Assembly: GCA_009783695.1 (NCBI GenBank)
Contig: WRCY01000017.1
Coordinates: 1-37,960, forward strand
DNA: 37,960 nucleotides
Source: Oscillospiraceae bacterium
Lineage (GTDB): Bacteria > Bacillota > Clostridia > Oscillospirales > Ruminococcaceae
Direction of reading: 5' to 3'
The notes below the pieces were generated by a model. The model ran no database searches. It worked only from the letters and a program-made list of their open reading frames with translations, and was not told the DNA's origin. Below, piece by piece: positions 1 through 37,960 of the stretch (its first letter is position 1; each line of letters begins with the position of its first letter). The position numbers were made by a program, and so were the translations under genes.

Positions 1-1
1 G

Positions 2-391
2 GTTATGAGTAAGGCCAAGGAAGCCGTATATCATCAGGACTCCATGAAAAATCTGCCCGACGTGTGGAAGCGCAAATACTTCACGGCGGCAGGCAACGAC
101 TGCTTTAAGGTTTCGCCCGAGGTTACGAAGCGGGTCACTTTCAAAACGTTCAACCTCATGGACCCCGTGCCTTTTAAAACTTATCCGTATGATATAATCT
201 TTTGCAGAAACGTAATGATTTACTTCGAGCATAATACAAAAATCGAGGTTGTGAAGCGGCTTTACGAAGCGCTTGCACCCGGCGGATACCTGTTCATAGG
301 GCACGCCGAGAGCATAACGCGCGACACGACGCAGTATCAGTTTATAAAGCCCGCAATCTACCGCAAACCTTTACCCGGAGAAGAAAAATAA
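2..391 (+). CDS. cheR: Chemotaxis protein methyltransferase CheR, 3' part
   Basis: CheR transfers methyl groups from S-adenosylmethionine to glutamates of chemoreceptors during adaptation. The gene runs in from the left edge, so only the C-terminal part of the methyltransferase domain is present and the true start is outside the window. The visible part carries the characteristic FCRNVMIYF segment, then the APGGYLFIGHAESI segment that closes the SAM-binding fold in this family. The frame is open from base 2; the first ATG at 5 is internal. It ends 28 bases before cheB, its functional opposite, so the two are almost certainly in one chemotaxis operon. Identity rests on strongly conserved family motifs. 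Confidence 0.93.
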   Translation, partial: VMSKAKEAVYHQDSMKNLPDVWKRKYFTAAGNDCFKVSPEVTKRVTFKTFNLMDPVPFKTYPYDIIFCRNVMIYFEHNTKIEVVKRLYEALAPGGYLFIGHAESITRDTTQYQFIKPAIYRKPLPGEEK

Positions 392-418
392 TGATACAGA
401 GTGCACCGAGGAGAAGAA

Positions 419-1444
419 ATGTCGAAGAAAATAAGACTGCTTATAGTTGACGATTCAATTATTTTCAGAACAATGCTTTCAAAATCTCTGAACGCTTTCA
501 ATGAAATCGAGGTCGTCGATACCGCCGGAGATGCGTTTGAGGCAAAGGAGAAGATAATCAAGCTGAGGCCCGATGTAGTAACGCTTGACGTCGAGATGCC
601 CAAGATGAACGGCATTGAGTTTCTGAAGAAGCTGATGCCCGAGCATCCGATTCCGACCGTGGTAGTAACTTCATCACCTATGAATGCGTTCGAGGCGATT
701 TCAGCGGGGGCGGTCGAGTTTATTAAAAAGCCGACCAAGTCTGAAACGGATGCCTTTATCGCGGAGCTTGCTAAAAAGGTAATTATAGCCTCAAATGCAA
801 GGGTAAGAAGAATTTCCGCAGCATCGCTGAAAACAGCGGCGCCCATGTCTTTGACTGCTATCGCGAGCGGTGTCAAGTCCAATAAAATTATCGCAATCGG
901 CGCGTCTACAGGCGGAACCGAAGCGCTCGCGAGCGTGCTCGAAAACCTGCCTAAAACCACGCCCGGAATCATCATCGTTCAGCACATGCCCGCCGGTTTT
1001 ACGAAGATGTACGCAGAAAGGCTAAACCGCGTCTGCAACATGGCGGCGCGCGAGGCTGCGGACGGCGACCGCGTTGAAACGGGCACAATCCTTGTCGCTG
1101 CGGGGGAATATCACTTGAGGCTGCATAAGGACACGCGGGGCTTTTATATATCGAGCAAGCGCGGGGATAAAGTTTCGGGGCACTGTCCGTCGGTTGACGT
1201 GATGTTTGAAAGCGTGGCTGAAGTCGCAAAAAGCAATGCAATCGGCATCATTCTCACAGGTATGGGCTCCGACGGCGCGAAAGGCCTGCTGAACATGAAA
1301 AAAGCGGGCGCGTACACAATCGGGCAGGACAAAGATACCTGCGTGGTTTACGGCATGCCGATGGTGGCGTTCAATATAGGCGCGGTGACAAAGCAGGCGC
1401 CGCTGCAGGGGATTCCAAAGCTTTTGATGGATAATTTAAGGTAG
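419..1444 (+). CDS. cheB: Chemotaxis response regulator protein-glutamate methylesterase CheB
   Basis: CheB removes methyl groups (and deamidates glutamines) on chemoreceptors; phosphorylation of its receiver domain by CheA activates it. The 341-residue protein has an N-terminal receiver domain with the phospho-acceptor Asp57 in LDVEMPKMNG, and a C-terminal methylesterase domain with the full triad: Ser163 in GASTGGTEA, His189 in VQHMP and Asp285 in GMGSDGAKG. Both order and spacing match the family. I chose the ATG at 419 because GAGGAGAAGA lies just upstream; an in-frame ATG at 401 would add six residues before the usual start and has no ribosome-binding site. It follows cheR closely, and a hairpin terminator follows it. 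Confidence 0.96.
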   Translation: MSKKIRLLIVDDSIIFRTMLSKSLNAFNEIEVVDTAGDAFEAKEKIIKLRPDVVTLDVEMPKMNGIEFLKKLMPEHPIPTVVVTSSPMNAFEAISAGAVEFIKKPTKSETDAFIAELAKKVIIASNARVRRISAASLKTAAPMSLTAIASGVKSNKIIAIGASTGGTEALASVLENLPKTTPGIIIVQHMPAGFTKMYAERLNRVCNMAAREAADGDRVETGTILVAAGEYHLRLHKDTRGFYISSKRGDKVSGHCPSVDVMFESVAEVAKSNAIGIILTGMGSDGAKGLLNMKKAGAYTIGQDKDTCVVYGMPMVAFNIGAVTKQAPLQGIPKLLMDNLR

Positions 1445-1459
1445 AATACAAAATACGCG

Positions 1460-1490
1460 CCGGCGGGAAACCGCCGGTTTATATCTTTTT
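1460..1490 (+). terminator. Terminator after cheB
   Basis: A perfect 7-bp GC stem (CCGGCGG, 1460-1466, with CCGCCGG, 1471-1477) closes a GAAA tetraloop and is followed by TTTATATCTTTTT. This is a good intrinsic terminator fold 16 bases after the cheB stop, although the T run is interrupted. Confidence 0.7.
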
Positions 1491-1556
1491 ATATCAGAGT
1501 TTTTTATACCGCATTGATGAAGAAGGGACTTATTTAAAATATGGCAGAGCAGAATA

Positions 1557-1706
1557 ATGAATCCTTGTATAAAAAGCATAACAATTTGCGGTGAAAGACA
1601 CGATAATGTATGCGGGTATTTCCCGATTCGATTACGCGACCCGGATGCGGAGACGCTGGAAAAAATAAAGAAACTGATAAAAGAAAAAAATAACATCTTG
1701 CGGTGA
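1557..1706 (+). CDS. Small ORF or remnant of the downstream gene's family
   Basis: A 49-residue reading frame begins MNPCIKSITICGERHDNVC and ends four bases before the next gene's ATG. Its second half (NVCG-YFPIRLRDPDAETLEKIKKLI) lines up with the C-terminus of the next protein (NVCAESMYFRIANPTAEQFKLLEKFV): a shared NVC, YF, I, P and AE, then a charged helix. It therefore looks like the tail of a paralogue, either a decayed copy or a short relative. No convincing ribosome-binding site precedes the ATG at 1557. A GAAGAAGGGACTTA box upstream points instead at an ATG at 1541 in another frame that stops after 17 codons, which fits a frameshifted relic. Function unknown. Confidence 0.35.
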   Translation: MNPCIKSITICGERHDNVCGYFPIRLRDPDAETLEKIKKLIKEKNNILR

Positions 1707-1710
1707 GAAA

Positions 1711-2211
1711 ATGGTTATTAAATATAGTATAGAGGAATGTTGTGAGTGTTTTTTATCCGATGAAAAGATAAGAGCCGGTATGCTGGATTTTATATCTTTT
1801 CTTCGCGGATTAAAAATGAATCCCTCATGGTATCATACGGATTCGTATAAATGTCATTTTAAAAGGGAACGTGTTTTATATATCAGATTAAAACCAAACA
1901 AGGTCAGCATTAAAGTATGCACCACGGAAGCTGTTCATAACGATAACGGCAAGTTAAATACATATTTACAAATAATTCCTTTAAATATAAAAAATGAGTT
2001 TATGAAGCAAATTATGTACTGCGATAAGATTAACTGCAGAAATCACAGGAACACCTGCCATGGTCACGATTATAAAATATCGGGCGAGCTGTATAAAAAC
2101 GTTTGCGCGGAGAGTATGTATTTCCGTATTGCCAATCCGACAGCGGAACAATTCAAGCTGTTGGAGAAATTCGTACTTGCACGTATTGAATACATCAAAT
2201 GTCCATTATAA
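1711..2211 (+). CDS. Unrecognised cysteine-containing protein, 166 residues
   Basis: I do not recognise this family. The protein is soluble, with no signal peptide or membrane segment, and is rich in Cys, His and Lys. It carries CC near the N-terminus, a CDKINCRNHRNTCHGHD cluster that could bind a metal, and a C-terminal NVC...YFRI...AE segment shared with the small ORF just upstream. GGTGAG lies five to ten bases before the ATG and overlaps the stop of the upstream ORF, so the two may be translationally coupled. The gene is visibly more AT-rich than cheB and lon on either side, and no terminator separates it from lon, which has its own promoter. It may be a recent arrival; no function is proposed. 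Confidence 0.6.
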   Translation: MVIKYSIEECCECFLSDEKIRAGMLDFISFLRGLKMNPSWYHTDSYKCHFKRERVLYIRLKPNKVSIKVCTTEAVHNDNGKLNTYLQIIPLNIKNEFMKQIMYCDKINCRNHRNTCHGHDYKISGELYKNVCAESMYFRIANPTAEQFKLLEKFVLARIEYIKCPL

Positions 2212-2269
2212 TCAATTAACTTGGAAAAACCTTAGCATTTTTAAGACGCAGCGCGGCTTAACTTAATTG

Positions 2270-2353
2270 TATAGCTGATAACGCGCCATTGATGCCGAAG
2301 CAGGCAAAGCCTGATTTTGAAAAAATCGGAGCGTTTTAAATTAATCAGCTATA
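2270..2353. other. Folded element with outer inverted repeat (cloverleaf-like)
   Basis: A 10-bp perfect inverted repeat (TATAGCTGAT, 2270-2279, with ATCAGCTATA, 2344-2353) encloses further nested complementarity: AACGC (2280-2284) with GCGTT (2331-2335), a CAGGC-AAA-GCCTG hairpin (2301-2313), and a GATTTT-GAA-AAAATC hairpin (2313-2327). It lies between the unknown gene and the lon promoter and has no reading frame of note. It could be a small structured RNA, a miniature transposon-like repeat, or part of the transcript end of the upstream gene. No poly-T tract follows, which argues against a simple terminator. Confidence 0.5.
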
Positions 2354-2411
2354 TAAACATTTTCTGCACACTTTTGCATTATATGTTAAACCATTTTCGT
2401 TTTATTTCCGC

Positions 2412-2440
2412 TTGAAATTTGCGCTTTTCTGTGATATAAT
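2412..2440 (+). promoter_or_regulatory. lon promoter
   Basis: TTGAAA (2412-2417), a 17-base spacer and TATAAT (2435-2440) form a near-consensus vegetative promoter. It would start transcription near 2447, about 45 bases before the lon ATG. The leader contains a perfect 10-bp palindrome, TTCACGTGAA (2466-2475), just before AAAGGAA, the ribosome-binding site; this could be an operator. No CIRCE or CtsR box was seen. Confidence 0.8.
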
Positions 2441-2490
2441 CTATTATAAACAGACAAAAAATACGTTCACGTGAAAGGAAATTACATATA

Positions 2491-4914
2491 ATGAGTACAA
2501 AAAACAACGCTAATATCGAGATTATGCCCGCTCTTCCTATGCGCGGGCTGGTAGTTTTTCCGGGAATGGTTCTGCATTTTGATGTGGGCAGGGATAAGTC
2601 TGTTCACGCGCTCAAAACGGCGGCCGCCGGGAACAGGAAAATTTTTCTTATCGCACAGCGCGATTCAGCCGTGCCCGACCCGTTGTTCGACGAGATTTAT
2701 AAAATCGGCGTAATCGCAGAAATTCGGCAAATTCTGCGCACGCCGGACAATACCACGCGGGTTTTGGTCGAGGGGCTGACAAAAGCGCGTATACATAAAT
2801 TCCGCGAGACTGAGCCTTTTATTGAATGTGAAGTTACGCCGATTGAATCAAAAGCGGCGGCAATGTCCGCCGACCAGAGCACTGCGCTGCTTCGGGTTTT
2901 GAACGATACCTTCCGCGAATACAGCAGCCTCGCGCCGAAAATGCCGCCGGAACTGTACGAAAGCATTATCACCGAAAAGAGCCTGCCGCACTTGTTCGAT
3001 AAAATTGTGTTTAATGTTTATCTCAAGGTGGAAGACAAGCAGAAGCTCCTCGAAATCAGCAGCCTTAAAAGGCGCATAGAATCGCTGATTACAATACTTG
3101 AGAACGAAGCTGATGTGATGGAGCTCGAAATAGATATACATGACCGCGTCAAGGACGCGCTCGACAAAAACCAGCGCGAGTATTACCTGCGCGAGCAGAT
3201 GAGAATCTTGTCGAAGCAGCTCGGGCAGGGCGAGGACTTACAGGAAGAAGCCGACGAATACATAGACGAAATAGAAAAGTTCGGCTTTGAAGCCGATATA
3301 GAAGAAAAGCTTATTAAGGAAGCCGAGCGGCTTTATAAGCTATCAGTACATTCGCAGGAGGCGGGCGTCGTCCGCAGTTATCTTGACACGGTGCTTGACA
3401 TGCCGTGGAATACGCTCACGAAAGATAAGACCGATATTAAAAAGGCGGGCGCCCAGCTCGACAAAGACCATTACGGGCTTAAAAAAGTCAAGGAGCGGAT
3501 TCTCGAGCTGTTCGCGGTTCGCACGCTCAACCCGGACTTAAAAGGGCAGATTATCTGCCTGGTTGGCCCTCCGGGCGTGGGTAAAACCTCGGTGGGAAAA
3601 TCAATCGCAAAATCGCTCGGCAGAAAATACGCACGCATTTCTCTCGGCGGTGTACGCGATGAGGCAGAAATCCGCGGGCACAGAAAGACCTACATAGGCT
3701 CGATGCCCGGCAGAATAGTAGGTGCCGTGAAGCAGTCCAAGTCCATGAATCCGCTTATTCTGCTTGACGAAATCGACAAGCTCGGCAGCGACTACAAGGG
3801 CGACCCAAGCTCCGCTCTGCTTGAGGTACTCGACGTGGAGCAAAACAGTAAGTTCATCGACCACTACCTTGAGATTCCGCTTGATTTAAGCCGCGTGCTT
3901 TTCGTGACGACCGCAAACACCACGGATACAATACCTACGCCGCTGCTTGACCGTATGGAAGTTATTGAGCTCGGAAGCTATACGCGCGAGGAGAAGTTTA
4001 ATATTGCGCGGAAACATTTAATTCCGAAGCAGTTCAAAAAACACGGCGAGAAGACTAACATGCTTAAAATCCGTGACAATGCGGTTTATTCGGTTATTGA
4101 TTTTTACACGCGCGAGGCGGGCGTACGCAAATTGGAGCAGCGCATTGCGGCAATTTGCAGAAAAGCGGCGAAGAAGCTTGTAACGGGCGAAGCAAGTGTA
4201 GCCGTCACCGACAAGAACCTCAAAGAATTTCTCGGCGTTAAAAAATACACGCCCGACATACTGCTCAAGAATGACGAAGTCGGCACTGTGAACGGCTTGG
4301 CGTGGACGTCGGTGGGCGGCGTGCTCATGCCGCTTGAAGTCGCGGTTATGGAGGGTACGGGTAAAATAGAAATCACCGGCTGTCTGGGCGAGGTCATGAC
4401 CGAGTCGTCGAAAATCGCCGTGAGCCTCGTGCGGGTACTCGCGCCGCGCTACGGGATTAATCCCGAGTTTTACAAGGACTTCGACCTGCACATACATGCA
4501 CCTGAGGGCGCGGTTCCTAAGGACGGGCCGTCCGCGGGAATCACGATGACTACTGCGCTCGTGTCGGCGTTGTCGGGGATTGCGGTAAGGCGCGACGTCG
4601 CCATGACAGGCGAGATTACGCTGCACGGCAGGGTTCTTCCAATCGGCGGTCTTAAAGAAAAAACAATGGCGGCATACAAGGCGGGAATTAAAACTGTAAT
4701 TATCCCGAAAGAAAACGAGCCGGAAATCGAGGAGCTTGACGATGTGGTTAGAAACAGCCTGAAGTTTGTAATCGCCGAGAATATTAGCACGGTTTTAGAA
4801 ACCGCACTCGTGAAGACTAACATTGCGCCTTATAAAAAACCGAAAGAGAATATAAACGCGGAAGTAATTCCGATGTCTGAAAATAAAGGCAAAGCAGCAG
4901 TAAAAATAGATTAA
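2491..4914 (+). CDS. lon: ATP-dependent Lon protease (LonA type)
   Basis: Lon is a cytoplasmic hexameric AAA+ serine protease that degrades misfolded and regulatory proteins. The 807-residue protein has the usual bacterial LonA architecture and length. An N-terminal substrate-binding domain beginning with PALPMRGLVVFPGM is followed by a coiled-coil stretch around residues 180-290, an AAA+ module with Walker A GPPGVGKT at 359-366 and Walker B LILLDEIDK, and a C-terminal protease domain. That last domain has the catalytic dyad Ser681 (KDGPSAG) and Lys724 (GGLKEKTMAA), 43 residues apart as in the Escherichia coli enzyme. It is a single-gene transcription unit with its own promoter and a strong terminator. 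The C-terminal tail after about residue 775 is variable and charged. Confidence 0.97.
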   Translation: MSTKNNANIEIMPALPMRGLVVFPGMVLHFDVGRDKSVHALKTAAAGNRKIFLIAQRDSAVPDPLFDEIYKIGVIAEIRQILRTPDNTTRVLVEGLTKARIHKFRETEPFIECEVTPIESKAAAMSADQSTALLRVLNDTFREYSSLAPKMPPELYESIITEKSLPHLFDKIVFNVYLKVEDKQKLLEISSLKRRIESLITILENEADVMELEIDIHDRVKDALDKNQREYYLREQMRILSKQLGQGEDLQEEADEYIDEIEKFGFEADIEEKLIKEAERLYKLSVHSQEAGVVRSYLDTVLDMPWNTLTKDKTDIKKAGAQLDKDHYGLKKVKERILELFAVRTLNPDLKGQIICLVGPPGVGKTSVGKSIAKSLGRKYARISLGGVRDEAEIRGHRKTYIGSMPGRIVGAVKQSKSMNPLILLDEIDKLGSDYKGDPSSALLEVLDVEQNSKFIDHYLEIPLDLSRVLFVTTANTTDTIPTPLLDRMEVIELGSYTREEKFNIARKHLIPKQFKKHGEKTNMLKIRDNAVYSVIDFYTREAGVRKLEQRIAAICRKAAKKLVTGEASVAVTDKNLKEFLGVKKYTPDILLKNDEVGTVNGLAWTSVGGVLMPLEVAVMEGTGKIEITGCLGEVMTESSKIAVSLVRVLAPRYGINPEFYKDFDLHIHAPEGAVPKDGPSAGITMTTALVSALSGIAVRRDVAMTGEITLHGRVLPIGGLKEKTMAAYKAGIKTVIIPKENEPEIEELDDVVRNSLKFVIAENISTVLETALVKTNIAPYKKPKENINAEVIPMSENKGKAAVKID

Positions 4915-4951
4915 AATCAAACCCCCGATTTAAAATCGGGGGTTTGATTTT
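4913..4951. terminator. Bidirectional terminator between lon and the VWA lipoprotein gene
   Basis: A long, nearly perfect inverted repeat (AAAATCAAACCCCCGATTT with its complement, turn at 4930-4934) begins inside the lon stop codon. It is flanked by A-rich sequence on one side and T-rich sequence on the other, so it should end transcription from both convergent genes. Confidence 0.9.
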
Positions 4952-4958
4952 CAGATGT

Positions 4959-6449
4959 TTAGGTCAAATAGCGATTGATGATTTTTATTAACAATTCGTT
5001 CAGCTTTTCAACGTCGTACTCGCCTATAGTAGGCTCAACGTGACGCCCTGTGCTGACCCCCGAATGCCCGGTTACGAACGTGTAGGTTCCGCCTGTGGTG
5101 ATTGCGAGGGTTCGCATGAGAAACTCGGTTTCCGTGCAGCCGTCGCTCGCGAGCAGCGGAATAATTCTTATTCCTTTTTCTGCGGCTTCCATAGCAAGGC
5201 GGGACATTGCGGGTACTGTCGTCTGGTTATGGTGCGGGGGTGCGTCAAGCACGATGAACATCAGCTTTACGGAATCCGCTTCCCATTCATGCTCGTTAAT
5301 GGCGTTTTGCAGCGCCGCGTCCACAGCTTCGGGGCGGTCGCCGCCGCCTGCTGCGCTCTGCGCGTTGAGGTTTCTGACCTGCGCGGCTATGTCGGTGGAG
5401 AAAGTGAACGGGCGAACCACATATTCATCGCCTTTGTCGCGGTAAAAATTAACGCTTAGACGAATAGGCAGGTTAGCGTTATTGCGGCTTACGTTGTTTA
5501 TGACGTCATCAAGTTCGGTTTGCAAATAGTGCAGCTCGTCGCCCATAGAGCCCGTGGTGTCAATTACGAACATGAGGTCTAACTTCAACTGCGCGGGGCT
5601 TCCCGCGCCCTCGAAGACGAATGTTGTTTCGCTTTCGGAAACGGAAACCTGCGTCTCGCCGTTAACGTTTACGGTGATAGTCGTCGGCGAATTATTGTCG
5701 GGGAAGCTGCCGAAGCCGCGGAAGACATACGCCATTCCCTCGTGGTCGGTGATTGCCTTAAACTGCGTGTTTGTGAGTATTACTTCCGCGCCGCGGACAG
5801 GGTTGTTGTTTTCATCAACAACCTTAACTACGGTGCGGTTGGCGGCGAAAAGCTGCCAGTGGCCGGCGAACTCGCGGAACTGTTCGTTCTGTCCCATTAA
5901 ATTTGACCAGAAGCTCCAATTCCTATTGTCGTTCCACTCACCCGCTGTAAGAAGTCCTGCCTGAGGAATAAGGCTGGGCTGCTGCTGTGTGACGGAAAAC
6001 GCCGGAGCGAACGGCATTTCACCGTAATACTCGCCGTCAGTATCACTGCTCCAAAGCATATCGACAGCAGGCGTAGGCGGCGAAAGAGCGCTCAGCTCGC
6101 CATCTCCGCCCCGCGGAGATTCGTCAGGAGCAGAGTCGGATACGGCTGTACCGGAAACGCGCTCAGGTTCGGCAGGGGCTGCGGCATCACCTGCCGCGCC
6201 GGCATCCGACGGCGGTACTCCTTCATAAAAGTCGCCGGAGGAAAATGATACTGAATCCGTTGAATCGTCACCTGCGGATTCAAAGGAATCTGCGGCTCCC
6301 GTAAAGTTTCGCAAGCCCGAATCCGACTCTATAGGCGCGGGGTCTGTTGAATTATCATTTCCGCCGGTTTCCGCGGTGTTGTTTTCCGAAGCGCACGCGC
6401 CAATTAACAGCGAGAAAATAAGCAAAGCTATAAGTAATAATTTTTTCAT
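4959..6449 (-). CDS. Lipoprotein with a von Willebrand factor A domain
   Basis: A 496-residue surface lipoprotein. MKKLLLIALLIFSLLIGAC is a signal peptide ending in a lipobox, with Cys19 as the lipid-anchored residue. A long low-complexity acidic, Ser/Pro/Ala-rich linker follows to about residue 140. Next comes a small beta domain (VVKVVDENNNPVRGAEVILTN) resembling carboxypeptidase-regulatory or Big-like folds, then a VWA domain from about 290 to the end. The MIDAS metal site is complete in its first motif (Asp297-Thr-Thr-Gly-Ser301), with a later DAPPHHN loop. VWA domains bind ligands through a metal ion; the partner here is unknown. I chose the ATG at 6449 because GGTGA precedes it and the signal peptide starts there; the frame is open 22 codons upstream through a repeat element. 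Confidence 0.85.
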   Translation of the reverse strand: MKKLLLIALLIFSLLIGACASENNTAETGGNDNSTDPAPIESDSGLRNFTGAADSFESAGDDSTDSVSFSSGDFYEGVPPSDAGAAGDAAAPAEPERVSGTAVSDSAPDESPRGGDGELSALSPPTPAVDMLWSSDTDGEYYGEMPFAPAFSVTQQQPSLIPQAGLLTAGEWNDNRNWSFWSNLMGQNEQFREFAGHWQLFAANRTVVKVVDENNNPVRGAEVILTNTQFKAITDHEGMAYVFRGFGSFPDNNSPTTITVNVNGETQVSVSESETTFVFEGAGSPAQLKLDLMFVIDTTGSMGDELHYLQTELDDVINNVSRNNANLPIRLSVNFYRDKGDEYVVRPFTFSTDIAAQVRNLNAQSAAGGGDRPEAVDAALQNAINEHEWEADSVKLMFIVLDAPPHHNQTTVPAMSRLAMEAAEKGIRIIPLLASDGCTETEFLMRTLAITTGGTYTFVTGHSGVSTGRHVEPTIGEYDVEKLNELLIKIINRYLT

Positions 6450-6528
6450 GTTTTCACCATGTCCTTTCTTCACAAACGAATAATGTAAACAACGTTTTCC
6501 CCGATTCAATGACATTCGTTTTCAACCT
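6450..6528 (-). repeat. Dispersed leader element, copy before the VWA lipoprotein
   Basis: Read on the minus strand it contains ATTGAATCGGGGAAAACG, then 36 nt from the GGGG an AAGGAC box directly before the lipoprotein start. AACGAATGT and ACATTATTCGTT can pair around the core. This matches the other copies in the window (7563, 21422, 21975, 22118, 28278, 28360, 30581, 33174, 37946) in core, spacing and position relative to a start codon. Confidence 0.75.
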
Positions 6529-6584
6529 TAAGCTCCTTTCAAAATTGTCTTGTTAATCATAAAACAATATATGTAATATAAAGG

Positions 6585-6613
6585 TTGCAAAACCAGCAAA
6601 AATATGGTAATAT
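6585..6613 (+). promoter_or_regulatory. Promoter of the acetyltransferase gene
   Basis: TTGCAA (6585-6590), a 17-base spacer and TAATAT (6608-6613) lie 26 bases before the ATG at 6639, divergent from the lipoprotein gene. AAGGGGGC is the ribosome-binding site. Confidence 0.65.
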
Positions 6614-6638
6614 ATATTTTAGAAAAGGGGGCTTAATT

Positions 6639-7223
6639 ATGTTAGATAAAAGCGTTCCGTATGTGAGGATTTTAATGAAGAGAAAGGCGGGCGTGTCTGT
6701 TCCCGAGGTAAGTTTGCCCGACGGTTTCAAGTTTGTCTTTTTTAAAGCCGGCGACGAAAATTATTGGGCGGAAATAGAAACATCGGTGCTTGAATTTGAT
6801 AGCGAGCAGACAGCGCTTGAGTATTTTCAAAAGAACTTTCTTCCCTTTCTGCCGGAGCTTGAAAAGCGCTGTATCTTTATCGAAAATGCAGACGGCAAGA
6901 AAGTTGCTACGAGTATGGCATGGAATGATTACCACCTTAAAGCGGAGCTTCAGCCGTGGCTGCACTGGGTTGCAGTGAAACCCGGGGCGCAGGGTTTCGG
7001 GCTCGGTAAGGCGATTGTCTCAAAAGCAACGCGCCTGCTGATTGAAATGAACGGCGATGCGGACTTATATCTGAGCACGCAGACATGGAGCCATAAGGCC
7101 GTAAGGATTTATGAAAAGCTCGGCTGGAAGATTGTCTACTCGAAAAGGATTCGCCATTACTCAAGGGTTAACAGCGAAAAGGCGAAGAAGATTTTAAGGA
7201 GAATAAGACAGGCGAAACGTTGA
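6639..7223 (+). CDS. GNAT-family N-acetyltransferase
   Basis: A 194-residue protein of the Gcn5-related acetyltransferase superfamily, which moves an acetyl group from acetyl-CoA to an amine. The C-terminal half has the acetyl-CoA-binding signature WVAVKPGAQGFGLGKAIVSKA (an R/Q-x-x-G-x-G/A loop) and the typical motif B strand-helix, LSTQTWSHKAVRIYEKLGW. The N-terminal part (about 100 residues) is divergent, so the substrate cannot be inferred. Start: ATG at 6639 behind AAGGGGGC. A TTG at 6585 would extend the protein by 18 residues but lies inside the -35 box of the promoter, so I reject it. The basic C-terminus (KKILRRIRQAKR) is unusual but short. Confidence 0.85.
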   Translation: MLDKSVPYVRILMKRKAGVSVPEVSLPDGFKFVFFKAGDENYWAEIETSVLEFDSEQTALEYFQKNFLPFLPELEKRCIFIENADGKKVATSMAWNDYHLKAELQPWLHWVAVKPGAQGFGLGKAIVSKATRLLIEMNGDADLYLSTQTWSHKAVRIYEKLGWKIVYSKRIRHYSRVNSEKAKKILRRIRQAKR

Positions 7224-7248
7224 CTTAAATAAAGAAATATGATATTAT
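7220..7248 (+). promoter_or_regulatory. Promoter of the cupin gene
   Basis: TTGACT (7220-7225), a 17-base spacer and TATTAT (7243-7248), overlapping the stop codon of the acetyltransferase gene and followed by AAAAAGGAGG, an ideal ribosome-binding site for the ATG at 7271. Confidence 0.65.
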
Positions 7249-7270
7249 AATAAAAAGGAGGCACAGAATT

Positions 7271-7531
7271 ATGGAGATAAAAGTAAGGAAAGCGACGCCC
7301 GATGACATCGCAAAAATGACAAAGCTGCCGACATGGGGCTGCGAGGTTTCAACTTTCGACTGGTATTATGACAGCGAGGAGCATTGCTACCTGACCGAGG
7401 GTGAAGTTGTTGTTGAGTACGACGGCGGCAGCGCAGGCTTCGGCGCGGGCGATTACGTAATTCTGCCCGAGGGCATGAAGTGCGTATGGAAGGTGTCGAA
7501 AGCGGTTAGAAAGCATTATCAATTCATGTAA
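7271..7531 (+). CDS. Small single-domain cupin (DUF861-like)
   Basis: An 86-residue protein with the pattern of the cupin_3/DUF861 family: WGCEVSTFDWYYDSEEHCYLTEGEVVV followed by GAGDYVILPEGMKCVW. The conserved E..YLTEGEV strand and the GD.V.LP.G strand form the small beta barrel. Relatives occur as stand-alone proteins of unclear function and as domains of ureidoglycine-processing enzymes. Here the classical metal-binding histidines are reduced to one (His in SEEHCYL), so metal binding is uncertain. AAGGAGG seven to eight bases before the ATG is a very strong ribosome-binding site. It is probably a cytoplasmic ligand-binding or small enzyme protein; the substrate is unknown. Confidence 0.8.
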   Translation: MEIKVRKATPDDIAKMTKLPTWGCEVSTFDWYYDSEEHCYLTEGEVVVEYDGGSAGFGAGDYVILPEGMKCVWKVSKAVRKHYQFM

Positions 7532-7562
7532 AGGAATAGTTCATAATTAAACGTTCATAAGC

Positions 7563-7613
7563 GGTGAAAATGTCGTTTAAAAAGCAGTTGCGAGAGATGG
7601 ACTTGTTGAAAAT
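7563..7613 (+). repeat. Dispersed leader element, copy before the WalJ-like gene
   Basis: GGTGAAAATGTCGTTTAAA is followed 35 nt from its first G by TGGACTTGTTGAAAAT, directly before the ATG at 7614. It is closest to the copy before remA (33174), matching it at most positions across the whole element. The core has GGTG where others have GGGG and the Shine-Dalgarno reads GATGGAC, so this is a diverged copy. Confidence 0.65.
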
Positions 7614-8405
7614 ATGGCACTTATTATTCCGCTTTGCAGCTCCAGCAGCGGGAACTCGGTTTTTATCGGTTCGAGAAGCGCAGGGGTTTTAATTGACGCG
7701 GGGTGCAGTTTCAAGAAACTGCGCCTTTTACTTAACTCCTGCGAAATCGGTATCGGCGCGGTTAAAGCCGTGCTTGTAACCCATGAACACACCGACCACG
7801 CCAAAGGTTTATTCCAGCTTACAAAGCATACCGATATTCCTGTTTACGCATCAAAAGGCACGTTGCGGAGTTTAATTACGGACAATCAGGTTGCTCCCTG
7901 TGCGGATTTGCATGAGCTTGCGGAACTTCAAAACGTGCCGGCTGACTTTGAAATAAAAGCGTTCTCCACGCCTCACGACAGCGCGGACAGCGCAGGCTTC
8001 ACGTTTGAACAAGCCGATTGTAAAATCGCTTACTGTACCGATTTGGGGACAGTTTCGAGCGAGGTGAGGTTAAATATGCTCGGAAGCGATTTTGTGTTTT
8101 TAGAGTCTAATTATGAGCCGAAGCTGCTGCGGAGAAACCCGAATTATCCGATATTTTTAAAAAAGAGGATAACATCCGATACCGGACACTTATCGAACTC
8201 CGATTGTGCGGATTTTCTCGCTGAGCTTGCAGGTTATGGCGCGACGAGATTTATATTAGGGCATTTAAGCCGTCAGAATAATACGCCGGAAATCGCCTTT
8301 GAAAGTGCGCTTATGCGCTTAAATGCATGCGGTGCTGTGTATAATAAGGATTACACGCTGGAAATCGCATCGGTTGAAACAGAAGGGAGAGTAATCGCGG
8401 TATGA
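7614..8405 (+). CDS. MBL-fold metallohydrolase, WalJ/YycJ-like
   Basis: A 263-residue metallo-beta-lactamase-fold protein. The N-terminus IIPLCSSSSGNSVFIG and the metal motif THEHTDH (His57, His59, Asp61, His62), plus later GHLS and RFILGHLSRQN segments, are typical of WalJ (YycJ). That family is a two-metal exonuclease-like hydrolase linked in Bacillus and relatives to DNA replication and cell-wall coordination. In many Firmicutes it sits beside walKR; here it is instead followed by a deaminase gene whose ATG overlaps its stop by four bases, so walKR linkage is absent. The start follows a leader-element copy. Confidence is high for the fold and family, moderate for the orthologue. Confidence 0.87.
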   Translation: MALIIPLCSSSSGNSVFIGSRSAGVLIDAGCSFKKLRLLLNSCEIGIGAVKAVLVTHEHTDHAKGLFQLTKHTDIPVYASKGTLRSLITDNQVAPCADLHELAELQNVPADFEIKAFSTPHDSADSAGFTFEQADCKIAYCTDLGTVSSEVRLNMLGSDFVFLESNYEPKLLRRNPNYPIFLKKRITSDTGHLSNSDCADFLAELAGYGATRFILGHLSRQNNTPEIAFESALMRLNACGAVYNKDYTLEIASVETEGRVIAV

Positions 8406-8869
8406 ACAGGTTCATGAAAAAAGCCCTCGAAGAAGCCTTCAAGGGCATGGAATCGGGGCAGGGAGGGCCGTTTGGGGCTGCGGTTGTGCAGAACGGTGAA
8501 ATAATAGCCTGCTCACATAATAAAGTTCTCGTTTCAAACGACCCCACAATGCACGCTGAAATCGCAGCTATTCGCATTGCCGCGGAGAAGCTCGGGCGCT
8601 TTGACCTTTCCGACTGTGAAATTTACTCGACCTGCCAGCCGTGCCCGATGTGCCTCGGGGCGGTTTTCTGGGCAAAAATCCCGAAGCTTTATTACGGCTG
8701 CAGTGAAAACGACGCGGCGGAAATCGGCTTTGACGACGCGTTTATTTATGAGACGATTCGGGGGGGATTTGAGAGTCAGGATAAACTTAAAATAGAAGTA
8801 ACAGACAGAGAAGAGTGTTTGAAAGCGTTCAGGGCGTGGGAGGAAAAAGAGGATAAAACGATGTATTAA
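8402..8869 (+). CDS. guaD: Guanine deaminase / nucleoside deaminase family
   Basis: A zinc-dependent deaminase of the cytidine-deaminase superfamily, 155 residues, very close in length and sequence pattern to Bacillus GuaD, which converts guanine to xanthine. Zinc and catalytic residues are present: His51-Ala-Glu53 (MHAEIAAIR) and Pro-Cys81-Pro-Met-Cys84. The GGPFGAAVV, SNDPTMHAE and GFDDAFIYE segments are the ones that distinguish GuaD-like proteins from TadA and CMP deaminases. The ATG overlaps the upstream stop (ATGA), indicating translational coupling. The substrate assignment is by family; other purine or nucleoside substrates are possible. Confidence 0.85.
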   Translation: MNRFMKKALEEAFKGMESGQGGPFGAAVVQNGEIIACSHNKVLVSNDPTMHAEIAAIRIAAEKLGRFDLSDCEIYSTCQPCPMCLGAVFWAKIPKLYYGCSENDAAEIGFDDAFIYETIRGGFESQDKLKIEVTDREECLKAFRAWEEKEDKTMY

Positions 8870-8873
8870 TATC

Positions 8874-8902
8874 TTGACAAATCCGGCAAAGAGAAGTATA
8901 AT
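8874..8902 (+). promoter_or_regulatory. Perfect consensus promoter overlapping a start codon
   Basis: TTGACA (8874-8879), 17 bases, TATAAT (8897-8902). This is exact vegetative consensus in both boxes with ideal spacing. The predicted transcript start near 8909 lies downstream of the ATG at 8901, whose AT is part of the -10 box. A terminator follows at 9068-9099, defining a possible transcript of about 190 nt. Confidence 0.75.
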
Positions 8903-9068
8903 GAAAGCCAAAGAATTTGAAAGCTACACAAGAGGAATAGCTTATCACGCAATTAAATTTGAACGCGGTGAAATCGACGGTAAAACATTTGTTAAAGCTT
9001 TAAAGGTTCAATTAGGGACAGAAGTATTTGATGAAACTAAAAAGATTTTAGATGAAGCAGATAATTAA
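8901..9068 (+). CDS. Small unrecognised protein, about 55 residues
   Basis: The frame reads MKAKEFESYTRGIAYHAIKF and ends KKILDEADN. It is a soluble, helical, charged protein with no motif I can name, but its codon use looks coding. The ATG at 8901 lies inside the -10 box of a perfect promoter, so that promoter's transcript cannot contain it. Either translation uses readthrough from the deaminase operon (GAGAAG lies just upstream), or it starts at a non-ATG codon after AGAGGA (8928-8935), or the promoter drives a non-coding RNA antisense to nothing visible. A terminator follows directly. Confidence 0.55.
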   Translation: MKAKEFESYTRGIAYHAIKFERGEIDGKTFVKALKVQLGTEVFDETKKILDEADN

Positions 9069-9099
9069 TTAACGGGGGCTTTCGCTCCCGTTAATTTTA
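9068..9099. terminator. Terminator between convergent genes
   Basis: ATTAACGGGGGC (9068-9079) pairs with GCTCCCGTTAAT (9084-9095), one G-T wobble and a TTTC loop, followed by a short T run. It overlaps the stop of the convergent anti-sigma gene at 9097. Confidence 0.8.
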
Positions 9100-10356
9100 T
9101 GGAATCTCAAGAAGGATAAAAAACTGATATGCGCTCCAGAAAACGCCTTCTTCGTTTTCCATAGTCCACGAGGTATCGAGCACGAGCATATAGAGCCCCG
9201 CTTGTGTCGGTGCCGTAAAGTCGGACATGAGTCCTGACGAAAGTTGATTAAAATCGGAATCGTAAAGTGCATAATTTACATCTGCTGTAGGCGGCTCGGT
9301 GAATTCGATGCGGAAGTCTCCGCGAATCATCGTAGGCGCTATGGCTCTAAAAGCGTCCTGCGGACGCAGTGGTATTCCGCTGACAGAATAACCTTGCATG
9401 TCAGGTCCGGGTTGGTGATATATAGTTTCGCCGTGGTGCCAGTTTTCAAGCACTGCGGATGTTCCTCCATCTGCATGCATAACCCACGCTCTTTGGGAAA
9501 TTCGGGCGTTTCCGAGGGAATAATCATCCGGGTCGTCCTCGGGCTCTGTAACCGCCGCATTGAAAAGAATCTCAAGCGTTGCGGCAGCAGTATCATACAG
9601 AAAGACTGCTTCCCTTAAAACAGAAACCAGCACTACAAGTTCACCTGTGTCGTCGATACGCAGTGCAGTTGAGGGGGTGGGAGTTTCGACAAATATATAA
9701 GGTCCGGGGTAGATTTCGTAAACTGCGTTCACTACGTCCGATATAGTTTCACTTTTGTTTATAATCGTCATCAGTTCACTTAAATCAAATTTAAATCCGG
9801 ATAAAACAGACGCCACAGGGAAAGGACGGGATTCAGCAGGCTCTGCGCTTATTACATCACCGACTTCGGGTGCGGGAAGCATGTCAGACGACGGGCTGAT
9901 ATCAAACGCCGCGTTAGTTAAATCGCCGCCCATCGGAGCGTAATCGTCCGTGCTTTCATCTGCAGCTTCCATATCGAAATCAAAACGGTTTGCCTCAGCT
10001 GATAATCTCGCGCCGCCGTCAGCGTCATCGAAATACATTTCTTCTTCCATTTCAGCAAATCCGCCGAAACCTTCGCTCTCGGTAATCACCATCATGTTAT
10101 CGGCTAACGGTGCCGCTCCTGCTATTTCATTATTAAACGACGGTGCGCCGCGCAGAACAACGGGAATCACAACCGCCGCCGCAAGTATGCAGATTCCTGC
10201 AACAGCCGCCGCGAGGCGCGAGGTTGGGATTCTGCGGATTAAAGATGGGGTTGGAGTCTGCACTTCTTTGCGCATTTCACGAAGAATACTGTCAATGACA
10301 GCTTCGCCGGGGCGCACTAAATTCATCTCTTCTTTATATGCATCACGAAACGTCAT
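9097..10356 (-). CDS. Membrane-anchored anti-sigma factor (predicted)
   Basis: A 419-residue protein with a short cytoplasmic N-terminus (about 45 residues), one membrane helix (LAAAVAGICILAAAVVIPVVL, roughly 47-68) and a large outside domain. Its start overlaps the end of the ECF sigma gene by 14 bases. By position and topology it should hold that sigma factor at the membrane and release it on an outside signal. The cytoplasmic part has no zinc-binding HxxxCxxC motif, so it is not of the classical ZAS type. Residues about 75-180 are acidic and low in complexity (many D, E, A, P); the C-terminal 230 residues are beta-rich and of no family I recognise. The role is inferred from context. Confidence 0.7.
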   Translation of the reverse strand: MTFRDAYKEEMNLVRPGEAVIDSILREMRKEVQTPTPSLIRRIPTSRLAAAVAGICILAAAVVIPVVLRGAPSFNNEIAGAAPLADNMMVITESEGFGGFAEMEEEMYFDDADGGARLSAEANRFDFDMEAADESTDDYAPMGGDLTNAAFDISPSSDMLPAPEVGDVISAEPAESRPFPVASVLSGFKFDLSELMTIINKSETISDVVNAVYEIYPGPYIFVETPTPSTALRIDDTGELVVLVSVLREAVFLYDTAAATLEILFNAAVTEPEDDPDDYSLGNARISQRAWVMHADGGTSAVLENWHHGETIYHQPGPDMQGYSVSGIPLRPQDAFRAIAPTMIRGDFRIEFTEPPTADVNYALYDSDFNQLSSGLMSDFTAPTQAGLYMLVLDTSWTMENEEGVFWSAYQFFILLEIP

Positions 10357-10885
10357 TGAAATCGACTCCTTCCCTCGCCAAATCGTCCTTCAGCATAAGC
10401 CGCGCTCTGTGAAGCTGCGATTTGACGGTATTTAGTGATAATCCCGTAGCATCGGATATATCGGATAACGACATATCCTCATAATAAAACAGGTGAATAA
10501 CTGTGCGGTATTTTTTCGGCAGGTTCAGAACAGCCGAAAGAACAACGCTCTTTGTTTCCATATTTTTAAGGTTCTTATCTTCAAAAACGTTCGCAACCCC
10601 GAGCCCGTCGTCAGAAAGCTCGGAGGACGAGCGTCGGCGGTTCCAGGAAGATAAAACCAAAGTTTTCGAGGTGTTGACCGTAGTTTTGATGAGCCATGCT
10701 TTGCGGTGTTCTTCATCGTTGTAGGTTTTTTCCGCTCTTATGTACTTTAAGAAAACATCCTGCGTAATATCGCTCGCATCGTGCGGGTTCTTCACGCGGG
10801 AAAAAGCCAGACGGTACACCATGTCGGAATATAGCCGCAAAACACCCTCAAAACTGTCCTTCGTGCACAAAGACAATTCTTTCAT
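10343..10885 (-). CDS. ECF-family RNA polymerase sigma factor
   Basis: A 180-residue sigma-70 family protein of the extracytoplasmic-function group. Region 2 contains LYSDMVYRLAFSRVKNPHDASDITQDVFLKYI, including the DASDITQDVFLK core-binding and -10 recognition helix. Region 4 contains LPKKYRTVIHLFYYEDMSLSDISDATGLSLNTVKSQLHRAR, the -35 recognition helix-turn-helix. Regions 1.1 and 3 are missing, as expected for ECF factors. It precedes and overlaps the predicted anti-sigma gene. The leader contains an inverted repeat (10908-10940) that may be regulatory. Target genes cannot be read from the window. Confidence 0.93.
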   Translation of the reverse strand: MKELSLCTKDSFEGVLRLYSDMVYRLAFSRVKNPHDASDITQDVFLKYIRAEKTYNDEEHRKAWLIKTTVNTSKTLVLSSWNRRRSSSELSDDGLGVANVFEDKNLKNMETKSVVLSAVLNLPKKYRTVIHLFYYEDMSLSDISDATGLSLNTVKSQLHRARLMLKDDLAREGVDFNDVS

Positions 10886-10907
10886 TATTATTTTACCTTT
10901 TGATGTT

Positions 10908-10940
10908 GCAGGGCTATACCATTAATATAAATAACCCTGC
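10908..10940 (-). promoter_or_regulatory. Inverted repeat in the sigma-factor leader
   Basis: On the minus strand GCAGGGTTAT (10940-10931) pairs with ATAGCCCTGC (10917-10908), ten pairs with one G-T wobble, loop 13 nt. It lies 23 bases before the sigma start codon. It may be an operator or a leader hairpin; no poly-T follows, so it is not an obvious terminator. Confidence 0.4.
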
Positions 10941-11013
10941 TTTTCAAGCCTTTCTGTATATAACACTAAGCAACCATGCGAAAGGTTGCGGAAATTAGAA
11001 AAGCATTTACAGA

Positions 11014-11229
11014 TTAATTCTCATGCGAATTAGGATTATTAGTTCTGCCGAGAAGATAATCGACCGAGCAGTTTAAATAGTCGGCAATTTTACACAGCCC
11101 CTCCGATGAAAGCGCGGTTCCTTTATTTAATTGACATATTGCGTCTTTCCTCAAATCGCAATTAATTAACAACGTTTTCAAGGAAATTGATTTTAATTTT
11201 ACATACAGTTTTATCCTGTTTGACAACAT
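11014..11229 (-). CDS. Small XRE-family helix-turn-helix regulator
   Basis: About 71 residues, essentially one Cro/C1-type DNA-binding domain: MLSNRIKLYVKLKSISLKTL, then a DLRKDAICQLNKG turn-helix and the ALSSEGLCKIADYLNCSVDYLLGRT segment, a hallmark of XRE repressors (LxKIADYLxVSxDYLLG). Start is uncertain. The ATG at 11229 has no close ribosome-binding site; a TTG at 11244 sits six bases after AGAGGTG and would add five residues. It follows the orphan RHS fragment in the same orientation and may regulate the toxin locus or be an unrelated passenger. Confidence 0.75.
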   Translation of the reverse strand: MLSNRIKLYVKLKSISLKTLLINCDLRKDAICQLNKGTALSSEGLCKIADYLNCSVDYLLGRTNNPNSHEN

Positions 11230-11264
11230 TTCACAATCATACAAAATAATCACCTCTGCTTTGT

Positions 11265-11400
11265 TTAATTATATATCCGGCTGCCCCGGCGTTCTGTATA
11301 AAAAGCGTGGTCAAACTCGAGATAATTCTCCCCAAAAGCCCCCGCGGTCACCGTCACCGGCATGCTGTCAAAGTACTCCCCGCTGCTCGCTTTAAAATAT
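11265..11400 (-). pseudogene. Orphan RHS-protein fragment downstream of the immunity gene
   Basis: Directly after the stop codon of the membrane protein gene, the minus strand encodes EYFKASSGEYFDSMPVTVT and continues to LEFDHAFYTERRG. This matches the big RHS protein around residues 1890-1915 (YEKANPNPWRYGGEYFDSMPVT then FSQFDTYYRNSS). The DNA for GEYFDSMPVT is almost identical in the two places (near 11350-11385 and 13045-13078). It has no start of its own and ends in a stop after about 40 codons. This is a displaced remnant, as expected where toxin-immunity cassettes have been inserted into or recombined with an RHS gene. Confidence 0.75.
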
Positions 11401-11853
11401 TCACAACAATTTTTTACTTGCTCTATAAAATTTACTTTGCAAAATAAGTGTAATAATATGAAGAATAAAAACAATTGCTCCAATCCACGTAATTGTATAA
11501 ATACCTCCATAAATCAGCCATGAAAGCGGCGAAGCAACTATACAAATAGAAAGAAATATGCAAATTAAAAATGAATACTTCACATCGTTTTTATTTATAC
11601 GGATTACTGTTTTGACAACAAGCATTATTAAGACAATAATTGATAGCAGTGCAGTAATAATGGGAAACCAATTGCCATAACTTACTTCAAAGTAAGAATG
11701 TACAGACCGACTGGATAAAACTTTTCGACTTAACGATTGGTTTACTACACCATAAGGCAACAGCATCAAAATTATTGTTGTTGCAATACAACATAAAGAT
11801 AAGTATATCAACTTTGTTGTATTTTTTTCCTTTTTTGCACTTGTTTTAACCAC
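11401..11853 (-). CDS. Four-helix membrane protein, candidate immunity protein
   Basis: About 150 residues with a basic N-terminus (VKTSAKKEKNTTK) and four predicted membrane helices: LIYLSLCCIATTIILMLLPYG, WFPIITALLSIIVLIMLVV, YSFLICIFLSICIVASPLSW and ITWIGAIVFILHIITLIL. No family is recognised. I prefer the GTG at 11853, about eight bases after AAGGAGGGG; an ATG at 11874 is in frame but inside the ribosome-binding region. The gene overlaps the RHS toxin stop by eight bases, and the ribosome-binding site is encoded by the toxin's last codons (GRRGRRGG), so translation is coupled. Position immediately after a polymorphic toxin and AT-rich composition suggest an immunity role; this is inferred, not shown. 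Confidence 0.65.
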   Translation of the reverse strand: MVKTSAKKEKNTTKLIYLSLCCIATTIILMLLPYGVVNQSLSRKVLSSRSVHSYFEVSYGNWFPIITALLSIIVLIMLVVKTVIRINKNDVKYSFLICIFLSICIVASPLSWLIYGGIYTITWIGAIVFILHIITLILQSKFYRASKKLL

Positions 11854-14800
11854 CTCTTCTTCCCCTCCTTCCATCCCATGCGCTTATTGTTGTATTTGCC
11901 CAGAACATACCGTGGTCTACAGTATATGGTCTTCCTTGAATGTTAATATGTGTAGTCCTGTAATGAGTAGAGTTATTCATTATGATTGAACCTCTTTCAT
12001 CGCCATACTTACTACGTGTAGGTTCACCGAGTTGCCTCGCTATGGGGGTTTCATACTTTCTCAAATTAGCATTTTCCATGTTCATTTGTTCTCTGTCTAT
12101 ATTCCAAAACCATCGTGCGTTTATGTACGCATCTAATCCACCATCTAAATGTTGCGCCCCATGTCCCATTTCGTGAACCAAAGCCATTGCCGGACTCATA
12201 ACAGATGTTCCATCTTTCATGGTAAATCCAAGCTTTGGATTCCAATTTATTGTTCTTGTACCATAGTTATATATTGCGTTTTTATCGGTTGTAAAGTTGA
12301 TAATGAATACCTCTTCTGCATCATTTAACTTATTATAAAGGTCTCTAAATGCTTCGGACCCCTTTAAATACTCTATAGCACGGTTATATTCCGCCAGTGC
12401 CTTCTCATAATCTGCAACTGCTCTATTATATGTGGTGTCATTTCTAAAGTCATTTCTATTTGGTGGACCCACTATTTCTATTTTAAGTCCACTTGGGTCT
12501 CTCCACCTAATCGGATTATTGACACAATACGCATAAAGATTCAGCCCCTGCGGGTCATGGCGTATGATTCCCTGCATGCGCCAAAACGGGTCTTCGCTCA
12601 TAAACCTCCCCGTTCTCGGCTGATAGTGCCTGTTTCTGAGGTAGTACGTGCCATACTCAATAATCTCCGTGCCCGGTATGTAAGTCCGCAGGTTATGCAA
12701 ATGAACATTAGCCGCTGCCAACGCAGAATCCATACCAAGTAACCATGTAGACACGGTTATGCGCAGCATATTACCGCCTGTCAGCGTAAACTCGAGCTGC
12801 TCCGTAGCGTCCGCATTGAAAATCCAACCACCCGCATATCTGTCGTCTTCATAAAAGCGGATTTCTACTTGCTTGATAAAAAGCCAACCCTCAAACTCAA
12901 GCCCCAAATCCATCACGTAATCGCCCGCAGGTAGGTCCTCGATTGAGATTTCCCTTTGCTGGTTGACTTGGAATTTACCAGAGAAGCTACTATTACGATA
13001 ATAAGTGTCGAACTGGCTGAAAGTGTACCATTCATTGCCGCTCGTCACCGGCATGCTGTCAAAATACTCCCCGCCGTAGCGCCAGGGGTTGGGGTTGGCT
13101 TTCTCATAAAACCGTATATTTGACACATAGACATCATTTACCCCGCCATTTGCTGACCGCACGTCAAACTGCAGGATTGCATTATGCCACTCCTCGCCCT
13201 CGCTCAGAGTAATTTCTATATATGCGCTTTGGGTTGTGCCGCTGACGTCTATGTTATTCTTTGACTGCCATCTCGAATAATCGGAGCTTAACAAACCTAC
13301 CTGCAGATGTGAATTGCCTCCGGCTGTTTTATAATCAAATTCAAGTACATATGTCACATTTGGTTTTATTGGCAGCCAGTGTGTACAAGCCCATGAAAAA
13401 TTACTACTTTGAAGCACCAATGTGCCTTCGGGTGTGAAATTCGCTCCACTCGTCCAATAAGTTAGATTAGATAAGGGCATTGACCATTCGGTGTTGTGGT
13501 TGGCTTTCTCATAAAACTTGAAATCAGACACAAAAACATCATTAATCCCGCCGTCAATAGCGTAAACGTCAAGCTGCAGTACGGCATTCTGCCATTCATC
13601 GACTGCGTTCATTGTGATTTCTATTCGCGCGCGCCTCCTGGTCCCGTCCGGAATTAAATCCGTGCGGGCTACCCAGCGACTGCCGTCAGAGCTTATTAAA
13701 CCCGCTTTTAAGTACGAAATGCCGCCATTTGTCTGATAGTCGAACTCCAGGATATAAGTTACGTTTGGCTCCGTCGGCAGATAGTTTGAACATGCATAGG
13801 AAAACCCGCCGCCTTGAAGCTTTAACGTGTCTGCTGATGTAAATGTAACGCCGTTGTTCCTTGTCAGGTCTGATAATGCCAGGCTTAGCGGTTCCTGCGG
13901 TTTCCTCTCATTCCCAAACGCATCATAATCATAACTCTTAGTTACAACCCCCGCGGTGTTTGTCAGTTGCACAACATCGCCGTTCGCGTTGAAAAGGTAA
14001 TAGCTGCTCGGCGCGCCCGTGTCCGTCGACGAGCCGATGAGCCCGATTCCCCTAATATATTTTACCACACTGCTGCCCATCATGTCAAATGCGATGTTTG
14101 CGCCGTCCCAGATGTGCGTGGTGGTTACGCCGTTTGTGGTCTTGCTGCGGCGCAAGCCGTCGGGGTTATAGGTATGAGTGGTGGTCACGCCGTTTGTAGA
14201 AGCGCTCGTCATGCGGCCCCAGTTGTCATAGGCATAGGTCACCGCGCCGTCCGAGAGCTGGTTGCCGTTGCCGTCATAAGTGAAGTTCGTGGTTATGCCG
14301 TTCGTCAAGGTGCCTGTCAGGCGGTTGCTCAGGTCATAGGTGTAGGCGGTGGTGACGCCGTTGTTGTTCATGCCCGCGCGGTTGCCGCGGTTGTCGTAGG
14401 TGTAGGAGATTGTCAAAGGATTGGCAGCTCCGCTTTCTGCTTCCCGCGTTAACCTGCCTAAGCCGTCGCAGGTATAAGTGGTTGTTCTGCCCGTGTGGTC
14501 TGTTTTGGTGCGCTGGTTGCCGTCTAAGAAATAGGTGTAATCATATTGGGATATTGTCGCGCCGCCCCGGTGATTTCTGACCTGCGTAACCAAATTTGCG
14601 GGGTTGTAAGAGTAATTCGTAATTACACCGTTGCCGAGCGTAAGAGAAGCGCGGTTGCCGTTGGTGTCATAGGTGTAAGCAGCGGCGCGTGTGCCGTTTT
14701 CGTTTACGTCGGTTAAACGGTTTAAATTATCATAAATATAACTTGTAGCATGATATGTTACATTGTTAATTCTCGCCTGGAATGTCAAACGGTTTCCGCC

Positions 14801-17800
14801 GATGTCGTAAGTATAAACCTTGGTTGAGGATGATTCGTTTTGTACGATAAGGCGGCCGAGCTCGTCATAAGTGTTGGTTATTGATATATTGTTGCCCGAA
14901 ATGTTCCTCAGCTGCCCTGTTCGGGTATACGACTGCGTGATTACGTTAGCGGCGGTATTTGAACCTGCCTGCGTCCGTGTCAGTCTGCCCAGCCCATCGT
15001 ATTCATACGAGGTTGTAACTCCGTTGCGGTCTGTTTTTCTCGTGAGATTCCCTGCGAGGTTGTAGTTGAACGTCTCGGCACGCCCGAGGGCGTCGGTTAT
15101 GCGCGATACGTTGTTGTATTTGTCATAAGTGTAGGCTGTGCTTGCGCCGCCTGTAGTCTGCCCCGTCATGTTTCCGGCGGCGTCGTAGGCATAGGTTGTT
15201 CTAATCGCAACAGTGCTGCCGTTATAGCTGTCGGCCTGCGTAAGCCGGTTACGGTTGTTGTAGACATAGTCCGTCCGTGTCCATGTTGCCGCAGTTCCCG
15301 CCGCGTTGTTTTTTACCCGCTCGCGGGTTAAGTTGCTGTTATTGTCATAAGTATACTCTGTTTCCGCGAAGTGCGTAGTATTTCCTATACGCTCAAACGG
15401 CACGCTTTGCCTTGTCAGCCGCCCCAGGTTATCGTATTGAAACGTGGTCGTGTTACCCGCGGGGTCGGTAATACCCGTATTGCGCCCCAGCGCGTCATAT
15501 GCGTATACAACGGATTGGTTAAGTGTATTGGTTTCCTTTACGACGCGCCCTGCATGGTCGTACTGCCATCTTGCGGTGGGGTTGGGGAGGTTTCTTTCCC
15601 TGTCGAGCGCGGAACGATACTCAGTCATATTGCCTGTGTAATCATAGCTGTAGGTGTCAAAGTGTTCAATTCCGTCAAGAAAAGCACCCGTCTGCACTTG
15701 CTGTCCGAGATTGTTTACATAGCTTGTTGTTATTACATTGGGAGCATTGATGTCGCCTTGAATGATATTGAGCGTTCTGAACAAACCGTTCTGGATAGAA
15801 TACACATAGATTTCATTTACGATAATTGAGCCGTAGTATGTCAGCCCCTGCCTTGCGGTAACGTCCGTTACACGGGAGAGTTGGTCATATGTGTAGGTTG
15901 TATTGTTGTTATTAATCCGGTCTTCGCTTGTCCGCAAACGGGATAAACTATCATATACATTACGGCTCATGATTGTACCGTTTTCGTTGCCGTCCCTGAC
16001 TTCCGTAAGCAAGCCGAGCGGGTTATAGCGCGTGGTCGTTTGATTCCCGCGCTCGTCGGTAAACGTAACGTAGTTGTGCGTGTAGCTGCGCGCCCACTGC
16101 CGCATGGTGTTGTCGGGGTGCGTGACCCGGATAAGGTCGTTTCGGTCGTTGTATGCATAATTTGTTGCGTGGCCGCGCCCGTTCACGGCTCTGGTCATTC
16201 TGCCGCGGTTGTCATACTGGTACGACGATGTCACGCCGCCGGTGTTAACGGAAGAAAGATAAGCCCCGCGGTCATACCCGTATGTGGTCAGTATGCTGTT
16301 GCTCGTGTCATTGTCCCCGTTTATGTATCTTCTTTCGGTGAGGATGTTCCCGAAGCTGTCGTAGGTCCAGTCGGTGCGGGCTTTTTGCACGCCGTTAACC
16401 AGGACGGTTTCGGTAATGGGGTGGCGGTTTGTGGGGTCGAGGGTGTAATTTATCGTGATGGTCGTGTTTGCGTCTTGCTTGTAGCTGACGGAGGTAAGTT
16501 GATTATATATAGCATTATAGGTATATGTCGTCTTGTGTTCTGTATTGTTCGCATTGCCGCCCGCGAGGGGAGAAAACGAAGCCGTGACATTTCCGCGATT
16601 ATCATATTCGAGGCGTTCTATCGTTTCTAAGAATAAATGATTGTTGGTGTGTTCATAAGACTTTGTGGTAATTAGAGTAGGATTTCTGTCGGTATATCCA
16701 AACTGCTTGTTTGAAACATTTAATGAACCATGTTTCGTATCAATTTCTCTCGTGAGGTGCCGGTTGTTGAATGTATGCTGCTCGGAAATGCCAGAGATGG
16801 GCGTGGTCACAGTCGTGTGGTAGGTAAAGTTGTTGGGTAAATCTGCGGGATTTTGGTGCTGCGGCCAGCCGGAGTTGTTATTGGCAGAATAAGTGTAGTT
16901 CTTCCTGTTGGTTTGCACTCCGCTGACAACGTCATGACGGGATGTGATTCGATATACTCTCTGCAAACCGGAACGCCCGAGATTTTTATCTACTGTCTCG
17001 TAATTGAATGCGGTAGTGAACCCCGTCGGGTGCGAAATTGATGTTAGGTTCACGAACAGATTTTCTGCTCTGAAATTAGGAATTGTGAGATCTTTTCTAA
17101 CGGCATTAACAAAAGCGCTGTTTATGTTATATGTATAGAGCGTCTGTATGCCCATGGGGTCTGTGTATGAAGTCAGATACCGGGGTGTTAAGGTTATGCC
17201 CAAGGTTTGTATCTGCGTACCGGTTACTATATTGTATTGCAACGATATATTATCCGGAAGCGACACGATTATACCGTTATTATTTTTGGCTATAGTCGTA
17301 ACTCTGCCCAGAGTGTCCGTGATTGTAATGGTATTCATGGATTGAACCCATTCTCCGTTCACCCAGGAAGACGCAAGACTGTGAACAAGATGTATCGCGT
17401 TGCCGTATCTGTCACGTATTTCAACAAGCCTACCGCTACGGTCAAAGAATTCGGTACGCCCGTCTTTGTATTTCAGCTCGTATCGCTCCGTGCTATACCT
17501 ATACCTTAAAGATAGCTCCGTTCTTGAATAACCCGCTACGATAAAAGTATCTATGTAGCCGTAGTCCGTATCTAATAATCTATATGCAAGCGAACGCCCG
17601 TCAGCGAGATGAAGAACATTTCCTTGAATGGACGAGAACATGAAGCTCCAGCCGTGCCCGAGACCGTGAAATCTGTTCAGATGATTGTAGTCTTCCATGG
17701 TTGTTGCAAAAACGCCTGGAGCACTCACCGTCCCCGGATTACCCACATTTGCACTGTCCGAGTCATAACGTCTGCCGATTACCAAGTCCAAACCGTTTCT

Positions 17801-18775
17801 GCCGGGAAGCACATAGTCCACGGTTTCATAGACAAGCCCGCCCGTGTTCAGGTTTATTCTTTCAGCTGTGTTAAAATCGTAGTTATACGGTGCATCAAAC
17901 TCTTGCATAGGCAAGAGCTGACCGGAGCTGCCGGACAGGGCGACGATACCGGTCAGCATGGCGGCGTCGGTCAGCTGCTCCATCTGTAGGAAGCCGAGCC
18001 GGTTTTCTATTGAAAACTCAACCAAAACATCGGCGCAGACGCCCAGGTCATCGGCTAACAGTAAAAAGTTTTGCTCGCTGAGCACGGAAAGGCTGATTGT
18101 CAGTTCCGGTGAAATTTCCTGTGAGATTCTTCCCGGAAAGCCCTGTGCGACATTTAACGGGATTTCCTGTGAGAACCCGAGCGAGGATTCTGTAGCCTGC
18201 ACAGGGATTACGATTTCGGTTGCTACCAGTGCCGGTTCCGGCAGCAGGCTGTGTATGTCGGTTTCAAGCCTTAAACTCAGCCCGTATATCAAAACCGCCT
18301 GCCCCAGGGAACAGCCCTCGAGCAGAAGCCCGCGCAGCAGCAAGTCAATCTCACTGCCGTACAGTTCTTCATCGAGGAAGCCGAGATACAGTTCTAACGC
18401 CTCTTCTCCCTCAAAATTAAATAATTCATCAAAGGCGCTTTCTTGCCCTTGCAGCTCTGCGCGTTCGGCGCGCGGGATGTATTCGTAGCTTTCAATGTCA
18501 AACGCTTGCATCGCCTGAAAGGACTGCGCCCCGGAAAAGGAAGCCGTATGTACGGGCGAGTTATCCGCCCATGTAGCGTCGCCGAGGTATGCGCCCTCCG
18601 GAAGACCCGAATCTATTTCATCAAGCAAGCTAAAATCTGCTTCTCCGATAAATGTGTCGAAAGCAGCGCTTTCATCATGAGCAGTCCTTAACTCAGATGA
18701 AGCGAAGCCTTGAAGATTAGTGCCTGTGACCAGCATTACTATTGCTAAAATTAGTGATGATGTGCGTTTATACAT
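11846..18775 (-). CDS. Secreted RHS/YD-repeat polymorphic toxin with metallopeptidase tip
   Basis: A 2309-residue WapA-like protein. Domains in order: signal peptide (residues 1 to about 26); a helical acidic region to about 290; a DUF6531-like RHS entry (LNTGGLVYETVDYVLPGRNG); many YD repeats (about 550-1620, for example YTYDNRGNR and TYDGLGRLTR) that form the shell; two tandem jelly-roll-like modules of about 130 residues (1625-1755 and 1757-1890); a third beta module (1897-2030); and the RHS core end YYLRNRHYQPRTGRFMSEDP through DPSGL (2093-2097). The tip (2098-2309) has the zinc motif His2201-Glu-Met-Gly-His2205-Gly-Ala-Gln-His2209 and a PIARQLGEPTRSKYGD segment. Together these resemble M91 (NleD-like) metallopeptidases found on RHS tips. 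The tip DNA is much more AT-rich than the repeats. The target is unknown. Confidence 0.88.
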   Translation of the reverse strand: MYKRTSSLILAIVMLVTGTNLQGFASSELRTAHDESAAFDTFIGEADFSLLDEIDSGLPEGAYLGDATWADNSPVHTASFSGAQSFQAMQAFDIESYEYIPRAERAELQGQESAFDELFNFEGEEALELYLGFLDEELYGSEIDLLLRGLLLEGCSLGQAVLIYGLSLRLETDIHSLLPEPALVATEIVIPVQATESSLGFSQEIPLNVAQGFPGRISQEISPELTISLSVLSEQNFLLLADDLGVCADVLVEFSIENRLGFLQMEQLTDAAMLTGIVALSGSSGQLLPMQEFDAPYNYDFNTAERINLNTGGLVYETVDYVLPGRNGLDLVIGRRYDSDSANVGNPGTVSAPGVFATTMEDYNHLNRFHGLGHGWSFMFSSIQGNVLHLADGRSLAYRLLDTDYGYIDTFIVAGYSRTELSLRYRYSTERYELKYKDGRTEFFDRSGRLVEIRDRYGNAIHLVHSLASSWVNGEWVQSMNTITITDTLGRVTTIAKNNNGIIVSLPDNISLQYNIVTGTQIQTLGITLTPRYLTSYTDPMGIQTLYTYNINSAFVNAVRKDLTIPNFRAENLFVNLTSISHPTGFTTAFNYETVDKNLGRSGLQRVYRITSRHDVVSGVQTNRKNYTYSANNNSGWPQHQNPADLPNNFTYHTTVTTPISGISEQHTFNNRHLTREIDTKHGSLNVSNKQFGYTDRNPTLITTKSYEHTNNHLFLETIERLEYDNRGNVTASFSPLAGGNANNTEHKTTYTYNAIYNQLTSVSYKQDANTTITINYTLDPTNRHPITETVLVNGVQKARTDWTYDSFGNILTERRYINGDNDTSNSILTTYGYDRGAYLSSVNTGGVTSSYQYDNRGRMTRAVNGRGHATNYAYNDRNDLIRVTHPDNTMRQWARSYTHNYVTFTDERGNQTTTRYNPLGLLTEVRDGNENGTIMSRNVYDSLSRLRTSEDRINNNNTTYTYDQLSRVTDVTARQGLTYYGSIIVNEIYVYSIQNGLFRTLNIIQGDINAPNVITTSYVNNLGQQVQTGAFLDGIEHFDTYSYDYTGNMTEYRSALDRERNLPNPTARWQYDHAGRVVKETNTLNQSVVYAYDALGRNTGITDPAGNTTTFQYDNLGRLTRQSVPFERIGNTTHFAETEYTYDNNSNLTRERVKNNAAGTAATWTRTDYVYNNRNRLTQADSYNGSTVAIRTTYAYDAAGNMTGQTTGGASTAYTYDKYNNVSRITDALGRAETFNYNLAGNLTRKTDRNGVTTSYEYDGLGRLTRTQAGSNTAANVITQSYTRTGQLRNISGNNISITNTYDELGRLIVQNESSSTKVYTYDIGGNRLTFQARINNVTYHATSYIYDNLNRLTDVNENGTRAAAYTYDTNGNRASLTLGNGVITNYSYNPANLVTQVRNHRGGATISQYDYTYFLDGNQRTKTDHTGRTTTYTCDGLGRLTREAESGAANPLTISYTYDNRGNRAGMNNNGVTTAYTYDLSNRLTGTLTNGITTNFTYDGNGNQLSDGAVTYAYDNWGRMTSASTNGVTTTHTYNPDGLRRSKTTNGVTTTHIWDGANIAFDMMGSSVVKYIRGIGLIGSSTDTGAPSSYYLFNANGDVVQLTNTAGVVTKSYDYDAFGNERKPQEPLSLALSDLTRNNGVTFTSADTLKLQGGGFSYACSNYLPTEPNVTYILEFDYQTNGGISYLKAGLISSDGSRWVARTDLIPDGTRRRARIEITMNAVDEWQNAVLQLDVYAIDGGINDVFVSDFKFYEKANHNTEWSMPLSNLTYWTSGANFTPEGTLVLQSSNFSWACTHWLPIKPNVTYVLEFDYKTAGGNSHLQVGLLSSDYSRWQSKNNIDVSGTTQSAYIEITLSEGEEWHNAILQFDVRSANGGVNDVYVSNIRFYEKANPNPWRYGGEYFDSMPVTSGNEWYTFSQFDTYYRNSSFSGKFQVNQQREISIEDLPAGDYVMDLGLEFEGWLFIKQVEIRFYEDDRYAGGWIFNADATEQLEFTLTGGNMLRITVSTWLLGMDSALAAANVHLHNLRTYIPGTEIIEYGTYYLRNRHYQPRTGRFMSEDPFWRMQGIIRHDPQGLNLYAYCVNNPIRWRDPSGLKIEIVGPPNRNDFRNDTTYNRAVADYEKALAEYNRAIEYLKGSEAFRDLYNKLNDAEEVFIINFTTDKNAIYNYGTRTINWNPKLGFTMKDGTSVMSPAMALVHEMGHGAQHLDGGLDAYINARWFWNIDREQMNMENANLRKYETPIARQLGEPTRSKYGDERGSIIMNNSTHYRTTHINIQGRPYTVDHGMFWANTTISAWDGRRGRRGG

Positions 18776-18817
18776 TCCTTATGTCCCTCCACGGTTGTTG
18801 TTCTTATTTATAGACTT

Positions 18818-18847
18818 AGTATACCATATATATACATTATCTGTCAA
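18818..18847 (-). promoter_or_regulatory. RHS toxin promoter
   Basis: On the minus strand TTGACA (18847-18842), an 18-base spacer and TATACT (18823-18818), about 40 bases before the start codon. This is close to vegetative consensus, so the toxin is probably expressed without a special sigma factor. Confidence 0.7.
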
Positions 18848-18951
18848 TATAATGTTTTATGTGTCGCATTTATGGGGGTTCATGTTTGGGGGGTATAAAA
18901 TATTTATTTAAGAAATTAAATTTAATACAAATAGAATAGTTTATTACAAAC

Positions 18952-18976
18952 AAAAACCGCTCTGTAAGCGGTTTTT
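18952..18976 (-). terminator. Terminator of the aroK-amidohydrolase-membrane protein operon
   Basis: AAAAACCGC (18952-18960) and GCGGTTTTT (18968-18976) form a 9-bp stem with a 7-base loop. On the minus strand the stem is followed by GTTTGT. It lies about 140 bases after the membrane protein gene and before the RHS promoter. Confidence 0.75.
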
Positions 18977-19115
18977 GCTTGTATAACATAGTTTTGTTAG
19001 ATTACGGCGAAATCGACTTTTTCTTTCGTGAGCACAAAGACAATTTCATTATTTGTTTTATTTCTAAAGCGGCTTCATGAGTAGCGCTGTGGGGGATTTA
19101 AAAATTGCAAAAAGG

Positions 19116-20213
19116 TTATAATATTTTTTCATGAATATGTTTAATTATCCTCTGTTCGCTGTCCGTAATGGTTTTAACCGGACAGCTTTTGGATAATTTT
19201 TCAAAATCTGCGAACCTTTCGGCGGCTTTGGTCGTGTTCTTATTAACAAGCAGTTTGTATGCGTAAAGCAAGCGGGAATAAACCAAAATACCGTCTTTGC
19301 TTTTTAAGTGCTCAATCAAGTCGTCGCCGCAAATACGCGCGATTAACTCACGGTCGCAGCCGTCCATGATTACGCAGAACAGGAAGTCGGCGCGTACTGC
19401 ATATTTTAAATAATCGGTTAATTCAAGAGCGGTTTTTATATTATAATTCATTTCCGCCAGCTGCCGCGCTTCAAGAAATCTGCCCTCGTCCATAAGACGC
19501 GAGTAGGCGAGGGCTGTAATTCCGCTGTAGACAAGCGGTTTCGCGGCAAATTCTTCCTCGGTGGGCAGCTCAAACCATTCATAGGGCATATCCCACATGT
19601 TTGTTCCGGATAAATGCAGTCCGTAAATCCGATGTGAGTTTATAAATAATCTGCGCGCCTTTTCATCATCCTTGAGTTGTTTTATTATATTAAAAGGATT
19701 CCCCGGGAGCTTCGGAATTGAGATGAGAAAAAAGAATTCCTTTGCGGCGAGAATGATTAACACTCCCGTTATCCAGAAACTTTTCGGCAGAAGCACGGCG
19801 AGAATGGCATATATCGCCGTCAAGGCAATGCTTACATACACAAAGCCGCATAACCACAGCTTCGGGGATATATTTTCCGGCGGCATCATGTAAACAGGCT
19901 CGGCAAGCTCTATTGCAACCGCTTTGCGCCGTTTTAATTTTCCGTCTTCCTTGATGAACAGCGTACCGAAAATCTTCAGGTAAATCAATTCACAGCCGTA
20001 TAGTTTTTGTATAAGCGCAGAAATTGCGGCAGTCAGAATCACTGTAACAAACGAGCCCCAGAAGAATACCGCAATCCCGAAGTTTATGTACGAAATCACC
20101 AAATAAAACGTATTTGTTTCCTCCCCCGAGTAAGCAAAATACTGCATAATAAAGCAGAAAAACAGAAATGCCAGAAGCCGTAATAATCCCTTTCTTGACC
20201 ATATGCTTTGCAT
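19116..20213 (-). CDS. Unrecognised multi-pass membrane protein with C-terminal helical domain
   Basis: About 365 residues. The N-terminal half has four or five hydrophobic segments: LLRLLAFLFFCFIMQYFAY, INFGIAVFFWGSFVTVILTAAI, LWLCGFVYVSIALTAIYAILAVLLP and FWITGVLIILAAKEFFFLI. The C-terminal half (from about 195) is soluble and helical, with TPR-like pairs such as EARQLAEMNYNIKTALELTDYL. The layout is reminiscent of membrane proteins with a cytoplasmic repeat domain, but there is no HExxH protease motif and no family I can name. Start: ATG at 20213 behind AAAGGACTG. An upstream GTG at 20237 would read MKKGLNGN through the ribosome-binding site, so I reject it. It follows the amidohydrolase gene with a short leader-element tail between them. 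Confidence 0.7.
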   Translation of the reverse strand: MQSIWSRKGLLRLLAFLFFCFIMQYFAYSGEETNTFYLVISYINFGIAVFFWGSFVTVILTAAISALIQKLYGCELIYLKIFGTLFIKEDGKLKRRKAVAIELAEPVYMMPPENISPKLWLCGFVYVSIALTAIYAILAVLLPKSFWITGVLIILAAKEFFFLISIPKLPGNPFNIIKQLKDDEKARRLFINSHRIYGLHLSGTNMWDMPYEWFELPTEEEFAAKPLVYSGITALAYSRLMDEGRFLEARQLAEMNYNIKTALELTDYLKYAVRADFLFCVIMDGCDRELIARICGDDLIEHLKSKDGILVYSRLLYAYKLLVNKNTTKAAERFADFEKLSKSCPVKTITDSEQRIIKHIHEKIL

Positions 20214-20236
20214 ATTTCCATTCAGTCCTTTCTTCA

Positions 20237-21421
20237 CTAATGCGGGATGAGAACATCATTACGACAAATTATTTTCCCGTCAATCACAACAAGCTTCGGG
20301 TCTTTCATAAAGTCGTAGAATTTTCCGTCCCGCTCAAGCAGCACGAAATCCGCGTCTTTCCCGACTTCTATGCTGCCTACGCGGTCAGCAATTTTGCAGA
20401 TTTTTGCAGCGTTAATGGTAATCGCGCGCAGCGCCTCGTCCTCGGGGAGTCCGCCTTTAACAGCGAGTCCCGCTGTAAGCGGCAGATACTGAACAGGTGT
20501 GACGGGATGGTCGGTGCAGAGCGCAACCGGCACGCCCGCCGCATGAAGCTTCGCAGCTGTGTCGATGCGCAGATTTGCGAGCTCCGGCTTGCTTCGTTCG
20601 CAAATAATAGGACCGACTATGCATGACGCGCCTTCTTCCTTTAATTCCCCGGAAATAATTCCCCCCTCGGTCGCGTGTACAATAACGTAGCCGAAGCCGA
20701 ACTCTTTTGCGAGCCGGATTGCGGTAAAAATATCGTCGGCGCGGTGACAGTGAATGTGCGCGTTGATTTCCCCTCGGAGCAGCGGCATAAGCGCCTCGTT
20801 TTTAATATCGTATTCCGGAGGGTCGGTATCTTTGGATTTTTTTGATTTATCAAGCTGCTCCATATAGCGTTTAGCCTTGTAAAGCTGCTCGCGGATTATT
20901 GCTGCGACAGCCATACGTGTGGTGGGGGTTTCGTCGCGGTCGTTGTAGCAGGTTTTCGGGTTTTCGCCGAGCGCGAACTTCAAAGCCATCGGCGACTTCA
21001 CAATCATCTTGTCGATTCTTTGCGAGCCTGCGGTTTTCATCACGAGCAGCTCGCCGCCCATAGGGTTCGCGCTGCCCACTCCCGTAACAACGCAGGTTAC
21101 GCCAGCTTTTGCGGCTTCCTCAAAAGAAAAGTCGCGCGGGTTTATCATGTCGATTGCACGCAGGTGCGGCATTGCGGGGTCTGTGATTTCGTTTGCGTCC
21201 GTGCCCTCGAAGCCGAGCCCGTTCTCAAATACCCCCAGGTGGCTGTGCGCATCGATGAATCCCGGACAGAGCGTGTGACCCTTGGCGTCGATGTCGTCAT
21301 TGCCGGTTGTTGCAGGTTTTCCGGGGCTCACTATTGTGATTTTTCCGTTTTTGAATTCAACGTAGCCGTTTTCTATATCGGCTCCGTTCATAGTTTTAAT
21401 TCTTGCATTATAAATGACCAT
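20237..21421 (-). CDS. Amidohydrolase-family protein (imidazolonepropionase-like)
   Basis: A 394-residue metal-dependent hydrolase of the amidohydrolase superfamily. The N-terminal beta domain ends with the metal motif GFIDAHSHLG. Later elements are EINAHIHCHRADDI (second His pair), VIVHATEGG, and ALCTDHPVTPV with the conserved catalytic Asp. A C-terminal segment, TINAAKICKIADRVGSIEVGKDADFVLLE, is typical of the family. Members cleave C-N bonds in cyclic amides or deaminate rings; the substrate here cannot be read from sequence. Start: ATG at 21421, behind the AAAGGACTT box of a leader element. A GTG at 21445 (MKKGLNEK) would be within that box, so I reject it. The gene lies 31 bases after the shikimate kinase stop, in the same operon. 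Confidence 0.85.
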   Translation of the reverse strand: MVIYNARIKTMNGADIENGYVEFKNGKITIVSPGKPATTGNDDIDAKGHTLCPGFIDAHSHLGVFENGLGFEGTDANEITDPAMPHLRAIDMINPRDFSFEEAAKAGVTCVVTGVGSANPMGGELLVMKTAGSQRIDKMIVKSPMALKFALGENPKTCYNDRDETPTTRMAVAAIIREQLYKAKRYMEQLDKSKKSKDTDPPEYDIKNEALMPLLRGEINAHIHCHRADDIFTAIRLAKEFGFGYVIVHATEGGIISGELKEEGASCIVGPIICERSKPELANLRIDTAAKLHAAGVPVALCTDHPVTPVQYLPLTAGLAVKGGLPEDEALRAITINAAKICKIADRVGSIEVGKDADFVLLERDGKFYDFMKDPKLVVIDGKIICRNDVLIPH

Positions 21422-21476
21422 TTTTTCATTAAGTCCTTTCTTCACTAATTTATCACGGAAGTATCGTTTTCCCCGT
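21422..21476 (-). repeat. Dispersed leader element overlapping the end of aroK
   Basis: On the minus strand GAAACGGGGAAAACGATACT runs through the last codons of the shikimate kinase gene. It is followed, 36 nt from the GGGG, by AAGGACTTAATG before the amidohydrolase start. The element therefore supplies both the C-terminal residues (AETGKTILP) of one protein and the ribosome-binding site of the next. Confidence 0.7.
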
Positions 21477-21944
21477 TTCAGCCATTATTAGTTTTAAACT
21501 TTCCTCTTCTCCTTTAACTATATAATCCGCGACATTTCTGTAATGCGGCAGGCGTGAGTTATATAATTCAAAAAGCCCTTCTTTGGTTTTGTTCTCAGCA
21601 AGCGGGCGCCTATGTAAACCGTCGATTTTAATGCGTTTGCAACATACTTCAAAAGGAGTGTCAATAAAAATCACGACCGCATTTTCCTTTGCGTATTTTG
21701 CAGTTTCGGGAGTTTTAAGTGCGCCTCCGCCAAGCGAAACAAGAGGAACATTAAGTTCTTTCAGTGCCGCGAGTTCAAGCTCACGGAAATACTGCTCGCT
21801 GTACTTCACGAAGATTTCCGCGATTTCAATTCCCTTGAGTCTTACAATATACTCGTCGAGGTCAATAAAATCAAGCCCCGATTTTTTCGCGATATAAGAC
21901 TTTCCGCAGCCCATGAAGCCGTATAGGTAAATAGGTTTTATCAT
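21453..21944 (-). CDS. aroK: Shikimate kinase
   Basis: Phosphorylates shikimate at the 3-OH with ATP, the fifth step of the chorismate (aromatic amino acid) pathway, in the cytoplasm. The 163-residue protein has usual length and all family landmarks: Walker A GFMGCGKSYIAKK, DLDEYI (shikimate-binding Asp), FRELELAAL (shikimate-binding Arg-Glu), GGGAL, the LID region LHRRPLAENK and RLPHYRNVADYIV. First gene of a minus-strand operon with a TTGACA promoter at 22077-22082. Its last codons lie inside a leader element. It is not next to other shikimate-pathway genes in this window. Confidence 0.93.
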   Translation of the reverse strand: MIKPIYLYGFMGCGKSYIAKKSGLDFIDLDEYIVRLKGIEIAEIFVKYSEQYFRELELAALKELNVPLVSLGGGALKTPETAKYAKENAVVIFIDTPFEVCCKRIKIDGLHRRPLAENKTKEGLFELYNSRLPHYRNVADYIVKGEEESLKLIMAETGKTILP

Positions 21945-21974
21945 ACAATTTCTCCCGCTCTCTGCAATGGATAA

Positions 21975-22047
21975 AAGTTTGAAAATAATACAATTGAATC
22001 GGGGAAAATGTTGTTTTCATGATTCAGTTGTGAAAAAGGACTTAATG
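21975..22047 (+). repeat. Dispersed leader element, orphan copy with full hairpin
   Basis: The best-preserved copy. AAGTTTG lies at 21975-21981. CAATTGAATC (21991-22000) pairs with GATTCAGTTG (22021-22030) over ten bases with one wobble. Inside, GAAAA (22004-22008) pairs with TTTTC (22014-22018). AAAGGACTTAATG follows at 22035-22047. The ATG opens only a six-codon frame, and the copy lies between the aroK promoter and aroK, so it would be transcribed mainly as antisense. It appears to have no downstream gene of its own. Confidence 0.75.
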
Positions 22048-22053
22048 AAAATA

Positions 22054-22082
22054 AATTTACCATAAAAAAGCAGTTTTGTCAA
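22054..22082 (-). promoter_or_regulatory. aroK operon promoter
   Basis: On the minus strand TTGACA (22082-22077), 17 bases, TAAATT (22059-22054). Its -35 box adjoins that of the divergent lysozyme promoter, making the perfect palindrome TGTCAAGTTGACA (22077-22089). Confidence 0.7.
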
Positions 22083-22083
22083 G

Positions 22084-22112
22084 TTGACATTAAAAGTAAA
22101 TCATGTTAATAT
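22084..22112 (+). promoter_or_regulatory. Lysozyme gene promoter
   Basis: TTGACA (22084-22089), 17 bases, TAATAT (22107-22112). The expected transcript start near 22119 coincides with the 5' boundary (AAGTTT, 22118) of the leader element, so the element would begin the mRNA. Confidence 0.75.
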
Positions 22113-22117
22113 TAAAG

Positions 22118-22189
22118 AAGTTTAAAATAAAACAATTGAATCGGGGAAATGTTGTTTTATATATCCTTTGTTAAGTAAAGCACTTAACG
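22118..22189 (+). repeat. Dispersed leader element, copy before the GH25 lysozyme
   Basis: AAGTTTAAAATAAAAC, CAATTGAATCGGGGAAAT and TGTTGTTTT match the copy at 21975. The 3' half has drifted: the hairpin's second arm is TATATCCTTTG, and the Shine-Dalgarno box reads AAAGCACTTAACG, with ATG changed to ACG. The lysozyme gene instead uses a separate GGAGGT 30 bases further on, which fits decay of this copy's ribosome-binding function. Confidence 0.7.
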
Positions 22190-22219
22190 AAAATAAATAT
22201 AAAAATACCGGAGGTACAA

Positions 22220-23668
22220 ATGAAAAAAACTATAAAAAAGGCAATTACAATCATTACTTTAACCGCGCTGCTGATTACATATCTTCCTTTAATATCATCA
22301 GCTTCATCGGTACAGATGATACAGTGGGACGGGAAAACCCCGCTTGAGCAGGGTGCTTCGTATATAATAGATTCTGATGTCTGGCTCCGCGAAAATTTCA
22401 CAGTCCCCGAGGGCGTGATTGTAACTATAACAGACGGCGGGAACCTGCTGCTCACGCGGGAGATGAAGCTGACGGTCAGAGGTACATTAATAATAAGGCC
22501 CGGAGGCACGCTCGAAATAAGAAAGGCGGAGCTGAGCCTAAGAGATTCGGGAACAATTGTTTCATTCGGCAGAATTCTGCAGTATATGGAAACCACCTTA
22601 AATATAATCGGCGGGAGCGTGAATCTTCACGATGGGAGCGAGTTTATCAGCTCGAGCAGCCTGCTTGTATACCCGTCCGGCGAGATTCATGCGGCGGGCG
22701 CGTTGATGCTTACGGCAAGCAATGAAACGGTTATAACCGGCGCTGTCGAAATAGCGGAAAGCGGTGTCATAAGTGCCGACGGCTCATTTTCCGTGACCCC
22801 GAACGGCAGGGTCGTAAACAACGGGCAGTTCACAATTCATAAAGACAGCACGCTCATTAACAGCGGCATTTTCACAGTGAACGAGGGCGCAAAGCTTTCA
22901 AAGTTCGGCTCGCTTGTAAACACGACGGGCAGTATTTTCATAGACAGAAACCGGACAGATGGGAGCGGCAGGCGAATCCCGCCGGAGAAAATGACCGCCG
23001 CACTGCTCGAGGACGAGCCGCTGGTAGAACTGCGCGGGATTGACGTTTCGCACTGGCAGTTTACAATTGACTGGGAGAAGGTCGCGGCAAGCGGAATTGA
23101 TTTCGCTATTATCCGCGCCGCCCGCGGACATCACAGCGAAGCTTATCCAATGATAGAGGACACGCGTTTCCGCGAAAATATAGAGGGCGCGCTGGAGAAT
23201 AACATAGACGTAGGGGTTTATTTCTACAGTTACGCCCGCAGCGCCGAGGAGGCGAGAGGGGAAGCCGAATTTTTCATCAGCGTCATTGAGGAATACGAGA
23301 TTACATATCCGGTGGTTTTCGATATAGAGGAGCCTTTTCATGAAAAGATGAGTGCGGATTTGATTACCGCGATTACGGAAGCGTTTTTCGAGGTGCTCAT
23401 AGAAAATGGATATTACCCGATGCTTTACTCAAACAAGAATTTTCTTGTGAATGTTTTCGATGAGCGGATTTCGGATACATATGCGGTCTGGCTGGCACAG
23501 TGGGCGTCCGAGCCTACATACGAGGGAGAGTTCCAAATTTGGCAGTATACTGCGAAAGGCAGGGTGTCCGGTATAAACGGTGAAGTAGACCTTAACATCT
23601 CGTACATAGATTTTCCGGAGGTTTTGAGAAGACACGGACTGAATCGGCTGAAACCAATACTTATTTAA
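22220..23668 (+). CDS. Secreted GH25 lysozyme with an N-terminal beta-repeat domain
   Basis: A 482-residue exported cell-wall hydrolase. Signal peptide: MKKTIKKAITIITLTALLIT with cleavage near residue 28 (SSASS). Residues about 40-255 consist of short beta repeats (GTLIIRPGGTLEI, GSVNLHDGSEFISSSSLLV, GRVVNNGQFTIHKDSTLIN) that look like a beta-solenoid, perhaps for surface binding. The C-terminal GH25 muramidase domain starts at Gly273-Ile-Asp275-Val-Ser-His-Trp-Gln and has the FDIEE motif (Asp368, Glu370) and a DVNIS-like end (EVDLNISYID). It hydrolyses the N-acetylmuramic acid beta-1,4 bond. GGAGGT lies five to ten bases before the ATG. It may serve wall turnover or competition; the N-terminal solenoid on a GH25 enzyme is unusual. 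Confidence 0.88.
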   Translation: MKKTIKKAITIITLTALLITYLPLISSASSVQMIQWDGKTPLEQGASYIIDSDVWLRENFTVPEGVIVTITDGGNLLLTREMKLTVRGTLIIRPGGTLEIRKAELSLRDSGTIVSFGRILQYMETTLNIIGGSVNLHDGSEFISSSSLLVYPSGEIHAAGALMLTASNETVITGAVEIAESGVISADGSFSVTPNGRVVNNGQFTIHKDSTLINSGIFTVNEGAKLSKFGSLVNTTGSIFIDRNRTDGSGRRIPPEKMTAALLEDEPLVELRGIDVSHWQFTIDWEKVAASGIDFAIIRAARGHHSEAYPMIEDTRFRENIEGALENNIDVGVYFYSYARSAEEARGEAEFFISVIEEYEITYPVVFDIEEPFHEKMSADLITAITEAFFEVLIENGYYPMLYSNKNFLVNVFDERISDTYAVWLAQWASEPTYEGEFQIWQYTAKGRVSGINGEVDLNISYIDFPEVLRRHGLNRLKPILI

Positions 23669-23719
23669 TTTTACATTTAAATATAATGATATCCCTTAAA
23701 TTAAGCTGCTATATAATAG

Positions 23720-23757
23720 AATCGGACACTGTTTTAAGGTGTCCGATTTTATTTTAA
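23720..23757. terminator. Terminator after the lysozyme gene
   Basis: AATCGGACAC (23720-23729) and GTGTCCGATT (23739-23748) form a perfect 10-bp stem with a 9-base loop, followed by TTATTTTAAT. It lies between convergent genes and mainly serves the plus strand. Confidence 0.88.
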
Positions 23758-23763
23758 TTCTAC

Positions 23764-24894
23764 CTATACGCTTGAGCCCTTGCTCACGAAAACAGGATAA
23801 TCCTCAGTGCCGAAAAGGCTTCTGTACCCGCCGACATTTACATTCTTGTCGGAAATGACGTAGTTCAGCTCGCACTTGTCGCCGATAACCGTGTCCTGCA
23901 TGAGAATGCAGTTTTTGACCATCGCGCCTTTTCCGATTTTTGTACCTCGAAACAGCACGCAGTTCTCCACTCTGCCCTCAATTATGCAGCCGTCTGCAAT
24001 GAGCGAGTTGGTGACTTCCGACTCGAGCCCGTACTTGGCGGGCGCGTCGTCGCGTACCTTAGTGTAAATAGGGCGGCGTCTCGGGAAAAGAACCTGCCGT
24101 TTTTCGTAATTCATCAGCGCCATGTTGGCTGAGAAGTAGTTCAGAATATCATCAACCTGCTCGTAATAACCGTTGTATTTATAGCCGTAGATTTTGAGTT
24201 CGCGGCACATCTTTTGTATGACATCAACCTCAAAGCTGTAGAGATTCCGTGATGCTGTTTCAGTTATAAGCTCTAAGAGTAAATCTCTTCTCATAATATA
24301 CATGTTCATGCTCGTGTTGAACTCGCCCTCTTTGTCGGGGCAGATGAGTACGTCGTTCACTCTGCCGTCCGTATTAACGCCGAGAGCGGTTTTTGTAAGC
24401 ATTTCCGCTGATTTATACTTTCCGCTGCCGTAAACAATGGTTATATCGGCTTCCTTCTCAATATGATACTCGATGATATGGTTGTAATCCATGTTTACAA
24501 TCACGTTGCAGTCGGTCATAAGTACATAATCCGCATTGTTGTTCGCGATATAGTTTACGACGCTGTGCATTGCTTCCATTCTGCCTCTGTAAAGTCCGCG
24601 GCGGCGCTCATGCCCGTAGGGCGGCAGGAGCTGAAGCCCGCCTGTTTTGCGGCTCAAGTCCCACTCGCCGCCGGAGCCGAGATGGTCGAGCAGTGACTGG
24701 TAGTTGCCTTTGGTAATAACACCCACGGAACTGATTCCGGAGTTTACCATATTGGAAAGCGGGAAATCTATCATTCTGTACCGCGCCCCGAAAGGCACGC
24801 TTGCCATTGTGCGGTTTTTAGTAAGGTCGGGAATCGTTTCATCATGCAGATTTGCGAAGATGAGCCCGAGCATGTTAGCTGACATTATAGACAT
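23764..24894 (-). CDS. glgD: Glycogen biosynthesis protein GlgD (ADP-glucose pyrophosphorylase-like subunit)
   Basis: A 376-residue nucleotidyltransferase-fold protein, the GlgD paralogue that in Firmicutes pairs with GlgC and modulates ADP-glucose pyrophosphorylase. It keeps the overall fold (MASVPFGARYRMIDFPLSNMVNSGI, then a left-handed beta-helix C-terminus with hexapeptide-like repeats). It lacks the GlgC loop AGGQGSRL, here replaced by LGLIFANLHDETI, as expected for the regulatory subunit. AAGGAG precedes the ATG at 24894. It is the last gene of the glgB-glgC-glgD run and is separated from glgC by a 176-bp multi-hairpin element. Confidence 0.93.
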   Translation of the reverse strand: MSIMSANMLGLIFANLHDETIPDLTKNRTMASVPFGARYRMIDFPLSNMVNSGISSVGVITKGNYQSLLDHLGSGGEWDLSRKTGGLQLLPPYGHERRRGLYRGRMEAMHSVVNYIANNNADYVLMTDCNVIVNMDYNHIIEYHIEKEADITIVYGSGKYKSAEMLTKTALGVNTDGRVNDVLICPDKEGEFNTSMNMYIMRRDLLLELITETASRNLYSFEVDVIQKMCRELKIYGYKYNGYYEQVDDILNYFSANMALMNYEKRQVLFPRRRPIYTKVRDDAPAKYGLESEVTNSLIADGCIIEGRVENCVLFRGTKIGKGAMVKNCILMQDTVIGDKCELNYVISDKNVNVGGYRSLFGTEDYPVFVSKGSSV

Positions 24895-24959
24895 ATTGTT
24901 TTCTCCTTGTTTGTAATTCCCCTCCCTGAGGGGTGGCGCGGAGCTGCGGGTTGGTTTAT

Positions 24960-25135
24960 ATAGTCGTTTAACTTAAAAAGCATGAAATGCTTTTTAAGTT
25001 CGATGCGCTTTGCGCATCGGTCGGCTCTGCCGACAAACGGCGTATGAAATCGTAACTTCCGCGCCTGTGGCGCGGTATTCGCACAACGGGCGAATGTAAG
25101 AAACAGTTTTGCTGTTTCTTAAGTTAAACGATTAT
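24960..25135. repeat. Multi-hairpin element with 17-bp terminal inverted repeats
   Basis: Outer arms 24960-24976 and 25119-25135 are complementary at 16 of 17 positions (ATAGTCGTTTAACTTAA type). Between and next to them are successive perfect hairpins: AACTTAAAAAGCAT (24970-25000 region), CGATGCGC-TTT-GCGCATCG, GTCGGC-TCT-GCCGAC, CCGCGCC-TGT-GGCGCGG, ATTCGC...GCGAAT and AAGAAACAG...CTGTTTCTT. The right arm overlaps the last codon and stop of glgC. It has no coding frame. It resembles a miniature inverted-repeat element or a mosaic repeat and would fold strongly in the glgCD mRNA. Confidence 0.75.
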
Positions 25136-26337
25136 AAGCTATCCGAAATCATCGCCTTGGGTTTAATCACCGCATTAGGCGAGGCGCTGACGTTGTGCCC
25201 GATAACTGCGATTCCCCAGCTGTCCTTGTCCACAATCGCTTCGGGGCGTGCGCCGACCTGCACGTTTTCGCCGATGACGCAGTCCTCGCCGATGACCGCG
25301 TATTCAACCACCGCGCCGCTTTTAATCACCGTGTTGTTCATGATGATGCTGTCGCGCACTGTCGCGCCCTTTTCGATTTTTGCTCCTGCGAAAAGAATCG
25401 AAAAGTCCACCGTGCCCTCAATGTTGCAGCCCTCTGCAATCATCGAGTTTTCAATAAAGCCGCTTTCACCCGCGTAGTGAGGCGGCATGACGGGATTCCG
25501 CGCATAAACCCGCCAGTTAGGGTCGTGCAGGTCAAGCGGCACATTCGGGTTCAACAGGTCCATGTTCGCCTCCCACAGGCTGTCGATTGTTCCCACATCC
25601 TTCCAGTAACCGTCAAAGTGATACGCTACCATTTTGCAGCCGTCGCCGAGCATATTGGGGATAATATTGCCGCCGAAGTCTTTCTTCTCGTCCTTATTAT
25701 TTTCGTTGGCAATCAGATATTCTTTCAGAACCTTCCAGCTGTAAATATAAACGCCCATTGAAGCAAGGTTTGACTTCGGCTCGGCGGGCTTCTCAGCGAA
25801 CTCGGTAATCACGCCGTTTTCGTCCGCGGTCATAATCCCGAAGCGGGAAGCCTCCTCCCAAGGAACCTCAAGCACGGCGATGGTCGCGTCGGCGTGCTGC
25901 TTTTTATGATAATCGAGCATCTTTGAATAATCCATCTTATAAATATGGTCGCCCGCGAGAATCGCTACATAATCGGGGTCATAGCGGTCTACGAAGCTGA
26001 TATTCTGATAAATGGCGTTCGCCGTACCGGTGTACCAGCTTTTGCCGCCCGAGCTTTCGTAAGGCGCGAGCGTGTGCACGCCGCCGTGAACCCTGTCAAG
26101 CCCCCACGGATGCCCGTTGCCTATGTACTCGTTTAAGACGAGCGGCAGGTATTGCGTGAGGATTCCCACGGTGTCGAAGCCGGAGTTTACGCAGTTTGAC
26201 AGGGGGAAGTCGATGAGCCTGTACTTCCCGCCGTAGGGCACTGCGGGCTTCGCCATGTCCTGCGTCAGGGCGTAGAGTCTGCTGCCTTGTCCGCCCGCTA
26301 AAATCATCGCGACACATTCTTTTTTTACGTGATACAT
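25132..26337 (-). CDS. glgC: Glucose-1-phosphate adenylyltransferase GlgC
   Basis: Makes ADP-glucose from ATP and glucose-1-phosphate, the committed step of bacterial glycogen synthesis. The 401-residue protein has usual length. It carries [16 protein letters not shown] (nucleotide loop), [36 protein letters not shown] (metal and sugar-phosphate site) and [11 protein letters not shown], followed by a C-terminal beta-helix ([17 protein letters not shown] and following). AGAGGTAAC precedes the ATG at 26337. The last codon and stop lie within the arm of the multi-hairpin element, so insertion of that element may have set the present C-terminus (MISDSL). Confidence 0.95.
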
Positions 26338-26402
26338 ATGTTACCTCTTTCCCGGATGCGCAATGCGCCCCTACGATATTATTATAACGCGCAAAAGTGC
26401 TA

Positions 26403-28277
26403 TTATTTCTTTTTGGAAATTCTGAAGAACATGGCAGACATCGGCTTGATTTTCACCGTGAGCGAATAATGCTCGCCGTGCAGGGATTCGCCGACCACGA
26501 GCCTGGATTTTTTTCTGCGGTTTACCGGCTTGCCGACCGTGTTGAAAACCTCTGAGTAAAAAGCTTCATAAGGCACGCCGAAAGTATACTGCTCGTGTTC
26601 TCTCGGCTGGAAATTGCAGACGGTTATAAGCTCGTCGCCCGCCTTGTTGATTCTGCGGAAAACAATTACCGAGTTCTCGTTGTCGTCGCTGACGACCCAT
26701 TTGAAACCGCTCCAGTCGTAATCGTTTTCCCAAAGCTCGCTGCTTTGCAAATAAAAGTTATTGAGCTCTTTTACAAAGTTGTTGAAATCCCGGTGCTCGG
26801 GGAAGTCGAGCACGTCCCAGTCGAGCCCCGTCTTATAGTTCCACTCCTTGAACTGCGCAAACTCCTGCCCCATGAACATCAGCTGCTTGCCGGGGTGCGC
26901 CGCCATGTATGCAAGGAACGTTTTTAATGAATCATGGCGAAGCTCGCGGGGCCCGCTCATTTTGTCAAGCATTGAGCATTTGCCGTGAACCACCTCGTCG
27001 TGCGAAATCGGAAGTATATAGTTTTCGGAAAACGCGTAATAAAACGAAAAAGTCAGAAGATTATGATTATATGGGCGCGCCTCGGGAACCAGCGACATAT
27101 AGTCGAGCATATCGTTCATCCAGCCCATGTTCCACTTGAAGTTGAAGCCCAGTCCCCCGTCATGGGGCGGTTTTGTTACCATGGGCCAAGACGTGGACTC
27201 CTCCGCAATCATCAGTACGTCGGGGAACTCCTTGAACAGCAGAGCGTTAAGCTTTTGCAAAAACGCAACCGCCTCAAGGTTCTCGTGCCCGCCCTTGTGG
27301 TTCGGGCGCCACTCCTTGCGGTCATAATCGAGGTAAAGCATGGAAGCAACCGCGTCGACGCGCAGCCCGTCAATGTGATATTCCCGCAGCCAGTAAGCCG
27401 CGTTGGAAATCAGGAAGCTGACGACTTCGTTTTTACCCCAGTTGAAAATGCGCGTGCCCCAGCCTGCGTGCTCGCGCTTGAGCGGGTCGCTGTATTCATA
27501 GCAGCACTCGCCGTCGAACTCATAGAGCCCCGCCGCATCCTTTGGAAAATGTGCGGGAACCCAGTCAAGAATAACGCCTATATCGTTTTGATGGCAGTAG
27601 TCGATAAAATTCATAAAATCGTGCGGCGTTCCGAAGCGGGAGGTAGGCGCAAAGTATCCGATGCCCTGATAGCCCCACGAGCCGTCAAACGGGAACTCGG
27701 CAACAGGCATCATCTCGATATGCGTGTAGCCCATCTTTTTCACATACGGAATCAGCTCCCCGGCGAGCTCCATGTAATTAAAAAATTCGCTGTCCTGTTT
27801 CATTTTACGCCATGAGCTGAGATGAACCTCGTAAATATTCATGGGCGAGGCGTAGATGTTCCGGACTTTCTTTTTGTCGGTCCAAGCCTTGTCTTTCCAC
27901 TTGTAACCGCCGATGTCATAGATTTTCGTCGCAGTGTCGGGGCGGGTTTCCATATGAAAGCCGTATGGGTCGGATTTGAGCTTCAGCTGTCCGCGCGCGG
28001 TGCGGATTGCGTATTTATAAGAATCGTATGTTTTTAAGTTCGGGATAAAAAGCTCAAAGACGCCGTCGTCCGTTATTTTATTCATAGGGTTCAGCGCGGC
28101 GTCCCAGTGGTTAAAGTCGCCGACTACCGAAACGCTTGCGGCTTTCGGCGCCCAGACGCGGAAAATAACGCCGCCGCCGCTCAAATGTGAGCCAAAGAAA
28201 TTATATCCGTAAGTAAGGCTTCCCTCCCTGAACAGATGAAGCGGAATATCGTAGTCTTTGCGCGATTTTTTTGACAT
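26403..28277 (-). CDS. glgB: 1,4-alpha-glucan branching enzyme GlgB
   Basis: Introduces alpha-1,6 branches into glycogen. The 624-residue GH13 enzyme has an N-terminal CBM48 domain ([23 protein letters not shown]), then the catalytic barrel with [25 protein letters not shown] (nucleophile Asp), LMIAEEST (acid/base Glu) and [10 protein letters not shown] (third carboxylate), and a C-terminal beta domain. It is the first gene of the glycogen cluster; glgC follows after 65 bases. A promoter at 28481-28509 drives it through a roughly 200-base leader containing two tandem leader-element copies, the nearer supplying AAAGGACTT ten or so bases before the ATG. glgA and glgP are not in the window. Confidence 0.95.
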
Positions 28278-28348
28278 GTTTTAATAAGTCCTTTCTATAA
28301 CAGCAAGGAATGAAAAGATTCGTTTTCCCCGATTTTGTTTGATATATT
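28278..28348 (-). repeat. Dispersed leader element, proximal copy before glgB
   Basis: On the minus strand AAAATCGGGGAAAACGAATC, then TTTTC pairing with GAAAA, then AGAAAGGACTTATT 37 nt after the GGGG and directly before the glgB ATG at 28277. It is an almost exact repeat of the copy at 28360-28425, offset by 83 bases. Confidence 0.75.
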
Positions 28349-28359
28349 TTATAATGACA

Positions 28360-28425
28360 TATTTTAATAAGTCCTTTCTATAACAGCAAGGAATAAAAAG
28401 ATTCGTTTTCCCCGGTTTTGTTTCA
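28360..28425 (-). repeat. Dispersed leader element, distal copy before glgB
   Basis: On the minus strand AAACCGGGGAAAACGAATC, TTTTT, then AGAAAGGACTTATTAAAA. Compared with the proximal copy it has only a few substitutions. Its Shine-Dalgarno box is not followed by a gene start; AAAATATGTC opens only a short frame. Confidence 0.75.
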
Positions 28426-28480
28426 TATATTTTTATACTTTATGAACCTCTTCTGGAAAATATTTCATGCTATTATGCTG

Positions 28481-28509
28481 ATTATAGCATAGTGTATTTT
28501 AAAAAACAA
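28481..28509 (-). promoter_or_regulatory. glgB operon promoter with overlapping inverted repeat
   Basis: On the minus strand TTGTTT (28509-28504), 17 bases, TATAAT (28486-28481), with TGC before the -10 box (extended -10). ATGCTAT and ATAGCAT, 7-bp arms around TATGCTGATT (about 28467-28490), overlap the -10 box and transcript start and could be an operator. Confidence 0.65.
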
Positions 28510-28580
28510 GTACTTATTGTAAAAACCTACAAAACAGATAAATCTAATCCAACCTATTTGTGCAACATGACGAAAAACGA

Positions 28581-29249
28581 TTACGATTTTATGACTCTAT
28601 AATCACCGTTTTTGATTAAACTAATCATTTCGAAAATCGTGTGCAGTCTTTTGGGCGATTCAATCCCTGCCGCCTTTCCTCCCGCGGCGTGCGTATCGCC
28701 GCCGGAAATTCTGGGTAAACTGTACATCAATGCATACTTTGCGGCTTTGTCATTAAATGCTTTATGGTTGCTTGCGTTATATACCTCGACGGCATCGGTA
28801 AAGTCGGGGAGCAGGCGAAGCATATCTATGTAAGGCGCCTCGCGGAACGGGTGTGCGTGGATAATAAACGCTCCCGCTTTCCTGAAGCAGGCGAGCGCGG
28901 CTTTTAAATTCATGTCTGTAATCTGCGGATTATTAAGCAGCCATAACTTATCGAGCCCGTATATTAAAAATTCCGTGCCGTGGAAAGCGTACTCAAACCC
29001 GAAAAACACATTGAGTCCGATTTCATCGCCGCGGCGCTTCGTATCATCATAGCCGGCACAGAAAGCTTCGACAGCTTCATCCCACGGCAGGTCGCGGCTG
29101 ACAGCCGTGTTGCCGCCGAAAAAGTGGTCGGTGACGGTCATGCCGGCATATCCGAGGCTTTTATAATAATCTGCCATTTCCGCGCCCGTGCTCCGCGCAC
29201 ACGCGCTGCCCCGGCTTGTATGGACGTGCAGCTCGTATTTAAAACTCAT
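28581..29249 (-). CDS. PHP-domain metal-dependent hydrolase
   Basis: A 222-residue protein of the polymerase-and-histidinol-phosphatase (PHP) superfamily. Metal-binding signatures in order: YELHVHTSRGSAC (HxH), TVTDHFFGG, FFGFEYAF (Glu), FIIHAHPFRE (HxH) and SGGDTHAAG (DxH near the C-terminus). This is the complete set for a trinuclear phosphoesterase site. Relatives act as histidinol phosphatases, nucleotide phosphatases or phosphoesterases of unknown substrate; there are no his genes nearby, so I leave the substrate open. Its promoter (29366-29394) overlaps that of the divergent galM gene. Confidence 0.85.
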   Translation of the reverse strand: MSFKYELHVHTSRGSACARSTGAEMADYYKSLGYAGMTVTDHFFGGNTAVSRDLPWDEAVEAFCAGYDDTKRRGDEIGLNVFFGFEYAFHGTEFLIYGLDKLWLLNNPQITDMNLKAALACFRKAGAFIIHAHPFREAPYIDMLRLLPDFTDAVEVYNASNHKAFNDKAAKYALMYSLPRISGGDTHAAGGKAAGIESPKRLHTIFEMISLIKNGDYRVIKS

Positions 29250-29320
29250 AATTCTCTCGTTTCTGTATTTTTATTAATTATTGTTGAAATAAAATCACCG
29301 TTTCGGTTTTGACGAAACCC

Positions 29321-29352
29321 GCCCGTGAGCGGGCGACAAGCGTTTACGCTTG
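29321..29352. other. Pair of adjacent hairpins in the PHP-gene leader
   Basis: GCCCG-TGAG-CGGGC (29321-29334) and CAAGCG-TTTA-CGCTTG (29337-29352) lie side by side in what would be the 5' leader of the PHP-domain mRNA. They resemble in style, but not in sequence, the hairpins of the glgC-glgD element. Function unknown. Confidence 0.5.
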
Positions 29353-29365
29353 CATTGGCATTTTT

Positions 29366-29394
29366 ATTATACCATAAACAAGTTGACGAAGCAA
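29366..29394 (-). promoter_or_regulatory. PHP-gene promoter
   Basis: On the minus strand TTGCTT (29394-29389), 17 bases, TATAAT (29371-29366). It overlaps the first galM promoter, so the two divergent promoters cannot both be occupied at once. Confidence 0.6.
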
Positions 29395-29411
29395 CCAAAT
29401 TATGTTATAAT
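29383..29411 (+). promoter_or_regulatory. galM upstream promoter P1
   Basis: TTGACG (29383-29388), 17 bases, TATAAT (29406-29411). The -10 context TTATGTTATAATAA is repeated exactly at P2. Confidence 0.7.
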
Positions 29412-29417
29412 AACCTC

Positions 29418-29449
29418 ACCCGTTACCGAAAATAAATTTTCGAACGGGT
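29418..29449 (+). other. Leader hairpin between the two galM promoters
   Basis: ACCCGTT (29418-29424) pairs with AACGGGT (29443-29449), and inside it CGAAAAT (29427-29433) pairs with ATTTTCG (29436-29442). It starts just after the P1 transcript start, so it would cap the P1 mRNA; it is absent from the P2 mRNA. Confidence 0.55.
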
Positions 29450-29459
29450 CCCGAGAACA

Positions 29460-29488
29460 TTGAAACATAACTGCGGTTATGTTATAAT
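29460..29488 (+). promoter_or_regulatory. galM downstream promoter P2 with palindrome
   Basis: TTGAAA (29460-29465), 17 bases, TATAAT (29483-29488). The inverted repeat AACATAAC-TGCG-GTTATGTT (29464-29483) fills the spacer and looks like an operator; P1 carries the half-site TTATGTT at the same position relative to its -10 box. Confidence 0.65.
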
Positions 29489-29529
29489 AAATAAAAAAAC
29501 ATAAATCTAACATGAGGAGCGACAAAAAT

Positions 29530-30552
29530 ATGGCTGTTATTAAAGAAAACTGGGGTTCATTCGACGGGTACGCGATTCATCTTTTTACACTGAAAAACAA
29601 CGAATTATCCGTCCGTTTGACAAATTTCGGTGCGGCAATCGTCGGCATTGACGCTCCAGACAAGAACGGCGAGCTTTCCGACATCGTTCTCGGCTATGAT
29701 AATCTTGACGGTTATGTGAGGGGCAAGTCCTTTCAGGGAGCGGTCGTAGGGCGTTACGCAAACAGAATAGGCGGCGCTGTGTTTAAACTGAACGGGCAGG
29801 AATACAGGCTGACAAAAAACGATGGCGACAACTGCCTGCACGGCGGCAGCTACGGTTTCAACCGCAGGGTCTGGGATTATAAATGCAGCAGTCAAAAGAA
29901 CAGCGTGACTTTCATTTACTGCAGCCCGGACGGCGAGGAGGGGTTCCCGTCCGCACTGTTTGTAACAGTAAAATACACACTTACCGACAAGAATAAACTT
30001 AAAATAAAATATGAGGCTTTTGCAGGCGGCGATACAATTTTCAACCCGACGAATCACGCTTATTTCAATCTAAAAGGCAAGGGGAGTGTTCTCGGCACTG
30101 TTTTACAGATTAAAGCGCTCAATTATACGCCTTTCGACGAGTTCAACATACCAACGGGTGAAATAGAGAGCGTTCCGGGCACGCCGTTTAATTTCCTTAA
30201 ACCCAAGAAAATCGGCGCGTACATTGAGAAAGGAAAAATCGGTGGCTACGACCACAACTTCCTGCTCGGGAAACACGGCGAAATGAAGAAAGCCGCTGTT
30301 GCACACGAACCGGAAAGCGGGCGGATTATGGCGGTTTACACCGATATGCCGGCTCTCCAGTTCTATACTGCGAACGGGCTTTCGGAAACAGGGAAACACG
30401 GTGTACACTTCGGCAAACAGGAGGCGTTCTGCCTTGAAACGCAGTTCACGCCCGATACGCCTAATTTAAATCCTAAGCACTTCCCGCAATGCAAACTTAA
30501 AAAGGGCAAACGATTCAGGTCGACAACAATCTATGCGTTCGGGGTAAAATAG
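29530..30552 (+). CDS. galM: Aldose 1-epimerase (galactose mutarotase)
   Basis: Interconverts alpha and beta anomers of hexoses such as galactose and glucose. The 340-residue protein fits the family: GRYANRIGGAVFKLNGQEYRL, LHGGSYGFNRRVWD (first catalytic His region), NPTNHAYFNLKG (catalytic His), GYDHNFLL and CLETQFTPDTPN (general-base Glu). No signal peptide, so cytoplasmic. Start: ATG at 29530, ten bases after GAGGAG; an ATG at 29512 lies within that ribosome-binding region, so I reject it. It is expressed from twin promoters with an operator-like palindrome. No gal genes adjoin it. Confidence 0.92.
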   Translation: MAVIKENWGSFDGYAIHLFTLKNNELSVRLTNFGAAIVGIDAPDKNGELSDIVLGYDNLDGYVRGKSFQGAVVGRYANRIGGAVFKLNGQEYRLTKNDGDNCLHGGSYGFNRRVWDYKCSSQKNSVTFIYCSPDGEEGFPSALFVTVKYTLTDKNKLKIKYEAFAGGDTIFNPTNHAYFNLKGKGSVLGTVLQIKALNYTPFDEFNIPTGEIESVPGTPFNFLKPKKIGAYIEKGKIGGYDHNFLLGKHGEMKKAAVAHEPESGRIMAVYTDMPALQFYTANGLSETGKHGVHFGKQEAFCLETQFTPDTPNLNPKHFPQCKLKKGKRFRSTTIYAFGVK

Positions 30553-30580
30553 AAAAAAATAAGTTTAAAAGGACATATAG

Positions 30581-30654
30581 AAGTTTGAAAATAAAACAAC
30601 TGAATCGGCGAAAATGCTGTTTTCATGATTCATTTGTGAAGAAAGGACTTAATG
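30581..30654 (+). repeat. Dispersed leader element before the phosphoribosyltransferase gene
   Basis: AAGTTTGAAAATAAAAC (30581-30597), CAACTGAATC (30597-30606) pairing with GATTCATTTG (30627-30636) at nine of ten positions, GAAAA with TTTTC inside, then GAAGAAAGGACTTAATG. It matches the copy at 21975 at nearly every base. Just before it, AAGTTTAAAAGGACATAT (30561-30578) looks like the two ends of another copy joined with the middle deleted. Confidence 0.75.
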
Positions 30655-31302
30655 AAAATAATTATGGAAGCTCGTAAAATCGAAATAATATCAAACCGCA
30701 ACAGTAACGTGAAAACCTGCATAATTCCCGGGCATTTCGTCACGGGGCACTCTCATGTGAACTATTATGTCGATATGCACAGTCTTAAGCGGCAGTTTAA
30801 AATGTCCAAGGAAGCCGCGAAAGTATTAGCCTCGGATTTTTCAAACACGCCTGTGGATACAATCATCTGCCTCGAGGGGACGCAGGTCATAGGCGCGTTT
30901 TTAGCGGAGGGGCTGGCGGAAGATTTTCCGCACTCCGTAAACTCCGGAGCGGATATAAACGTAATTACGCCCGAACTTAATTCCAGCAATCAAATGATTT
31001 TCCGCGACGATTCCGAGAGTGTGATTTGGAACAAAAACGTTTTAGTTTTGATTTCATCGGCTTCAACAGGCAGAACGGTAGAAGCATGCCTCGAGTGTCT
31101 GACTTATTACAGCGGGAATTTGGCGGGTGTAGCCGCGCTGTTCAGTGCTGCCGGCGAGCTCGGCGGCATACCTGTGAGCGCGGTTTTTCACAAGAGCGAC
31201 TTGCCGGATTATGCAAGCTTCCCGCAGTCGGAGTGCCCGATGTGCCGCGATAAAATAAAAGTTGACGCGCTTATAAATGACCACGGGTATTCAAAAGTAT
31301 AG
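30652..31302 (+). CDS. Phosphoribosyltransferase-like protein (orotate type) with altered PRPP loop
   Basis: A 216-residue protein resembling type I phosphoribosyltransferases, especially orotate-type proteins seen in Clostridia. It has a YYVDMHSLKRQF segment, a TIICLEGTQVIGAFLAEGL segment in place of the pyrophosphate loop, and VLVLISSASTGRTVEACLECL where the PRPP-binding motif normally reads VDD-x-x-TTG. The two acidic residues of that motif are Ser-Ser here, so catalysis is doubtful and a ligand-sensing role is possible. The C-terminus has CPMC, perhaps half a metal site. Start: either ATG at 30652, four bases after the leader element's AAAGGA, or ATG at 30664. It is not next to pyr genes. 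Confidence 0.65.
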   Translation: MKIIMEARKIEIISNRNSNVKTCIIPGHFVTGHSHVNYYVDMHSLKRQFKMSKEAAKVLASDFSNTPVDTIICLEGTQVIGAFLAEGLAEDFPHSVNSGADINVITPELNSSNQMIFRDDSESVIWNKNVLVLISSASTGRTVEACLECLTYYSGNLAGVAALFSAAGELGGIPVSAVFHKSDLPDYASFPQSECPMCRDKIKVDALINDHGYSKV

Positions 31303-31373
31303 CGGAGGCAAAAGTTTGAAAACAATGAATTAATAAACGAAATTGAATGGAAATTAAAGAGAACGTAATTTAT

Positions 31374-32507
31374 ATGTTTGAATTATTAAAAATAGAAAAC
31401 GATGCGCGCAGAGGGCGTTTAACCACCGTTCACGGCACGGTTGAAACGCCTTTCTTCATGAATGTTGCGACCGCCGCCGCTATTAAAGGCGGGATTTCCG
31501 CGCTTGACTTGGAAGAGCTTAAATGCCCCGTAATGCTATGCAATACGTATCATCTGCATATCCGTCCGTCAGACACGGTAATCCGCAAGATGGGCGGCTT
31601 GCGTGCGTTTACGCGCTGGGCGGGGCCGCTGCTGACCGATTCCGGCGGGTTTCAAGTATTCTCGCTTGCAAAACTGCGCAGAATAAAGGAAGAGGGCGTT
31701 TATTTTTCCTCGCATGTAGACGGAAAAAAAATATTCATGGGTCCGGAGGAAAGCATGCAGATTCAATCGAATCTGGGCTCTACGATTGCGATGGCGTTCG
31801 ACGAGTGCGTGGAGAATCCCGCGCCTTACGAATACGTTAAGAAATCTGCGGAGATGACGACGCGCTGGCTTGTCCGGTGTAAAAACGAGCTTGAGCGGCT
31901 CAATGCATTAGACAGTACTATAAACAAAAATCAGCTTCTTTTCGGCATAAATCAAGGCGGAACTTTCAAGGATTTAAGAATAGAACACATGAAAAATATC
32001 GCAGAGCTTGACCTGCCGGGGTACGCTGTGGGCGGGCTTGCCGTCGGCGAAACGACTGATGTTATGTATGAGGTTTTGGATTATATCGTGCCGGAAATGC
32101 CCGCGGATAAGCCGCGGTACCTAATGGGCGTGGGGACGCCGAGCAACTTAATTGAAGCTGTCGCGCGCGGCATAGATATGTTCGACTGCGTAATGCCCTC
32201 CCGCAATGCCCGCCACGGCACGGTTTTCACCTGGGGCGGAATCATACAGCTGATGAACGAGCGATACACGCTCGATGACAGCCCGCTCGACCCCGAATGC
32301 GGCTGCCCGACCTGCCGCAGTTTTTCGCGCGCTTATCTGCGGCATTTGTTTAAAGCGGGCGAACACCTTGCGGCTCGGCTCGGGGTAATGCACAATCTTT
32401 ATTTTTACAACACGCTGATGGAGAAAATCAAAGACGCTCTGGACAGTGGGACATTCGCGCAGTTCCGTGCAAAGTATTCGCCGCTGCTGGCGCAAAAAAG
32501 GATATAA
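31374..32507 (+). CDS. tgt: tRNA-guanine transglycosylase
   Basis: Exchanges guanine-34 in the anticodon of Asp, Asn, His and Tyr tRNAs for the queuosine precursor preQ1. The 377-residue protein has Asp89 in LLTDSGGFQVFSL (general acid/base), nucleophile Asp271 in GIDMFDCVMPSRNARHG, GGLAVGE, and the zinc site CGCPTCRSFSRAYLRHLFKAGEHLA. All are standard for bacterial Tgt. Start: ATG at 31374 (MFELLKIENDARRG), which matches the usual N-terminus; an ATG at 31347 has no ribosome-binding site. A degenerate 5' half of the leader element (AAAAGTTTGAAAACAATG, about 31311) lies upstream. The other usual neighbours, queA and yajC, are absent. Confidence 0.94.
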   Translation: MFELLKIENDARRGRLTTVHGTVETPFFMNVATAAAIKGGISALDLEELKCPVMLCNTYHLHIRPSDTVIRKMGGLRAFTRWAGPLLTDSGGFQVFSLAKLRRIKEEGVYFSSHVDGKKIFMGPEESMQIQSNLGSTIAMAFDECVENPAPYEYVKKSAEMTTRWLVRCKNELERLNALDSTINKNQLLFGINQGGTFKDLRIEHMKNIAELDLPGYAVGGLAVGETTDVMYEVLDYIVPEMPADKPRYLMGVGTPSNLIEAVARGIDMFDCVMPSRNARHGTVFTWGGIIQLMNERYTLDDSPLDPECGCPTCRSFSRAYLRHLFKAGEHLAARLGVMHNLYFYNTLMEKIKDALDSGTFAQFRAKYSPLLAQKRI

Positions 32508-32509
32508 AA

Positions 32510-33088
32510 ATGCTCATTATTCAAATTATTTTTCTGGCAGTCGGGCTTTCGGCGGATGCATTCGCGGTGGCGGTAACCAACGGTATGTCGCTGCAGAATT
32601 ATTCGCACAGACAGGCACTAAAAGTAGCTTTTATGTTCGGGATTTTTCAAGCGCTGATGCCGCTTCTCGGCTTTTTGCTCGGCATGGTTTTCGTGGAGTT
32701 TATCGACAGCTTCGCGCACTGGATTGCGTTTGTGATTCTTACTTTTATCGGCGGCAGAATGATTTACGAGGTGAGAAAAACCGACGAGAACACCGCGGCT
32801 GTAATTCCCGAAAAATTATCGTTCAAGGTGCTTTTGATGCAGGCGGTTGCAACCAGTATTGACGCGCTTGTGGCGGGCGTCGGTTTTGTTGCGATGGGCA
32901 TACGGGGCGGGTGGGTTTTTCCCGCGATTTCGATTATCGGCGCAGTGACTTTCGTTTTAAGCTTCCTCGGCGTGGGCACGGGACTGCGTATTGGCGGATT
33001 AATGGGCGCGGTTACGGCGAAAATTGCGGGCGGACTGGTACTGATTGTGCTCGGAGCCACGGCGCTGTTTGAGGGCTTGTCGGCGTGA
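32510..33088 (+). CDS. mntP: Manganese efflux pump MntP
   Basis: Exports Mn2+ across the cytoplasmic membrane. The 192-residue protein has six membrane helices and the two family repeats, each with a conserved acidic residue in a helix: GLSADAFAVAVTNG near the N-terminus and ATSIDALVAGVGF in the second half. It starts two bases after the tgt stop behind AAAAAAGGA, so it is co-transcribed with tgt. The yybP-ykoY manganese riboswitch that often precedes mntP is not present, and there is no room for one here, so Mn control would have to act elsewhere. Confidence 0.9.
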   Translation: MLIIQIIFLAVGLSADAFAVAVTNGMSLQNYSHRQALKVAFMFGIFQALMPLLGFLLGMVFVEFIDSFAHWIAFVILTFIGGRMIYEVRKTDENTAAVIPEKLSFKVLLMQAVATSIDALVAGVGFVAMGIRGGWVFPAISIIGAVTFVLSFLGVGTGLRIGGLMGAVTAKIAGGLVLIVLGATALFEGLSA

Positions 33089-33100
33089 GTTCGTCAGGAT

Positions 33101-33129
33101 TTGACTTTAATAAAAGTTTATGATATAAT
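33101..33129 (+). promoter_or_regulatory. remA-gmk-priA-def-fmt promoter
   Basis: TTGACT (33101-33106), 17 bases, TATAAT (33124-33129), followed by a leader of about 100 nt that contains the leader element before remA. Confidence 0.75.
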
Positions 33130-33173
33130 TATACATTATGGTTAAAAAGGGGATAAAATCAGAAACGAACACC

Positions 33174-33232
33174 TTATAAACCGGGGAAAATGCCGTTTAA
33201 AGAATTATACTGCGAAAAAGGACATATTGAAA
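33174..33232 (+). repeat. Dispersed leader element before remA
   Basis: AAACCGGGGAAAATGCCG, then 35 nt from the GGGG, AAAAAGGACATATTGAAA directly before the ATG. TATAA (33175-33179) can pair with TTATA (33205-33209) around the core: a different stem sequence at the same place as in the other copies. Confidence 0.7.
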
Positions 33233-33475
33233 ATGGAACTTTTAAATATCGGCTACGGGAACGCCATTAATCCGAAAAGAGTCGTCGCCGCCGTTAGTGC
33301 GGATTCCGCGCCCGCAAAGCGCATGGTCAGCGCCGCAAGAGAAAAAAACGCGGTCGTGGACGCCTCCTGCGGTAAAAAAACGCGTACGGTTTTCATTATG
33401 GACAGCGGGCATATAATTTTGTCGGCAAAGAATATAAAAGGTTTTACGGGGATAGAAGAGGCAGATGATGAATAA
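33233..33475 (+). CDS. remA: RemA-family extracellular matrix regulator (DUF370)
   Basis: An 80-residue DNA-binding protein of the RemA family, which in Bacillus activates biofilm matrix and osmoprotection genes. MELLNIGYGNAINPKRVVAAVSADSAPAKRM, the middle GKKTRTVFIMDSGHIILSA and the C-terminal acid tail are diagnostic. Start: ATG at 33233 behind AAGGAC; a TTG at 33227 would add two residues. It overlaps gmk by about 11 bases, the conserved Firmicutes order remA-gmk. Confidence 0.93.
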   Translation: MELLNIGYGNAINPKRVVAAVSADSAPAKRMVSAAREKNAVVDASCGKKTRTVFIMDSGHIILSAKNIKGFTGIEEADDE

Positions 33476-34058
33476 AGGTTTGTTGATTGTGGTTTCTGCG
33501 CCTGCCGGCAGCGGGAAAGATACGATACTGGAATGTGCTTTTAAAAGCTGTAATAATTTGAATTATTCAGTTTCCGCGACTACGCGTGCGGCGCGTCCGG
33601 GCGAAGAGGAGGGCGTGCATTATTTCTTTAAGACGAGAGAAGAATTTGCCCGGCTGATTGAGAATAACCAGCTGCTTGAATACACTGAATACGCCGGGAA
33701 TCTCTACGGAACGCCTCGCGAATACATACCGAAAATGCTTGAAGCCGGCAAAAACGTAGTTCTTAAAATTGAAGTTGAAGGTGCGGCTAACATAAAAAAA
33801 CTCTTCCCCGATTGCGTGTCTGTTTTTATACTGCCGCCGTCGTTTGCCGAGCTTGAACGCAGACTCCGCAAACGAGGAACGGAAACCGAGGAAACAATTA
33901 AAAAGCGCGTGGGTATTGCAAAAATAGAGATGTCGTTCGTAAAAAATTACGACTATGTGATTATAAATGAAAATCTTGATGATGCGGTAAAGGATTTCAT
34001 AGCGATTATTGAAGCGGAAAAGCTTTCAACAAAGCACGGGATTCCGGTAATAGGCTGA
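33465..34058 (+). CDS. gmk: Guanylate kinase
   Basis: Phosphorylates GMP to GDP with ATP, essential for nucleotide supply. The 197-residue protein has the P-loop IVVSAPAGSGKDT, the GMP-binding stretch SVSATTRAARPGEEEGVHYFF, then LEYTEYAGNLYGTPREYI and RLRKRGTETEETIKKRV, all standard. The usual P-loop end GKxT/S is GKDT. Two adjacent ATGs (33465, 33468) follow AGAGGCAG; either may be used. Its stop overlaps the priA start by one base (TGATG), so translation is coupled. The usual next gene, rpoZ, is missing. Confidence 0.94.
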   Translation: MMNKGLLIVVSAPAGSGKDTILECAFKSCNNLNYSVSATTRAARPGEEEGVHYFFKTREEFARLIENNQLLEYTEYAGNLYGTPREYIPKMLEAGKNVVLKIEVEGAANIKKLFPDCVSVFILPPSFAELERRLRKRGTETEETIKKRVGIAKIEMSFVKNYDYVIINENLDDAVKDFIAIIEAEKLSTKHGIPVIG

Positions 34059-36427
34059 TGGTTAAGGCAGAACTGACGGGCATAATCGCGCAGGTAGCCG
34101 TAGAAAAAACATTATATTCTTTCGATATGCTTTTCGATTATTTGGTACCGTTTGACCTGGCGGAAAAGGCGGCGGCAGGAAAGCGCGTGATTGTGGATTT
34201 CGGGCGCGGCGGCGCGGGAAAGAAGCGGCAGGGAATGATTTTCTCAGTGCGCGAGGATATCTACGAACCTGCGAAAATAAAGAAAATAAGCGCGGTTGTT
34301 GACTGCGAACCTCTGCTTTCAAACGAAATGCTGCGGCTTGTCGCATGGCTTAAGGAAAACACGTTCTGCACATACTTCGACGCGGTGAAAACCGTTATAC
34401 CGGCGGGGCTCGGCGTAAAACTGTCTGACGAAGACGACAGCATAAAAGCTCGTTATAAAGGCGATACGCGAAAAATAGTTTCGATTAATCCGAGTGCAGA
34501 CTTATTTGAAACGGCGTTCACGCCGAAGCAGAAAGCCGTAATTGAAATGCTCGCAGAGTATGAATCCGCATGTGTGAAAGAAGTCTGCATGGCAGCAAAT
34601 GTTACATCGGCGGTGGTTACAAACCTTATAAAGAAAGGCGTGCTGGAAGCATGCGAGCAGGCGCAGTCGCGCGCTCTCAGCAAGGATTTTGAAGTCACGG
34701 AATCCCTTGAAGATATTATTTTTTCACCCGCACAGCAGAAGGTTTACGATGGCTTAAAGGAACTCGCGGACTGCGGCGGGGCAAAATGTGCGCTGCTGCG
34801 CGGAATTACCGGAAGCGGGAAAACCTCGGTCTTCATTAAGCTAATCGAGCATACGCTGAATAAGGGCAGAACTGCGGTTATGCTCGTGCCGGAAATCGCG
34901 CTGACCCCGCAGATGACGGGGAATTTTAAAAGCCTGTTCGGTAACCGGGTCGCTATTATACACTCGGGGCTGTCACTCGGGCAGCGCGCGGATGAATACA
35001 GACGTATTAAAAGCGGTGAGGCGGGAATAATTGTAGGCACGAGGAGCGCGGTATTTGCACCGCTTGAAAACATAGGGATTATCGTAATCGACGAGGAGGG
35101 CGAGCACAGTTACAAGAGCGACCGCTCGCCGCGTTATCATGCGCGCAGTGTCGCGAAGCAGCGCGCCTTTCACCATAATGCACTTTTGCTTTTAGCGTCG
35201 GCGACGCCCTCAATTGAAAGCTATCATTTTGCGAAAACAGGGCGGTATACGCTGTTTGAGTTAAACGAGAGATACAGTAAGATTGAGAACAACCAACGCC
35301 GAATAAAGGAAAACGAAGCTTTTCATTTAACATCAGTGCAGAGGGAAAATGGCGAAAAAGCAATTCTTCCCGATGTTTACATTGTTGATATGAAAACCGA
35401 GTATGAGAGCGGAAACCGTTCTGATTTCAGCGGTGTTCTGCTTGAAGAACTCGGTGAGAATTTAAAACGCGGTGAGCAGTCGCTCATTCTGCTTAACAGG
35501 CGCGGCTATCACACTTATGCAAGGTGCATAAAATGCGGAACAGCGGTGAACTGCCCGGTTTGCTTAGTGCCTTTGACGTATCACAAAAAAGGTAATTCCA
35601 TGCAATGTCATTACTGCGCATTTTCCGTTGCAATGCCCGAGGTTTGCGAAAAGTGCAAATGCAAGCACATCTATCAGACAGGCACGGGAACGCAGCGCGT
35701 CGAAGACGAAATTGCGGAGATTTTCCCCAAAGCACGGATACTGCGGATGGACGCGGACACCACAGTTTCAAAATCCACATTTGAAGCGAAGTTCGCGGAC
35801 TTTAAAAGCGGTGCATATGATATTATGGTAGGCACGCAGATGATTGCAAAAGGGCTTGATTTTGAAAATGTCACGCTGGTGGGAGTGCTTGCGATTGACA
35901 AATCCTTGTATGCGGGCGACTATTTAGGCTTTGAAAAAACGTTCTCGCTGATTACACAGGTTGTCGGGCGCTCGGGACGCGGGAGCAAAAAGGGCAGGGC
36001 GTACCTGCAAACCTTTACGCCGGAGCACTACGTCTTAAATCTTGCCGCCGCGCAGAATTATGCGGAGTTTTACGAGCAGGAAGCCGATGTCAGAAAAGCA
36101 TTGATTTTCCCGCCGTTCTGCGATATTTTTCTTATTGGGTTTTCGGCGGTTGATGAAGCTGCGTCTGAGCAGGCGGCAAAAAGGTTTTTGGAGATTCTCG
36201 GAGATGAGCTTGGCACGGCGGGGGAGAAATTCCCGTACCGCGTACTCGGGCCGAGCAGAAGCGGAGCAGGACGCGCAGGCGGGAAATACCGCCATAAGCT
36301 GATTATAAAATGCAGGAATAGTACGGCTTTCCGTAAAATCATTTCAAATGCGCTGAAAACCGCATACAGCGACAATATTTTTAAATATGTAGGAATATAT
36401 GTAGATATAAACGGAGAAATACTATAA
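34058..36427 (+). CDS. priA: Primosomal protein N' (replication restart helicase PriA)
   Basis: An ATP-dependent 3'-5' DNA helicase that reloads the replisome at stalled forks. The 789-residue protein has the family order: N-terminal DNA-binding domain (VAVEKTLYSFDMLFDYLVP), Walker A LRGITGSGKTS, DEEGEHSYKSDRSPRYHARSVA (the DEEH-type motif), and a zinc region with eight cysteines (CIKCG, NCPVC, CHYC, CEKCKC) between helicase motifs. The end contains QVVGRSGRGSKKGRAYLQTF (motif VI). It is in the usual place before def and fmt. No frameshift or missing motif was seen. Confidence 0.95.
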   Translation: MVKAELTGIIAQVAVEKTLYSFDMLFDYLVPFDLAEKAAAGKRVIVDFGRGGAGKKRQGMIFSVREDIYEPAKIKKISAVVDCEPLLSNEMLRLVAWLKENTFCTYFDAVKTVIPAGLGVKLSDEDDSIKARYKGDTRKIVSINPSADLFETAFTPKQKAVIEMLAEYESACVKEVCMAANVTSAVVTNLIKKGVLEACEQAQSRALSKDFEVTESLEDIIFSPAQQKVYDGLKELADCGGAKCALLRGITGSGKTSVFIKLIEHTLNKGRTAVMLVPEIALTPQMTGNFKSLFGNRVAIIHSGLSLGQRADEYRRIKSGEAGIIVGTRSAVFAPLENIGIIVIDEEGEHSYKSDRSPRYHARSVAKQRAFHHNALLLLASATPSIESYHFAKTGRYTLFELNERYSKIENNQRRIKENEAFHLTSVQRENGEKAILPDVYIVDMKTEYESGNRSDFSGVLLEELGENLKRGEQSLILLNRRGYHTYARCIKCGTAVNCPVCLVPLTYHKKGNSMQCHYCAFSVAMPEVCEKCKCKHIYQTGTGTQRVEDEIAEIFPKARILRMDADTTVSKSTFEAKFADFKSGAYDIMVGTQMIAKGLDFENVTLVGVLAIDKSLYAGDYLGFEKTFSLITQVVGRSGRGSKKGRAYLQTFTPEHYVLNLAAAQNYAEFYEQEADVRKALIFPPFCDIFLIGFSAVDEAASEQAAKRFLEILGDELGTAGEKFPYRVLGPSRSGAGRAGGKYRHKLIIKCRNSTAFRKIISNALKTAYSDNIFKYVGIYVDINGEIL

Positions 36428-36443
36428 AAAAGGAGACCTCGCT

Positions 36444-36980
36444 TTGGCACTCAGAAACGTATTTAATTATCCCGATGAAATGTTAAACAAAAAATCAAGA
36501 GAAGTAACCGCATTTGACGACAGGTTATGGGTTTTACTCGATGATATGCATGAAACGCTGACTCATCATGAAGGTGTCGGAATCGCGGCGGTGCAGCTCG
36601 GAATTCTGCGCAGGGTGATTGTCATCGACCTTGACGAGGGCGATGGTGCAATCGAGCTCATAAACCCCGAAATCGTGCAGGTTAAGGGCAATCAGCGGGA
36701 AATGGAGGGCTGCCTTTCCTGTCCGGGGCTCTGGGGTTATGTCGAGCGCCCGGAATATGTGAAAATAAAGTACATGAACCGTCACGGCAAAGAGCAGTTT
36801 CAGGAAGCCACGGAGCTTCTGGCGATTGTTTTCTGCCACGAAATCGACCACCTGAACGGTGTAATGTTCCCGGATATTGCTGATGAAATGGTTGATGAAG
36901 ACCAGGCTGAAGCAGAGCTTGAGAAAAATCCGAAAAGACGCAAGAAAATGCGTAAAAGAAAAAAGAAAATGAGAAGGTAA
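36444..36980 (+). CDS. def: Peptide deformylase
   Basis: Removes the formyl group from the N-terminal Met of new proteins. The 178-residue protein has the three metal motifs: GVGIAAVQLGI (GxGxAAxQ), EGCLSCPG with the metal ligand Cys90, and HEIDHLNG with His132, Glu133 and His136. The start is a TTG at 36444, nine bases after AAAAAAGGAG, giving MALRNVFNYPDEML, the normal N-terminus; no ATG fits. The last 20 residues are almost all Lys and Arg (RRKKMRKRKKKMRR), an unusual basic tail that may contact the ribosome or RNA. fmt follows, so start-formyl addition and removal are paired. Confidence 0.93.
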   Translation: MALRNVFNYPDEMLNKKSREVTAFDDRLWVLLDDMHETLTHHEGVGIAAVQLGILRRVIVIDLDEGDGAIELINPEIVQVKGNQREMEGCLSCPGLWGYVERPEYVKIKYMNRHGKEQFQEATELLAIVFCHEIDHLNGVMFPDIADEMVDEDQAEAELEKNPKRRKKMRKRKKKMRR

Positions 36981-37053
36981 AACTTAATAATAAGTTTTAT
37001 ATTACAAAAAGAAATCAAAAGTTTGTTGGCGCCGGAAAAAGGTGGGTGAATAT

Positions 37054-37938
37054 ATGAAAATAATTTTCATGGGGACTCCCGATTTTGCAGTGCCCGCGCT
37101 GTGCGCCCTGCTTGAAGCGGGGCATGAGATTCCGCTTGTGTTCACGCAGCCGGACAAACCCCGGGGACGCGGGCATAAAGTTACTTTTTCGCCTGTAAAG
37201 GAATGTGCAATAAGCCGCAATATAGAAGTTTTTCAACCACTGTCTTTACGCAGGGGCGACGACGGAATTAAGAGCCTTGAAATTATAGAAGAAGTCAATC
37301 CGGACGCTATAATCGTCGCGGCTTACGGGCAGATTCTGCCTCGTGAAATCCTTGAATTCCCGCGCTATGGCTGCGTAAATATTCACGCTTCGCTGCTGCC
37401 GCGCTGGCGGGGGGCAGCTCCCATTAATTTCTGTATAATGAACGGCGATACCGAGAGCGGCGTTACGATTATGCAGATGGAAACGGGTATAGATACAGGC
37501 GATATGCTGCTCTTTGAAAAGTGCGCAGTTACATCGAAGATGACCGCTTCCGAGTTGCATGACGAGCTCAAGGAAATCGGTGCGCGGCTTATTGTGAAGT
37601 TCGCGGAAAACCCTGATGATTACATGAAATACAAGGTTAAGCAAAACGACGAAGAATCAACGCATGCACCGATGATAACCAAGGAAATGAAGCAGATTGA
37701 CTGGAACAAAACGGCAGTTGAAATTTACAATTTTATTCGAGGTTTGAGCGGAGAGGCATATACATTTTTTGGCGGAAAGCGATTAAAAGTTTTTTCTTCC
37801 GGGATTGTGGAAACAATAGATAGCAAGCTTGACTTTGCCTGCGGGAACGGCGCAGCTCTGCGCCTGCTTGAAATTCAGCCCGAGGGCAGGAAAAGAATGA
37901 GCGCGGAAGAGTTTTTGCGCGGTATGAGAGAGGAATGA
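37054..37938 (+). CDS. fmt: Methionyl-tRNA formyltransferase
   Basis: Formylates initiator Met-tRNA using 10-formyltetrahydrofolate. The 294-residue protein has the N-terminal formyltransferase domain with MKIIFMGTPDFAVP, VFTQPDKPRGRG and the catalytic VNIHASLLPRWRGAAP (Asn109, His111), the downstream GIDTGDML with its catalytic Asp, and a shorter C-terminal domain. Complete at both ends. Start: ATG at 37054 behind AAAGGTGG; a GTG at 37042 would begin inside that site. It forms the standard def-fmt pair with the upstream gene. Confidence 0.95.
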   Translation: MKIIFMGTPDFAVPALCALLEAGHEIPLVFTQPDKPRGRGHKVTFSPVKECAISRNIEVFQPLSLRRGDDGIKSLEIIEEVNPDAIIVAAYGQILPREILEFPRYGCVNIHASLLPRWRGAAPINFCIMNGDTESGVTIMQMETGIDTGDMLLFEKCAVTSKMTASELHDELKEIGARLIVKFAENPDDYMKYKVKQNDEESTHAPMITKEMKQIDWNKTAVEIYNFIRGLSGEAYTFFGGKRLKVFSSGIVETIDSKLDFACGNGAALRLLEIQPEGRKRMSAEEFLRGMREE

Positions 37939-37945
37939 TATACGC

Positions 37946-37960
37946 GGGGAAAACGAAGCA
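37946..37960 (+). repeat. Dispersed leader element, 5' part cut by the window edge
   Basis: GGGGAAAACGAAGCA begins eight bases after the fmt stop and matches the core of the other copies. The rest, including any Shine-Dalgarno box and the next gene, is beyond the window. Confidence 0.5.

Follow-up and report, generated by a model that had tools for sequence, protein, structure and literature searches.

Why should one short sequence stand in front of many genes of unrelated function? The question is raised by a 37,960-nt contig (C17), here called the window, of a 2.23-Mb draft genome, composed of 97 contigs and 94% complete (G000, the own genome). An initial annotation had described in it a dispersed leader element, and had suggested, among other readings, a repeat family that spreads ribosome-binding sites. 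This suggestion is borne out by the position of the copies, by displaced Shine-Dalgarno (SD) sequences and by empty sites in relatives: with a probability of roughly 0.8, judging from the sequences, the element is an interspersed repeat of about 80 bp, apparently non-coding, which spreads between the native SD and the start codon, in the orientation of the gene.

Copies within the window

All window copies listed in the initial annotation were recovered by sequence profiles, some of them weakly. A copy on the minus strand at 20296-20214, and perhaps a weak one near 1502-1539, are to be added. The copies are reported below, each with its coordinates and strand; "first" and "iterated" indicate the profile used.

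1502..1539, plus strand: weak 3' part of a copy, with an ATG behind opening a 17-codon ORF; E 0.1, later 0.0015
6450..6529, minus strand: element copy, ATG at 6449-6447, displaced native SD AAAGGAG at 6533-6539; clear in first
7559..7613, plus strand: weak, decayed copy before the ATG at 7614; E 0.05
20214..20296, minus strand: divergent copy, ATG at 20213-20211, overlapping the 3' end of the upstream ORF; E 3e-7
21422..21501, minus strand: element copy, ATG at 21421-21419, before a presumably amidohydrolase-like gene (named by reading); clear in first
21975..22056, plus strand: orphan copy, without a start codon behind; clear in first
22118..22198, plus strand: decayed copy, with AAAGCA in place of AAAGGA; clear in first
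28278..28361, minus strand: second, gene-proximal unit of a tandem array, ATG at 28277-28275; E 8e-5 in first, clear in iterated
28362..28440, minus strand: first unit of the same two-unit array, GAGGT just upstream; E 1e-3 in first, clear in iterated
30581..30663, plus strand: element copy of type A, ATG at 30664-30666; clear in first
33156..33232, plus strand: divergent copy, ATG at 33233-33235, AAAAAGGGG just upstream; moderate, E 6e-4
37946..37960, plus strand: core of one more copy, truncated where the contig ends

The range that headed the initial annotation, 21975..22189, is atypical: no gene start follows its first copy, and the second has ATA where the ATG is expected, with a native GGAGG, and then an ATG at 22220, downstream. 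The gene behind the tandem array is, as we take it from reading, glycogen-branching-enzyme-like. An ORF at 21453-21944 on the minus strand, presumably shikimate-kinase-like (again by reading), has its last 49 nt inside the copy at 21422..21501, so that its C-terminus seems to be encoded by the element. Three mechanically derived ORFs, 4959-6515 (minus), 30652-31302 (plus) and 19116-20237 (minus), start inside the element or before its end; their likely ATGs are those at 6449, 30664 and 20213, and gene callers may therefore misplace these starts. Elsewhere in the window, a 2309-aa ORF (11846-18775, minus strand) has a start resembling a signal peptide.

Abundance in the genome

The search was extended to 437,960 bases of the own genome, including the window and parts of contigs C1 to C4, about one fifth of the total. 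An iterated profile produced 194 matches at E<0.01 in this sample; its Markov-shuffled counterpart gave a single match, at E 0.24. By a broader profile, with E up to 0.05, 192 units were located at 132 sites: 93 hold a single unit, 23 two, 11 three and 5 four. Extrapolation to the whole genome leads to 976 units at 671 sites. These counts are probably low, because the repeat breaks short-read assembly: contig ends fall inside copies both in the window (37946-37960) and in several contigs of the related genome G012. The dispersed leader is genuine, and far commoner than the window shows. When 20-40 kb samples of 13 genomes were each compared with themselves, dense short repeats appeared in the own genome, G006 and G020, and regions were also flagged in G014, G026, G017 and G023.

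Position relative to genes

Genes were predicted by a simple custom caller, which found 416 in the sample. The end of the site lies within -9 to +7 nt of a same-strand gene start for 113 of the 132 sites, against 2.1% of random intergenic points. A same-strand gene start follows 114 sites, so that 27% of the called genes (114 of 416) have an element. By contrast, only 4 of the 132 sites have their 5' end against a start on the opposite strand. Convergent spacers make up 4,381 of the 43,849 intergenic bases (10%), yet contain a single site.

For 18 of the 132 sites no called gene start is found behind: 7 of them have an ATG just behind, 11 do not. Two of the seven ATGs open plausible small genes, of 122 and 37 codons, the latter presumably ribosomal protein L36, by reading. 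Good copies among the 18 include the one in the convergent spacer (L046, C1 24475, E 2e-17), which precedes a terminator-like hairpin, one whose two neighbours both lie on the other strand (L047, C1 53752, E 6e-14), and the window copy at 21975. One site is a weak match inside a coding region.

Of the 114 element genes, 98 follow an upstream neighbour on their own strand. The element is not more frequent at divergent starts (16 of 72 genes with a divergent neighbour, against 98 of 336 with a same-strand one), which indicates that it does not work as a promoter device. In the ribosomal-protein operon at 60-76 kb of C1, twelve genes have an element; others are, as read from their N-termini, gyrA, dnaN, ftsZ and csrA. 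The identity of csrA is also indicated by a PF02599 match at the same place, the only CsrA of the genome; csrA is itself preceded by a two-unit array (C3 18773, in L058). A metabolite riboswitch had already been considered unlikely, and this holds. The downstream genes are unrelated, and no Rfam family is matched at its gathering score in the window and five loci.

A preference for certain second codons, as part of a target motif, was rejected, ATGAA being found in 34% of 107 cases against 30% of 179. Among the 46 best-matching copies ATGAA reaches 43%, and ATGA 74% against 50%, which may reflect a mild preference. On the upstream side, 93 sites have a same-strand stop inside the element or at most 200 nt upstream: in 27 of them the element contains this stop codon wholly or in part, and for 5 sites it is provided by the TGA at the 5' end of the unit.

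Displaced ribosome-binding sites and their proposed replacement

If the element had entered between SD and start codon, the native SD should be found just upstream of it. In the own genome, an SD motif of at least 5 nt is present there in 11 of the 20 arrays with a best-matching first unit, in 25 of 51 at E<1e-10 and in 39 of 114 overall. The controls gave 4 of 36 flanks in convergent spacers and 11% of shuffled flanks; the motif is found in 49% of 226 genes without the element, before the first start of the ORF. The lower frequency beside divergent copies fits the decay of an unused SD. The native SD most often lies 4 nt before the element, while in other genes it lies 8 nt before the start. 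Copies of type A have 2-4 extra nt between element and ATG; taken together, these distances indicate that the insertion point in the own genome seems to be a few bases before the ATG. Judged by these flanks, the element inserts between the SD and the start codon.

A ribosome-binding site within the element, AAAGGACTT, had been proposed from the start, and is sustained by the distribution of its AAAGGA motif. Of 77 single units, 66 preserve it unaltered, as do 35 of 37 array units next to the gene; among internal units, 29 of 58 do (terminal versus internal, p=3e-6); the core motif shows no significant difference. AAAGGA is best kept next to the gene, as expected if it serves as the gene's SD.

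The insertion would thus push the native SD some 80 nt away from the gene; its role would pass to the element's own AAAGGA, located at the 3' end, so that downstream translation could continue; stops near the 5' end (TTTGA, AATAA) might close a reading frame coming from upstream. A replacement SD, combined with such stops, would make insertions tolerable even in ribosomal-protein operons, and these would be hard to lose later, because the displaced native SD would decay.

Structure of the unit and of its arrays

The ability of the units to fold was evaluated on several levels. RNAalifold, applied to 67 copies, predicted no pairs, hence no common structure. Among ten representatives, three reach a folding z lower than -2: type A (-3.2), another type from the own genome (-2.6) and the form found in G010 (-2.5); a fourth reaches -1.98, and the youngest form, from G012, scores +0.33. 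For type A, the main subfamily, the covariation score is 0.091 against 0.079 in shuffled alignments, with 7 of 500 shuffles as high and slid structures not exceeding 0.063; 81% of cells are paired, and 17 cells carry double changes (9.9 when shuffled, 14-32 when slid). The outer stem noted in the initial annotation is therefore present in one subfamily, while absent as a common structure of the 67 copies, and the conserved structure it was taken to suggest has some, weak, support from the fold of the main subfamily and none family-wide. The annotation had recognised no described family; Rfam gave no match at gathering score for the window and five loci, and a search with 331 bases, at E up to 10, gave three matches, all far under the cut-off.

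Inspection by eye revealed no terminal inverted repeats: when the 5' end, AAGTTTGAAA, is compared with the reverse complement of the 3' end, ATTTTCATTAAG, the tips are unmatched. Subterminal AAGTTT and GGACTT can pair in type A. No target-site duplication was demonstrated; an ATG follows the copy and A(A/T)G is found at its 5' end, which might be left over from a duplicated ATG. At some tandem junctions AAAAT-ATG-TTTGA stands in place of AAAAT-AAG-TTTGA (C2 at 6.8-7.0 kb; C1 near 42 and 116 kb, reverse strand), a hint that ATG may once have been present at both ends of the element.

In arrays the units are spaced by 68-92 nt. Adjacent units are more alike than random pairs, with a median identity of 0.84 against 0.65; identities of at least 0.9 are found in 20 of 60 adjacent pairs and in 1 of 397 random ones. 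This indicates that arrays grow largely by local duplication.

Occurrence in related genomes

Sixty genomes, 36 of the same genus and 24 from other families, were searched by a sequence-only model with strict filters and at most 77 candidates per genome; at least 6 were matched, every one of them in the genus and none outside it. Subfamilies are species-specific, and nearly identical within a species. A pattern scan of named genomes found at least 44 stretches, which, among the matches listed, all belong to Oscillospiraceae MAGs, presumably from termite guts.

The youngest family examined is that of G012, analyzed on sequence pieces for the best of 120 scored matches and for the matches in named genomes. 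Of 33 distinct copies, identical at 72 or more of 80 positions, 27 have an ATG at offset 0; of the other six, two have ATA or ACG at the same offset, one is followed by the next unit and three by contig ends. Behind the 27 exact copies, 24 ORFs have at least 81 codons and three have 6-21. A native SD of at least 5 nt, located 3-9 nt before the element, was counted manually in 18 of the 29 copies with a usable native flank.

A second, related form, found in G010 with 26 matches, is 87 bp long and includes a strong hairpin, CCATGCCGC/GCGGCATGG; a further, partial match there consists of the first 20 bases only. At the 20 loci looked at (L174, L175-L193), ATG follows the element in 19 and CTG in one; 18 of the 19 ATGs open ORFs of at least 74 codons, the last one an ORF of 38. 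Paired changes in the hairpin were noted by eye, on an alignment (A2) of 15 sequences including 10 of the 20 G010 copies. The hairpin follows AAAGGA in the unit, so the SD may span it to reach the AUG. The second form matches 10 of 71 genomes of the genus; of five copies looked at in other genomes, three end at an ATG and two do not.

Empty sites and orthologous loci

Comparisons of orthologous loci, made between species rather than strains, yielded 39 pairs discordant for the element. In 7 of them the flanks are similar, by eye, on both sides of the insertion; in the remaining ones the upstream sequence is not alike. The differences go in both directions: the own genome is empty and the relative filled in JAITFZ (88% protein identity) and G020 (90%), while the own genome is filled and the relative empty at four JAITFZ loci (91, 88, 71 and 61%) and one G020 locus (80%). 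Orthologous empty sites read SD, spacer, ATG. At an L14-like gene, the G006 member had been scored as empty and actually has the second form, a case which shows that absence calls from one profile overstate the differences. Before ruvA an element is present in the own genome, and the second form in G010; in G023, G017, G061 and others, a ruvC-like end runs directly into SD and ATG, and some relatives have another upstream gene. At several loci, the ruvA start among them, genes keep their neighbours whether the site is filled or empty.

The presence of the element in relatives is reported below, for orthologues of own genes with an element versus those of other own genes; many of these loci had been picked for holding an element.

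G006: 5/14 versus 0/14
G010: 0/6 versus 0/6
G014: 0/3 versus 0/6
G020: 1/3 versus 1/6
G012: 1/1 versus none
G003: 0/1 versus none
JAITFV: 3/6 versus 1/12
JAITFZ: 1/10 versus 4/17

As a whole, the initial reading of the element is partly supported. The location between native SD and start codon, the empty sites in relatives and the species-specific subfamilies go beyond it.

Search for a mobilizing machinery

As in MITEs, many near-identical copies, precise insertion and empty sites were found. Candidate enzymes were sought in draft genomes, 76-100% complete, 12 of them in the case of the Y1 transposase and of reverse transcriptase. The Y1 transposase (PF01797; TnpA-REP), characteristic of the REP/RAYT class, was not found in the drafts of the own genome, G012, G006 and G010; it was detected only in G020, by one match just over the cut-off, and G014. 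Reverse transcriptase (PF00078) is present in G012, G017, G023 and G014, and TnpB (PF07282) in G014 only, neither being found in the own genome. IS110 (PF01548) exceeds the cut-off in G006, G020, G010 and G017, lies below it in G068, and was found neither in the own genome nor in G012. No match was obtained to UPF0236, which we take to be the family of the TnGBS, ISLre2 and ISKra4 transposases, the control being equally silent. Neither half copies nor a larger element with the same ends were found in the 438 kb, where the profiles of half length are of limited sensitivity, detecting 96 and 151 of the 192 units.

Alternative explanations

Targeted insertion is favoured by the constant offset from the ATG seen in the youngest family; the machinery responsible escaped all these searches. 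The element may then represent a new kind of mobile element, for which a dedicated system would recognise SD, spacer and ATG and insert the 80-bp unit exactly before the start codon, its own SD rebuilding the signal; this is a tentative reading, to which we give somewhat less than an even chance. If true, neutrality would be reached by replacing the interrupted signal, as introns and inteins reach it by splicing, and about one in four genes of the genome would have had its ribosome-binding site rewritten. Its main rival, which we consider unlikely, is an untargeted, MITE-like insertion followed by survivorship, copies being kept mainly where the native SD was displaced and a new one supplied. 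The better preservation of AAAGGA in terminal units would fit, as would the rarer upstream SDs beside divergent copies, making insertions hard to lose, and the few good copies away from starts, one of them in a convergent spacer. Survivorship is, however, difficult to reconcile with the youngest family, where the offset is the same in all 29 copies that run into non-element sequence (27 ATG, 2 ATA or ACG), and with convergent spacers, where insertion would be harmless and about 13 of the 132 sites would be expected from their intergenic share, instead of one.

A translation leader under the control of a protein (e.g. CsrA) or of a small RNA, and kept for this function, is a poorer candidate still, and coordinated control need not be invoked. 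CsrA is present, each unit has two GGA-containing motifs, the core CGGGGAAAACG is well conserved, and type A forms a good fold whose closing stem includes GGA, with some covariation; yet there is no common fold, the genes are unrelated and include essential ones, orthologues often differ in presence, and within the genus the models find matches in 6 of 36 and in 10 of 71 genomes. Leaders inherited from an ancestor and made uniform in each species through gene conversion would explain the likeness of adjacent units and the fact that some sites are common to G006, sharing being underestimated because one profile misses the second form. We regard this as very improbable, given the empty orthologous sites in both directions, the displaced native SDs and the sparse distribution in the genus. 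Marginally less credible is a leader peptide encoded by the repeat (TTG start, ...ETGKTLFSFFVGEERT): in the commonest length class, 35 of 38 distinct copies keep the TTG frame open and none keeps either of the other two open, but substitutions in that class are flat over codon positions (0.12, 0.145 and 0.136), 11 of 12 copies of the next length class have a stop, and other subfamilies stop early or shift frame. The location directly before start codons and the tandem units also recall the recombination sites of integron-like gene cassettes, the least probable of all these explanations: gene neighbours are kept in relatives without the element, also at the start of ruvA, and copies are found on both strands of several contigs and at housekeeping genes. 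An insertion between native SD and start codon is thus the reading preferred here.

Comparison with known repeats

Small interspersed repeats are common, and one of them, REP2 of Neisseria, carries a ribosome-binding site. The placement between SD and AUG, with takeover of ribosome binding, is unmatched among the literature titles: no title on such an element was found, although coverage of subscription papers was thin and the evidence is correspondingly weak. In the parts of the sources drawn on here, the nearest known case is that of the TAACTGA direct repeats of marine Beggiatoaceae, sets of which are located directly upstream of start codons, the largest class ending 1 nt before (PMC4679880). 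They have in common with the element the forward orientation, the lack of a functional pattern, the tandem copies and some overlap with the ends of upstream ORFs, and contain stop codons in all frames; they differ in being made of 7-bp units with little SD character, whereas the element is about 80 bp long, with AAAGGA and displaced native SDs (PMC4679880). BOX, RUP and SPRITE of Streptococcus pneumoniae are also small, interspersed and spread within one species, BOX with tandem modules; unlike the element, they have terminal inverted repeats, BOX and RUP have target duplications, and no fixed place at start codons is named in the portion of the report used (PMC3049150). Neisseria REP2 and Correia repeats are similarly short and influence downstream genes, REP2 being found upstream of pilC1, while Correia differs by its 26-bp inverted repeats and TA duplication (PMC3898611). 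That expression signals can be transposition targets is known from TnGBS, ISLre2 and ISKra4, which, in contrast to the element, target sigma-A promoters, 15-17 bp upstream of the -35 box, and encode a transposase (PMC3942029).

From the sequences it appears that even essential genes of these uncultured gut bacteria can remain functional despite such an insertion. The copies are natural, replicated experiments on moving and replacing a ribosome-binding site, and raise the question of what recognises a start codon and inserts there. They are also a warning, as gene callers may misplace both starts and upstream stops in these genomes.

Copies on viral-collection contigs

Named phage and plasmid collections contained no match to the element. 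Copies are present on two contigs of a viral collection, which indicates that mobile DNA seems to carry the element too; the genes behind them are, presumably, phage-tail-like and conjugative-element-like, by reading. On one of these contigs (L143, 3900-4100, minus strand), tandem units are found directly before the phage-tail-like gene.
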